IMG/VR virus record: IMGVR_UViG_3300021364_000046
Coordinates: 1 to 44,238 of that record
Origin: a virus
Strand: one strand, 5' to 3'
DNA: 44,238 nt
Part shown: positions 1 to 44,238 of the stretch, piece by piece
How the letters are laid out: each line of letters begins with the position of its first letter
Position numbering within the stretch: position 1 is the stretch's first letter
The notes under the pieces: model-generated
What the model saw: only the letters and a program-made list of their open reading frames with translations
What the model was told of the DNA's origin: nothing
The model's database searches: none
Translations under genes and position numbers: made by a program

Positions 1-43
1 ACTCAACAGTAGCAGTGTCGTCATTGTAATCAAAGTTGTTCAT
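1..43 (-). CDS. Partial small hypothetical protein (N-terminus only)
   Basis: An ATG at 43-41 opens a frame that runs off the left edge; the visible peptide begins MNNFDYNDDTATVE. The start overlaps the TGA of the upstream 82-residue gene in an ATGA arrangement, the usual coupling in this gene cluster. Only 14 codons are visible, so no function can be given. Confidence 0.5.
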   Translation of the reverse strand, partial: MNNFDYNDDTATVE

Positions 44-288
44 AGTTTGGTGGCGAACAGAATGTTGTTGAGGTGGTCGTACTGAATGAATTTTACATCA
101 TTGGGGAGCAGAGAGACTGCTGCTGCCGCGAAGTCGTTAGGAAACTTCTTGAACAAGCGCCAGAACTTCTCTACACCATCATAATCTAGATCTTCATGCG
201 GAAGCACACGGATCTCAAAGTCACCACGAGTGTATCGATTAGGGAAAGGGTTGATGAACTCGCGGATGTGCTCTTGTAGCATGTTCAT
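40..288 (-). CDS. Small hypothetical protein, 82 aa
   Basis: An 82-residue soluble acidic/aromatic protein with no signal peptide or membrane segment. Its ATG overlaps the TGA of the preceding gene (ATGA at 285-288), and its own stop overlaps the next start in the same way, so it belongs to a tightly coupled small-gene operon. I recognise no family motif. Position and size are typical of accessory small genes in T4-like cyanophages. Confidence 0.7.
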   Translation of the reverse strand: MNMLQEHIREFINPFPNRYTRGDFEIRVLPHEDLDYDGVEKFWRLFKKFPNDFAAAAVSLLPNDVKFIQYDHLNNILFATKL

Positions 289-512
289 TTGACAAATACC
301 TCAGCGGAGTGTTCGGTGTGCAGTTGCGCTGCTTGCTTCAGATAATAGCACATGTGAGCAACATAGTCCACATCTTCTTCATTAGGATCGAAGTCGTAAG
401 CACAATCCCAATCCACAGTGCCGTCTGCATTAACAGGCGCACCATAGAAATCATCACCATCGAGGGCAAAAGCATGATCGTCAGCAACAAGATAGAACTG
501 AGGAGCAGACAT
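285..512 (-). CDS. Small acidic hypothetical protein, 75 aa
   Basis: A 75-residue, strongly acidic protein; the middle is rich in Asp/Glu (for example DWDCAYDFDPNEEDVDY). It is the first gene after a sigma70-like promoter at 539-567 and is coupled to the next gene by an ATGA overlap. There is no Shine-Dalgarno sequence before the ATG; the leader instead has CTCCTCC a few bases upstream, which resembles the anti-SD rather than the SD. Function unknown. Confidence 0.7.
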   Translation of the reverse strand: MSAPQFYLVADDHAFALDGDDFYGAPVNADGTVDWDCAYDFDPNEEDVDYVAHMCYYLKQAAQLHTEHSAEVFVK

Positions 513-538
513 TGGAGGAGAAGCGAATGAACTAGAAT

Positions 539-567
539 AATTTAGCAGAGAAAGCGCGGAATGTCAA
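539..567 (-). promoter_or_regulatory. Sigma70-type promoter of the 75-aa gene
   Basis: Minus strand: TTGACA (567-562), 17-bp spacer, TAAATT (544-539), ahead of the ATG at 512. The -35 hexamer contains the TGA stop codon (566-564) of the upstream gene. Confidence 0.7.
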
Positions 568-917
568 CGCTTGTAGAGATAACCACCTGCCCAGTCACAC
601 TTCTCAAACATCTCTTCGCGGGAAGGAATAGAGAGAAGATTGTAACGAACACCCTTGGCAGGCGCTTTTACACTAGCAGGTTTGTAAACTTCACCAGTCT
701 TCTTGTCAATGAAAGCGTGGATGCTGTCACGACGACCGTTGATGCACATGTGAATCTTGTGATACTTACGACCATCAGAGTTCAACTCGTAAGTATAACC
801 ATCAGGAGCAGTTTGCTGGAGAGCATCACACAGCATCATGCAATACTTGACAATGTTGAGGTGAATGGTGTTGCGGGCGGTTTGCTCGGAAGCGAACTGG
901 GCGAAGGTGGTGGTCAT
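564..917 (-). CDS. Conserved-type cyanophage hypothetical protein, 117 aa
   Basis: The protein contains ARNTIHLNIVKYCMMLCDAL, a basic central part, and a C-terminal section ending CDWAGGYLYKR. This pattern resembles a small protein I associate with T4-like cyanophages (from memory). I chose the ATG at 917; the frame is open further upstream, with an ATG at 977 that would overlap the previous stop as ATGA, so a 137-residue version is possible. No signal peptide or catalytic motif is visible. Its stop codon lies inside the -35 box of the next promoter. Function unknown. Confidence 0.75.
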   Translation of the reverse strand: MTTTFAQFASEQTARNTIHLNIVKYCMMLCDALQQTAPDGYTYELNSDGRKYHKIHMCINGRRDSIHAFIDKKTGEVYKPASVKAPAKGVRYNLLSIPSREEMFEKCDWAGGYLYKR

Positions 918-973
918 GTCGTTGTCTGAACTGATGTCAGTATAGATGGTCTTGGTGGGGTTTGGGAGAGAGA

Positions 974-1255
974 TCATGCCACTTCGCTCGCTGGCACACG
1001 CTGGACAGAGAGACGCTTCCAACCACGGATCTCACGGATAGCATCCACAGTCTCGTTCACAATACGATTGTGCTGACGCTCCATGCCCTTGGCAGTCTTA
1101 CAACGCTTGACCTTACGGTACAGAACGCTGGTGGTCAGGTCCTCGTTGTCGATCTCGATGCGGTAGAAGGAGAAGGCAGTCATGAGCGGTGTTCCGTTGA
1201 TGTCCTTAGTATAGGGTAGATCAGTCAGCGAGAGCGAGCATACGGTGCAGTTCAT
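974..1255 (-). CDS. Small protein with N-terminal CxxC, 93 aa
   Basis: It begins MNCTVCSLSL and then becomes basic, with KVKRCKTAKGMERQH and a helical C-terminal part. The N-terminal CxxC could be a metal or redox site, but no matching second pair is obvious. The ATG at 1255 was chosen because GAGGTG lies about 8 nt upstream; the overlap with the preceding gene is then 35 nt. An internal ATG at 1183 would give a 69-residue protein without CxxC. Function unknown. Confidence 0.6.
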   Translation of the reverse strand: MNCTVCSLSLTDLPYTKDINGTPLMTAFSFYRIEIDNEDLTTSVLYRKVKRCKTAKGMERQHNRIVNETVDAIREIRGWKRLSVQRVPASEVA

Positions 1256-1385
1256 CAACTGTCACCTCTAGCTCTGCTGCTGCTTCCTCATCCCATTGCT
1301 GGTTGTTCTCTTCACATGCTTTAATGAAGAGAGGATCACATGCCATCTCGTTCACAAGCATTTCGAAAGTAAAATCTTCAGTCAT
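1221..1385 (-). CDS. Small acidic hypothetical protein, 54 aa
   Basis: The frame reads MTEDFTFEMLVNEMACDPLF and ends LHRMLALAD. It is acidic and predicted helical. It starts a few bases after the preceding stop (1391) and its 3' end overlaps the next gene. Gene-like spacing and composition support translation. No function recognised. Confidence 0.6.
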   Translation of the reverse strand: MTEDFTFEMLVNEMACDPLFIKACEENNQQWDEEAAAELEVTVDELHRMLALAD

Positions 1386-1390
1386 TAGAA

Positions 1391-1543
1391 TCAAAAGTTC
1401 AGGTAAGTGTTGTCAGGGAGCAGACCCATCTCTTCACATCGGCACTCGTAAGCAATACGCTTAAGCATCTCAATGTCCATCTCTTCAATAGATTTGAGAA
1501 TGGTACGACGGAGTTGCTTGTCTTGTGTGGTGTCAGTGATCAT
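1391..1543 (-). CDS. Small helical hypothetical protein, 50 aa
   Basis: The frame reads MITDTTQDKQLRRTILKSIE and ends LLPDNTYLNF. It is amphipathic and helical with two cysteines (CRC). It is short but fills the gap between neighbouring small genes with no room for an alternative. Function unknown. Confidence 0.55.
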   Translation of the reverse strand: MITDTTQDKQLRRTILKSIEEMDIEMLKRIAYECRCEEMGLLPDNTYLNF

Positions 1544-1568
1544 CGTGTCTCTCGATTACTTTGTAATC

Positions 1569-1751
1569 TTACCAGTCCTCAGTGGGGTCAGGGTTGTTTG
1601 GTAGACAGTTTGCCAGGTGGTTGTAGGTGGCACTGTCATCAACGCCATGCTGGATAGCATGGACTTTGGTGATGCCTAGTTGACTGCCCATCATCACATC
1701 CATCAAGAATCGGATCTGAGAGGGCGTCAGTGGTACGTTAGCAGTCTCCAT
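1569..1751 (-). CDS. Small hypothetical protein, 60 aa
   Basis: I used the ATG at 1751 (METANVPLTPSQIRFLMDVM) rather than a longer frame opening at 1826, because the longer N-terminus would overlap the previous gene and is low-complexity. The upstream region contains a GAGGC/GCCTC inverted repeat and no clear SD. No recognised domain. Confidence 0.5.
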   Translation of the reverse strand: METANVPLTPSQIRFLMDVMMGSQLGITKVHAIQHGVDDSATYNHLANCLPNNPDPTEDW

Positions 1752-1797
1752 AGGTAAAAGGGGATAGAAGGGCGTTAGAGGCGCTCCTGGGTGCCTC

Positions 1798-2040
1798 TCA
1801 GCAGTAGACAGGAGAGTAATCAGCACCCTGGTATGCTTCAGTGTTGAAGTCAGTCACCTCAGCACCGTTAGCGAGGTAGTTACGGATGTCGTAGAGAGCG
1901 TCAGACTTGACACGAGTGGTGAAAGAGGTCATCTGCTGAGAGATCTCTTCAGTGGGGTGCCAGATGACACGCTTGACAAAACGCTTGCCACCAGCGACAG
2001 GGTAGAAGTCGATCTGGGTGGCAGAGGTTTGGAGTTGCAT
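1798..2040 (-). CDS. Small hypothetical protein, 80 aa
   Basis: Starting at the ATG at 2040 (MQLQTSATQIDFYPVAGG) it encodes an 80-residue protein ending ADYSPVYC. The frame is open to 2193, but that would run through the terminator hairpin at 2075-2099 and into the previous gene, so the shorter start is preferred. The start follows the terminator by about 35 nt, so it needs its own promoter or read-through. Function unknown. Confidence 0.6.
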   Translation of the reverse strand: MQLQTSATQIDFYPVAGGKRFVKRVIWHPTEEISQQMTSFTTRVKSDALYDIRNYLANGAEVTDFNTEAYQGADYSPVYC

Positions 2041-2074
2041 GGGGTGTGTTTCTTTGACTCTTATAGAATACATG

Positions 2075-2099
2075 AAAAAGGGGGGCATGGAAGCCCCCC
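2075..2099 (-). terminator. Intrinsic terminator after the ParB-like gene
   Basis: Minus strand: a perfect 7-bp stem GGGGGGC / GCCCCCC around a TTCCAT loop, followed immediately by TTTTT. It lies about 20 nt after the stop of the ParB-like gene, as expected for a Rho-independent terminator. Confidence 0.85.
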
Positions 2100-2119
2100 T
2101 GTGACACTTATTAATGTGG

Positions 2120-3217
2120 TCAGTTGAACCCACGGTTCCGACCAGACCAGGAGATAAGTTTGTGGATGTCCTCCACAGTGCTCTCCTGAGCAAATGTCAT
2201 ATGACGAGCATCAGGATGGTTCCACGAGAATACACGTCGTCCAAACGATGGTTGAATACCCACCGCTTCCATCACACGATCTTCAATCGATTGCATCTGG
2301 GTAGTCCAGAATGCGTTACGGTTGCTATTGAGCGTGTTCTTTTGTCCTTCAGGGGGAGCAACAGAGAAGATAATATGCAATGGTTTGTTCAATTGAACTG
2401 CCTGCCTATTAGCATTCAGAATACCACCAACACGCGACTCAAATTGTCCGCTGTTGATGTAGAGACAGAACTCTTCATCATTCTCCCAGATCTCTTCAAT
2501 CCAAGGATTGTCAGTTCGTTCAATCTTATCAAGGATGGCAACAGCACGGCGACCACTAATAGTGGTAAAACGATTGCCGTTGCTAACCTTGTTAGACATG
2601 GTGAACTCAACGAGGAGAGTATCTACAATTCTCTCACGTTGCTTGGGAGTAAAGTGTGTGCCCATGATATTAACACTGGCACGAACCTTATCCTCAGTAT
2701 AGATACCAGTTGCCTTGACAATCTCACGAGTGGATTGTTCAATGTCACCAACAGATGGGTTGGTGTGAGGCAACTCACTGATGACATTAGATGCATTAGC
2801 AAAGAGAATCTTTGCTTCAAGGTCACGGAACTTTACTCTTTGTACCATGTGACCTGGGATACCGCAGATATCATCTGCTTCAAGACGGTGATCACCATTG
2901 ACGCGATCGTCAGTGTCATCATCAATGTAGATAACTTCACCTTTTTCAAGGTCAATACCTACAGAACGATATGATTCAACAATATCGTTCACCTTCTTGA
3001 AGTTTGTACCATGGACACGACCAGGATTGATCCATGTCCTATTAATCATCTCCCTTAGAGTCATGTAGGGATCGCCAACTAGTTCAACGCCATCCACACC
3101 AAAGGTAGATGGTCGGTTCTTCCAGTTTCTGTGATCACAGCATTCAAGAGTCCAAATGTCGGTAACGAATTGTCCGAAACCTTCAAGGTTGGGAATGCCG
3201 AAAACAGTTTGTGTCAT
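2120..3217 (-). CDS. ParB-like N-terminal-domain protein, 365 aa
   Basis: Residues about 40-130 resemble the ParB/Srx-type domain. There is a VDGVELVGDP strand, a region that would set the helix, and the motif NGDHRLEA at about 107-114, close to the box II motif (G-x-H-R) of ParB-like nucleases/NTPases. The rest is of unknown fold and holds no partition-type helix-turn-helix that I can identify. A sigma70-like promoter lies in the end of the methyltransferase gene just upstream and a strong terminator follows, so it forms its own transcription unit next to the nuclease/methyltransferase pair. In phages ParB-like domains occur in DNA-modification and host-takeover proteins; the role here is inferred only from context. 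Confidence 0.6.
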   Translation of the reverse strand: MTQTVFGIPNLEGFGQFVTDIWTLECCDHRNWKNRPSTFGVDGVELVGDPYMTLREMINRTWINPGRVHGTNFKKVNDIVESYRSVGIDLEKGEVIYIDDDTDDRVNGDHRLEADDICGIPGHMVQRVKFRDLEAKILFANASNVISELPHTNPSVGDIEQSTREIVKATGIYTEDKVRASVNIMGTHFTPKQRERIVDTLLVEFTMSNKVSNGNRFTTISGRRAVAILDKIERTDNPWIEEIWENDEEFCLYINSGQFESRVGGILNANRQAVQLNKPLHIIFSVAPPEGQKNTLNSNRNAFWTTQMQSIEDRVMEAVGIQPSFGRRVFSWNHPDARHMTFAQESTVEDIHKLISWSGRNRGFN

Positions 3218-3261
3218 ATGTAATTACCGCTTCTCAAGAACGGTTCGAAGATTACGTTAAT

Positions 3262-3290
3262 AGTATAACAAGATCAGGAAGCAAAGTCAA
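3262..3290 (-). promoter_or_regulatory. Sigma70-type promoter of the ParB-like gene
   Basis: Minus strand: TTGACT (3290-3285), 17-bp spacer, TATACT (3267-3262), about 45 nt before the ATG at 3217. The -35 box and part of the spacer lie inside the last codons of the methyltransferase gene. Confidence 0.7.
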
Positions 3291-4038
3291 GCACGGAAAT
3301 CTCCGCTTTGATCCTTTGTTGCAATTTGTCATAGTATTCTTGGTCGCGCTCACAACCAATATACTTGCGACCTGCCCGCTTTGCAGCAATAGCAGTAGAC
3401 CCAGAACCCATGAAGATGTCTAACACAGTATCACCTGCATTAGTATATGCGCGGACAATGCGCTCCATCACCTCAAGATTCTTGGTAGTAGGATGCCAAC
3501 CACAATAATCTTTTGATGTAGTGTGGTTGTTCTTCTCCCAAATACATGTTGGGATGGTGCCCTGGGTGTAGTCTTTACCAGTGCGTAAGTTCTTCTTCAC
3601 CTTACGCTCAACACGAATCTCCGCATCATTGAACAAGAACTCTTTGCCCTTGGACCAACACCATGCATACTCATGTTTGCGAGCGAAGTTAGTCTTACTG
3701 CGTCCACCCCAGTTGTATCCCCAGATGATCTCATTCTGTGGTGTGAGCACAGCATGATTGTCTGTAGTCTGTAGTTTGTAGCGCAGGAATGTTTCAGTCT
3801 TGAGTGTACCCCACACAATGAACATGCGATTAGGTTTAAGTACACGGACACACTCTGATGTCCACTGCTCACACCAGTCAAGATAGTCGTGCTCACTATC
3901 CCACTGACTATCCCATCCCTTGCCACCATCAAATCCAATGAAGTATGGTGGATCTGTGACTACCAGATCCACACTATTATCCTCAAGAGTCTTGAGGTAA
4001 TCTAAACAATCTGATTGTACTACACTGCTTTCAGCCAT
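3274..4038 (-). CDS. DNA (adenine-N6 or cytosine-N4) methyltransferase, beta-class
   Basis: A 254-residue amino-methyltransferase. The catalytic motif IV DPPY is at residues 29-32. The SAM-binding motif I, DIFMGSGST, is near the C-terminus at about 207-215, followed by IGCERDQEYY. This order (IV before I) is the beta class of N6-adenine/N4-cytosine DNA methyltransferases. Length and motif spacing look complete. It starts inside the upstream nuclease-like gene (19-nt overlap, different frame), so the two are translated from one message. A methyltransferase alone could protect phage DNA from host enzymes; paired with a nuclease it suggests a phage-borne restriction-modification system. Target sequence cannot be deduced here. 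Confidence 0.9.
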   Translation of the reverse strand: MAESSVVQSDCLDYLKTLEDNSVDLVVTDPPYFIGFDGGKGWDSQWDSEHDYLDWCEQWTSECVRVLKPNRMFIVWGTLKTETFLRYKLQTTDNHAVLTPQNEIIWGYNWGGRSKTNFARKHEYAWCWSKGKEFLFNDAEIRVERKVKKNLRTGKDYTQGTIPTCIWEKNNHTTSKDYCGWHPTTKNLEVMERIVRAYTNAGDTVLDIFMGSGSTAIAAKRAGRKYIGCERDQEYYDKLQQRIKAEISVLDFAS

Positions 4039-4526
4039 TCAAAGTCGGAAGGGAATCCATCCAGGAAGTATGTCCCAGACTTCACTCGCTTCCCACCATG
4101 CTGGTTATAAATCCAGTTGCCTTTAGCATCCTGAACTTCTACTGCTTTACGAACAGTTTCTTTATCTGCTTCGTAAAACTCTACACGGTCAGGATACACA
4201 GCAATGAACACAACATCATCGTAATCCTGATCGGGACGAATCTGTTGCCAGCGGAAGTGTGTGCCATCACCCCAGAGAAAAGATCCTTTGATCTCTTTCT
4301 TACGGGAGTTACACTTACGGTCATGATTAGAGTTATCAGGTTTTTCAACCACGAAACCCTTACCAGTCATGTATTCCTCATACATGTACTCAAAATACTT
4401 ACCTTTCTTCTTAGAAGACAAGTCCTTCAACGTTTTGAAGGCAGAGTTGGTGTAAGGACACTTCGCTTTGTCAGCGGTGATCTCAGCAAAAGTCTGAGTG
4501 TTTACGAAATCGTTAGCGTTGAGCAT
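4020..4526 (-). CDS. PD-(D/E)XK-like restriction endonuclease candidate
   Basis: A 168-residue protein. After a helix containing KGKYFEYMYEEY (about 42-52) comes HDRKCNSRKKEIKGS, giving D69 and E78-x-K80, the spacing expected of a PD-(D/E)XK active site. A strand-rich part with FRWQQIRPDQDYDDVVFIAV follows. Its size fits small type II enzymes, and it directly overlaps a DNA methyltransferase, the usual partner. A good SD (AGGAG, about 9 nt from ATG) and its own sigma70 promoter (4559-4587) support strong expression. It might cut host DNA, exclude rival phages, or be a defective remnant. I did not recognise a specific restriction family, so the nuclease call rests on motif plus context. Confidence 0.65.
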   Translation of the reverse strand: MLNANDFVNTQTFAEITADKAKCPYTNSAFKTLKDLSSKKKGKYFEYMYEEYMTGKGFVVEKPDNSNHDRKCNSRKKEIKGSFLWGDGTHFRWQQIRPDQDYDDVVFIAVYPDRVEFYEADKETVRKAVEVQDAKGNWIYNQHGGKRVKSGTYFLDGFPSDFEWLKAV

Positions 4527-4558
4527 AACCTTGATCTCCTGAATTTGTTTACTCTGTT

Positions 4559-4587
4559 ATTATGGCATGAAAAAGGGGCACTGTCAA
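4559..4587 (-). promoter_or_regulatory. Sigma70 promoter of the restriction-modification pair
   Basis: Minus strand: perfect -35 TTGACA (4587-4582), 17-bp spacer, -10 CATAAT (4564-4559), about 33 nt before the ATG at 4526. The -35 hexamer is exactly the loop of the terminator hairpin at 4570-4594 and the terminator's T-tract lies in the spacer. Confidence 0.8.
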
Positions 4588-4594
4588 GCGCCCC
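4570..4594 (-). terminator. Intrinsic terminator overlapping a promoter
   Basis: Minus strand: stem GGGGCGC / GTGCCCC (7 pairs, one G-U) with loop TTGACA, then TTTTT at 4574-4570. It follows the stop of the 52-residue gene (4605) by 10 nt and is nested in the promoter of the next gene. Confidence 0.85.
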
Positions 4595-4604
4595 AACCAG
4601 TTCT

Positions 4605-4763
4605 TCAACTGTCACCAAAGATCGGGATGATGTCCGTCTTGGCATGTTCTGTTTTATTAATGTGCTGCTCCCACAGCGCGGCGTCTTCCAAATTGTAAAA
4701 GATCGCTTCTTGGCGGGCAGTGCCCTTCTTCTTGCTCTTCATCCACACAACTGCGTATTTCAT
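4605..4763 (-). CDS. Small hypothetical protein, 52 aa
   Basis: Starting at the ATG at 4763 (MKYAVVWMKSKKKGTARQEA) it has a basic N-terminal third and ends IIPIFGDS. The pattern of a beta strand, basic loop, and helix with paired tryptophan/aromatic residues looks like a real small domain. It overlaps the 3' end of the preceding gene by 107 nt in another frame, which is unusual; the frame is open to 4823. It is the last gene before a terminator. No function recognised. Confidence 0.6.
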   Translation of the reverse strand: MKYAVVWMKSKKKGTARQEAIFYNLEDAALWEQHINKTEHAKTDIIPIFGDS

Positions 4764-4944
4764 GCCAATATTCAGGATAAACGATAAGGTTAGCATAGTG
4801 ACGACCCCACCGTGAGTTTTCACTCGTGGGCAGTGGGATGTCTTTGAATACTATACTGATATAGTATTCACTAATGAAAGAAATGTAACCATATGTGCCA
4901 TGATAGCACACTGGTTGGAGTAATTCAAAGTCAGTCTGCTTCAT
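4657..4944 (-). CDS. Hypothetical protein, 95 aa, long 3' overlap
   Basis: The chosen start is the ATG at 4944 (MKQTDFELLQPV), which overlaps the previous stop by 14 nt and has GGAAAG about 9 nt upstream. The first 60 or so residues (through YANLIVYPEYWHEI) look like a conserved-type strand-rich domain. The remainder (CVDEEQEEGHCPPRS and on) lies in the part shared with the next gene and has odd composition, so the original stop may have been lost or a frameshift lies near 4760. A longer start at 5004 is less likely. Function unknown. Confidence 0.6.
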   Translation of the reverse strand: MKQTDFELLQPVCYHGTYGYISFISEYYISIVFKDIPLPTSENSRWGRHYANLIVYPEYWHEIRSCVDEEQEEGHCPPRSDLLQFGRRRAVGAAH

Positions 4945-5128
4945 CGAATGCTTTCCGATCCTTATTCTCTGGTTTAGGGAGACGGAACATCTCTTTGAGA
5001 TCATTGAGATCTGCGAGTTGTTTCCTTAGATCATCGATCTGTGCTTGTAAGATCTGAAAGTTTTGATCGTTGTTGTTTTGCATCATCAGCATATTCTTGA
5101 TTGCTGATTTGAAATCTTCTTCGTTCAT
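4931..5128 (-). CDS. Small coiled-coil protein, 65 aa
   Basis: The ATG at 5128 (MNEEDFKSAIKNML) gives a helical protein whose middle (NFQILQAQIDDLRKQLADLN) has a heptad pattern typical of a short coiled coil. An upstream in-frame TTG at 5137 overlaps the previous stop and is a less likely start. It may oligomerise or act as an adaptor; nothing more specific can be said. Confidence 0.65.
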   Translation of the reverse strand: MNEEDFKSAIKNMLMMQNNNDQNFQILQAQIDDLRKQLADLNDLKEMFRLPKPENKDRKAFDEAD

Positions 5129-5133
5129 GGTAA

Positions 5134-5433
5134 TCAATAACGCTCAGGTAATTTATCATACTGCCACTTACTAGCAAGATCATTCAAGTCAACCTCACGG
5201 TGACCCATCATGAGATCACGAAGACTAGCAGCACGACAGTATTCTTTCTCATGATATTTAATCACATCATTGACGCAAGATAGAATCTCCTCATATACTT
5301 GTCGTACTGGTACTTTGTCATCTTGCAAGTAATCATCGATAGCATCTTGCATACGATTTTGACGTTGTTGTTCATAAGTCTTTTGCAAAAACTCTTCAGA
5401 TCCTCTCAATTCGGGGCGTCCTTCAATGGTCAT
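5134..5433 (-). CDS. Conserved-type cyanophage hypothetical protein, 99 aa
   Basis: From the ATG at 5433 (MTIEGRPELRGSEEFLQ) the protein contains QNRMQDAIDDYLQDDKVPVR followed by a long helix with YEEILSCVNDVIKYHEKEY. I associate this helical acidic layout with small T4-like cyanophage proteins, from memory. The 5433 start has AGGA about 8 nt upstream; the longer frame from 5484 would overlap the previous gene by more than 60 nt. Function unknown. Confidence 0.7.
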   Translation of the reverse strand: MTIEGRPELRGSEEFLQKTYEQQRQNRMQDAIDDYLQDDKVPVRQVYEEILSCVNDVIKYHEKEYCRAASLRDLMMGHREVDLNDLASKWQYDKLPERY

Positions 5434-5617
5434 GGTGAAATTCCTGGTTGCGTCGTTCATCAAGGTAGCGTAGCACATCCTCACGCCATTCCATCAATTC
5501 ATGATAACATGACTGATTGTGAGCACACTGGCGCAGTTCAGGATCGGGCTTCAATACGCTTTCGTAGAAAAGACCCAGAGCATCTCTGCGTTTTTCGTGT
5601 TTCTCTGGCGTGTTCAT
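5423..5617 (-). CDS. Small hypothetical protein, 64 aa
   Basis: A 64-residue charged, His/Glu-rich protein (MNTPEKHEKRRDALGLF ... EFHHDH) with two cysteines. It starts after a leader of about 70 nt that holds a 9-bp perfect hairpin (5654-5681). Its end overlaps the next gene by 11 nt. The C-terminal EFHHDH and two cysteines could bind metal, but this is only a suggestion. Confidence 0.6.
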   Translation of the reverse strand: MNTPEKHEKRRDALGLFYESVLKPDPELRQCAHNQSCYHELMEWREDVLRYLDERRNQEFHHDH

Positions 5618-5653
5618 GTTAGTTTAGCGTAGTACACTGTATTTTAGATGGTT

Positions 5654-5681
5654 GTGTGAGGATTTCAGTATATCCTCACAC
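5654..5681. other. Perfect 9-bp inverted repeat (leader hairpin)
   Basis: GTGTGAGGA and TCCTCACAC flank a 10-nt loop between the genes ending at 5687 and starting at 5617. On the minus strand no T-run follows, so it is not a standard terminator for the local genes; on the plus strand a broken T-tract (TTTCTTT) follows. It may be an mRNA end or processing hairpin, or a terminator for antisense transcription. Confidence 0.6.
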
Positions 5682-5686
5682 TTTCT

Positions 5687-5956
5687 TTACGATTGAGGTC
5701 CCCAACCATCATTTTCGGGGACACAATCATCATCGTCCACTCGGTCAACTGATGCAATGTCACATACTGGCACCTCATGCTCACCACCAATAATATACCA
5801 TGGCATCATCTGACCATGATACTCTGGGTGTGCTTGGTATTCAGCAGTGTACTCACGCTCACCCAGATACTTTATCTCGCTGTCTGGAATATCGTGATCG
5901 CGTAACATTGCTTGTAGCTGCAAGTGCGTCAACTCGGGTTGCGTAGGTACTTTCAT
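5687..5956 (-). CDS. Acidic hypothetical protein, 89 aa
   Basis: The ATG at 5956 (MKVPTQPELTHLQLQAML) is preferred over the one at 5998 because GGAGA lies 5-9 nt upstream of it. The protein has an N-terminal helix, a middle with YHGQMMPWYIIGGEHEVPV, and an acidic tail (VDRVDDDDCVPENDG). Its start lies inside the end of the DUF4385 gene, a 98-nt overlap. Function unknown. Confidence 0.65.
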   Translation of the reverse strand: MKVPTQPELTHLQLQAMLRDHDIPDSEIKYLGEREYTAEYQAHPEYHGQMMPWYIIGGEHEVPVCDIASVDRVDDDDCVPENDGWGPQS

Positions 5957-6410
5957 TGGATCTCCATTGTTTACGAAGTTGTTGGTATTTGGTATCATAT
6001 GCTGCGAGATCTCTCACTCGCTTGAAGATTTGTGCTGCCCTTGCTTTTACATTCGTGAGGCAATCTTCCTCACAGGTAGATACACTCCCATTTTCTGCAT
6101 ATTTGCGTCCCGAAGAGTGATTGGCATACCGTCTGGCACGAGTGAATCCCATTTCAAGGAATTTCCTTGCCATATCCATCCCAACGAAATCATCCCGTCG
6201 TTTATACTCACAGAACATTTCGTATATTTTATTAGAACTTTTAGTAGCAGTTTCTTCATCTACAAAACGCCAGTGAGCACAAATGTCGTTAGTGTAAGGG
6301 CGTACCAGTAGCACTCCTTGCTCTCCCCTTCCAATACGATAAAGTTTGCGAGTCTCTGTGTCTGTGAAGTCAAGTTCCTCATAAGGGAGTTCATAACAAA
6401 ATTCGAGCAT
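5859..6410 (-). CDS. DUF4385-family protein
   Basis: The 183-residue product has the layout I associate with DUF4385 (PF14328): RIGRGEQGVLLVRPYTND at about 26-42, then HWRF, SSNKIYEMF, and FVGMDMARKFLEMGFTRARR with YANHSSGRKY up to residue 104. The function of the family is unknown; it is found in bacteria and in cyanophages. A sigma70-like promoter at 6433-6462 precedes it. The last 32 residues overlap the next gene out of frame and look unlike the rest, so the ancestral stop may have been near residue 150. Confidence 0.75.
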   Translation of the reverse strand: MLEFCYELPYEELDFTDTETRKLYRIGRGEQGVLLVRPYTNDICAHWRFVDEETATKSSNKIYEMFCEYKRRDDFVGMDMARKFLEMGFTRARRYANHSSGRKYAENGSVSTCEEDCLTNVKARAAQIFKRVRDLAAYDTKYQQLRKQWRSNESTYATRVDALAATSNVTRSRYSRQRDKVSG

Positions 6411-6432
6411 GGATCACCACTGGTGCTCTGCT

Positions 6433-6462
6433 ACCATAGCACACCAGTCAACCACGTGTCAA
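6433..6462 (-). promoter_or_regulatory. Sigma70-type promoter of the DUF4385 gene
   Basis: Minus strand: TTGACA (6462-6457), 18-bp spacer, TATGGT (6438-6433), about 23 nt before the ATG at 6410. The -35 box contains the TGA stop of the upstream 122-residue gene (ends at 6459). Confidence 0.65.
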
Positions 6463-6827
6463 CCCTCAGATGCTGGTGGCGTTGGATCCGCATTAACATA
6501 AGGGATTCCACCATTAGGTTTGATGACATATGCTGGGATATGATGGAATGCATCAGGACAGTTCTGTGGTTGTGGGAACCATTCGTAACAATTGTCTACT
6601 GCACTCTGTTCATTGGGGAAATAATAATATACTTTCTTTAGTTCAAAGATTCTATCAATCTCTGCTTCAGGAATAATGTCTTCATACCACGCAAAAATCT
6701 CTGCTTTCTTTGTATCAGAGAGTGTGTGATATTGATTATTATCAATAACCAGAACAAACTTATTTGCAAGAGCAGCATAATCTGCTACCAACATTGCTTC
6801 TGTTTTAGGATTTAGTGAAATTAACAT
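6459..6827 (-). CDS. Hypothetical protein at end of fibre module, 122 aa
   Basis: A 122-residue soluble protein with an N-terminal helix, aromatic middle (FELKKVYYYFPNEQSAVDNC) and Pro-rich C-terminus (NADPTPPASEG). It starts on the last base of the preceding chaperone-like gene (TAATG overlap), so it is co-translated with the fibre module. This position suggests a small fibre-assembly or accessory protein, but no family was recognised. Confidence 0.7.
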   Translation of the reverse strand: MLISLNPKTEAMLVADYAALANKFVLVIDNNQYHTLSDTKKAEIFAWYEDIIPEAEIDRIFELKKVYYYFPNEQSAVDNCYEWFPQPQNCPDAFHHIPAYVIKPNGGIPYVNADPTPPASEG

Positions 6828-7648
6828 TATCCAACCTCTCCTTCTTCAATGATAGATAGAATCTCATCTAGTGTCTTATCACCAGATTGGACGCGGTTGA
6901 TTCTATTTACAGGCATATCATCGATTGCTGCTGTAGAAATTGCAATTGCAAGATAATTAGTAATTCTATCAGCAAATCTACTGTATACTACTTGGTTCAT
7001 TCTATAGAAATGATCATGGTCGTCAGATAGGTATGCTTTTCCATCATCCATTGCTTTATGTTTAGATGGTGTGACTGGAAACTTCACCATATTTGCAGCA
7101 ACAGTTGATTGTTGCTCTGGCAAATCTCTCAGCATTTGACGATAAGTTCTCCAGTCCGCTTTCTCTTCATCTGTTAGTGGTACATCACCTAGTTGTGTCC
7201 AGTCACTATCCATGAGTAGGAAGTTTCTGATCATTACAACCTTAGTCCAGTTAAGAATAGCAGACTTAGCAAACTGACCTGCTAGTGATCTTTCTAGGTC
7301 ATTCTCCTGTCCTACTCTATATTCTGTGTATTTTTCCATGAGACGATTACACAGATCATCCACTTCATCTGGAAATGGAGATAGATCAAACTGATAAGAA
7401 CACCACTTATATGTACCAGTCCTCTGGTTGCGTGTGTACTTAGTCTTATTCATCTTTGTTCTGCCATCTTTGTACTTTACAAAGACTTCCAACTTATCCT
7501 TGTCAGAATCCCACAGAGGATACAAGATGGGAACGATGTTTGCTACCCAATATTCATCGTCAAATGTTTTGATAACACCGTCTACCTGAATGTTCTTATC
7601 AAATGCATTCAGGTACAATGCTGTTGTTGATGGTGATGCGATGTCCAT
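6827..7648 (-). CDS. Putative tail-fibre/tail assembly chaperone
   Basis: The 273-residue protein contains LLMDSDWTQLGDVPLTDEEK followed by ADWRTYRQMLRDLPEQ (about 145-180). This is the signature of phage tail (fibre) assembly chaperone domains (PF16778 type). The N-terminal half is a separate strand-rich domain of unknown function. It lies directly downstream of three collar-domain fibre proteins and an oxygenase, the usual place for a fibre chaperone. An ATAAATAC motif at about 7685-7691 could be a late promoter. It would act in the cytoplasm to fold or trimerise fibres; this role is inferred from motif and position. Confidence 0.7.
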   Translation of the reverse strand: MDIASPSTTALYLNAFDKNIQVDGVIKTFDDEYWVANIVPILYPLWDSDKDKLEVFVKYKDGRTKMNKTKYTRNQRTGTYKWCSYQFDLSPFPDEVDDLCNRLMEKYTEYRVGQENDLERSLAGQFAKSAILNWTKVVMIRNFLLMDSDWTQLGDVPLTDEEKADWRTYRQMLRDLPEQQSTVAANMVKFPVTPSKHKAMDDGKAYLSDDHDHFYRMNQVVYSRFADRITNYLAIAISTAAIDDMPVNRINRVQSGDKTLDEILSIIEEGEVG

Positions 7649-7650
7649 GT

Positions 7651-8265
7651 TTATACTGTCTTATGAATCCATCCTGTCAAAATGTATTTATCGTGTGAGA
7701 ATACAGTATTACCTCTATGTGTGTGGGTAAACGCTGCTGGCCATATTACAACTCTACCTTTCTTCGGTTGGACTCTCCTCTTTTGGTAAATAAACTCTGT
7801 CTCTGCTTCACCCTCAGGCATATCATTGAGATAAATTGTCCAAACTAATTCACGACTAGAAGCATGATATGCAGATGTCTCATAATGCCAGTCATGATAT
7901 CCTCCACCTGGCGGTGTTTGCTGGAACTTGATGATATTTGTCATCATCTTAGTTGGTCTCAACGCAGCGTAATAATTACTATAACTAGCAACGCAGCATT
8001 TTACATATTCTCTAACTTCAGCAGATATACGACTCTCATGTTCATTAAACAAATACTGATAGTCGCTACGACCTAATTTGCCATGAGGAAATTGTGTAGA
8101 TCCATTATCTACATTGATCCATCCATTGTTTTCTTTTGCCTCTAAGCACTTGTCAATAATATCATCGCATAATTGTCGAGGGAAAAAGTTATCCCAAACA
8201 CCAATAAAGTCATCGAAATCACCCACCATCTTTTCTGGCGGAAAAATAAACTTGTCTGATATCAT
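7651..8265 (-). CDS. 2-oxoglutarate/Fe(II)-dependent oxygenase (prolyl-4-hydroxylase-like)
   Basis: A 204-residue protein with the double-stranded beta-helix pattern of 2OG-Fe(II) oxygenases. The metal-binding pair is most likely H127-x-E129 in GGYHDWHYET, the distal His is in FTHTHRGN (181 or 183), and a likely 2-oxoglutarate-binding Lys lies in HDKYILTGW (193). Such enzymes are frequent in T4-like cyanophages. The start overlaps the stop of the 1311-residue adhesin-like gene as ATGA, so it is translationally coupled to it. This suggests, but does not prove, that it hydroxylates Pro or another residue on a fibre protein. Confidence 0.8.
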   Translation of the reverse strand: MISDKFIFPPEKMVGDFDDFIGVWDNFFPRQLCDDIIDKCLEAKENNGWINVDNGSTQFPHGKLGRSDYQYLFNEHESRISAEVREYVKCCVASYSNYYAALRPTKMMTNIIKFQQTPPGGGYHDWHYETSAYHASSRELVWTIYLNDMPEGEAETEFIYQKRRVQPKKGRVVIWPAAFTHTHRGNTVFSHDKYILTGWIHKTV

Positions 8266-11200
8266 AATGCTTTGATCAAATACTTAACTCTAAAATACTT
8301 AGTAATCAGGGGAATGTCTGACTCTGGCACAACCTGTGCATTAGTAACAATAGGTGTGGATGATGACATTGTAAACGTTCCATCCGTAACTGTCAAGGTT
8401 GCATCTCGTGCAGTAACAGTACGTCTTACTTGACTGATACCTGTATCACTGTTGATAGGTAATCCAGCATCATCTAAGTTACCCTGTAAAGATGCTCCAC
8501 CTGTAGAAACAAATTGCTCCACAATTTGTGGTGCATAGAAAAGTGTAATAGCTCCAAGACCATAGTGATCAGCATTTGCTGTAGCATTATCATTTGCACC
8601 ATTCGGTCTATCTTGCGAGAGGATAAGAGTGACATTAGCATCTCTCATCGCAGATCCATCTGCAATGGGTAAATCAATTGTTTGCCACCCCGATTCTGGG
8701 TCGTTTGCAAGAAGAATCTGACTGAATAGAGTTGTATTTGTTGATGCTCCTTTTTGAAAATATAAATTTAGTGCCTCATCAGGTGACTCACCACCATTTG
8801 CACTATTACCTTTGATAACTGTAAATCTTATAGTATTGACACTACTCAAATCAAAAGTTCCTACTGATAATTGTCTATCACCACCAGAATCTGCCGCTGC
8901 TCCAGTAAAATTAATGTATTGTGTAATTTTATTATTTGCAAATGGAATGTTGGCAGAACTAAATCCAGAAGTAGTACCAGTTCCAAGTCCAAATGCTCGT
9001 TGTTTTAGTTGATCATCTGTAGATGACAACCACACATTTCCTGCTCTAGGAGCACCAGTTGGTGTTCCATTTTCAGTTCCTTCAAAATACACACCAGTTG
9101 GAGTTGTGAGTTCTCCTTCAATTACAGAACCTGCTTCTTGACCAGCATAACGAACAAATATACTACCACTTCCACCATCAGTTGCAGTTCCGCCACCAGA
9201 TCCAGCATTTCCCAATGATATAGAAACAGGAACTACAAGATCTGTAATTTCAATAATAATTGCTCCACCTTGTCCTCCTCCACCACCAACAGGATCATAA
9301 TTTAATGTATTGTAAGTGTATTCAATTTCTACATACCCATCAGTTGTTGGAAGAGAACCTTCAGTGCTGTAGGTCATGCCATCCTCGCCCCAGAAGTCAG
9401 TTCTGTATGCAGAAGTACCACGACGACCGCCAGTACCACCACCATTACCATTGTGTCCAGCACCTGCTTGACCGCCAACGCCACCATTATTTTGATTAGG
9501 GACACCAGCGCCACCACCACCGCCGCCGCCAGCGCCAGCAGTACAACTACCAGAGGATCCGTTACTACCATCAGCAAAGTCTATTGCACTACCAAGTTGT
9601 ACAACACTTTCTGTTGCACTTCTGTTATTTCCGCCAGGATAGCATCCATCAGTAGTACCACCACCATTGTATCCACCACCTGCGCCACCGCCGCCGCCAC
9701 CGCCGCCAGCACCAGCGATCAAAACACCATCAAGAAATAGTCCAGTACAACCGCCGCCACCGCCGCCTGATGAACCATTACCCCATGCACCAACTCCACT
9801 ATTTCCTCCATATGTGCTACCACCACCAATACCACCTAGAGCAGGTCCCGCTTCACCACCAGTTCCAGTGTTACCATCTTTGTTATTAAATCCAGCATTA
9901 CCTTTTTTACCAATCTCCCAAGTAACTGTACCGTCTAGTAATGCTAACGTACCTGTTAGCAATGCGCCACGACCACCGTATCCACCAACAGCACCAGATT
10001 TACCTGTTGTAGAAGTTGGCCAACCTGGCCAGCTGCCACCACATCCAGAGTTACCATTGGGGTTACCACTTCCACCTCCACCACCAGATACTCTAAAAGT
10101 GATAGTTCTACTAGTTTCTCCAGGAAATGGAGCAGGGATATCCCAACTACCATCGTCGGTATATTTTACTGGAGCGACATCAGTTGTAGATTCAAATGCT
10201 GTTGAAACACCATTACCACCCGCATTTACATCAGCATTTCCACTGGCACCACCGCCATATGAAAGTGCTGTTGATGATCCAGCGCCGCCGCCAGTTGCTC
10301 CATCAGCACCCTCAGTTACAGAAAATGTAAATCTAGGATCTAATGCTAATTCAGCAGGAATTGATAATGTTCCACCAGATCCACCTGTGCCACCACTATT
10401 TCCATCAACTGCTCCACCACCACCATTTGCAGTGATAGTGTATAAAGTTCCATCTACATCTAGTGTAACAGATGCCGTGCCACCAGCAGATCCATCATTA
10501 TCACTATCAGAACCTCCTCCTCCAGGGGCTTTCAAGATAATTTGAATTCCAATAACTGTACCTAAATCTGGATCTGGAAGAGGAATAATTTTACTTTGTG
10601 CACTTGTTATAGTCTCACTAGACAGTGTGATGGCATTACCAGGAATCTCAAAGTCTGCTTGCTTACCACCAACTAATGTATCTCCATTGACAACATATAC
10701 CCTAGGTGGTTGTGTAATTTCTTGTTCGACGAAATAACCACCAGCTAACTTTACATTAGCACCAGAGTTTAGAGTTGCAGTTTCCACTCCTGGTGTTTCA
10801 TTTGTTCTTGGCAGCACGTTAAAATTAGCTGCTCCAAATCCAGTAGCTACTACCTCAAAAATTCCAGAAAATTGCGACGGTGTAGCACCAGTGACAACGA
10901 TAGTATCACCAACAGAGAATCCATGATTACCATCAGTATTGATTGTGATAAATCCACTGTTAGAGTCATATGTTATTGTCAATAAAGGAATTGGATCTGC
11001 TTCAGAAATAGAATAATTATAAGAATCGTCTCTCTCACCAATGCCCTCAGTATTGCCATATGTTGCCATTGCTGGACTCTGCAATGTTGTACCAATGATA
11101 CCATGAGAGTGCCCTAGTGCATCACCATTAGCTCCAACTGGTTCGAAGTTAGTGATATTTGCTCTACTATTGATATAGTTGACAGCAAATCTATCTACCT

Positions 11201-12197
11201 CAGCTGGTCCTAGTTCTGCAAGTTTAGTTTCATCAACTTCTACGGATAGAATTCTATGATTGTGTGCTGGTGGGAATGGAAATACGTAGTCATCAATTGG
11301 ACCTACACTATATTTAACTTCACCAGTTACATATGCAGTTACATCAGCAATAATATCAGAATATCCTGTAGTTTTTACGTCACCAACATTAAAGAATTCG
11401 CCACTATCAACCAAGAAACCTTTTTGTATGTACCATCTACCACCAGTTTGTCCTACAAAGTTGTTGATGGCATTTTCTGGTGTTGCTGTACCAGCACCAT
11501 TAACATTTCCAAATCCAAGAATTTTTCTTTGTCTATAATCTGGTAATTTGAAAGTACCAAGGTTATATGGATAATCACTAAGAGAAAAAGTCTTTGATAC
11601 AGCAATATTTGGGTGAAGTGCTAAAGATGGAGAAACAAATGTCCACACATACTGATTTGATGGAAATGTGCTCAGATCAATATCAGATGGCAAAACAAGT
11701 TCATATGCAAATTCACCAGTCTCTGCATATGCGCTTACATCTTCAGTTGGTTGAATCAGTCGATAAAACGTATTAGTATTAAGAGCAGAAGAAGTTGTTG
11801 GGAATTGTCCCAACGTATTGAATCTTAGAACAGCACCGTAAGGATAAGGTCTTTGTATGTTTACCTTATCATTGGTAGCATCTTTGTAAAACTGAAAAAA
11901 TAATTTATTGTTGATGATATACGATCTTCTCAGTCCACCAGGAACGGTTGGTTGCGTGACAGTTACACCTGTTGCACCACCATATCTATTTCTGATAATA
12001 GAAAATAGAGCTGGATAATCTCTGATTAGAAGTTCTTTGCCATCACAGTACAAGTGATCTTTATATGTGTACTCAGGATCTTCTCCATCTGTCTGTTGAT
12101 CAGTACCAACAAACACAGGAAGAATAGTTCCAACTGGAGTGTGATTTCCACCCTTGTCAGAATAGTAATTATCGTATGTATTCCTGTACGTTGCCAT
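8262..12197 (-). CDS. Collar-domain tail fibre/adhesin with large glycine-rich region
   Basis: A 1311-residue structural protein. The N-terminal section (HTPVGTILPVFVG ... KDHLYCDGKELLIRDYPALF) is a phage tail-collar domain like that of T4 gp12. From about residue 556 to 1016 the sequence is extraordinarily Gly-rich, with runs such as GGGGGGGAGGGYNGGG, similar in texture to the glycine-rich receptor-binding modules of T-even gp38 adhesins, though I see no strict homology. The C-terminus ends YFRVKYLIKAL, a hydrophobic ending shared in style with the two neighbouring collar proteins. It is probably a host-recognition component of the tail or baseplate. Confidence 0.8.
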   Translation of the reverse strand: MATYRNTYDNYYSDKGGNHTPVGTILPVFVGTDQQTDGEDPEYTYKDHLYCDGKELLIRDYPALFSIIRNRYGGATGVTVTQPTVPGGLRRSYIINNKLFFQFYKDATNDKVNIQRPYPYGAVLRFNTLGQFPTTSSALNTNTFYRLIQPTEDVSAYAETGEFAYELVLPSDIDLSTFPSNQYVWTFVSPSLALHPNIAVSKTFSLSDYPYNLGTFKLPDYRQRKILGFGNVNGAGTATPENAINNFVGQTGGRWYIQKGFLVDSGEFFNVGDVKTTGYSDIIADVTAYVTGEVKYSVGPIDDYVFPFPPAHNHRILSVEVDETKLAELGPAEVDRFAVNYINSRANITNFEPVGANGDALGHSHGIIGTTLQSPAMATYGNTEGIGERDDSYNYSISEADPIPLLTITYDSNSGFITINTDGNHGFSVGDTIVVTGATPSQFSGIFEVVATGFGAANFNVLPRTNETPGVETATLNSGANVKLAGGYFVEQEITQPPRVYVVNGDTLVGGKQADFEIPGNAITLSSETITSAQSKIIPLPDPDLGTVIGIQIILKAPGGGGSDSDNDGSAGGTASVTLDVDGTLYTITANGGGGAVDGNSGGTGGSGGTLSIPAELALDPRFTFSVTEGADGATGGGAGSSTALSYGGGASGNADVNAGGNGVSTAFESTTDVAPVKYTDDGSWDIPAPFPGETSRTITFRVSGGGGGSGNPNGNSGCGGSWPGWPTSTTGKSGAVGGYGGRGALLTGTLALLDGTVTWEIGKKGNAGFNNKDGNTGTGGEAGPALGGIGGGSTYGGNSGVGAWGNGSSGGGGGGCTGLFLDGVLIAGAGGGGGGGGAGGGYNGGGTTDGCYPGGNNRSATESVVQLGSAIDFADGSNGSSGSCTAGAGGGGGGGAGVPNQNNGGVGGQAGAGHNGNGGGTGGRRGTSAYRTDFWGEDGMTYSTEGSLPTTDGYVEIEYTYNTLNYDPVGGGGGQGGAIIIEITDLVVPVSISLGNAGSGGGTATDGGSGSIFVRYAGQEAGSVIEGELTTPTGVYFEGTENGTPTGAPRAGNVWLSSTDDQLKQRAFGLGTGTTSGFSSANIPFANNKITQYINFTGAAADSGGDRQLSVGTFDLSSVNTIRFTVIKGNSANGGESPDEALNLYFQKGASTNTTLFSQILLANDPESGWQTIDLPIADGSAMRDANVTLILSQDRPNGANDNATANADHYGLGAITLFYAPQIVEQFVSTGGASLQGNLDDAGLPINSDTGISQVRRTVTARDATLTVTDGTFTMSSSTPIVTNAQVVPESDIPLITKYFRVKYLIKAL

Positions 12198-12201
12198 CTG
12201 T

Positions 12202-13533
12202 TTAGTACTTAATCAAAAACTCTTGAACTAAGAATGGTTGAATATAACCATCTGCTTTGTTTTCTTCATTGATATCTATCTGAATAGTAGATACAATTTC
12301 TGTTGCTGGAATATTTACAGCATTAGTTTTTACCTGAAATGTGTGATTTTGTTGTTCAAATGGAACAAAGTGTTTATGATTGCATTCATTACCATACTCA
12401 GTGACATCACTAATCACATTATTTAATGCACCAAAAGTTGGCACGTTTGCCACAGAATCAAAAGGAACTTGGGTTGATTGAGAAACTGTCGATGGTGTAT
12501 AGTTTGCAGGAACTGGTTGAATTCTTGCATTTGCACTTGGAGGAGAACAAATTGCCGCTCCAATAGGACATGGAGAAGGAGTTTTACATCCCATAGTACC
12601 AGTGTAACGTATGTTGCCACAATCATATGAATCCTCTTCCCAGATAGGAAATCCAGGTTGACCTCCACCAGTAGCACAACCAAATGTTCCCTGACCAGGA
12701 ATGTTTCCAGGAATCAAACATTTATATTGAGCATCAAAATTACATCCAGACCAACATGCACCATAGTATTCTAGAGTATCTGGAGGAAAGAATGTACAAT
12801 TGTAAGATTCAATTCTCTCCTGATAACTAGTAGCATATGCCGAGGCAGCTGCTTGACATAGAGGTTGTGCAGTATTATTTGCCCATGGCATTATACACAA
12901 CGAAGATTTGGAAGTATACGAATTTCTACCAAAAAGAGCAAATTCATTGCTGTTAGAAGCAGCAACTCTAGATCTTTTACCGTCATGAAAGTGTGCATGA
13001 GGTTGAAATGCTGTGTGCAACACTTCAGACTCCTCTGTGTAATTACCAGTCGCTCTTGTAAATCCAGGTTCACCAGTAATTTCAAGAGTTTGTGATGGAA
13101 TAAAGAAGTTGCCTTGATACTGAACTTCAAATGTTGTACCAATATTGGTTGTAACTTCTAATCCAATACCAGATTTTGTAATTGTCTGCCCCGAATCATT
13201 TTCCAAATATGTATCAACATAGTCACCCAAGTTTGCAGAGTTAGATGTTCTAATGCTTTTTGCACCTAAATCAGGAACTTGAAACTGATTATCTAATAAA
13301 TCAGTATCAGGTTTTTTGTATCTACAGCTAACACCAACACCAAGAACTTCTGCCAATTCTGGAAACACTTCTGCTTGATAAACAGAACCATCACATCTCA
13401 AATATCCTGCTGGCAAATCTCTCAAAGTATTAAGATCTTCTGGATCAGATGATCCCAACTGACTAGACCAATTGATAATAGATCCAGTCAACGTCCCCAA
13501 CTTTGATTTTTCTCTACTATAAAATACTGCCAT
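12202..13533 (-). CDS. Collar-domain tail fibre protein, 443 aa, cysteine-rich middle
   Basis: It begins with a collar-type domain (DLPAGYLRCDGSVYQAEVFP, about 38-60). The middle third is Cys- and Pro-rich (for example CNFDAQYKC and CKTPSPCPIGAAICSPP), which might form disulfides or a metal site on a surface-exposed fibre. The C-terminus ends PFLVQEFLIKY, resembling the endings of its neighbours. The start lies 1 nt after the stop of the 887-residue gene, so the fibre genes form one operon. Likely a trimeric fibre, by analogy with gp12-type collar proteins. Confidence 0.75.
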   Translation of the reverse strand: MAVFYSREKSKLGTLTGSIINWSSQLGSSDPEDLNTLRDLPAGYLRCDGSVYQAEVFPELAEVLGVGVSCRYKKPDTDLLDNQFQVPDLGAKSIRTSNSANLGDYVDTYLENDSGQTITKSGIGLEVTTNIGTTFEVQYQGNFFIPSQTLEITGEPGFTRATGNYTEESEVLHTAFQPHAHFHDGKRSRVAASNSNEFALFGRNSYTSKSSLCIMPWANNTAQPLCQAAASAYATSYQERIESYNCTFFPPDTLEYYGACWSGCNFDAQYKCLIPGNIPGQGTFGCATGGGQPGFPIWEEDSYDCGNIRYTGTMGCKTPSPCPIGAAICSPPSANARIQPVPANYTPSTVSQSTQVPFDSVANVPTFGALNNVISDVTEYGNECNHKHFVPFEQQNHTFQVKTNAVNIPATEIVSTIQIDINEENKADGYIQPFLVQEFLIKY

Positions 13534-13534
13534 A

Positions 13535-16198
13535 TTAGTATGCTCTGATAATATACAGTACGGTTAGTGATGGTGTATTTGGGTTGACCTGTACGCTCAA
13601 TCCCCTGTCAACATTGATGGGTTCAACATTTCCAGTTGTCATATTATTTATCAGGATAGTTCCAGGTAAATCCATTTGACCTCTTGACATTGTTAGGTCA
13701 ACAGTAAAGTGATTATGAGATCCCATCGAGTTTGATGTAAATGCATCAGCACCATGGTTCAATGTAGTAGGATATGTAGCATCTCTACCAGCACCAATAG
13801 CACCATAATAATCTTCCTCATCTGTAGTTACACCACTACCTCCATCTTGAGGTCCAGGGAATACACTTTCGGTTCTGAAAAGTGTTTCGGTTGAAATTTC
13901 TGGAGTAAATGGTGCAAAGTTTGATAGTGGGAAACCTAGAGTTTCTACAGCAGCATATCCTTCACCTTCTTGATTGATAGAATTGATTTTGTATCTAGTA
14001 TTGATAGGCTCACCACCATTGATCTCAATAGTATCCAATCTAATTGGATCGGGATCAAATGATGTAGTGCCAAGACCAGCATTGATTCTTCTTGGTGTGT
14101 TGAATTCGAAGTTCAATGTATCACCCGCACTATATCCAGTGCCAGGATTAATAACCTCAACGACTTTGAATCTGGTGTTACTTGGATATTGAGTACCACC
14201 TTCCACTTGGCCAATTTTTAGAGCACCAAAAGTTGTTTGACCAGCATTGGAGAATTCAGTAAGTGGCAATCCCAAATTTGTTCTTCTTTGTGTATTAAAT
14301 TTAAATTTGAGTTCTGTTCCTGGGGTAAAACCTGTTCCATTGTTTACAATTTCCTCAACTTTCCACCTTGAATTTGGTGGAAAAGGAGGGTTGTCACCTT
14401 CTCCCCGAGCAGGTTGAATTCTAATTCTTATTTCCGCACCTTCACCATTTCCATCTTCTGCTATTAGTGTGCCATCAGAAGATTTGCAAACAACCACTTC
14501 ATCATCATTAAAATTATTCCAGAATTGTTCACTCGATCCATCAGCAGCGTAGAACCAACCATCGGCATCAAAGTTCCAATTTTGTATACCATAATAATCA
14601 TCAGGTCCAGGTCCATTTTCCCAGTTGGGATCATCTTCAACGGCACCAATTCGATTATGATAACCAGTAAAAGTTCCAACATCAATTCCACCCCCAGCTA
14701 CAAATGGTTGTGGCCATGCCTCACATGTAATCTTGAGAACCATGCCAGTCCCCGTTCCACCCGTCATCTCAAACTCGTCTGTAATGGAGTCGTCTCCATC
14801 AGTCCATAATTCTAAACTTCCACCATCATTATTATATCCATATCTATTGAGTGATGCAGCATAATATCCACTAGAAGTAACAGCTGTGTTCGGATTATTT
14901 CCTTGAGGTGAAGATGGATCTTCATATAATTCAAAATCACCAGCAAATGTGGAAATACCACCTGTCGCAAGATTTGGATCTGGCCATGGTTCGAATGTAG
15001 CATTAACAATCAATCCTTCACCAGATCCACCTGTCATTGCAAAGTTACCGACGACAACATCGTCCATGTCGTCCCATCCCATAGATCCAGATAGATAAGA
15101 CCACTCACCAAGTGCTTTAGTATAATAATTTGCACTCACTGTAAGATCTTCATAGAGTTGGAATGTATCAACAGCACCTGCAGGAGGAACAAAAGTAACA
15201 CCCGCACCCAATCTATTCGCAGGAACTTGATCTGATATGTAGTAGTTTCTCTGTCCTAAGTAAAGTCCTGGTGGTGGGAAAGGAGCAGTGACTGCTGGTT
15301 GCTGAACATTTACAATACAACTATTATCATCTTGATATTCAACTGTATTACCATACTGAGAAACATTTCTACTTCCTGTTGGTATAATAGGAATTACATC
15401 AGAATCATCAGAAAAATTTCTGAATGTTGATAGTGTTGGCAAAGAATTTGCTGTAGAATCATATGCTGTCCAAGTTACAGTTCCAGGATTGAATCTATCT
15501 GCCTGTGCTTCAGCTGAATTCAATCCAATATCACCACCAGTGGTGAATTCACTATCTTGAATATCAAAGTTACCCGCCTCAAATAATCCAAGATATCCAC
15601 CACCAAGTTCTACTGATGGATAAAATCCATCTTCAGGTCTAGAGTGAGAGTGAGACGCTGTATGCTCAACACCCAACTTTCTAGGAATAATTCTTAGAGT
15701 ATCAAAGTATGATGGTTCCTCAAAGTCAATACCTTTGATCTTTCCTGCTAGTTCAGAACTAACATCTACAGAAAAATTAATATCAATATACGACAAGACA
15801 TTTGTCAATGGTTGCTGAGTAGATTCAGCACCATTCAGAGATGTATATTGCCCAATGACAAAAAGATCCTGAGGTTCAATTAGACTTGTCTCTAAATCAA
15901 TCAGAGACTGTCCACTGAGGTTAGGCAAATTGAATACATCATCTTCATCATAGTTTGGATAGTTATTACTAATACCAACAAATGGTTGCCCTGGTTCTAC
16001 AGTAGGACCATACAAATTACCCAAAGTCTGCGCTAACAGTGGATAATCTACTGCTCTTAGTTGCTGCCCTCGCATCACAATCCAACCTTTTGGAATTGCA
16101 TCTGGAGCAAGATCAGATGTGCTAGAGCTGCCAGTCCACGGCATGATTGTGCCGATGGGACTGGCTTTTTGTGCTTTGATTCTGTTATAACTTGCCAT
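13535..16198 (-). CDS. Collar-domain tail fibre protein, 887 aa
   Basis: The N-terminus (SPIGTIMPWTGSSSTSDL ... IPKGWIVMRGQQLRAVDYPL) is a phage tail-collar domain. The body contains repeated blocks of the kind DEFEMTGGTGTGMVLKITCE (residues about 400-520) and paired PGTGYSAGDTLNFEFNT / GTGFTPGTELKFKFNT motifs (about 625-715), which look like tandem beta modules. The end, PSLTVLYIIRAY, is typical of collar/short-fibre proteins. It follows the giant structural gene by 9 nt. It is a virion surface protein, probably part of a distal fibre. Confidence 0.8.
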   Translation of the reverse strand: MASYNRIKAQKASPIGTIMPWTGSSSTSDLAPDAIPKGWIVMRGQQLRAVDYPLLAQTLGNLYGPTVEPGQPFVGISNNYPNYDEDDVFNLPNLSGQSLIDLETSLIEPQDLFVIGQYTSLNGAESTQQPLTNVLSYIDINFSVDVSSELAGKIKGIDFEEPSYFDTLRIIPRKLGVEHTASHSHSRPEDGFYPSVELGGGYLGLFEAGNFDIQDSEFTTGGDIGLNSAEAQADRFNPGTVTWTAYDSTANSLPTLSTFRNFSDDSDVIPIIPTGSRNVSQYGNTVEYQDDNSCIVNVQQPAVTAPFPPPGLYLGQRNYYISDQVPANRLGAGVTFVPPAGAVDTFQLYEDLTVSANYYTKALGEWSYLSGSMGWDDMDDVVVGNFAMTGGSGEGLIVNATFEPWPDPNLATGGISTFAGDFELYEDPSSPQGNNPNTAVTSSGYYAASLNRYGYNNDGGSLELWTDGDDSITDEFEMTGGTGTGMVLKITCEAWPQPFVAGGGIDVGTFTGYHNRIGAVEDDPNWENGPGPDDYYGIQNWNFDADGWFYAADGSSEQFWNNFNDDEVVVCKSSDGTLIAEDGNGEGAEIRIRIQPARGEGDNPPFPPNSRWKVEEIVNNGTGFTPGTELKFKFNTQRRTNLGLPLTEFSNAGQTTFGALKIGQVEGGTQYPSNTRFKVVEVINPGTGYSAGDTLNFEFNTPRRINAGLGTTSFDPDPIRLDTIEINGGEPINTRYKINSINQEGEGYAAVETLGFPLSNFAPFTPEISTETLFRTESVFPGPQDGGSGVTTDEEDYYGAIGAGRDATYPTTLNHGADAFTSNSMGSHNHFTVDLTMSRGQMDLPGTILINNMTTGNVEPINVDRGLSVQVNPNTPSLTVLYIIRAY

Positions 16199-16207
16199 CT
16201 TTTTTTA

Positions 16208-19200
16208 TCAGACCTCCATTAGCCACCAACCCTGTACACTGGTTGGAATTCCGATTTGATTATTACTATCACTAGAACCAAGATAGATCAGAGCAAACGC
16301 GGCATTTGCTGTTTGGACAACTAGTTCACCAGATGGATATGGAGTAATTCTATCTCCAAATAGTGTACCGTTAGAATCTCCCTGAATTGGAGTTCCGCTT
16401 GCTTCTGGGGTTCTGATGACTAAAGTGGTATCATACTTGAGATTACCACCAACGTCAATTAGTCTAACAACATCACCAGTTTGTGCGCTAGATGGTAGAG
16501 TTACAATCAAAGTTTGTGTTGGTTGTACATTAACCATGTAGACAATATTTGCGGTCAAAGTTAGATCCGCTTCAGGTGATGCAGCAGAGATGTATCTAGT
16601 ATGCCTCGCACCATTACTGGTGTAGAAGTTAGTAACACCAAATGCATCAATTGATCTATCTTGCTTGACAGTAAGCGTGTCAGCACCATTAGTTCCAAGA
16701 TTTTGTACAGAAAGTACAGCGTCAGTTCCAGGAGTAGGAGACGCTTCACCTGTAATAGTTAGGGAAGTTCTAATTGTGCCATTTCCAAGGTTATCAATAG
16801 AGAACGATGGAGCACAATCTAGAGATTGAATAACGTTTTCTGGGCATGATGCTGGATATAAGAAGAAGTCACCTCTAGCAACAACACCAGCGTCCCAATT
16901 AAGTAGACCTTGGTGATCGGCATGTCCGTCATCGTTAGTAAACTTGAATAGTTCTGTCTGTCTGACGGAATCGTAGATAACAAAGTCGCCACCACCAAGT
17001 GTTAGATTGTTGGTAACATGCAAACTACCGTCTCTGTAAGACTTAGCACCATCAGAAATTTGCTCATCCATTACATTGGTATGAGTCTTACCAAACAGTC
17101 TGCCATTTACGATAGTTAGAACTTCTTCACCATTAGACTTATTGCTAAATCTCAACCACTGTTTGTAGTCTAGTTTCTGCTGTGAAATGTATCCTTTTTC
17201 AAGAATTACAGATAGGTAATCCGTAGGAGAACCACCAACTAATCTCTGTCTGATTTGAGCATCAGTGACTCTTGACCAATTTTCATGCTTGATTACTCTT
17301 CTTACAGAATCACCAATATTATGAGACATTTCAACCGTGCCGTCTTGGGCACGTGTTGCGACAAGAGTAGGAATGTCACTATCAGGAGCAATAACCTCAA
17401 TGACTTCAAGCAATTCGAGTTGACCAGCACCAGTGAAAGATTCAACAGGACCAACAGCAATTAGATCTCCAACTTCAAATCTTCCAGATCCTGTACCAAC
17501 AGACTGTACAGGAATTTGTAGTTTAGTTGGATCACTACCAGTCGCAGTTGCTGCTCTAATAGTAGTAGCAGGACCACCTTCGTTAGTAGTTTGAGGATCA
17601 ATGTAATAACCATAAGCAACTACATCAGATAGATCATATGTACTCAACTGAGCAGCGAGTTGAGCGGTTGTAGTAATAGAGTTGTTTGAAGACCATGCAT
17701 ATCCAATATCAAATCTACCTACATATGTTCCAATTTCAGTGGATCCAGAGCAAGTGTCTACTTCGAAAGTAGTATTGACACCACCATCATTTATTGTAAA
17801 TAGTTCATTGCGATTAATGACAATACTTACGTTTGTAGCAGAAGATCCACCAACGAATGGTGTATCCAGATAGATAACACCGCCAAAGATAAAGTCAACC
17901 TTAGTGTCTTGTAGAACTTTGACTGGGCAAGAATCTGTAATGATCTTGACAGCATCTCCTACCTTGATATCTGCAAGTGTCTTGTTAGAAGTATCAATGG
18001 TAATGTTACTGATAGTCTTAGATCTAGCTTCAATATCTCCTCTGAGTTGAACAGAACCAAGAGTTCCACAACCACCATCAATTTCTAGACTGGAGTTGAT
18101 AGTAAGGATCGATCCAGGAATGTTTGGATTACCAATCGTAACTTCACCAGTTACAGAATCAACAACGAATACATCCTCATCAGGATCACTGCAGTTAGAA
18201 ACTCTAAACTTCTGAACCTGCTGCTCTAGTGGAGCAACGACCTTGATATATTCTGGGGTCTTAGGAGAGTCATCTCTATCAACAATAATATAATCGTTGT
18301 TAGTAAGTGCTCCACCAAACTCAGCGAGATATACATTATCATTAGGTCCATTACCATCTAGTGCTTGCTCGGTCCATGTAGCATCAAACTGTACATTAAC
18401 CTTGTAGATAGGAGTTGTATCAGCGTGATTTTCTAGAACACCACCAAATGCACCAAACGGACGACGCTTGACCTTGACATAGTAAGGAGCGGCATTGATT
18501 CTGGTCAGTTCTACAATCTGTAGAATCTCTGGATGACTGGTTGCAGCAGAACCAGTTCCAACAACTCCACTATCAACAATAATATAATCGTTGGTTCCAA
18601 AGTATGGATCACCATTTGCTTTGACTGGTTGATTCTTGAGTGGTAGATAGAACTGATCAGACTCAGTAATTTCTGCAAGATCAGTTGGTTCAATCACACC
18701 GCCAATGTTGACTGATTGCTGATAAGCAGCACCACCCCACTGACCAGAACCAGCGGTGTCAACTTGGTTATATCCTTCATCGCTAGGATTCTTGACAAGA
18801 ACATTCAAGATGTCAATGTTCTTATTGAAGAGAGTCTCACTCAGGATTCCATCTTCGTGTGCGCTTGCATCTGTTCCTAGTTGTGCTCTGCCACCATCAA
18901 ATGCGAAGGAAGCAACACCACCACAGATGTGTACATCACCATTGAACTTAGCAGAAGCAATAACCTCTAGTTGGTTATTGATAGTAGTCTTACCACCTTG
19001 ACCTGCAATGTTGATCTCAGATGCATTTAGAGCAAAGTTGAGAGTCGAAGGACCACCAGAGTTGGAGAAGAAGTCAACCTGGGATGCTTGGGACTTGAGT
19101 TCAACAGTCTGACCAATTCCTCTACGGAATCCAAGCCACATATCACCATCAACTCTAAAGTTTCTGGTCTTGATCTTGGTGTAAGATAGATCTTCGTTGG

Positions 19201-22200
19201 TGTTGAGATATGCACCACCAATTTCTACCTTAGAAATACCAGCACCTGCGCTGTCGGGTGTTACACCCAACCAGATATTGCTGTGTTCAGATGCTCTACC
19301 GATATTAATGAATTGATCATCGGTGGTATCATTCAGCATATTCAGGGTGGTAACCTGACTACCGAAGTTGACTGTTCCAGTGAAGGTGCCATCATCGATA
19401 AGGTTGAATGTACCAGTTGTTTGAGAAGTTCTGATCTCAGCAACGGATGCATCACCATTGACTTCAATGTCACGCTCGAATCTTGCATCTTCAGAGAATC
19501 TGGAGTCACCCTTGACGACCAGTGCTCTGTCTAGTTCGGCATCAGTTGCGTTGATACCAACTTTACCCTCATTGTTACCTCTACCAGACTCAGTGATTAC
19601 TGCAGTCTCAGTAGAAACACGGAGAGTTGCATAATCAGCAACAGCAGAACTGTCGCCACCAACCAGCAGTGCATCTGGGATTCTGTTCTTATCACGATCT
19701 GCGAAGTTGGTGTGGGAGAGATAATCAGGAGTCTTACGACCGCTGATGTATGCATTACCAACAACGTCTAGGTTTGCACGAGGATCGGTGTTGAGGTTCT
19801 CAACAAATGCATTTCTGTATGCATCGTGAGTAGATCTTGCAATAGTGTTGACACCCAGTTTATAATCACCAATGGTCTCGGTCTCAGTTCTGAGTGCTTC
19901 ACCACCAATAACACCAACTTCCTTGAAGTTAGAGTTAGAGAACTCGATGGTAGGAGCGTCAGCACCTTGTGCAGTTCCTGCAATGATGTCTTCCCATGCC
20001 TGAGTATCCTGAGGAATCTGATCGATTACTTGGAAATGGCAGTAGTTATTAGCAGGATCAAATGGATCACCAGGCTTGGAAGCATATACTGTCCAAGTTA
20101 GGTTCAGTCTAGGATCATAGTAGAAGTTGCTGACTCTAATCTGAGAGGTAGAAGTAATACCAATATCAGCATTAGATAGTGCAACACCACTAGTGAAGTC
20201 TCTGAACTCAAGTTTAACAACATTGCTACCGTCGAAGACGATATTGTCAATGCTGTTATTTGCAATCTGCTGGAAGTAGTTTGCAAGGATCCATGCAATG
20301 GAACCATTCTTACCAACCTCCTCGCCCTTGAACAGAACATCACCAGGAGCAGGTAGTACACCACCGTAGGTGATATATTGAGATGATGCGATTCTTGTTC
20401 CACCAGCAGAAATTAGTGGAGACTGGTTAGGAGTTGCATTAGATGCTACACCAGCAACGGTGTGCGTCTGGAACATGTAACTCTGACCATTTCCTCTAGC
20501 ATTGAACTGGAAGATAGCAGATCTGATGCTGTTCTTGCTGAGTCTGATGTCACCCTCAGTTGGTGGTGCCCATGCAGTTCTGTCTAGACCCTCGTCTTGC
20601 TGCAACTGAGTTACAGGATCGACAGAAGATACGTTAGAACGGATGATTAGAGCATCACGCTGTTGAGTAAAGTCATCATCCTGAACAGAGATAGTTACAG
20701 GAGACTCGAAGTTGTTGACTAGTTGTCCATCACCACCAACAACCGTGATATTCTGGTTGAAGGTTACAGGTGTATCGAAAGTGGTAACGAGACCGCCTAC
20801 GGTATCATCCTCATCTCCATCATCTGCAAGAACTGCAGCATCGATGAATGTCTCTTCACCAGTAATAGCATTAATTCTTCTGTTACCGATATAGAGATCA
20901 CCCTGAGAGTTGATACCCGTGTAGAAGACGATACCAGCGTCTTGTTTCTTACTTTGGGCATAGAAGTCCTCTTCAGGAGTTAGGACGACTTCCTGACGCG
21001 CTGGGAGACCTGTGGAGTAGTTACCAGGACCGAAACCAAGGTATTCAAACGTGTGGTTACCAGCACGAGCGATAGATGGTCTACGGAGTTCAACATAGTA
21101 ACGCTGATCAACAACAACTGTGCTGTCACCAGCGATAGGAATCAAGCGATCCTCAGAACCAGCGGTGGCGTTACCTCTTTGTGCTCTGATTTGATTGCTA
21201 CCTGCTTCATAGGAATTCTCGATGAATGCACTCTGCTTGAGTAGATCATCAATACCTTCTCTTGTTACAGAGTTCTTGAAGTCGTTGACGGTAACTAGAC
21301 CGTGAACGTAGTTGTCTGCAGCAGAGAATGCAGAAGGTGGATCGATTAGACCTGCGTAGTAGTTCTTCTCTTCATTAGATGTACCATTGTTTTGGAACCA
21401 GAGAGGATCGTTCTTATAGTTGAGAGGATAGAGTTTACTGACTGGCTGAGAGAACTTAAATCTACGGAAGTTATTGCTGACTCCAGCACCTGTTGGGAAT
21501 GGAGAAACGTTACCACGTAGGCAAGTTAGATAGTAGATACCATCTTGCTGACCAGCGATACGTCTCTGTAGGGTTTCATAACCGAAGATGTAGAATGTAT
21601 CTTCGATAATGCCTGCATCTTTGACGCTATCAACATAGTATTCAACACCAGCACTATCAGTGATTCTATCACCAGGGGTGATGGTATAAACGTTAGCGCC
21701 GTTTTGCTTGTAATAATACTCTGGGAAATTTTTTCTGATATGAGTCTTCAGAGGTAGCGATTTGCCCATGTCCTGATCCTCAAGCATGTCAGCAAAGACT
21801 TCAATGCTGCCTTGTGTTTGCTTGAATGTAGTGGTGGCAAACTCACTGTACTCTAGAGTGCCATTACGGATACCCTTGATGATGAGATAATGCTCACCAT
21901 TGACAGTGTAGTATGCATGGATATTGCAGTTACCAGAAGTATTGCCTTCAAATCTAGCATAGTTAGTGTCACCTGCTTGATTATCTGCTTTATCAGTTAC
22001 GAATGCACCACCCTGAGGAGCAGTAATCTTAACTGTGGTGAGAACTTCGTTTCTTAGTCCAGGGAAGTTTCTGGTATCGATAGCATGGTCAAAGACCGTG
22101 AGTTCTAGATACTCAATTGTCTCATCGATAGCATCTGGGATGTAACGAGCAGACTGAATAGTTGCCTGAACACCAGATGCAAACTTAGCAAACTCACGAT

Positions 22201-25200
22201 ACTCAACACCAACTTCTTTTCTGAATGGATCATAGAGAGAATCTTGATCAAATCCTGCAAGTTGTGATGCAGTTTGACCGATAAATTCACCTGGGTTCTG
22301 CTTGTTCTCAAAGCGAGCACCATATACTGTGCCAGTTACAGGCTTCAGTACAATCTTCTGAGGTACAAGTTTACGGGTGTCGTCAGTTCTTGTCTTGAGA
22401 ACAAATCCATTGATAGGATCTCTTGCATTCTCTAGGTAAGAAGGAATGACATAACGTAGTTTGTATGTTCTATCATCCTTGTCTCTATCATCCTCCAGAC
22501 GCTCGTACCACATGTCTGTGGATCTCTGTCTATCAGAGTAATCAGACTGACTGATTCTCCAGAAGATGTTATCATTGAGGACAGACTGTGGTTGAGCAGA
22601 ATCATCTCTACAGTTGATGTACCACTTACCAGTAGAAGTAGATCCATCAGTAAATGCTGGGTCAAACTTCATTGGTGTTCTACGCTTGTTAGCGAAGACA
22701 TCAAATGTTACACCACTTTGTCCAGCAGCAAACGAGATTGGATTTACATTTGCTCTTGCATCTGCTGGAGTCTTGTGAATCGAAATGATCTTAGGAGACT
22801 GATAGCGAACGTAGAATTCAACATTTGGATTGATTCTACCGAAGTTACCATCAAGAGGATCAGTTACAGCGACCAGTGGATCATTAATGTAACTCTGGGA
22901 GATGAGTGGCAAGTTACCACCTTCTGCTGCTCTGATGAATACCTTCTGAGGTGTTACACCATCGACAGGAATATCAAAGACGTGTGCTACTTCTGTTCTG
23001 ATTCTATCAGAAGACTCAAGAGAAGATGTGTATGCATGTAGATCATAGGACTCATCTAGAATAAACTGATAGATGTCAATCTCAACATCTCTGTCGATGC
23101 TATCAGTCTCAGAAGCATAGATGTATGTACCTGCTGCTGCATTCTCAGGAGAAGTTGCGAGCATCAGTGTTGTAGTTGCTTCACTATTCCAGAAGGAAGT
23201 GCCCGCATAGTTTTCAGGAGCAGTGAATCTACCAGGAGCGATTACATAGTAGGTTCTGTTTGTCTCGAAACCATTAGGTAGTCTGACGAGACGCTTGTCA
23301 ACATCAACATACTTACCTGTAACTGGATCAAAACGTGGACGTGGAACCAGTCTGACAGGTGTACCTGTCTCCCAGTTGTGTGGGTTAGATGCACCACCAC
23401 CAGTATCAATGGTGAATACAGTTGCTCTCTTAGAAAGAACAGTTGTGTCTACAGTCTGCTCTTGTCTAACAACTGTGCCAAGACCACTATTAATAATGGT
23501 AGTAATGACACCAATCAGTTGAGCAATTGCATTTGCAGTTCCCTCACACTCCCTGTAATTCTGAGATGTTAGACTATCAGCGATAACATCTGGGAAGACT
23601 TCTACACCACCCTGAGTCCATCCAGATTCAGGTCCAACCAAGACAGTGTTTACATCAGTGTCTGCCCATGCACCTTTCTCTAGTCTGAAGTGTAGGTTGA
23701 TGTTACCATTGTTGGTCTGAACAGCATTTACTGGGCTACCATCTTCTAGTCTAGAACCAATGGTTCCCAATCTAATTTGAGTACCATTTATAATCTCTCT
23801 AACATAGGCTCCTGCAGGAATAGTAGAAGTGACTTGAGTAATTGTACCACTATCAGAGAAGTTAAGTAGACCTTGGAGAGATGGTTGCTCTGCCGACCAA
23901 TCATAAGATGCTGCATCATACTCAGCAACAGACATACCAATTACAATACCACGAGTGTCACCAACATCTACGATGTCAGAACCAGCAGTAGTAGAGCAAT
24001 TATATGCAAGGAAGTCGAAGTTTCTCATGGCAGCAGTTGCCAACTGTCCGACGTAATCCCATGCATCTAGGGTCTCAGTCTTCTCACCATCAATGTAAGT
24101 GAGGTTGTTACCAACATAGTATGCTTCACCTGCTTGGATGCTGTTGATGTTACCACCAAGTCTCAAGTCATTGACAACAGCGTCAACGATGTAGGAAACG
24201 TCACGGAAGCACTTCGATGCTTCATTATTGATTGTGAAGTCGCCTTTGTTGAGTACAGGTAGACCAGCAAGAGAACCTGTACCGATTGCATCGGTAAGGA
24301 TATCAAATAGGTTCTCAATGGTGGAACGAACGTTAGCACAATCCCAGAGACCATTGGATAGTGGTGGGAGATCGTCTAGATTTCCAGCGAGAAGTGCGTC
24401 ACAAAGGATACCAGTTAGAGTGTCGATTGTTGCTAGAACATCCGAGCAGTTACCTACTGTATATACAGAAGGTTGATATGCTCTTGCAGCACGAGGATAT
24501 GCGTGCTCAGTCTTATAGTTATCCTTACCACACTTGAAGGCAATAGATTCAGTCTTCACCTTGACCTTAGTGCCAACAGGTAGACTGTGAGCACCAATAG
24601 TGAGTACAACATCACCAGATGCAGGATCATAAGTTGCAGCAGTTACATCCCATTCAACTAGAGGAGATGCACCAACATTAATTGTAATGCTGTAGTCAGT
24701 TACAGCAGTTGGATTGACATTCTGTCCGACGATAGAATCAGATCCAGGACGTGGATATACATGGTCGGCAGTGAAGTCGTCCATGTCACACTTGAATGTG
24801 AAGGAGTTGTCGTCAAGAGATAGTTGATCGCTGGTAGTTACACCGTGTGCTGCACCGAAGTACATCACAAAGTCACCAGTTACTGCATTGTAAGTTGCGT
24901 TGGTTGGAGTTAGTTGAGGACCATTAACAACGTTGACTGCACCAGCAGCAGCACTTACAAATCTGTGTAGATAGTTACCACCAGATACTACTGCACCAGC
25001 AGTTGCTCTGGAGAATGTATGTGGATAGAGGTGAGTAGAGGTTCCTACATTGATAGTGATTGTTTCTGCAGTAGCAGCAGTGATGTTGACTGCGGTATCA
25101 TATGCAGGATCCGCAGTAGCACCAGTTGTTCTCTCTGCAGTTAGCGTACCAACGCCACCATCATTTCCAATTGCCTGAATGATGATACCAAGTAGAGTAT

Positions 25201-28200
25201 CAACAGCACCTGCAGCAGAACCACAAGTAGGTAGCAGTTCATCAATATCCCAGTCATCAACAATCGTAAGATCCTTAGTCTGGGTTAGAGTGTTGCCAGC
25301 AGAAACAGTTACGGTCTCGTTTCTTAGAACTTGGATTGCAATGTTCTTGACTTCAGTGAAGACCTTAGCAGCTTCATCACGCTCAGCATCGATGAATGTT
25401 TCTACTGCATCACCATTGAAGATGTTAGTAACATAAACCTTAGCAGCATCATATGTCTTAGAGTTACCACCAAACTTAACATCCCACATTACCTCTTCTA
25501 GAACGTCATAAACGTCGTCTAGGCAATCCTGCTTGGTGTTACCAGCAGAAGGAGTGTAGAGTGGATATGCAGAGAGCATACGCTGATATGCTTCTTCAGC
25601 AATAAACTCTTTATTGTCAAGAACAAGATTATATGCATCAGCATGAATGTCTGATACAAATGGAGGATCTCCAACCTGATCAAGAGTAATGGTTAGATCT
25701 CTATCATAGTATTGGTTGTTTACTGCACGGTTCATTAGATCTGCAGCACGCTTGAATGCGGTGATAGCAGGTCCAACTTCATTGTCTACACCGTTAGAGA
25801 TGAGAGCATTCTGTGCGAAGTATTCTTTAGTTGCTGCGATAGTGTACTCGTTACCACCAAACCAGAGATCCTGTGCGATAGCATCAACAACGTGACCAAT
25901 GTCTCTACGGCACTTGCTTTCGCCAGTCTTGAAGGAACCTTCATTGTCTGGTTGGTTCCAGATTCCACCATTAATGTTACCAGCAGCAATTGCATCGGTA
26001 ACCAAATCTCCCAGTGTTTGAATTGCGCTCTGAACATCAGAACATGCTGCAGCATCTTGTCTATCGACATTACCACCAGCACCACCATACTCGGAAGCAC
26101 CTTCAGTTACAGTCAGATCCTTGTAGTATAAAGCATTGTATACTGCCTTTCTCATCTCCGAGATAGCAGCAGAGAATGCAGTGATGCTCTCTGCTTCTTC
26201 ACCTACAAGACCATTGCTTAGTGGTGTAGTAGCATTGGTGAAGTATTGTCTAGTGAATTCCTTGGTGTGCCTGTTACCAGCACAATACATGTCAACAGAG
26301 ACAGCATCGATAAAGTAACCAATGTCTCTACGGCACTTAGTTTCACCAGGACCAGCAGATCCCTTATTGATCTCAAGTGGCATACTGTTGAGGTTACCAA
26401 CAGTGAATACATCCTGAACAATAGTGTTGAGAGTATCAATCGCAGACTGAACGTCAGAACATAGTGCAGTCTGAGCATCAATCAATTGGTTTGCAGTGTT
26501 ACCAGCAAATGTAACTGCATCAGTTGCAGCACTTACAAATGTATGTTGACTGGTGTTTGTACCACCATCACCAACATTAACAGTGATTGTATCAGTGGTA
26601 GCAGCAGTAATTTCTAGGTACTGACCCGCAGCGGGGTCAGTATTTCTTGGATATGTGTGCTGAGTAGCATCACCATCCAGATCACAAGTAAAGGTTAGCG
26701 AGTCAGTAGCAATGGTGATATAGTCGCCAACAGACAGACCATGATTAGCAATGCTAAGAACCGTAGCACCAGTGTTTGGATCATAAGTTGCACCATGTGG
26801 AGTGAAACTCTTAGTTACCTGACCATATGCAGATCCAGGTGCATTGTCTGCAGTGATGGTTAGATCTTTTTCATATAGTTGATTGCTTACTGCCTTCTTC
26901 ATCATCTCAGCAGCTTTAGCAAATGCAGTTCTGCTCTCTGTAGTCTCACCTACAAGACCATTAGCAATTTGTGTGGTTGCATTAGTGAAGTATTCTGCAC
27001 AGAACTTCCAAGTGTACTCGTTACCATTAATGAATAGGTCAAGTGCAACTGCATCGACAAAGTAACCAATGTCTCTACGACACTTACTTTCACCTACTCC
27101 AGAGATATAAGAAGATTCTGCTGGTAGAGAATTCAAGTTGCCATTACTAATAGGTGTGGTGATGATGTCAACCAGAGTAGTAATTGTGGACTGAACATCA
27201 GTACATGCAGCAGAATTAGTGTTGGGAATAATTGTAGTTCCTACACCATACTCAGCTGTTCCAGCAGTAACAGTTCCATCAACAATGCTGAGTTGGTTAG
27301 CAACCGCAGCACGCATGAGATCACGTGCTTGGTTGAATGCTTCAACACTTTCAGTTGTCTCACCCTGTAGACCACCAGAGATCCAGTTCTGTCCAGTAGC
27401 ATCAAAGTATTCAGAGATAAACTTACGGGAATACTTGTTACCACCAACCATAAGGTCAAGCGATACAGCATCGATCAAGAATCCCATATCACGCTTACAC
27501 TTATCACCAAAGGTGTTACCACCATTGCCATCATAGTTTGGATACAATGCAAGCATATTTGCATAACCAGTATCAATGATTTCCTGGCGGTTTGCTTGAA
27601 TTAAGTAGTATGCATCTGCAAATCTAGAACGCTCGTCAGTCTGAGAGTCAAGAGGGAAGTAGAAATCACGATGATCGTATGCAATCTGTGCTAGTGCAGT
27701 ATCAACGATCTGATCTTTGTTCTGCTGAATGAGACGATATGCATCAGCATATCTAGAAGTACCATCAGTCTGCTGATCACCAGGGATATAGAAATCGGGG
27801 TGATTGAGTGCAATAGAAGCAAGTGCCTTGTCTCCAATCTCCTTGCTATTACGGCGGATCAGACGGAATGCATCAGCAAGTCTGGACTGATCATCAGTTT
27901 GGGAGTCGCCAGGAATGTAGAAGTCAGGATGATATACACTGATCTCTGCCAGTGCTGCGTCGAGAATGAAATCTCTATTGGCGACAATTCTGTTACGTGC
28001 ATCCTTGTTTCTGCCAGCAGGATCTTGCTTCTGAGAAACATCAATGGTTACGCCATTGGTTGTTAGTCCTGCTTCTTCTGCTGCAGAACCAGTGTAACCA
28101 GCATTAATACCATATGTTGTTAGTTCGCTGTTAGCATCAGGATCATATAGATCTGCTTGTACAGTCAACAGGTTAGCAATTGCTTTCTTGCAAAGATCTC

Positions 28201-30583
28201 TTGCTCTATTGAATGCAAAGATTGCAGGATCTTCTTCACCAACCAAACCATTGCTGATTGGATTACCAGCACCATCAAAATATCTTCTGGTTGCCTCAAT
28301 AATATTAGCGTTACCACCATCTCTGAGGTCTTCTGCAACTGCATCGACAATTAGACCGATGTCACGCTTACACTTATCACCAAAGGTGTTGCCATTATTA
28401 CCATCATAGTTGGGGAAAGTCTGAAGCATTGATGCATATGCTGCATCAACAATCTCTTGGCGGTTAGCAACGATTAGGTTACGTGCGTCGAAGTAACGGT
28501 TACCAGCAGGATTTAGACCAGGATTGACATAAGAAATGTTCTGAAGTCTAGGATACTTCTCTAGAATATAACCGAAGACTTCCTCTTGCATGAAGCGACG
28601 GTTAGACTCAATGAGGTTAGCAGCATCAGCATAGACACTGTTAATTACACCACCAGATGGGTTGAGGATAGAACCCTTTGCAACATACTTGACGAAACCA
28701 GTTGGTTCTAGGGATGCTTCAAACAGATTGTCCGTTCCAGGTGCTGGATCCAGTTTGACATATAGTTTATCATCAGACTTAGCACCAATTCTGTAACCAT
28801 CAATGGTAGCAGCAGGTCTAGTTCTAGGATCAGAGATCTCATCACTACCTAGGAATAGTTTGGTATAGTTACCACTAGTCTGTAGAGTACCTTGAATATC
28901 AATGGTGTAGTAGGCAATCTTCTTAGTGTTTGCCTGTGTATCTTCTACCTTTCTAGGTGGAATGATGTGAGTAATGTAACCACCCTTATCTTGGTTGAAG
29001 GAGAATCCTTTGAAACCAATAGCGTGTAGTGAGGTATTACCGAAGTTTGAGTTAGAGTTGGTGATCGACATGTCACCACCCGACTCCATCAGGAAGTGAT
29101 CAGCGAAACCAACCGCGAAGATCGAAACGTTCTGGATGAATGCGTCTTCAGATGCACGGACGTGGAAGTTTCTCCACTCATCCTTCCAGTAGGAATCACC
29201 CTTGGTGTGGTAAGGAACTGTTGCAAATGCGTCAGTTAGTGATGCTTGGTTCCAAGTATTGGTGTACTCATCGTAACGAATGAATGCTCTATCGTCTTTC
29301 TGGAGCGAAACACCCGTGTATTGCGCGATAACCATGGATTTGAATCCAGTGGCTTTCAGACCGTTTGCCCAGATTCCGCAAATACCCCATGTGGAGCGGA
29401 TAGATACGTTGAAAACGTAAGGAGATGCGGACTCAACCGAGTCAACTTCCGCGAGAGTTTGCGCGTTCTGACCTAGTGCTGGAGTAGTATCTACACTAAG
29501 AACTTTCTCTGAGGTGATGTTAGTTCCGATTGCCGTAGCAACAAATGGTACTTCATAAGTAAACTTACGAGCATCATTCTGATCGATCTCCTTAATCTGG
29601 AAGATACCCTCCAGTACATCATCAATCTCAGTGTTAGCGATAGCAACAAACTGACCTTGGAAGTATCCATGGTCTACCTTGGTTGTTACTTCAATCTCAG
29701 AAGTAGAAGCAGGGATGCTAGAGTCAGTTGTGTTATCGGTAATCTTCAGACTCTCAATAACTCTAGAGTCAGATAGAGGACCAACAATTCTGTTCTCTTG
29801 GACTCTCAGATCAAATTCGCCTGGGTCATCGATTGTTGGTTGATATGCAGAGAATGCCTTAGCAATCTTTCTGTAGAAGATACCTAGTTCTTCTGTATCT
29901 GCATATTCAAATACAGTTAGTTTGTGGTGAGAATAGTTAGGTGCTGTCTTCTTAGTGAAGTCAGTAGGATCATAGTAAACCTCACCAGTTCCTGCTGCAG
30001 TATTATACAGAGGAGACTCAGATGTAGTTTGACCATCCTTGATGGTAAACTGCCAGAAGTAACAACCACCAGTTACGTTGAAGATAGCAGAGCGAGGAAT
30101 CTCACGTTCCGTTGTTGCAGGATCAGGAACGTAGAGAGGACGAACAGTGGTTCTACGGAGGTCATAACCGACGAGGGATGAACCTCTAGGAATGATAGCA
30201 CCACCTTCAGTGTTGTTAAACTTCCAATAGATGTTATCAGGGTTGGAAAGATCTAGGATGCTGTCATCTGTCCAAGCATTAGTTCCTTGATCAAATCCAA
30301 ATACATCAATGCCACTAGTATCCAGTAGACCAGGGCGGTTATCGATATAGTGAATACCAGGCATCAGCATAATGCTGAACTGGTCAAATCTATCGTTGCC
30401 AAATCCAGGTAGATACGAATATCTTGCAATTTCTAGAAAAGCACGCTGGATGCTTTTGAATGGTGTTACAGGTGAATTACCTCTATTGGATAATGCATCT
30501 GTTGCATTGAAATCATCAGGAGAAACATAAAGATACTTACCAGTCTTAGAGCTGATAAGGTTATCCAGACGTGTTAATGGCAT
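16208..30583 (-). CDS. Giant virion structural protein, 4791 aa
   Basis: A single open frame of 4791 codons. The N-terminus (MPLTRLDNLISSKTGKYLYV, then NSPVTPFKSIQRAFLE) looks like the start of the very large structural proteins seen in T4-like cyanophages. Residues about 700-2200 hold at least seven degenerate copies of a module with the core KCRRDIGYFVDAVALDL plus CSDVQSAIDTL motifs, and three tandem 43-residue units (HPDFYIPGD-x-QTD) near 885-1000. The last third contains strand-rich, fibre-like sequence. It is preceded by a late-type promoter (TATAAATA at 30624-30631) and followed by collar-domain genes. It is probably a long tail fibre or baseplate-associated adhesin. Confidence 0.85.
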   Translation of the reverse strand: MPLTRLDNLISSKTGKYLYVSPDDFNATDALSNRGNSPVTPFKSIQRAFLEIARYSYLPGFGNDRFDQFSIMLMPGIHYIDNRPGLLDTSGIDVFGFDQGTNAWTDDSILDLSNPDNIYWKFNNTEGGAIIPRGSSLVGYDLRRTTVRPLYVPDPATTEREIPRSAIFNVTGGCYFWQFTIKDGQTTSESPLYNTAAGTGEVYYDPTDFTKKTAPNYSHHKLTVFEYADTEELGIFYRKIAKAFSAYQPTIDDPGEFDLRVQENRIVGPLSDSRVIESLKITDNTTDSSIPASTSEIEVTTKVDHGYFQGQFVAIANTEIDDVLEGIFQIKEIDQNDARKFTYEVPFVATAIGTNITSEKVLSVDTTPALGQNAQTLAEVDSVESASPYVFNVSIRSTWGICGIWANGLKATGFKSMVIAQYTGVSLQKDDRAFIRYDEYTNTWNQASLTDAFATVPYHTKGDSYWKDEWRNFHVRASEDAFIQNVSIFAVGFADHFLMESGGDMSITNSNSNFGNTSLHAIGFKGFSFNQDKGGYITHIIPPRKVEDTQANTKKIAYYTIDIQGTLQTSGNYTKLFLGSDEISDPRTRPAATIDGYRIGAKSDDKLYVKLDPAPGTDNLFEASLEPTGFVKYVAKGSILNPSGGVINSVYADAANLIESNRRFMQEEVFGYILEKYPRLQNISYVNPGLNPAGNRYFDARNLIVANRQEIVDAAYASMLQTFPNYDGNNGNTFGDKCKRDIGLIVDAVAEDLRDGGNANIIEATRRYFDGAGNPISNGLVGEEDPAIFAFNRARDLCKKAIANLLTVQADLYDPDANSELTTYGINAGYTGSAAEEAGLTTNGVTIDVSQKQDPAGRNKDARNRIVANRDFILDAALAEISVYHPDFYIPGDSQTDDQSRLADAFRLIRRNSKEIGDKALASIALNHPDFYIPGDQQTDGTSRYADAYRLIQQNKDQIVDTALAQIAYDHRDFYFPLDSQTDERSRFADAYYLIQANRQEIIDTGYANMLALYPNYDGNGGNTFGDKCKRDMGFLIDAVSLDLMVGGNKYSRKFISEYFDATGQNWISGGLQGETTESVEAFNQARDLMRAAVANQLSIVDGTVTAGTAEYGVGTTIIPNTNSAACTDVQSTITTLVDIITTPISNGNLNSLPAESSYISGVGESKCRRDIGYFVDAVALDLFINGNEYTWKFCAEYFTNATTQIANGLVGETTESRTAFAKAAEMMKKAVSNQLYEKDLTITADNAPGSAYGQVTKSFTPHGATYDPNTGATVLSIANHGLSVGDYITIATDSLTFTCDLDGDATQHTYPRNTDPAAGQYLEITAATTDTITVNVGDGGTNTSQHTFVSAATDAVTFAGNTANQLIDAQTALCSDVQSAIDTLNTIVQDVFTVGNLNSMPLEINKGSAGPGETKCRRDIGYFIDAVSVDMYCAGNRHTKEFTRQYFTNATTPLSNGLVGEEAESITAFSAAISEMRKAVYNALYYKDLTVTEGASEYGGAGGNVDRQDAAACSDVQSAIQTLGDLVTDAIAAGNINGGIWNQPDNEGSFKTGESKCRRDIGHVVDAIAQDLWFGGNEYTIAATKEYFAQNALISNGVDNEVGPAITAFKRAADLMNRAVNNQYYDRDLTITLDQVGDPPFVSDIHADAYNLVLDNKEFIAEEAYQRMLSAYPLYTPSAGNTKQDCLDDVYDVLEEVMWDVKFGGNSKTYDAAKVYVTNIFNGDAVETFIDAERDEAAKVFTEVKNIAIQVLRNETVTVSAGNTLTQTKDLTIVDDWDIDELLPTCGSAAGAVDTLLGIIIQAIGNDGGVGTLTAERTTGATADPAYDTAVNITAATAETITINVGTSTHLYPHTFSRATAGAVVSGGNYLHRFVSAAAGAVNVVNGPQLTPTNATYNAVTGDFVMYFGAAHGVTTSDQLSLDDNSFTFKCDMDDFTADHVYPRPGSDSIVGQNVNPTAVTDYSITINVGASPLVEWDVTAATYDPASGDVVLTIGAHSLPVGTKVKVKTESIAFKCGKDNYKTEHAYPRAARAYQPSVYTVGNCSDVLATIDTLTGILCDALLAGNLDDLPPLSNGLWDCANVRSTIENLFDILTDAIGTGSLAGLPVLNKGDFTINNEASKCFRDVSYIVDAVVNDLRLGGNINSIQAGEAYYVGNNLTYIDGEKTETLDAWDYVGQLATAAMRNFDFLAYNCSTTAGSDIVDVGDTRGIVIGMSVAEYDAASYDWSAEQPSLQGLLNFSDSGTITQVTSTIPAGAYVREIINGTQIRLGTIGSRLEDGSPVNAVQTNNGNINLHFRLEKGAWADTDVNTVLVGPESGWTQGGVEVFPDVIADSLTSQNYRECEGTANAIAQLIGVITTIINSGLGTVVRQEQTVDTTVLSKRATVFTIDTGGGASNPHNWETGTPVRLVPRPRFDPVTGKYVDVDKRLVRLPNGFETNRTYYVIAPGRFTAPENYAGTSFWNSEATTTLMLATSPENAAAGTYIYASETDSIDRDVEIDIYQFILDESYDLHAYTSSLESSDRIRTEVAHVFDIPVDGVTPQKVFIRAAEGGNLPLISQSYINDPLVAVTDPLDGNFGRINPNVEFYVRYQSPKIISIHKTPADARANVNPISFAAGQSGVTFDVFANKRRTPMKFDPAFTDGSTSTGKWYINCRDDSAQPQSVLNDNIFWRISQSDYSDRQRSTDMWYERLEDDRDKDDRTYKLRYVIPSYLENARDPINGFVLKTRTDDTRKLVPQKIVLKPVTGTVYGARFENKQNPGEFIGQTASQLAGFDQDSLYDPFRKEVGVEYREFAKFASGVQATIQSARYIPDAIDETIEYLELTVFDHAIDTRNFPGLRNEVLTTVKITAPQGGAFVTDKADNQAGDTNYARFEGNTSGNCNIHAYYTVNGEHYLIIKGIRNGTLEYSEFATTTFKQTQGSIEVFADMLEDQDMGKSLPLKTHIRKNFPEYYYKQNGANVYTITPGDRITDSAGVEYYVDSVKDAGIIEDTFYIFGYETLQRRIAGQQDGIYYLTCLRGNVSPFPTGAGVSNNFRRFKFSQPVSKLYPLNYKNDPLWFQNNGTSNEEKNYYAGLIDPPSAFSAADNYVHGLVTVNDFKNSVTREGIDDLLKQSAFIENSYEAGSNQIRAQRGNATAGSEDRLIPIAGDSTVVVDQRYYVELRRPSIARAGNHTFEYLGFGPGNYSTGLPARQEVVLTPEEDFYAQSKKQDAGIVFYTGINSQGDLYIGNRRINAITGEETFIDAAVLADDGDEDDTVGGLVTTFDTPVTFNQNITVVGGDGQLVNNFESPVTISVQDDDFTQQRDALIIRSNVSSVDPVTQLQQDEGLDRTAWAPPTEGDIRLSKNSIRSAIFQFNARGNGQSYMFQTHTVAGVASNATPNQSPLISAGGTRIASSQYITYGGVLPAPGDVLFKGEEVGKNGSIAWILANYFQQIANNSIDNIVFDGSNVVKLEFRDFTSGVALSNADIGITSTSQIRVSNFYYDPRLNLTWTVYASKPGDPFDPANNYCHFQVIDQIPQDTQAWEDIIAGTAQGADAPTIEFSNSNFKEVGVIGGEALRTETETIGDYKLGVNTIARSTHDAYRNAFVENLNTDPRANLDVVGNAYISGRKTPDYLSHTNFADRDKNRIPDALLVGGDSSAVADYATLRVSTETAVITESGRGNNEGKVGINATDAELDRALVVKGDSRFSEDARFERDIEVNGDASVAEIRTSQTTGTFNLIDDGTFTGTVNFGSQVTTLNMLNDTTDDQFINIGRASEHSNIWLGVTPDSAGAGISKVEIGGAYLNTNEDLSYTKIKTRNFRVDGDMWLGFRRGIGQTVELKSQASQVDFFSNSGGPSTLNFALNASEINIAGQGGKTTINNQLEVIASAKFNGDVHICGGVASFAFDGGRAQLGTDASAHEDGILSETLFNKNIDILNVLVKNPSDEGYNQVDTAGSGQWGGAAYQQSVNIGGVIEPTDLAEITESDQFYLPLKNQPVKANGDPYFGTNDYIIVDSGVVGTGSAATSHPEILQIVELTRINAAPYYVKVKRRPFGAFGGVLENHADTTPIYKVNVQFDATWTEQALDGNGPNDNVYLAEFGGALTNNDYIIVDRDDSPKTPEYIKVVAPLEQQVQKFRVSNCSDPDEDVFVVDSVTGEVTIGNPNIPGSILTINSSLEIDGGCGTLGSVQLRGDIEARSKTISNITIDTSNKTLADIKVGDAVKIITDSCPVKVLQDTKVDFIFGGVIYLDTPFVGGSSATNVSIVINRNELFTINDGGVNTTFEVDTCSGSTEIGTYVGRFDIGYAWSSNNSITTTAQLAAQLSTYDLSDVVAYGYYIDPQTTNEGGPATTIRAATATGSDPTKLQIPVQSVGTGSGRFEVGDLIAVGPVESFTGAGQLELLEVIEVIAPDSDIPTLVATRAQDGTVEMSHNIGDSVRRVIKHENWSRVTDAQIRQRLVGGSPTDYLSVILEKGYISQQKLDYKQWLRFSNKSNGEEVLTIVNGRLFGKTHTNVMDEQISDGAKSYRDGSLHVTNNLTLGGGDFVIYDSVRQTELFKFTNDDGHADHQGLLNWDAGVVARGDFFLYPASCPENVIQSLDCAPSFSIDNLGNGTIRTSLTITGEASPTPGTDAVLSVQNLGTNGADTLTVKQDRSIDAFGVTNFYTSNGARHTRYISAASPEADLTLTANIVYMVNVQPTQTLIVTLPSSAQTGDVVRLIDVGGNLKYDTTLVIRTPEASGTPIQGDSNGTLFGDRITPYPSGELVVQTANAAFALIYLGSSDSNNQIGIPTSVQGWWLMEV
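24190..28400 (-). repeat. Degenerate long repeats inside the giant structural gene
   Basis: The core motif appears as KCKRDIGLIVDAV, KCKRDMGFLIDAV, KCRRDIGYFVDAV, KCRRDIGYFIDAV, KCRRDIGHVVDAI, DCLDDVYDVLEEV and KCFRDVSYIVDAV. Each is followed at roughly constant distances by a yF..ng region and usually a C-x-DV-x-(S/A)xI motif. Spacing of the cores ranges from about 120 to 450 residues because other sequence has been inserted between modules. Confidence 0.8.
27590..27990 (-). repeat. Three tandem 129-nt repeats (43 aa) in the giant gene
   Basis: The segments encoding HPDFYIPGDSQTD, HPDFYIPGDQQTD and HRDFYFPLDSQTD are spaced exactly 129 nt apart (anchors near 27915, 27786 and 27657). Each is followed by a SR-ADA-LI helix and an anchor like LIRRNSKEIGDKAL. 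This is a recent-looking in-frame duplication nested in the older repeat array. Confidence 0.85.
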
Positions 30584-30623
30584 GATTATTTTGACCCTGC
30601 GGTGTAAACTTGATCCTCGGATT

Positions 30624-30631
30624 TATTTATA
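30624..30631 (-). promoter_or_regulatory. Late-type promoter of the giant structural gene
   Basis: Minus strand TATAAATA, identical to the T4 late promoter consensus, about 40 nt before the ATG at 30583. The rest of the 150-nt gap between tRNA-Asn and the giant gene shows no other gene. Confidence 0.8.
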
Positions 30632-30733
30632 CGCCTGGTCTGTACCTATCTCCCATGATAAGCATTTTGACTATTTCCTTGCAACACAAGAAAATGTAAC
30701 TAAATTGCTCTCTATATGTTGTTCTATACATAA

Positions 30734-30806
30734 CTCCTCCACCTGGGCTCGAACCAGGGACATGGTGATTAACAGTCACCCGCTCTACCGACTGAGCTAT
30801 AGAGGA
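30734..30806 (-). tRNA. tRNA-Asn (GTT)
   Basis: A cloverleaf can be drawn with acceptor TCCTCTA / TGGAGGA, D-arm AGCTCAGTCGGTAGAGC, anticodon GTT in loop CTGTTAA, and T-arm CTGG-TTCGAGC-CCAG. The 3' CCA is not encoded. It is the last of four tRNAs in the cassette. Confidence 0.9.
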
Positions 30807-30809
30807 ATG

Positions 30810-30825
30810 ATTCCCTTTCGGGAAT
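30810..30825 (-). other. GNRA-capped hairpin between tRNA-Ala and tRNA-Asn
   Basis: Minus strand ATTCCC-GAAA-GGGAAT is a perfect 6-bp stem with a GAAA tetraloop that fills nearly the whole spacer between the two tRNAs. It could be a processing or stability element of the tRNA precursor. Confidence 0.6.
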
Positions 30826-30897
30826 GGAGAATAGGAGACTCGAACTCCTGACAGCCTGCTTGCAAAGCAGGTGCTCTACCAACTGAGCTAATTCCCC
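30825..30897 (-). tRNA. tRNA-Ala (TGC)
   Basis: Cloverleaf with acceptor GGGGAAT / ATTCTCC (one G-U), D-arm AGCTCAGTTGGTAGAGC, anticodon TGC in loop TTTGCAA, T-arm AGGAG-TTCGAGT-CTCCT. CCA not encoded. Confidence 0.9.
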
Positions 30898-30900
30898 GAG

Positions 30901-30974
30901 AGCCACAAGTCGGACTTGAACCGACGACCTACGGTTTACAAAACCGTTGCTCTATCCAGCTGAGCTATAGTGGC
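30901..30974 (-). tRNA. tRNA-Thr (TGT)
   Basis: Cloverleaf with acceptor GCCACTA / TTGTGGC (one T-T mismatch near the base), anticodon TGT in loop TTTGTAA, T-arm GTCGG-TTCAAGT-CCGAC. CCA not encoded. It lies 11 nt downstream of the CpeT-like gene. Confidence 0.88.
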
Positions 30975-30985
30975 GAGAAGAGGCA

Positions 30986-31504
30986 TTACTGCCTTTTGAA
31001 TTTGAATGCTCCCCAATTTGAACCCCATACTTTCTCATGAGTTTCAGCATTCAAACCTTTGTCAAGAACTTGATAATCTCCCTCAGAGAGGATTACTTCG
31101 TTAGCAACATAGGTTTTAGTTCCTTGCCAATCTACCCAGCAATTACAGGTCGAAGTTCCGCCTTGATAAACTTTGTTTCCAACCTTCTTCATAATAATAT
31201 CACAACCTTCGCGGTAAGTCAAGATCTTATCAGAAATCCATTCTAAGTTCTTGCATTGTGCAAAGCGTTGTGCGTCTAAGATCTCATAATTTTTGAGACG
31301 ATAATCATCTCCCTCTTCTACAACATCAATAACAAACTGACGATATGGGCGATCGAGTTGGTAATTGTATGCTTGCTCACCGTAAATACGGGTTTCTCCA
31401 ATCAAACGGTGAGAGACTCGGATATGTGCATAACGAGTAGGGTGTGATTGTGCTTGTACTTTGTTCGAAAAAGTACCAACCAACAACTCAATAAATTCAC
31501 TCAT
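30986..31504 (-). CDS. cpeT: CpeT/CpcT-type phycobiliprotein lyase
   Basis: A 172-residue protein with the T-type lyase pattern: LLVGTFSNKVQAQSHPTRYA at the N-terminus, HIRVSHRLIG, then QAYNYQLDRPYRQFVIDV, a Cys-containing loop (GGTSTCNCWVDW) and a conserved-looking end (KVWGSNWGAFKFKRQ). T-type lyases attach bilin chromophores to phycobiliproteins of the light-harvesting antenna; phage versions are known in marine T4-like cyanophages and would act on host antenna proteins during infection. It is shorter than host proteins (about 200 aa), as phage copies usually are. Its ATG overlaps the stop of the preceding gene (ATGA). Confidence 0.85.
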   Translation of the reverse strand: MSEFIELLVGTFSNKVQAQSHPTRYAHIRVSHRLIGETRIYGEQAYNYQLDRPYRQFVIDVVEEGDDYRLKNYEILDAQRFAQCKNLEWISDKILTYREGCDIIMKKVGNKVYQGGTSTCNCWVDWQGTKTYVANEVILSEGDYQVLDKGLNAETHEKVWGSNWGAFKFKRQ

Positions 31505-31770
31505 TCTGGTATAAGTTCTGGATTAACGAGGTCTAATTCAAATAACACGGGATGGCATTCTTCAGCAATCAAATAATCAGAGAACCTGAACATGTCTTCC
31601 ATAGTATACTCTGGATTGATTGCTGCTTCTGACAATATCCACTTGTCTTCTTTCTCTTCTTTTTCAAGAATGTCAAAAGCAAACGGAATATTCTCAATAT
31701 AATACATCAATACAGGTTCGTTGTCAACAAATACATGCTTTCTAGTGATAGTGTATTTGAATTCTGCCAT
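31501..31770 (-). CDS. Small hypothetical protein coupled to CpeT, 89 aa
   Basis: An 89-residue acidic protein (MAEFKYTITRKHVFVDNEPV ... VNPELIPE) with no transmembrane segment. It ends in an ATGA overlap with CpeT, so the two are translated together, which may mean related roles. I recognise no family. It follows tRNA-Leu by about 40 nt. Confidence 0.7.
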   Translation of the reverse strand: MAEFKYTITRKHVFVDNEPVLMYYIENIPFAFDILEKEEKEDKWILSEAAINPEYTMEDMFRFSDYLIAEECHPVLFELDLVNPELIPE

Positions 31771-31809
31771 TTGCTTTGTCAGGGTTTGCCAATACTATTT
31801 AACAAGAAA

Positions 31810-31894
31810 TAGGACGAGCGGGACTTGAACCCGCACGATCTTTACAATCGACAGATTTTAAGTCTGGTGTGTCTACCAATTCCACCACCGTCCC
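31810..31894 (-). tRNA. tRNA-Leu (TAA)
   Basis: A class II tRNA with a long variable arm (TCGATTGTAAAGATCG), acceptor GGGACGG / TCGTCCT with two terminal G-U pairs, D-region TGGAATTGGTAGACAC, anticodon TAA in loop ACTTAAAAT, and T-arm GCGGG-TTCAAGT-CCCGC. CCA not encoded. Its 5' end directly follows the stop codon of the 41-residue gene. Confidence 0.9.
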
Positions 31895-32020
31895 TTATGC
31901 AAGCACCAGAAGTTTTTTCTTGAGTGCTTGCTTTCTTGCTTTCGCTTGTCGAAGCGCCTGAGGTTTTAAACGACGCTTTTGGTCTTTCTTGGAGTGATGT
32001 TGCCAGTTGGGCGTCGTCAT
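31895..32020 (-). CDS. Small very basic protein, 41 aa
   Basis: The frame reads MTTPNWQHHSKKDQKRRLKP and ends ALKKKLLVLA. About 14 of 41 residues are Lys/Arg, suggesting nucleic-acid binding. I associate this kind of short peptide with other T4-like cyanophages, from memory. Its TAA stop abuts the first base of tRNA-Leu, so mRNA and tRNA share a transcript. Confidence 0.65.
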   Translation of the reverse strand: MTTPNWQHHSKKDQKRRLKPQALRQAKARKQALKKKLLVLA

Positions 32021-32053
32021 TGGTCTGTCTCAGTACCTAGTAATTGTAGCACA

Positions 32054-32194
32054 CTATGTAGGTCTTGTGGGAGGTGCAGACAGTTTTGTGAATGACTGCT
32101 GCTTGATAAATGCCTTGAGTTCTGGGGTCTCTTCCCATTCCCAGATCTCTTCGTGACCCTTACTATCGATCTTCTTAAATGTTTTTTTAGTCAT
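32054..32194 (-). CDS. Small hypothetical protein, 46 aa
   Basis: The frame reads MTKKTFKKIDSKGHEEIWEW and ends KLSAPPTRPT. Basic N-terminus, then a Trp/Glu-rich helix. The start overlaps the preceding gene's stop by 8 nt, consistent with coupling. Function unknown. Confidence 0.6.
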   Translation of the reverse strand: MTKKTFKKIDSKGHEEIWEWEETPELKAFIKQQSFTKLSAPPTRPT

Positions 32195-32384
32195 TTCTAA
32201 TACCATCCATTACTTGTTGTAGGTCATCAGCACGTCCCCTATAGTAGTCAATCTCCTCAGCGAGAACGTCAAGGATATCATCCACAATGACAGTAGGTTC
32301 TACATCGTCGTTGAAGTAGGACTTGATCGCTTCTGATAAGTAGCGACGCCTGTTCCACTCCATACTATAGGGTTTGTAGTTCAT
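32187..32384 (-). CDS. Conserved-type cyanophage hypothetical protein, 65 aa
   Basis: It begins MNYKPYSMEWNRRRYLSEAI and is helical throughout (VIVDDILDVLAEEIDYYRGR). This start and helix pattern looks like small proteins found in other T4-like cyanophages (from memory). It has its own sigma70 promoter (32408-32436). Function unknown. Confidence 0.7.
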   Translation of the reverse strand: MNYKPYSMEWNRRRYLSEAIKSYFNDDVEPTVIVDDILDVLAEEIDYYRGRADDLQQVMDGIRND

Positions 32385-32407
32385 GATAAAAGGGTTTGCA
32401 TATTTGT

Positions 32408-32436
32408 ATTGTAGAGGACTATCGGCAATTTGTCAA
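32408..32436 (-). promoter_or_regulatory. Sigma70-type promoter of the 65-aa gene
   Basis: Minus strand: TTGACA (32436-32431), 17-bp spacer, TACAAT (32413-32408), 24 nt before the ATG at 32384. The -35 box contains the TGA stop of the glutaredoxin-like gene. Confidence 0.75.
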
Positions 32437-32678
32437 GCGAACATGCCTCTATCACTCATGTATTGTAGTGCTTCTTTCATGCTACCGATATGTTTCAATC
32501 CAATAGCAATCTGAGGATATGTTGCTTCTTCACCAAATTCATTACGAAATTGGTGATCTTCAAAGTGTTTCCCCAATTCGTATCTTTGGAAGTCAGTTAC
32601 TCCTTCCAAGTTTTCTAAGAGTGCTGCCATACGCTCACACTCTTGACTGCCGTTACTGTAGATTACTGCTGTGGTCAT
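32433..32678 (-). CDS. Glutaredoxin-like protein with a single cysteine
   Basis: An 81-residue thioredoxin-fold protein starting MTTAVIYSNGSQECERMAAL. It has an initial strand, the active-site loop SNGSQEC, the cis-proline motif TYPQI (about 53-57) and a glutathione-binding-like KHIGSMKEAL (about 62-71). The canonical CPYC/CGFS position holds SQEC, so only one cysteine remains, at the end of the loop. This argues for an altered or non-redox role, or a monothiol variant. Start: ATG at 32678 (a TTG at 32684 is upstream). Confidence 0.75.
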   Translation of the reverse strand: MTTAVIYSNGSQECERMAALLENLEGVTDFQRYELGKHFEDHQFRNEFGEEATYPQIAIGLKHIGSMKEALQYMSDRGMFA

Positions 32679-32901
32679 AATCAATCACGATACGTTTGTG
32701 GTTGTTCCTGTTGTTAGAACATATGTAGTATTTTGCTTCACCACCTAACAATTCTTCAATCTTTTTGACAAGATTATCAACAATTCCTTCGTTAGCTACC
32801 TTACGCCAATCACCATTAATCATGGGTTCATTATGCATCTTTTGATACTGGTGGTTTGCCAGATTATCTAGAAAGTCACTAGTCACGTTGTCTCCAATCA
32901 T
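32653..32901 (-). CDS. Small hypothetical protein, 82 aa
   Basis: An 82-residue protein (MIGDNVTSDFLDNLANHQYQ ... IVIDYDHSSNLQ) with helical first half and a strand-like end. It overlaps both neighbours (23 nt upstream, 26 nt downstream), so translation is probably coupled. No family recognised. Confidence 0.65.
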   Translation of the reverse strand: MIGDNVTSDFLDNLANHQYQKMHNEPMINGDWRKVANEGIVDNLVKKIEELLGGEAKYYICSNNRNNHKRIVIDYDHSSNLQ

Positions 32902-33190
32902 CAGGTTTATCTTGCTTGAACCAGTCTACAATTTCATCTGCGCCTGAGAACCCTGTACGATGATTAGATGGGTCGGGATCTCCTAGTCCCATCTTATTCA
33001 TAAAATCATCCATACTGCCCTCCTCAATACCCTTAGACTGGCGTCTTGCTTTGTTCAACCAATCTCTAGCAGTAGTATGAGCCTTGGCAAGTTTCTCTGC
33101 CCAGATCATGTCTTCTAGTTTTACTTCTTCATTATTAGCAATCCTCTTACAGATAAACTCCATTCTTAGTCTGTACTGAGTAGATAGCAT
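32879..33190 (-). CDS. Conserved-type cyanophage hypothetical protein, 103 aa
   Basis: It begins MLSTQYRLRMEFICKRIANN and continues VKLEDMIWAEKLAKAHTTAR, an amphipathic helical layout I associate with small T4-like cyanophage proteins, then an acidic tail. A GAGAGGACT SD precedes the ATG, and a CTAAATA motif (33209-33218) lies 20-28 nt upstream. Function unknown. Confidence 0.75.
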   Translation of the reverse strand: MLSTQYRLRMEFICKRIANNEEVKLEDMIWAEKLAKAHTTARDWLNKARRQSKGIEEGSMDDFMNKMGLGDPDPSNHRTGFSGADEIVDWFKQDKPDDWRQRD

Positions 33191-33208
33191 AGTCCTCTCA
33201 CTAACAGT

Positions 33209-33218
33209 GATATTTAGA
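33209..33218 (-). promoter_or_regulatory. Possible late-type promoter of the 103-aa gene
   Basis: Minus strand TCTAAATATC directly after the terminator of the outer-membrane-like gene, 20-28 nt before the next ATG. It resembles the CTAAATA motifs before gp26-like and CP12-like genes. Confidence 0.45.
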
Positions 33219-33220
33219 AT

Positions 33221-33245
33221 AAAAAAGGGGATCCGAAGATCCCCC
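33221..33245 (-). terminator. Intrinsic terminator of the outer-membrane-like gene
   Basis: Minus strand: GGGGATC-TTCG-GATCCCC, a perfect 7-bp stem with a stable UUCG tetraloop, followed by TTTTTT. It lies about 27 nt downstream of the stop at 33272. Confidence 0.92.
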
Positions 33246-33271
33246 GTTATTATATCACATTATTTGTGAAA

Positions 33272-33643
33272 TCAGAAGCTGTACTTGATGCCTGCCTTGG
33301 TGCCGTATCCACGGTCAACGCCAGAGACGCCAGAACCGACGAACGAAACTTCACCATAGATACCGAGACGCTCGGTAGCAGCAACACCAATACCTGCCTT
33401 ACCAGAAGGAACGGTGTCAGCAGCGGCACCATCAGGAGAGAGAACGGTAGCACCAGCTTGAACGTAGTACGAAGCAGATTCACCCAGAGCACCTTCGTAA
33501 CCAACGTGGAGGTCGGTATTCGTGCCAGTGTAGTCAGAGCCAGTGAAACCAGAGTTCGCTTCTACGTTAACGTAGGGACCTGCCATAGCAGCGCCAGCGA
33601 ACAGGGGGGCAGCAGCAGCAGCTGCGAGAACAGATTTGATCAT
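33272..33643 (-). CDS. Outer-membrane beta-barrel-like protein with signal peptide
   Basis: The 123-residue product begins with a clear signal peptide (MIKSVLAAAAAAPLFAGAAMA, cleavage probably before GPYVN). The mature ~100 residues alternate polar and hydrophobic residues as in beta strands (for example TDLHVGYEGAL, ASYYVQAGATVL, LGIYGEVSFVG) and end TKAGIKYSF, the C-terminal aromatic signature of outer-membrane barrels. It is short for an 8-strand barrel. It forms a monocistronic unit: consensus sigma70 promoter, structured leader, UUCG terminator. It is probably exported into the host envelope during infection; the function (pore, receptor blocking, lysis) is not known. Confidence 0.75.
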   Translation of the reverse strand: MIKSVLAAAAAAPLFAGAAMAGPYVNVEANSGFTGSDYTGTNTDLHVGYEGALGESASYYVQAGATVLSPDGAAADTVPSGKAGIGVAATERLGIYGEVSFVGSGVSGVDRGYGTKAGIKYSF

Positions 33644-33666
33644 TTGTGTTTCCTCGAAAATTTACT

Positions 33667-33710
33667 TGCGGAATGGTTACCCGCAGATGATGGATCGGGT
33701 TGTCCCGATC
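33667..33710 (-). promoter_or_regulatory. Structured 5' leader with two hairpins
   Basis: Between promoter and ATG of the outer-membrane-like gene, the minus-strand leader holds GATCGGG-ACAA-CCCGATC (33710-33693, perfect 7 bp) and TGCGG / CCGCA (33685-33667). It resembles mRNA-stabilising leaders such as that of ompA. Confidence 0.6.
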
Positions 33711-33720
33711 GCATGGATTG

Positions 33721-33749
33721 ATTATAGCACATGAAGCAGAGCGCGTCAA
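33721..33749 (-). promoter_or_regulatory. Near-consensus sigma70 promoter of the outer-membrane-like gene
   Basis: Minus strand: TTGACG (33749-33744), 17-bp spacer, TATAAT (33726-33721). One mismatch to the full consensus; the strongest host-type promoter in the window. Confidence 0.85.
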
Positions 33750-33817
33750 GTGGTTTGGTGCGAGTAATTGAGGCACCTCTCCATTTGCTACAGGAGTAAT
33801 TTATCATGGCAGTTTGC

Positions 33818-33886
33818 CGAAAACAAGCCCCCCTTGTGCCAGTTTTCGATACGGATAACCGATAGGTCTGATAAGGTCGGGTTATC
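33818..33886. other. Structured intergenic region after the spike gene
   Basis: Two perfect inverted repeats lie directly after the spike gene stop: GATAACC / GGTTATC (33854-33886) and CGAAAAC / GTTTTCG (33818-33848, with CAAG/CTTG nested inside). Neither has a U-tract on the minus strand. They may cap the 3' end of the late mRNA. Confidence 0.5.
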
Positions 33887-34970
33887 AGTTCAGTAAAACA
33901 ATAGGTCCAGCAGACTTGACACTTGCTCCTTGCAAGGACTTGAGTTCAAAATCTAGACCCTTCGCTTCAAACTTACCAGCCACACCAGCATCTGCGAATA
34001 TACCCAGTGTTGCCTTGAGTGTCATCTTACCAACTGCTGTGGTTGTTACAATTCCACCAGCAGTGTTTGTTATGGCACCACCTGCGGTAGTAGTTACCGC
34101 TCCACCTGCTTTGAAATCTATGGTTGTAGCAGCATCCAAACCAACTCCTAAGAGTGCTGCCTTGACATTGAATGCCTTTGACTTATCTTTGATTAGAGGA
34201 CTCTCTGGACGGGGTACACCGCCAATTAAATGCTCTTCCATGCCACCAACATTGACACAATAGTCTCCTAGAATCTTATGATTCAGGTGTCCAGGAGTGA
34301 TAATATTAACACTGGCACGTGGATCAAATGCAAGTTCTGTTTTCTCAGACACACCAAATGTCATCTGTTGACCTAAGATAATATTCTTTTCGTTGATAGA
34401 TGCTGAGTTGATTGAAGTTCCTGAAATTTCAACATCACTCTCAGATTGAATCTTGATAGACCCACCTTCAAGAACTAATTCTTCTGTTGCTACAATTCTA
34501 ACCGTTTTAGCAATGATCTGTCTCTCAGATCCTATAGTTTGTTCAATGTAATCACCAGAGCATACAATTGACAGTGCTCTTTTTTCTTTAGTATCTGTTC
34601 CAAAATTAAAAGATAGGTCAACTCTATCCATATAATCTTGCTGACCACCATATGCTTTGATGTTCAACTTACCACTACCAGATCCTCTATTAGGATCTCT
34701 GACACCTGTCATCAAAGTGATTGCTCCATCACCATGAAAAGTCATAGCGCCATCAGAATCCTTTGGACCATCAATGCATAGTGCTTGTGTGATTTTGTCT
34801 GGAAATTCTCTTTCGTAAATGGATGCTCTTGTGAGTCGTCCTTTTATAAGAGGGTTTACAGTTAGACCACCCTGTTCTTGTATTTCATCAGGAGTGGTTG
34901 GTCTAAATACACCTTCTCTTTTGATTGTATCGTAAGTTTCCTTACTTGCCGCGCTTACTGGTAAAGACAT
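33885..34970 (-). CDS. Tail spike / gp5 beta-helix-like protein
   Basis: A 361-residue protein. The N-terminal third is mixed; from about residue 150 onward it has short regular beta repeats (for example ISGTSINSASINEKNIILG, and AGGAVTTTAGGAITNTAGG near the C-terminus), typical of phage trimeric beta-helix spikes such as the C-terminal domain of T4 gp5. It follows the OB-fold hub gene by 12 nt with a GGAGATC SD. In T4 both parts are in one polypeptide (cleaved after assembly); here they appear to be separate genes. It likely forms the membrane-puncturing needle. Confidence 0.65.
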   Translation of the reverse strand: MSLPVSAASKETYDTIKREGVFRPTTPDEIQEQGGLTVNPLIKGRLTRASIYEREFPDKITQALCIDGPKDSDGAMTFHGDGAITLMTGVRDPNRGSGSGKLNIKAYGGQQDYMDRVDLSFNFGTDTKEKRALSIVCSGDYIEQTIGSERQIIAKTVRIVATEELVLEGGSIKIQSESDVEISGTSINSASINEKNIILGQQMTFGVSEKTELAFDPRASVNIITPGHLNHKILGDYCVNVGGMEEHLIGGVPRPESPLIKDKSKAFNVKAALLGVGLDAATTIDFKAGGAVTTTAGGAITNTAGGIVTTTAVGKMTLKATLGIFADAGVAGKFEAKGLDFELKSLQGASVKSAGPIVLLN

Positions 34971-34982
34971 GTTTTAGATCTC

Positions 34983-37868
34983 CTACGGACAATCAACGTA
35001 ACGACCAGTGCCGATCTTAGTAGCACCAACTGTAGATAGTCCATCAGTGTCTAGACATACCAAAGATGGCAACAATCTTGCGCCAGCTCCACCACCACCA
35101 ATAACTTTCACTTCTGGGAATCCCTCAAATGTTCTTGTTCTATCCAACATTTTAGCACCAATAACAAACCCATCACTATTAATTATCGCTTCAGCAAGAC
35201 CAGATTCCCCATTGACATAGACTTCTGGTTTATCCACATACCCAATTCCTGGTTTGATCATAGTGAATGTATCAATAATGCATCTCTTTCCTGCATTCTC
35301 AGAGAGATTTTTCTTGTATCCAAATCCAGGAGAAAGAATACGAATCTCTGTTAGATATCCCTCCTGATCTAAGAGTGCTGTTGCAGTTGCACCAAATCCA
35401 TTACCACCAATGAATACATATGGTGCTTCTGCCCATGGATCACCAGGATTGCTAATAGGAATCTCAATGATTCCTCCATTGTCATCAGTAATAACATCAT
35501 CGATAACAATTTCTGGTTCTCTAAACTCTTGATAGAAGTTCTCTGGTTTATCACCAACACCTTGATCAAAATCTTCTAGAGTTTGTTCGTTCAAAGAAAC
35601 AATCATAACTTCTGCAGATGCACCAGTGTTGATCAAATTAAATCTAAGAGTTTCTTCTTCTTCGACGACACCATCTTCTTCAATTCCAATCGTAACTGTT
35701 GCTTTGCCTTCGACAATAGTCAAGTTTCCGTCAAGCTTACCACCAATAATATCTTGAGAATTTATATTTCTGCCAAGCAATCTATAATACAGAATAGTTC
35801 CATCAGAGACGTTCTTTGTTCTAATAAAGAATTTGACAAATTCTCCCTCTTTACAAATACTCTTATCAGATGTGACTTCATATGTTTTTAGTCCAGATCC
35901 ATCATCCACTAAGGTATCGTCATCAATGTCATCTGGTATGCCGTCGCCGTCACCATCTTCAATAAAGACTTCATTGTCAAGAATATCATCAATTCCTTTC
36001 TCTGGATTGACTGGAGTACCTAGGTAAGGATTATATTCTTCTTCATCCTTAACTTGAGTAATTGTTCCTTGTCCGATATTTTTGGTAAATCCAGACTTGA
36101 TTCCACTAGATTCTTGTGGAGTGTTGAAGTCCAACTTGACATATACTGTTTCATCTTCTTCATCAACACTATCTACTAGAGTTTGAATCTCAATAGTTTT
36201 AGAAGTCTGTTTTGGTTGGAATCCTAAAATTCCATTTTCTGGGAAAAAGTCATCTTCCGCAGTAGCAGTTCCTTTATCTAGTGTCGTATATTTAACAGAA
36301 GATGCTTCGTCTAAGTAACCACTTCTGGTAACAGTGAAAACAAGTTTACCTCCCTCTTGTACGTTGGGATCGTTAATACTATAAAATATTTTTGGAGTTG
36401 CCGCAACCGTTCCATCTCCCCCTGGTAAGGGAACTCCTCCCGTAAATCCAATAGAAGTCGTCTCTAGTGGTTTTCCAGTAAATGCATCCTCACATGTATA
36501 TTGTGTGTAATCTGCAGGAGTATCGCCAAAAAGATCATCGATACCATTCAAAAGGTCATCTAAGAAATCATCATTCTTTTTATCTTTTGGTTTAGCTTCG
36601 CCATTGGTACAAACTTTCTTGTAGGTGCTACAAGTTCTATCAGGACCACTGCAAGAAATTCCAAGTAATTCTAGAACAAAGTTGATTGCTTGTCCAATAA
36701 TGTTTAGAGGCGCTGCAACTAGACCAAGAATATCTTGTAGAGGTCCAAGAATTTGATTAAGAAGTTCTGTAATCAACTCATTCATCTTGGAAATGATTCC
36801 ATTGATTAGAGTATCAACTTGACATACTGCCATGCGATAGATTTGATTGACAAAACTCATCAACACATTTGTCAACCAATCTTGCAGTCTCTTACCAAGA
36901 TCTGCCATCTCACACCCAAGATTCTTCAATGCATTATTGAAGAACTCTGTGACTGGTGTTAGGGCGTTACCCTTATCATCAACTCTTAGTAATGCTTTTA
37001 CTAATGCATCAACACCTTGCTGTAGAAGTTTTTTGATATATCCCTTTACTTTGGCAACAAATTCAGTAACAACAAGAGTTGCTTTATTAATATGTGTTCT
37101 TGCAGTAGCAATGACGCTATTTACACCACCAGTAACTTTATTGACATAAAAGTCACCAATGTTTCCACCACTACTCTGAATGTCAGCAAGTAATTGACCA
37201 ATAATAGTCTCCATCTGTTGACCAAGGTTTGGGTCCTTACATTTTTCTGCTGTAAGTTGACACCATTGCTCTCTTTCAAGTCTTGCTTTGATTGCTGGTG
37301 CTAGTGGGATAGATTCCACACCATCAGCTCTGGTCTTACCAGTAGAGAGACCACTATTTGTACTTCTAGTTCCGTCTTTTGCTGTTCCTGGTGTAGTTTC
37401 TGTAGGTGGTGTTTCTGCTACATCAGCACCATCCTTATATGGTTCTACTTGATACTTTGCACTAGGTCCAGTGATGAACGTAGGTCTTGGTAATTTTGGT
37501 TGATGGAAAATCTTTGTAGCGCCAGGAGTGACGCCAATAGTACCCATAATCAGGGGTTTTTGTTTATCCTGATCTAGATAAACACCAATGACCCAACAAC
37601 CATCGGTCATCTGGTCTCCAGCACCAGCAACGTTCCCTGGCATAAAAGGAACGTTGGCAGGCATCATCACGCTTGCCCATGGCAATTTTTCAGATGGAAG
37701 AATAGCGGGATCACCTGGGTGATCTCCAACTATTCTAACTCTGTGTCTATATCCACCTTTATTGCCTGGTTCGTCTTCTGCAGATTTTTCAATCTGCCCA
37801 ACCCACCAATTAAATCCGTCATGTCCGACGCGGTTTGTTGGAATCAGACGTGATAATGCCTCATCCAT
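34983..37868 (-). CDS. 5: gp5-like baseplate hub (OB-fold) with Calx-beta-like domains
   Basis: A 961-residue protein. The N-terminus (NWWVGQIEKSAEDE ... GYRHRVRIVGDHPGDP, DGCWVIGVYLDQDKQKPLIMG, about 20-130) matches the gp5 N-terminal OB-fold. Residues 210-430 are helical and Cys-containing. At about 490-600 (ASSVKYTTLDKGTATAEDDF) and 655-755 are Calx-beta-like domains, and 810-950 has repeated GFGYKK / GIGYVDKP units. There is no recognisable lysozyme (GH24-type) catalytic pattern between the OB-fold and the C-terminal part, unlike T4 gp5. It sits between CP12-like and spike genes, in the baseplate operon. Confidence 0.7.
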   Translation of the reverse strand: MDEALSRLIPTNRVGHDGFNWWVGQIEKSAEDEPGNKGGYRHRVRIVGDHPGDPAILPSEKLPWASVMMPANVPFMPGNVAGAGDQMTDGCWVIGVYLDQDKQKPLIMGTIGVTPGATKIFHQPKLPRPTFITGPSAKYQVEPYKDGADVAETPPTETTPGTAKDGTRSTNSGLSTGKTRADGVESIPLAPAIKARLEREQWCQLTAEKCKDPNLGQQMETIIGQLLADIQSSGGNIGDFYVNKVTGGVNSVIATARTHINKATLVVTEFVAKVKGYIKKLLQQGVDALVKALLRVDDKGNALTPVTEFFNNALKNLGCEMADLGKRLQDWLTNVLMSFVNQIYRMAVCQVDTLINGIISKMNELITELLNQILGPLQDILGLVAAPLNIIGQAINFVLELLGISCSGPDRTCSTYKKVCTNGEAKPKDKKNDDFLDDLLNGIDDLFGDTPADYTQYTCEDAFTGKPLETTSIGFTGGVPLPGGDGTVAATPKIFYSINDPNVQEGGKLVFTVTRSGYLDEASSVKYTTLDKGTATAEDDFFPENGILGFQPKQTSKTIEIQTLVDSVDEEDETVYVKLDFNTPQESSGIKSGFTKNIGQGTITQVKDEEEYNPYLGTPVNPEKGIDDILDNEVFIEDGDGDGIPDDIDDDTLVDDGSGLKTYEVTSDKSICKEGEFVKFFIRTKNVSDGTILYYRLLGRNINSQDIIGGKLDGNLTIVEGKATVTIGIEEDGVVEEEETLRFNLINTGASAEVMIVSLNEQTLEDFDQGVGDKPENFYQEFREPEIVIDDVITDDNGGIIEIPISNPGDPWAEAPYVFIGGNGFGATATALLDQEGYLTEIRILSPGFGYKKNLSENAGKRCIIDTFTMIKPGIGYVDKPEVYVNGESGLAEAIINSDGFVIGAKMLDRTRTFEGFPEVKVIGGGGAGARLLPSLVCLDTDGLSTVGATKIGTGRYVDCP

Positions 37869-37870
37869 TC

Positions 37871-38098
37871 TTAGTTATCGTGCATTTTACACTCTGGTGC
37901 TCCTGGTTCTTGATCACAATAGAGCTCTAGTGGAGAAGGATCGTGATGATCTCCTGCCTCGATCTCTTCCTTGTGATGCTCAACATATTCTTCTAGATCA
38001 TGCAGTTCGCCTTCAATATGACGACGCTGCTGTGGAGAGATCGTGGGATTTTCCAAGATCTTCTTATCCTCTTCAATATGCTGTTCGATGCTGTCCAT
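37871..38098 (-). CDS. cp12: CP12-like protein
   Basis: A 75-residue acidic protein. The C-terminal part SPLELYCDQEPGAPECKMHD matches the CP12 C-terminal loop (two Cys 8-9 apart, -CxxxPxxxECxxYD- type), and an upstream EGELHDLEEYVEHH could correspond to the EEL helix. CP12 regulates the Calvin cycle by binding GAPDH and PRK; cyanophages carry copies that are thought to shift host carbon flow to the pentose phosphate pathway. The last aromatic of the motif is His instead of Tyr. It lies between gp27-like and gp5-like genes with an excellent SD (AGGAGGT) and a CTAAATAC motif just upstream. Confidence 0.7.
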   Translation of the reverse strand: MDSIEQHIEEDKKILENPTISPQQRRHIEGELHDLEEYVEHHKEEIEAGDHHDPSPLELYCDQEPGAPECKMHDN

Positions 38099-38117
38099 GT
38101 GTAGTACCTCCTGTTAC

Positions 38118-38125
38118 GTATTTAG
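38118..38125 (-). promoter_or_regulatory. Possible late-type promoter before CP12-like gene
   Basis: Minus strand CTAAATAC, overlapping the TAA stop of the gp27-like gene and about 20-27 nt before the CP12-like ATG. An AGGAGGT Shine-Dalgarno sequence sits between it and the ATG. Confidence 0.5.
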
Positions 38126-39579
38126 TTACCGTGTGATGATGCGTCGCCTTTCATTCCAAAAGAATCTCTAACAAGGTACAAAGTAGTAGCAAATTTACCA
38201 TTTGTCCCTTTGATTGCGTCATAATGATGAGATACAGATTTGATTAGATAAACTCCACTGCTCTCTCTATCAAATATTTCTTTACTCGCTTCTGCTTTTG
38301 GAAGTTTGCTCATCAATCTAATGTCAATTCTGTCACCCGCACAAATTCTGGGATTACCAGGGATCACAATTGAACATACTTGATTTTTGAGAATTTGATA
38401 TCTGGCAAGTGATTGTGCCATGTAATACTTAGACCAGTCTGCAAACTTTGTTGGTTTGTCAGCCTTGTCTGATGGTTCTGGGGATGCCACTCCAGGTTCG
38501 TTATACCATAATTCATGATCAATCAACATAGACATAATTCTAGTCGGATATTCCGAAAGTTCTTTGTTTTGTACTGGAATTAAATCTAAAGATTCTTGAC
38601 CACCTAAGTGTGCCATGTTGTCATATGCATTTTTCAAACTGTAGACATATTCTTCATACTGTCCCGTTGATACATTGAAAAATGTAATTAGAGAAGAATA
38701 CTTTCCTTTTCTAAGAGACTCCATCATATTGATTTCACTAGCAAATTGTGCTTCTAAGATATTATATCTGGTGTCACCAGAACCCTCCACATTTCCTTGC
38801 TGTTCGATATATGGTCCCCAAGTTTCAACTCCCCACTTACTTCTGGTTTCTTTGAGTTTATCTGAGTAAAGTTTACTCTTAGAGTCGGCACATAGAGAAT
38901 CAACAGCGAAGAAATTATATCCCCTAAAAGTCTCCCAGAAGAAAAATCCACCAGATCCTTTTATTGGTTTTGCTGTTGTTTTTGGTGCAGTACCGCTAGA
39001 TGATTTAGTTTTGTTCTGTCCATAGTCTCCCTTAGAACTTACACATTTTACTGCAATATCACCAATGATGTCAAATGGTCTCCTCATATTTCCTAGAAGT
39101 TGAACATCAAACAATGACTTCTCGGAATAAATTGGTTTCTTTGTTCCCAACTCTTTAGTCAAAAGTGTTCCCATGATAGCTTCTGGATTTCCAGACATGT
39201 TTCTGGGTACTCTAGTTAGTTCGTTCTGTAATGCTTCTCCAGAAATCAAACTCATCGTATAGTATTGCTTATTCTGTCTTACAAATCTATTACTAATTTG
39301 CCAGATAACAAATTCATATTTGAATGCGTCAGTCTCATTAATACACTGCACATCGATTTGAACTCTTTCGCCACCTTTGATTGGTGGATTTGTTCCATTG
39401 CCATTGAGCAAAGAAGCACTATCAAGAATCTCCAACTCTGCTGACACGAAAGGAGCAGTTACATCTTCGCCGTAGTTGAAACTTAGAACCAATGGTGTGA
39501 AAGGAATTTCTTTTCCCTTGTGGGGGAACAGTATTGCTTTCAGTAACTTGAATTCTGTGGGATTAGCAGGAGTATTCAT
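38122..39579 (-). CDS. 27: gp27-like baseplate hub protein
   Basis: A 485-residue protein. The first 150 residues (FTPLVLSFNYGEDVTAPFVS, then GGERVQIDVQC, YTMSLISGEALQNELTRVPR) and a C-terminal part (GNPRICAGDRIDIRL ... GVYLIKSVSHHYD) match the gp27/VgrG-type hub fold, in which two tube-like barrels form the central ring of the baseplate. A central Gly/Thr-rich linker separates them. T4 gp27 is about 390 residues, so this one is longer. It lies between tape-measure/hub and gp5-like genes, the expected position. Confidence 0.75.
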   Translation of the reverse strand: MNTPANPTEFKLLKAILFPHKGKEIPFTPLVLSFNYGEDVTAPFVSAELEILDSASLLNGNGTNPPIKGGERVQIDVQCINETDAFKYEFVIWQISNRFVRQNKQYYTMSLISGEALQNELTRVPRNMSGNPEAIMGTLLTKELGTKKPIYSEKSLFDVQLLGNMRRPFDIIGDIAVKCVSSKGDYGQNKTKSSSGTAPKTTAKPIKGSGGFFFWETFRGYNFFAVDSLCADSKSKLYSDKLKETRSKWGVETWGPYIEQQGNVEGSGDTRYNILEAQFASEINMMESLRKGKYSSLITFFNVSTGQYEEYVYSLKNAYDNMAHLGGQESLDLIPVQNKELSEYPTRIMSMLIDHELWYNEPGVASPEPSDKADKPTKFADWSKYYMAQSLARYQILKNQVCSIVIPGNPRICAGDRIDIRLMSKLPKAEASKEIFDRESSGVYLIKSVSHHYDAIKGTNGKFATTLYLVRDSFGMKGDASSHGN

Positions 39580-39581
39580 GA

Positions 39582-42188
39582 TTATACTAAACTCTTGAGA
39601 TGCAATGTACTAGCAAACGTAAGTGATCCATGATTTGCCATACCAGCGGTAGCAAGACCAGCAGCAAATCCTTCCATTCCAGACGATTGACCCGTAGTTC
39701 CCAGACTACCACTTTGAATTTGCGCTGCTAATGCCATTAGAGCAGCCGCTATTTGAGAATTTCCTCCACTGGTTGACTTGAATTGTGCATTTTGCGTAAC
39801 AGCAGAGACTGTTAGTGGATCATTGACAGCAGCATTACTCGTAGGAGAAACAGTAGTTGGTGAAGATGCAGACTCAAGCGAAGCAGTGCCTTGAATGCTA
39901 GCACCATCTAGTGCTTCACCCGATGGTTTTGCGGTATCTCTGGATCCAGACATTCCATGTCCAACAAATGCAGTAAATCCAGAAATTGTACCACTTACAC
40001 CAAATCCATCACCTCTATCTCTAACACCATGAACACCTAGTGGGAATTTTAGTCCTTTTCTTCCAGCAATATCAACACCACCAAATGATCCACCACCCGC
40101 ACGTGCAGCGTGAGCTTTTTGCTCACGTTCGATCATCTTTCTTAATTCTTCATCTGAGGGTGGATTGTTGGGATCAACAGTCTCATTTGCATTAGTAAAC
40201 GTAAACTGCTCTTTATTTCTAATCAGTCCTTTGGCAACAGCAAATGCTGCTTTTCTTGTTTCAACTTTTCCTTGTGGTTTACCCCACAGAGCAGTCTCTG
40301 GTCCTAAGTGGAAGTGATCTCCACGAGAATTGCCAGTATTTCCTTGAATGAAACTTCTAGTGCGACTAGCACCTTCTCCTCCACCCGTATTAGGTTTTGG
40401 CATGAACTCATTCAAAGGTTTGTTCAGTACAGCTTCCCTTGCTGCAGTTGCTTTTTGAGTAGCTCTAGTTTGAAGAAACTGCTGTGATGCAGAACCAGTT
40501 ATAAGAGTAGGACTTCCGCTATTACGCGCATTTATTGCAGCTGCAGTTTGTTCTTCTTGATGTTCTGCTTCTTTAGAACCAGTTCCTGCCCATCCAAGGA
40601 AGTCCCACCATGCTCTACCAGTGCCACCACCAGTTCCACCAGAAGCGGCGGCAGTACCAAGTTCTGCTACATCTTTCTTACGATCTAGTTGAGCATCAAG
40701 GTATCCATCACCCATTGCTTTGAAGATCTTCTTCGATTCTGGACCTTCAGTAGAGAAAGTCATCTCTCTACCATGGTGCTCAACAGGATATCCAGATTTT
40801 GGACCATCCGTAATACCACCCGCAGCCATTTGTGGCATTGACATGTCGCGTGCCATCAATGCAGCGTCAAGTCCCACAGATGCAGCAGTTCCCAGACCAG
40901 GAATTAAACTTGCTCCACCAGAAGCGAGTTCCAGACCAGCACCAGTCAGATCCCCCGCCATTGCTCTTTGACCAGCAAACAAGGCACCAGCAAGGAGACC
41001 AATCGCTGGAATTTTCTTCAGTGCTGCCTTTCCAAGACCTTTTCCTAATCCTTTAGCAAGACCTTTTCCACCAATAGCTAGAGCAGTTCTTTGTCCTACT
41101 CTTCCAAGTCCTCTACCGAATACACCCTTACCTGTTTTTAGTGCTCCTCCAATACCTCTTCCTGCTCCTCTAAGAAGACCACCTGCTCCTCTGCGACCAC
41201 CGCCGAGAAGATTCATCAACCCACCACCAAGTCCACCTAAGATACCACCAAAACCTTTAGGTTTAGCAAGTTTAGTTGGATCTAGTTGATCACTTTGATC
41301 ATCAAAGTTTGTCTGTGAAGCTGCTAGGAGAGCTTGCTGACGGTCAGCAAGTTTCTGCTGCTCATCCTTCTGTCTCTCAAATAGTTGAACTTGATTGCTA
41401 ATCTGCTTTTCTGCTAGAGCAGCATTAAGTTGACCTAATCTAGAAAATCCTTGTGAAGTGATAGCAGAAGAACTCTGAATCGCTTGTACAGTATCTTGTG
41501 AAGATTGAGTGATTCTAAGTTCTACAAATTTCAGTGCTTTTACAATATCACTGATTTCTGTTGCATTGACATCGATAGCACCCGACTGAAGTGCTCCCAT
41601 CGATGATCCGCCACCCAGTCCAGGACCAGGCTCAGGAGGTAAAATTTCTGGATCAATAGCACCTGCAGGAGCAAGCAGATTGGCTGTTTTCTCTAATGAT
41701 CCACCAAGAGAAACAAATCCAGGAGATAACGCTGGGGGACCTCCACCTAAGGGACCATCATCTAATACAGAAACATTAACTGGTTCAATTGGATCTGGAG
41801 ATGCAATTGTAGATAATACACCACCAGTTATAGGAGCAGTGGGAATTTTTTGAGAATAATCGTAATCAAATCCACCCCTAAAACGACCCTGCTGAGTTTT
41901 TGTAGGATCTCTTCCTGCTGGGGGAGTAGACTCAAATCTACCTCTAGTTCTAGCAATTCTGTCACCACCAAAAGTGGATCCTAATGCTCTCTTGAAAAAA
42001 TGACCTCTTCCAACACCAGCTTCTGATAATGATGTATTATTCTTCTCGGCAACACTTTCAGCATAAGCACGCTCTCTGCGTGCCATGTCAGATGCCTTAC
42101 CAATTCTTTTCCCAATGCCACTAACGATCGCACCCGTAAAGTTACGTTCCTTTCGTAGATCTGTTGGGTTTAGAAATCCGTGTGCCAT
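39582..42188 (-). CDS. Tape-measure / baseplate hub protein (gp29-like position)
   Basis: An 868-residue protein. The N-terminus is basic; the middle (about 290-420) is Gly/Ala-rich with hydrophobic stretches (GFGGILGGLGGGLMNLLGGG, KIPAIGLLAGALFAGQRA), typical of a tape measure that sits in the tail tube. Near residue 628 is GDHFHLGPE and near 744 FVGHGMSG, reminiscent of M23 peptidase metal-binding residues, though the full site is not seen. Its ATG overlaps the stop of the frameshifted ORF (TAATG). The order gp26/frameshift ORF then this gene mirrors chaperone then tape measure in other tailed phages. Confidence 0.6.
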   Translation of the reverse strand: MAHGFLNPTDLRKERNFTGAIVSGIGKRIGKASDMARRERAYAESVAEKNNTSLSEAGVGRGHFFKRALGSTFGGDRIARTRGRFESTPPAGRDPTKTQQGRFRGGFDYDYSQKIPTAPITGGVLSTIASPDPIEPVNVSVLDDGPLGGGPPALSPGFVSLGGSLEKTANLLAPAGAIDPEILPPEPGPGLGGGSSMGALQSGAIDVNATEISDIVKALKFVELRITQSSQDTVQAIQSSSAITSQGFSRLGQLNAALAEKQISNQVQLFERQKDEQQKLADRQQALLAASQTNFDDQSDQLDPTKLAKPKGFGGILGGLGGGLMNLLGGGRRGAGGLLRGAGRGIGGALKTGKGVFGRGLGRVGQRTALAIGGKGLAKGLGKGLGKAALKKIPAIGLLAGALFAGQRAMAGDLTGAGLELASGGASLIPGLGTAASVGLDAALMARDMSMPQMAAGGITDGPKSGYPVEHHGREMTFSTEGPESKKIFKAMGDGYLDAQLDRKKDVAELGTAAASGGTGGGTGRAWWDFLGWAGTGSKEAEHQEEQTAAAINARNSGSPTLITGSASQQFLQTRATQKATAAREAVLNKPLNEFMPKPNTGGGEGASRTRSFIQGNTGNSRGDHFHLGPETALWGKPQGKVETRKAAFAVAKGLIRNKEQFTFTNANETVDPNNPPSDEELRKMIEREQKAHAARAGGGSFGGVDIAGRKGLKFPLGVHGVRDRGDGFGVSGTISGFTAFVGHGMSGSRDTAKPSGEALDGASIQGTASLESASSPTTVSPTSNAAVNDPLTVSAVTQNAQFKSTSGGNSQIAAALMALAAQIQSGSLGTTGQSSGMEGFAAGLATAGMANHGSLTFASTLHLKSLV

Positions 42189-42370
42189 TAGTGTGACGCT
42201 TCTGCTTGTTGTTTTTGCTGTTCCAGATATTGCATGAGGAGACTAACATAAACTTGTCGCTCCCAAGGCATCATATTTTCAATCTCTGTCAAGCTATATT
42301 TATGGTACTGCATCAAAGCAAAGTTAGTTCTGAAATACCCTTCCAAAGTATTATGGAAGAGTGCTATCCG
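42188..42370 (-). CDS. Start-less downstream ORF reached by -1 frameshift from gp26-like gene
   Basis: From CGG at 42370 the -1 frame of the gp26-like gene stays open for 60 codons (RIALFHNTLEGYFRTNFALM ... PWERQVYVSLLMQYLEQQKQ) to TAA at 42188. The frame has no ATG/GTG with an SD near its beginning, and is open upstream only to a TAA about 13 codons before the heptamer. The slippery heptamer T-TTT-TTC (42376-42370) in the correct phase sits just before the gp26 stop, so a 296-residue fusion is predicted. The ORF resembles the second half of tail assembly chaperones. An internal ATG in ALMQYHK lacks an SD. Confidence 0.7.
   Translation of the reverse strand, partial: RIALFHNTLEGYFRTNFALMQYHKYSLTEIENMMPWERQVYVSLLMQYLEQQKQQAEASH
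42294..42305 (-). promoter_or_regulatory. Possible late-type promoter inside the frameshift ORF
   Basis: Minus strand CCATAAATATAG, the same 12-mer found upstream of the gp54/gp19-like gene. About 110 nt before the tape-measure start. Confidence 0.45.
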
Positions 42371-43077
42371 AAAAAACTGGTCAATCCCGAAATGACGATT
42401 TTATTTTCAACTCCAGTGTTTGGATTTGTTACCGTAATGACATGTTCAAGTCTAGGAGTCGTTTCAAAGAATTTTTGAATATGCTCAAATTGGTTATTTG
42501 TCAATCCTTCTAAAAACTCACAAAACTCTTTTTTAGTAGTTGTAGAACTGTCATATACATCCTCACCATCATATAGTTGATCAATGCAACCAGCAATTGC
42601 CTCAATAACCTCATCTGCACCCATTCTTTTCTCAAGAATAGAACTAGACACAAATTCTTTGAATGACGGGTATTTCATAATTATACCCATAGTGTCAGAC
42701 AACTCAATCTTGTTACTATGGTCTTCTGGTTTGGAAACCTCGACATCATTCAAATTAAGATTATAGCGAACTTGCGTTTCTCCATCATCTTCGCAAGTAA
42801 CGTTCAATTCGACCACTTCGCCAACAGAGGCAGATCTAATTTTTAGGAAAATGTATTCTAAATCGAAAATTGCCAAATCTTCAACTTTAATGCGTGATTG
42901 AACGCATCCTTTGATGAGAGTCTTCATAGCACTCTCAATTTCTTTTTCATCTTCTCCTTCTAATGCCAAAAGAAGCAATTTTTCTTCTCTAACTACAAAT
43001 GGACGATATTTGATTTTTTTGCCAGTAGAAGGAACTTCCAACTCATAGGTTGGAAGAGATACTTGTGGTAATGCCAT
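42364..43077 (-). CDS. 26: gp26-like baseplate hub protein / tail assembly chaperone
   Basis: A 237-residue protein of the T4 gp26-type baseplate family (PF12322-like): YELEVPSTGKKIKYRPFVVR EEKLLL pattern at the N-terminus, IFDLEYIFLKIRSASVGEVV with a C-x-D strand pair in the middle, and a helical C-terminal half. It is slightly longer than T4 gp26 (about 208). It ends GLTSFFG, with the last codons forming a canonical -1 slippery heptamer (TTTTTTC) so that part of the product is predicted to continue into the downstream ORF. It follows the gp54/gp19-like gene in the late operon. Confidence 0.8.
   Translation of the reverse strand: MALPQVSLPTYELEVPSTGKKIKYRPFVVREEKLLLLALEGEDEKEIESAMKTLIKGCVQSRIKVEDLAIFDLEYIFLKIRSASVGEVVELNVTCEDDGETQVRYNLNLNDVEVSKPEDHSNKIELSDTMGIIMKYPSFKEFVSSSILEKRMGADEVIEAIAGCIDQLYDGEDVYDSSTTTKKEFCEFLEGLTNNQFEHIQKFFETTPRLEHVITVTNPNTGVENKIVISGLTSFFG
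42370..42376 (-). promoter_or_regulatory. Programmed -1 frameshift slippery site (T TTT TTC)
   Basis: In the gp26-like frame the codons are AGT TTT TTC GGA TAG, so the heptamer is T-TTT-TTC (42376-42370), in exact X-XXY-YYZ phase. Slipping by -1 continues in the ORF ending at 42188; the gp26 stop is only one codon downstream. Confidence 0.7.
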
Positions 43078-43098
43078 TATGTTCAGACCAGATCATAT

Positions 43099-43109
43099 GT
43101 ATATTTAGC
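43099..43109 (-). promoter_or_regulatory. Possible late-type promoter of the gp26-like gene
   Basis: Minus strand GCTAAATATAC, about 22-32 nt before the ATG at 43077, in the 92-nt gap after the gp54/gp19-like gene. A very similar motif (GCTAAATATATAC) is on the plus strand before gp4. Confidence 0.5.
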
Positions 43110-43169
43110 GCGACTTTTAGACCCAAAAATTAGCGGAAAAAATTTTCCCAGTTTTATGGAATCAAAAAG

Positions 43170-44027
43170 TCAATTTTCACGTTGCTGTGCTCTTTGTCTT
43201 GGAGTCAAACTTGGATCGTAAGGAATTACTTCCAATGGTACTGGTCCTGTTGGTTTTGCTGCTGGAGCAGGTTTTGTTGGAGTTGGTTGGGGCAACATTC
43301 CACCAGGAACTCTTCTTGTCCTGAGTTGACCAAATGGGGTCAAATATTGCTCTTCAATTATACCACCACCAACGTCTACTCTTCCAACAATTGTACTTCC
43401 AGGAACAACAGCACCTTCCATATCTTTGACATTTCTTACACTTAGTTTTTGAACCGTGTGTCTCTGATACTTGAATTGTGCAGTTACTCTGGTAACCTGC
43501 GCTTGTCCAAATTGCAGAGGAACAGAGTCAATTGCAAATGGCCATGCTTTATGAAGAATATACTTAATTGACTGCCTTTGTGTATCTCCTGTAGGACCTC
43601 TCTCAGTTTTTATGATTTCAATGTCACATGCGTATTGATGTCTATATTTGGGGTATGTTCTTCTAGCTTCACTGCCTTCATTTTGTTCATACCACATTGA
43701 ATCATACCAATCAGTAAGAATCTTTAGTGCCGTCATGTCCGCGTCACACATAAATCCCAACTGAACATCAGTAAAAACTTTAGTATGTGGATAATCTACG
43801 ATTCCAAGTCCAGTATGTAAACCCTTTATGTTGCCCGTATCAGTATTAATGTTTGGTAACTGCGCTTCCTCGCAAAATAGTTCAATAGTATCACTATAGT
43901 TTGTATATCCGCTCGTTATGACCGATGGTGGGTTGATAAGTCGTACAACAAAACTATTGGAGAACGCCATTCCCCCATTTGCTCCAATTGCACCCATGAT
44001 TTGATGTAGAGTCTTTCCTGAGGACAC
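43170..44027 (-). CDS. gp54/gp19-like tail tube initiator or tube-fold protein
   Basis: A 285-residue protein that starts with SSGKTLHQIMGAIGANGG, then FSNSFVVRL, ELFCEEAQLPNI and strand-rich sequence with WYDSMWYEQNEGSEARRTYP, typical of the gp19/gp54 tube fold. It is longer than a gp19 tube subunit (about 163) and closer to gp54 (about 320), which caps the baseplate and initiates the tube; this fits its place in the baseplate cluster. The C-terminus is Pro-rich. The start codon is GTG at 44027 (no good SD); an ATG at 43997 is an alternative. It diverges from the gp4-like gene across about 31 nt. Confidence 0.7.
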   Translation of the reverse strand: MSSGKTLHQIMGAIGANGGMAFSNSFVVRLINPPSVITSGYTNYSDTIELFCEEAQLPNINTDTGNIKGLHTGLGIVDYPHTKVFTDVQLGFMCDADMTALKILTDWYDSMWYEQNEGSEARRTYPKYRHQYACDIEIIKTERGPTGDTQRQSIKYILHKAWPFAIDSVPLQFGQAQVTRVTAQFKYQRHTVQKLSVRNVKDMEGAVVPGSTIVGRVDVGGGIIEEQYLTPFGQLRTRRVPGGMLPQPTPTKPAPAAKPTGPVPLEVIPYDPSLTPRQRAQQREN

Positions 44028-44062
44028 GCTAAATATATACGTTGGAACAACTATATTTATGG
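44028..44062. promoter_or_regulatory. Divergent, overlapping late-type promoters
   Basis: Minus strand CCATAAATATAG (44062-44051) faces the gp54/gp19-like gene, and plus strand GCTAAATATATAC (44028-44040) faces gp4. The minus-strand box covers the ATG of the plus-strand gene. Confidence 0.55.
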
Positions 44063-44238
44063 CGTACTCTGGGTATTATAAACCTATACATCCCGAAAAG
44101 TACCGTGGCAACCCGACAAACATTGTTTATAGGTCGCTATGGGAACGAAAGTTCATGGTGTTCTGTGACAATAACCCTAGTATATTACAGTGGGGTAGTG
44201 AAGAGATTATTATACCATACAGAGCACCTGATGGTAAA
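44059..44238 (+). CDS. 4: gp4-like head completion protein (partial)
   Basis: The only plus-strand gene supported here. From the ATG at 44059 the frame runs to the window edge; the 60 visible residues begin MAYSGYYKPIHPEKYRGNPT and continue NIVYRSLWERKFMVFCDNNP and ILQWGSEEIIIPYRAPDGK. The YRS-WERKFM-FCD and EE-IIPYR patterns match the T4 gp4 (50/65) head-completion protein family, a nuclease-fold-like protein that finishes DNA-filled heads before tail attachment. The C-terminus lies outside the window. Confidence 0.8.
   Translation, partial: MAYSGYYKPIHPEKYRGNPTNIVYRSLWERKFMVFCDNNPSILQWGSEEIIIPYRAPDGK

What the first reader, a model, noticed from the sequence alone, without database searches (positions are those of the whole stretch)
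4559..4594. Terminator whose loop is the -35 box of the next promoter
The intrinsic terminator stem GGGGCGC / GTGCCCC encloses exactly TTGACA, which with a 17-bp spacer and CATAAT forms a near-perfect sigma70 promoter; the T-tract is in the spacer. One 36-bp element would both end the upstream operon and start the R-M-like one, and transcription of one may influence the other.
Basis: seen in the sequence. Interest (0 to 1): 0.7.

Follow-up and report, generated by a model that had tools for sequence, protein, structure and literature searches.

The report
Terminator loop carrying next promoter
In T4-like viruses of marine cyanobacteria, one 36-base DNA element looks built both to end one gene's transcript and to start the next, because the loop of the stop signal carries part of the next start signal, and gene cassettes appear to be swapped at such elements.

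Summary
Window 4594-4559(-) reads GGGGCGC-TTGACA-GTGCCCC-TTTTT-CATGC-CATAAT: a strong terminator hairpin (-15 kcal/mol) whose loop is the -35 box of an 11/12 sigma70 promoter with a 17-bp spacer. A comparable element arose in 0 of 300 dinucleotide shuffles (strict) or 7 of 300 (loose). It is not unique. I collected 275 distinct elements, mostly between co-directional genes. In 353 terminators of nine cyanophage isolates the -35 sits on the hairpin centre 12 times against 0.81 expected. In coliphage RB49 it lies about 30 nt downstream, as in a classic PeSL promoter-terminator cassette. Here the element heads a type II R-M-like cassette. Five of six other contigs with that cassette lose homology just upstream of the element; the sixth shows an identity jump (72% to 96%) at it. 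Best reading: a fused PeSL-type junction that insulates, starts and swaps early-gene modules. No transcript ends were available; coupling between the two transcripts is untested.

The parts
4595..4613 (-). conserved 5' flank of the element (..GAAGAACTGGTT)
   Evidence: the homology of 5 of 6 contigs carrying the same R-M genes starts at 4613 although their upstream genes differ; ACTGG is also kept in isolates S-WAM2, S-H9-1, Sf-CH11, S-CAM4, ACG-2014h and ACG-2014i
4588..4594 (-). 5' arm of the terminator stem, GGGGCGC
4582..4587 (-). TTGACA: hairpin loop and -35 box at once
   Evidence: positional enrichment
4575..4581 (-). 3' arm of the terminator stem, GTGCCCC
4570..4574 (-). T-tract; predicted 3' end of the upstream transcript (position inferred)
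4559..4564 (-). -10 box CATAAT, 17-bp spacer, extended -10 TG at 4567-4566; TSS inferred near 4552
   Evidence: spacing conserved in relatives without having been asked for
4536..4540 (-). ribosome-binding-site-like AGGAG before the ATG at 4526
   Evidence: read directly
4605..4787 (-). end of the upstream transcription unit: small gene of phrog_13220 / T4-GC_383, stop codon 10 nt before the hairpin (start codon uncertain)
4020..4526 (-). 168-aa type II restriction-endonuclease-like protein, first gene of the unit
   Evidence: PADLOC REase_II 4e-13; phrog_6927; no Pfam or NCBIfam hit
3274..4038 (-). N6/N4 DNA methyltransferase
   Evidence: PF01555 2e-51; PADLOC MTase_II
2120..3217 (-). 365-aa protein of unknown family, third gene of the cassette
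   Evidence: no family above a cut-off
2079..2100 (-). second hairpin closing the cassette, AGGGGGGC-TTCCAT-GCCCCCCT-TTTTCATG: same layout, but its loop is not a good -35

Best explanation
The element is a fused promoter-terminator module junction, a compact variant of the PeSL cassettes of T4-type phages. RNA from the upstream early genes folds the GC-rich hairpin and is released on the T-tract. The DNA of the same hairpin loop is the -35 box from which unmodified host sigma70 RNA polymerase starts the next unit, here a type II R-M-like cassette. The terminator's 3' arm and T-tract fit inside the obligatory 17-bp promoter spacer, so both signals fit in 36 bp. Because each module carries its own start signal and is sealed from its neighbour, modules can be exchanged at these junctions without disturbing neighbouring expression, and the recurrent core (G-run, TTGACA, C-run, T-run, -10) offers a place for recombination. 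Shown by sequence: structure, spacing, compensatory change, position between co-directional genes, cassette breakpoints. Inferred: actual termination, initiation, early timing, and that recombination rather than selection set the breakpoints.
For: (1) Anatomy and chance. (2) Position: -35 boxes of promoters scoring at least 10/12 fall on the hairpin centre 12 times in 353 terminators of nine cyanophage isolates, against 0.81 per 6-nt bin elsewhere, Poisson P about 8e-11. (3) Loop identity: 68 of 120 TTGACA matches and 55 of 61 in the CATG subfamily have the hairpin, against 1 of 92 with the scrambled hexamer. The exact hairpin context gives at least 120 IMG/VR contigs with TTGACA and 0 with ACAGTT. 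(4) Spacing without asking for a -10: a -10 of at least 5/6 stands at spacer 17 in 57 of 75 and 39 of 94 distinct hairpin elements, plus 16 of 94 at spacer 16. (5) Structure kept while sequence changes: 155 arm pairs in 228 distinct elements; AGGAGGGC-TTGAT-GCCCTCCT in S-H9-1 against AGGAGGGG-TTGAT-CCCCTCCT in S-WAM2. (6) Placement: upstream gene co-directional in 200 of 261, ending a median 16 nt before the hairpin; downstream gene co-directional in 212 of 263. (7) Exchange: the same upstream gene is followed by different cassettes in the isolates. The same RE/MTase genes follow different upstream genes, with homology starting at 4613 in 5 of 6 contigs. L127 is 71.8% identical upstream and 95.8% downstream of the hairpin. 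Segment 2041-4616 is absent from Sf-CH1b. (8) Host sigma70 use: cyanomyoviruses lack alt, modA and modB (passage of PMC2984593).
Against: No transcript data: neither a 3' end nor a TSS has been seen here or in any relative. Three of nine cyanophage isolates (Syn9, S-TIM5, S-CRM01) have no such element, nor has Pelagibacter phage HTVC008M. At the orthologous site S-CAM4, ACG-2014h and ACG-2014i keep the promoter but have lost the T-tract, and L650/L651 keep the hairpin and -10 but have no TTGACA, so the fusion is dispensable. The second hairpin of the cassette (2100-2079) has a poor -35. 34 of 261 elements have an upstream gene on the other strand, where no terminator is needed in that direction. 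Non-hairpin TTGACA matches have -10 boxes too (22 of 30 and 7 of 16), so a hairpin is not needed for a promoter.
Confidence: 0.8

Rival explanations
1. Polymerase hand-over. After releasing the upstream RNA at the T-tract, the RNA polymerase stays on the DNA, already lying over the -35/-10 region, picks up or keeps sigma, and restarts at the fused promoter. Upstream transcription would then feed downstream initiation. This is an addition to the best explanation, not an alternative to it.
For: Intrinsic termination leaves E. coli RNAP on DNA, where it slides and can reinitiate at nearby promoters (passages of PMC6978380). A later paper argues for facilitated reinitiation at the nearest promoter and says the process has not been demonstrated in vivo (passages of PMC11347151). 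In the fused geometry the termination point lies about 18 nt before the inferred TSS, near zero distance. Co-directional order fits.
Against: No measurement. Reinitiation in those papers works over hundreds of bp, so adjacent PeSLs as in RB49 should profit too and fusion is not required. The elements often begin foreign cassettes, which argues for insulation rather than coordination.
Confidence: 0.15
2. Interference. A polymerase terminating on, or reading through, the element covers the core promoter and represses it; in return a polymerase bound at the promoter blocks the upstream one. Downstream genes come on fully only when upstream transcription falls.
For: Geometry only: the T-tract lies between -35 and -10. 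Promoter occlusion is established in general (recalled).
Against: No expression data. A terminator would shorten any occupancy by the upstream polymerase.
Confidence: 0.1
3. Terminator only. The hairpin ends the upstream unit and the promoter match is decayed or unused.
For: The window's second hairpin (2100-2079) and L650/L651 show hairpins without a good -35.
Against: A -10 at spacer 17 is strongly enriched when not asked for, and the -35 is centred on the hairpin far above chance.
Confidence: 0.05
4. Promoter only. The inverted repeat is not a terminator but a DNA feature, such as a protein-binding palindrome or a recombination site.
For: Breakpoints fall at the element; some relatives have lost the T-tract.
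Against: The T-tract directly follows a GC-rich stem whose sequence varies freely while pairing is kept, which is odd for a protein site. The upstream stop codon lies a median 16 nt before it.
Confidence: 0.04
5. Coincidence in one genome.
For: Single promoter- or terminator-like sites are no more frequent than in shuffles.
Against: 0 of 300 shuffles at strict thresholds, and recurrence with a scrambled-loop control.
Confidence: 0.01

Closest known systems
PeSL (promoter-early stem-loop) cassettes of T4-type phages: Arbiol et al. 2010, Comeau et al. 2014 (both not held, recalled; cited in passages of PMC4503421)
   Same: Composite of a sigma70-type early promoter and an intrinsic terminator, between early genes, at points where modules are swapped.
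   Different: In RB49, the PeSL model phage (recalled), the -35 lies about 30 nt downstream of the hairpin centre (8 of 53 terminators) and never in the loop at 10/12. Here terminator and promoter overlap and share the loop.
Separate host-like early promoter and stem-loops noted in cyanophage S-PM2 (passage of PMC4503421)
   Same: Authors looked for PeSL-like parts in a cyanomyovirus.
   Different: They report a promoter and stem-loops at separate places and call the case distinct from PeSLs; the passage does not mention a -35 inside a loop. I find two fused elements in S-PM2, at other sites.
HGTV-1 archaeal-virus motif with TATA-like box and inverted repeat (passage of PMC3950731)
   Same: Repeated motif joining a promoter and an inverted repeat, compared by its authors to PeSLs.
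   Different: Archaeal promoter type; no -35 in a terminator loop is mentioned.
E. coli frd terminator / ampC promoter region overlap (recalled, not looked up)
   Same: A terminator and a promoter share DNA between neighbouring operons.
   Different: Single case, different geometry, no recurrence as a family (recalled).

Membership tests
PeSL (T4-type promoter-early stem-loop cassette); defining features recalled | intrinsic-terminator-like stem-loop | tested here: met
PeSL (T4-type promoter-early stem-loop cassette); defining features recalled | strong sigma70-like early promoter in the same small cassette | tested here: met
   11/12 match with 17-bp spacer; early timing not testable
PeSL (T4-type promoter-early stem-loop cassette); defining features recalled | terminator followed by an adjacent, separate promoter, as measured here in RB49 | tested here: not met
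   the -35 is inside the loop here; in RB49 it is about +30 nt
PeSL (T4-type promoter-early stem-loop cassette); defining features recalled | many copies per genome in hyperplastic regions | tested here: inconclusive
   2-4 per genome in 6 of 9 cyanophage isolates, 0 in 3; the window is only 44 kb
PeSL (T4-type promoter-early stem-loop cassette); defining features recalled | point of modular exchange | tested here: met
   (by sequence comparison, not by a cross)
PeSL (T4-type promoter-early stem-loop cassette); defining features recalled | terminator shown effective by experiment | not testable with these tools
   no expression data
Type II restriction-modification cassette (downstream genes) | restriction endonuclease gene next to a DNA methyltransferase gene | tested here: met
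   PADLOC REase_II 4e-13 and MTase_II 5e-53, by sequence only
Type II restriction-modification cassette (downstream genes) | cleavage and protection of the same DNA site | not testable with these tools
   no activity data

The most novel reading that the evidence does not exclude
The fused geometry is selected because it hands the polymerase over. The complex that has just ended the upstream RNA is left lying on the next promoter and restarts there, so a phage early region is read as a relay by recycled host RNA polymerases. This would be the first natural element built for post-termination recycling.
Probability: 0.12. Interest if true: 0.9.

Novelty: new variant of a known kind. Interest (0 to 1): 0.62.

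Why it matters
It gives T4-like cyanophages, among the most abundant viruses of the surface ocean (recalled), a concrete and recognisable junction at which early-gene modules start, stop and are exchanged, including nuclease-methyltransferase cassettes. It also supplies a large set (275 distinct here) of natural terminator-promoter fusions on which post-termination RNA polymerase recycling, shown in vitro and described as not yet demonstrated in vivo (PMC11347151 passage), could be tested directly.

Tried and rejected
Rfam: no family at the element or its relatives; the only matches are four tRNAs in the window. This covers the conserved leader ATGGGAGAGG(C/A)AGCGCCCTAAAGACTCC behind the promoter in S-CAM4, ACG-2014h and ACG-2014i, which remains unexplained.

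Terminator-like hairpin as chance: rejected. My first null tests were weak. In one search permuting upstream flanks still gave 16-18 hairpins against 53 of 123 matches (five permutations). In one search the loose RNAfold test gave 99 of 119 against 53-67 of 119 in ten shuffles. The scrambled-hexamer controls are sharper: 1 of 92, and 0.

T4 and KVP40 as comparators are imperfect, because T4 early promoters have GTTTAC rather than TTGACA at -35 (passage of PMC1524935). With TTTACT or TTTACA as -35 they still show 0 on the hairpin centre. RB49 is the fair comparator.

Homology of the third cassette gene: the window's 365-aa protein is not detectably related to the 331- and 339-aa proteins at the same place in L649 and L650 (blastp E 0.94 at best).

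PDB sequence search with the endonuclease-like protein: no hit better than E 0.89. No structure was predicted.

Papers: Arbiol 2010 and Comeau 2014 are not in the library, so what the PeSL papers say about loop sequences is recalled or second-hand. The searches listed no paper that I recognised as describing a -35 box inside a terminator loop in a cyanophage. I read listings and passages only, not whole papers, so this is weak evidence of absence.

Searches gave no such notice. Near-duplicates were removed (spacing count), not. The pair counts are on elements chosen for pairing, so the percentage paired means little there; the variety of pairs and the unasked-for -10 spacing are what count. 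One search kept only elements with a hairpin and a -10 of at least 4/6. The reference panel used to judge kinship is mostly T4-like phages, so 'best match' is biased.

Full report
OBSERVATION. On the minus strand, window 4594-4559 reads GGGGCGC TTGACA GTGCCCC TTTTT CATGC CATAAT. The hairpin folds at -15 kcal/mol, with 0 of 200 shuffles as stable. Its loop is a perfect -35 box, the -10 is 5 of 6, the spacer is 17, and there is an extended -10 TG. The upstream gene stops 10 nt before the hairpin; an AGGAG and the ATG of the next gene follow 18 and 32 nt after the -10 (read). Single promoter-like or terminator-like matches in the first 20 kb are at background (48 against 51.4; 16 against 11.8). 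The joint element occurs once in the window; 300 dinucleotide shuffles gave one in 7 shuffles (loose thresholds) and in none (strict).

ORTHOLOGOUS SITE. Eight cyanophage isolates matched by blastn were fetched. At the site behind the same small gene (T4-GC_383, phrog_13220), three keep the full element with a different stem: S-WAM2 GGGGCG-CTTGACAC-CGCCCC, S-H9-1 AGGGGGT-TGACAC-ACCCCCT, Sf-CH11 GGGGTCT-TGAC-AGACCCC. S-PM2 has a weaker -35 (TTGCTA) in the loop. S-CAM4, ACG-2014h and ACG-2014i keep a promoter but no T-tract, and Sf-CH1b has no element.

HOW COMMON. In whole genomes read in pieces I listed terminators and asked whether the loop held a -35 of a promoter scoring at least 9/12. Elements of terminators: S-H9-1 3 of 35, Sf-CH11 3 of 33, S-PM2 2 of 48, P-SSM2 3 of 51, S-WAM2 3 of 39, ACG-2014i 4 of 38, the window 1 of 5; Syn9 0 of 33, S-TIM5 0 of 42, S-CRM01 0 of 34. 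Outside: T4 1 of 50 and RB49 1 of 53 (both weak, below 10/12), KVP40 0 of 96, HTVC008M 0 of 15, HTVC010P 1 of 7 (AT-rich stem), P-SSP7 0 of 8. The position profile is the cleanest control. In 353 terminators of the nine cyanophage isolates, promoters of at least 10/12 have the -35 on the hairpin centre 12 times, against 0.81 per equal bin elsewhere, Poisson P about 8e-11. In T4, RB49 and KVP40 together (199 terminators) that bin is empty and the peak is at +30 (9). RB49 alone has 8 of 53 at +30.

CONTROLS IN IMG/VR. TTGACA followed by a T-tract and a -10 at the right distance: 68 of 120 matches have the hairpin. The same pattern with ACAGTT: 1 of 92. The TTTTTCATG subfamily: 55 of 61. GGGGNNTTGACANNCCCCTTTTT: at least 120 contigs; with ACAGTT 0; in 257 Gb of bacterial and archaeal genomes 7, of which 5 have a -10 at 16-18. 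Without asking for a -10, it stands at spacer 17 in 57 of 75 and 39 of 94 hairpin elements (and at 16 in 16 of 94). Stems vary widely: 155 arm pairs in 228 distinct elements. Of 122 contigs carrying the strict hairpin, 116 have best protein matches of at least 200 bits to cyanophage or HTVC008M references, 2 to KVP40, 2 weak, 2 none (the panel is biased to T4-like phages). Among 275 distinct elements the upstream gene is co-directional in 200, opposite in 34, uncalled in 27 of 261 examined; downstream 212, 43 and 8 of 263.

A SWAP POINT. Behind the same gene and the same kind of junction lie different cassettes: here an endonuclease-like protein, a PF01555 methyltransferase and a 365-aa protein; in S-WAM2 a 188-aa protein and a D12 methyltransferase; in Sf-CH11 a protein annotated GIY-YIG and a D12 methyltransferase; in S-PM2 a relative of that first protein (38% identity); in S-H9-1 and ACG-2014h a shared 257-aa protein (90% identity); in S-CAM4 and ACG-2014i further proteins. 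The two D12 methyltransferases are distantly alike (21%), so not all cassettes are unrelated. Conversely, the endonuclease gene of the window was found in six other IMG/VR contigs. In five of them DNA homology to the window starts at 4613, just before the element, and the upstream genes differ: a helicase in L649, other sequence in L647/L648 and in L650/L651. In the sixth, L127, the upstream gene is shared but the upstream stretch is only 71.8% identical (398 of 554), against 95.8% downstream (735 of 767), with 98-100% over 4537-3938; the change falls in the hairpin. Sf-CH1b lacks 2041-4616, and both ends of that segment lie within 40 nt of a hairpin: 4594-4575 and the related 2100-2079. In L649 and L650 a second hairpin also follows the third cassette gene; L651 has the same second hairpin, but I did not list its genes. 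The second hairpins differ in how good their -35 is.

THE CASSETTE. The first gene matches PADLOC REase_II (4e-13), the second MTase_II (5e-53) and PF01555 (2e-51). So 'R-M-like' is fair; activity is not tested.

MECHANISM. Cyanomyoviruses lack alt, modA and modB, so their early genes are thought to use unmodified host sigma70 polymerase (passage of PMC2984593); that suits a consensus promoter. The simplest working model is insulation plus initiation in one 36-bp junction: the terminator's 3' arm and T-tract fit in the 17-bp spacer, and the loop is the -35. Compensatory stem changes argue that the hairpin works as RNA; the conserved loop and -10 spacing argue that the DNA works as a promoter. 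Exchange at the junction is supported by breakpoints but not proved to be caused by it. Coupling is open: hand-over of the terminated polymerase (PMC6978380 and PMC11347151, passages) and interference predict opposite signs.

COMPARISON. It works like a PeSL, and sits in the same phage superfamily, but the adjacent layout measured in RB49 is not met, so I call it a fused variant rather than a member. The PeSL papers themselves could not be read.

VERDICT. Real, recurrent and largely lineage-restricted: a new variant of a known kind. Interest 0.62; with polymerase hand-over, 0.9.

Noticed in passing
S-H9-1 L163:17953(-), Sf-CH11 L186:8101(+), S-PM2 L193:18888(+), Syn9 L218:8323(+), S-WAM2 L227:19862(+): A recurring site with promoter TTGCCA-18-TATA(C/A)T whose -35 lies about 36 nt upstream of a terminator hairpin (GGGGGTC..GACCCTC TTTTTT): the transcript would be only some 35-40 nt long, a tiny RNA or an attenuator.
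   Followed up: no
IMG/VR loci such as L031, L036, L047, L049, L071, L085, L092, L114: A second class: GGGGGTAACTGGCAAAATCCAGTTGACACCCCCCTTTTTT..TATAAT, where an inner hairpin takes in the first T's of the -35 inside the outer terminator stem; often preceded by ATATCGTCGCCGC. Not found in the isolate genomes read.
   Followed up: partly
L005, L007, L008 (S-CAM4, ACG-2014h, ACG-2014i), just after the orthologous promoter: A conserved leader ATGGGAGAGG(C/A)AGCGCCCTAAAGACTCC in front of differing genes; no Rfam match.
   Followed up: partly
L649:3836-4831 and L650:3551-4570: Third gene of the R-M-like cassette with a VDGQHK / IDGQHK motif (39.8% identical to each other), replaced in the window by a 365-aa protein with no detectable similarity.
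   Followed up: partly
L654 (Thermoflexus sp.), L656 (Lachnospiraceae), L655, L658, L652: Five of seven prokaryote-genome matches to the TTGACA-loop terminator also have a -10 at the right distance; chance, prophage or independent use.
   Followed up: no
window 30734-31894 (-): Four tRNA genes.
   Followed up: no

Follow-up and report, generated by a model that had tools for sequence, protein, structure and literature searches.

A conserved slippery heptamer and a predicted −1 frameshift linking a gp26-like gene to a start-less gp51-like frame in T4-like phages

Introduction

Does a short reading frame without a start codon, lying between a gp26-like gene and a probable tape measure gene, encode a protein of its own, or does it supply the C-terminal part of a second, frameshifted product of the gene before it? 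The question is raised by an ocean cyanophage DNA fragment of 44,238 nucleotides, IMG/VR record IMGVR_UViG_3300021364_000046, which was analyzed at its full length and is referred to here as the window. An original prediction, made from the sequence alone, proposed that a canonical −1 frameshift joins the two frames in the manner of the G/GT tail chaperone genes of long-tailed phages. In the review PMC5009743, the short and long products of lambda G/GT are described as chaperones of the tape measure protein.

In this study, the proposed site was read directly in the window, and its conservation, coding constraint and flanking signals were computed across related phages. On this evidence, the gp26-like gene and the start-less ORF very probably form one tail assembly chaperone locus, in which −1 frameshifting would give a short and a long form.

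Organization of the locus in the window

By direct reading, the minus-strand end of the gp26-like gene is ...TTG ACC AGT TTT TTC GGA TAG. Its layout, summarized in Table 1, agrees with the original prediction in each respect: the heptamer T TTT TTC lies in phase one codon ahead of the stop, the frame entered by a −1 slip stays open for 60 codons as far as the TAA at 42190-42188, this TAA overlaps the ATG of the following gene (TAATG), and the computed fusion has the predicted length of 296 residues. The predicted long form has a mass of 34.1 kDa, and the short form one of 26.8 kDa. No SD-preceded start was found in the −1 ORF of the window, where the first TTG is codon 9 and the first ATG is codon 20, the latter falling within the conserved domain.

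Table 1 Features of the predicted tail assembly chaperone locus in the window
Feature	Position	Strand	Remarks
Tail tube protein gene, upstream	43170..44027	-	Pfam PF23849 Phage_TTP_2, E=1.4e-66
gp26-like gene, short tail assembly chaperone form (TAC-N)	42364..43077	-	237 aa
Place of the SD-like element of relatives (GAGGG)	42377..42400	-	Match in the window weak: TCGGGATTG
Slippery heptamer T TTT TTC, X_XXY_YYZ phase	42370..42376	-	Direct reading and conservation
Downstream stimulatory hairpin, predicted	42337..42362	-	9-bp stem, 8-nt loop, 7 nt past the heptamer
Stop codon TAG of the short form	42364..42366	-	One codon past the heptamer
−1 frame (TAC-C, T-like domain)	42188..42370	-	60 codons and TAA, without its own start codon
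Fusion junction peptide, predicted			GLTSFFRIALFHNTLEGYF
868-aa gene directly downstream, probable tape measure	39582..42188	-	Position and size

Protein identity and relationship to T4 gp26 and gp51

The short protein matches Pfam PF12322 (E=1.8e-72) and phrog_150 (E=5.5e-79). Its AlphaFold model has a pLDDT of 85.7, and the HK97 tail assembly chaperone gp13 (2ob9) is the top PDB match and occurs twice among the first four, at E-values of 0.5-0.9 that are not significant. The product of the −1 ORF matches phrog_634, annotated as "baseplate hub assembly catalyst" (E=1e-28), as well as positions 227-278 of phrog_150. In a profile alignment, it pairs with residues 199-244 of T4 gp51, beginning at the equivalent of the slip.

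Both T4 gp26 and T4 gp51 are PF12322 proteins, and T4 gp51 matches phrog_634 and phrog_150 alike. T4 gp26 thus corresponds to the short protein, and T4 gp51 to the short domain with a C-terminal extension, encoded by a separate gene. In T4, the short and long forms come from two separate, divergently oriented genes, unlike the joined frames of the window. At T4-type junctions, the Phe-Phe dipeptide is kept and the in-phase heptamer is absent. The T4-type phages, with their separately encoded long form, thus serve as a natural control for the heptamer.

The locus is flanked by tail genes, one of them assigned from its position. The 868-aa gene downstream has no Pfam match, and the PHROG families that it matches are labelled "endolysin", "peptidase" or unknown, so its identification as the probable tape measure protein is drawn from position and size.

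Conservation of the slippery heptamer

In-phase heptamers of the T6 type occur twice in 25 genes checked in the window (13,024 codons), and the gp26-like gene alone among these genes has an in-phase X_XXY_YYZ within its last 10 codons. A −1 frame open for 60 codons is found at 0.017% of in-gene positions in the window. Given a Phe-Phe dipeptide, codon choice alone is expected to produce T TTT TT[TC] in roughly a quarter of cases, an estimate resting on a T at 38% of third bases and on TTT as 69% of Phe codons. From one sequence, the odds against a chance heptamer are thus only moderate, and conservation becomes the decisive evidence. The second in-phase T TTT TTC, located inside the downstream gene (42000-41994), was rejected as another shift site because its −1 frame closes after 10 codons.

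Comparison of T4-like junctions, a check proposed for cyanophages with the original prediction, revealed conservation of the heptamer, its phase and the ORF. The loci most similar to the −1 ORF carry an in-phase T TTT TTC one codon ahead of the stop in 80/80 cases. Since these loci had been retrieved via the C-terminal ORF, a second search was started from the gp26 proteins of other phages. Among 275 gp26-family junctions, which include many close relatives and are therefore not all independent, 263 have an in-phase T TTT TT[C/T/G] together with a homologous ORF in the −1 frame. This set comprises 245 junctions with T TTT TTC one codon ahead of the stop and 18 further junctions with T TTT TTC, T TTT TTT or T TTT TTG at 0-3 codons from it. 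At three other junctions, the heptamer is present and the contig ends too early for the ORF to be judged. The prediction had accepted that homologous junctions without the heptamer, or with a broken ORF, would refute it; 263/275 retain both, and this conservation rules out a chance heptamer.

Codon usage at the site departs from that elsewhere. Its first Phe codon is TTT in 205/205 cases (69% elsewhere) and its second is TTC in 203/209 (31% elsewhere). The C of TTC is also required for a conserved Arg in the −1 frame, so the TTC bias is not purely a slip signal.

Elements flanking the slip site

A search for a downstream stimulatory structure, also suggested with the original prediction, identified a hairpin past the heptamer. 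The stem-loop of the window has a folding energy of −12.6 kcal/mol, with a z of −3.2 against dinucleotide shuffles and −3.8 against synonymous recodings with an unchanged −1 protein sequence, and its 7-nt spacer lies inside the 5-9 nt range of the canonical bacterial −1 frameshift cassette. Over 71 relatives, the z against synonymous recodings averages about −3 close to the slip and decays to roughly 0 at codon 15-20 of the −1 ORF. Covariation gives modest support, with 94.6% of cells paired; compensatory change is seen at one pair (C-G to G-C, in four sequences), along with several G-U changes. Within the group to which the window belongs, Leu codon 4 is always CTC and Gly codon 11 is mostly GGG, both inside the stem. 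These patterns indicate that the predicted hairpin is selected beyond the protein sequence.

In most relatives, a GAGG SD-like element occurs 6-10 nt ahead of the heptamer; the canonical bacterial cassette has such a stimulator at about 10 nt. Selection at its synonymous sites is marked by a z of about −12, and the GAG:GAA ratio at the SD-like codon is 136:28, compared with 722:1551 overall. The element is spaced for the heptamer, not for the ATG. The SD-like minimum of the window is just −4.1 kcal/mol, and that of S-RSM4 is weak too, which leaves the hairpin as the clear candidate stimulator in their group. A trade-off between SD strength and hairpin strength was looked for among the relatives, and none was found (Spearman 0.06).

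Phylogenetic distribution and exceptions

The heptamer junction spans cyanophages, pelagiphages and T4-like phages of Stenotrophomonas, Rhizobiaceae, Pseudomonas, Acidovorax and Aeromonas, and it is also carried by a Vibrio Schizotequatrovirus. Isolates possessing it include S-RSM4, S-PM2, Syn1, P-SSM2, P-SSM4, syn9, ACG-2014d, MA01, Methylophilales phage Melnitz-3, Pelagibacter HTVC008M, Stenotrophomonas DLP_6, Sinorhizobium phiM9 and phiN3, Pseudomonas Astolliot, Acidovorax ACP17 and Aeromonas Asswx_1. The T run at the site of HTVC008M consists of eight T.

Exceptions take several forms. Contig L153 has an uninterrupted in-frame fusion, its site being apparently two bases shorter; in S-SCSM1, what appears to be an 11-nt insertion past the heptamer places the ORF in the +1 frame; and in L184 the frame is broken upstream. 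Members of the Ackermannviridae lack the heptamer and possess a −1 ORF, in most cases with no ATG among its early codons, and they form an apparent variant with a T7-like shift site, the putative site reading GAG ATT TTC ATT TAA.

Coding constraint and alternative explanations

The 60-codon ORF might be read as an independent gp51-like gene, expressed from its own start or by termination-reinitiation. GenBank annotation implies as much: a separate gp51 CDS is annotated in S-RSM4, S-PM2, Syn1, P-SSM2 and others, and an ATG is present near the stop, at codon index 3 post-slip, in 110/263 loci. The annotated "gp51" starts vary from phage to phage, however, and one GenBank record examined has no gp51 annotated. 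The complete −1 ORFs extend for 55-68 codons post-slip in 263/263 loci; the position of the first ATG is not conserved across them, and 233/263 have no SD-preceded start within the first 25 codons. The original prediction had named an independent gp51 gene with its own start as a finding that would refute it, and no conserved SD-preceded start emerged. Pairwise comparisons among 211 representatives give the −1 frame a pN/pS of 0.22 for codons 1-18 and 0.12 for codons 19-48, and the two other frames of the same DNA values of 1.4 and 2.1. Purifying selection thus acts on the −1 frame from the first post-slip codon, before any ATG, and in the window it covers the codons that precede the first ATG. 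A separate gene would also sit poorly with an SD-like element spaced for the heptamer, and it leaves the conservation of heptamer and hairpin unexplained. We consider this reading very unlikely.

A joint product could instead arise through transcriptional slippage on the T run rather than ribosomal slippage, for which the six T at the site, and the longer run of HTVC008M, might be cited. A run of six T is short for slippage by bacterial polymerase, and translation is indicated by the strict phase of the codons, by a hairpin at ribosomal spacing and by the SD-like element seen in relatives, so that slippage during transcription seems exceedingly improbable. The uninterrupted fusion in L153 would fit a third possibility, that a sequencing or assembly error splits one true ORF. 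The split recurs, however, at over 260 loci, among them those of isolate genomes from numerous laboratories; this breadth already refutes such an error, whose probability is negligible.

Proposed mechanism

Translational frameshifting at one chaperone locus is therefore the reading that we prefer. The G/GT-type interpretation of the original prediction is supported by the conserved −1 site, by membership of the short protein in PF12322, by the gp51-like extension, and by the tail tube and probable tape measure genes on either side. The sequence and phase, the conservation and coding constraint, the selection on hairpin and SD-like element, and the homology to T4 gp26 and gp51 are shown by the present data; slippage itself, its efficiency and the chaperone role are inferred. 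Under this model, the majority of ribosomes would halt at the TAG and release the 237-aa short form. A smaller share of ribosomes, their two tRNA-Phe paired with TTT and TTC of the T TTT TTC heptamer, would slip back to TTT and TTT, aided by the hairpin that begins 7 nt past the heptamer. The SD-like sequence 6-10 nt upstream would add to this in most relatives, though hardly in the window. The slipped ribosomes would read 60 more codons and complete the 296-aa long form. Lambda gpG and gpGT suggest, by analogy, that the short form may coat the tape measure protein and that the long form, the rarer of the two, may recruit tail tube subunits through its C-terminal extension.

Comparison with known systems

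The abstract of Vladimirov et al. (2022) reportedly describes an apparent conservation of frameshifting in several T4-like groups, its place in T4 being taken by genes 26 and 51. According to the parts of PMC10274946 and PMC12846349 that cite it, this work (Vladimirov, Gautam & Davidson, Virology 2022) identified the tail assembly chaperone genes of T4-like phages. The citing passage in PMC10274946 (PRFect) refers to short and long chaperone forms made from two genes in T4-like phages, and that in PMC12846349 to polyT −1 frameshift signals in their TAC-N genes. The suggestion accompanying the original prediction, that the arrangement is little described in T4-like phages, is outdated in view of these reports. 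A frameshifted T4-like tail chaperone has already been proposed in kind for some T4-like phages; literature searches found no papers describing this frameshift in cyanophages or Ackermannviridae. What may be new here is the three-part signal of SD-like element, heptamer and hairpin, its breadth, and the Ackermannviridae variant.

Lambda, taken as the comparison, resembles the window in having a short form and a rarer −1 long form, a shift near the end of the short ORF, and a position beside the tape measure gene (PMC5009743). It differs in protein family and in slip site, the latter drawn with tRNA-Lys in a figure of PMC5009743, whereas the site of the window is U UUU UUC; in the window a hairpin flanks the site, and relatives often add the SD-like element. 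The tail assembly chaperones of Pakpunavirus and Andersonviridae are produced by −1 frameshifting at a conserved polyT motif, GTTTTT (PMC12846349). These systems share with the window a polyT slip motif and a −1 extension ahead of the tape measure gene, but they belong to other phage families and use another motif.

Significance

With a hairpin and an SD-like element flanking the site, the frameshift could be tested in a short reporter construct. Recognition of the locus would mend the annotation of hundreds of T4-like genomes, in which the C-terminal part of the chaperone is missing or appears as a "gp51" with a doubtful start, and it supports the assignment of gp26 and gp51 as tail assembly chaperones, in contrast to their long-standing listing among the baseplate hub proteins. 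On balance, we lean slightly towards the view that the short-to-long chaperone ratio across T4-like phages is determined by a modular recoding cassette with parts that are gained and lost: SD-like element, heptamer and hairpin in most marine phages; a hairpin with hardly any SD in the window and S-RSM4; in Ackermannviridae, a T7-like N NUU UUC and a −1 ORF without a start; and in T4, two separate genes. If this is true, these phages would offer a natural experiment on what determines the ratio in tail assembly and on how two genes take over from frameshifting.

Annotation and atypical junctions of the gp51-like extension

The extension, a start-less -1 ORF that follows the gp26-like gene and is homologous to the C-terminal end of T4 gp51, is either given as a separate gp51 or left unannotated in GenBank entries for T4-like cyanophages (L082-L089). 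Separate gp51 genes with differing starts are annotated in S-RSM4, S-PM2, Syn1, P-SSM4 and Sf-FR1, and the extension carries no annotation in the ACG-2014d record.

Some junctions depart from the -1 layout. In Synechococcus phage S-SCSM1, the slippery heptamer T TTT TTC is intact and directly followed by an apparent 11-nt insertion; the extension therefore lies in the +1 frame, and a -1 slip would meet a stop within a few codons. Relatives at 76-79% identity have the usual -1 layout, and the insertion is either a true variant or a sequencing error. In L153, a 236-kb viral contig reading TCTTTTTGGTTAGG at the site, the gp26-like part and the extension form a single uninterrupted ORF, representing either a natural fusion without a short form or an assembly error.

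Other features of the window

A second in-phase T TTT TTC is located within the 868-aa gene, the probable tape measure; by direct reading, the -1 frame entered there is closed after 10 codons. Separately, the tail gene region contains one ORF of 4791 aa, and in the gp5-like hub protein a Calx-beta domain (Pfam, E=2e-13) accompanies the gp5 OB domain.

Features in the window and at the compared junctions
Feature	Position (strand) or loci	Source
Second T TTT TTC	42000-41994 (-)	window
4791-aa ORF	16208-30583 (-)	window
gp5-like hub protein	34983-37868 (-)	window
Heptamer and apparent 11-nt insertion	L086, around 2981-3010	S-SCSM1
Uninterrupted ORF	L153, around 2214	viral contig
gp26 gene end	L100, L280, L282, L285-L302	Ackermannviridae
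gp26 gene end	L281	Vibrio phage D504

Junctions in Ackermannviridae and Vibrio phage D504

A conserved -1 ORF also follows gp26 in the Ackermannviridae loci and Vibrio phage D504, where its MPW motif resembles the cyanophage extension. T TTT TTC is absent from these gp26 gene ends, which carry GAG ATT TTC, GAA ATT TTC, CAG GTT TTC or TCA CTT TTC; of these, CAG GTT TTC resembles the T7 gene 10 site. Because the -1 ORF lacks an ATG near its beginning in most of these phages, having Ile at the position where a few have Met, the sequences suggest that frameshifting takes place on a T7-like site at the end of gp26.
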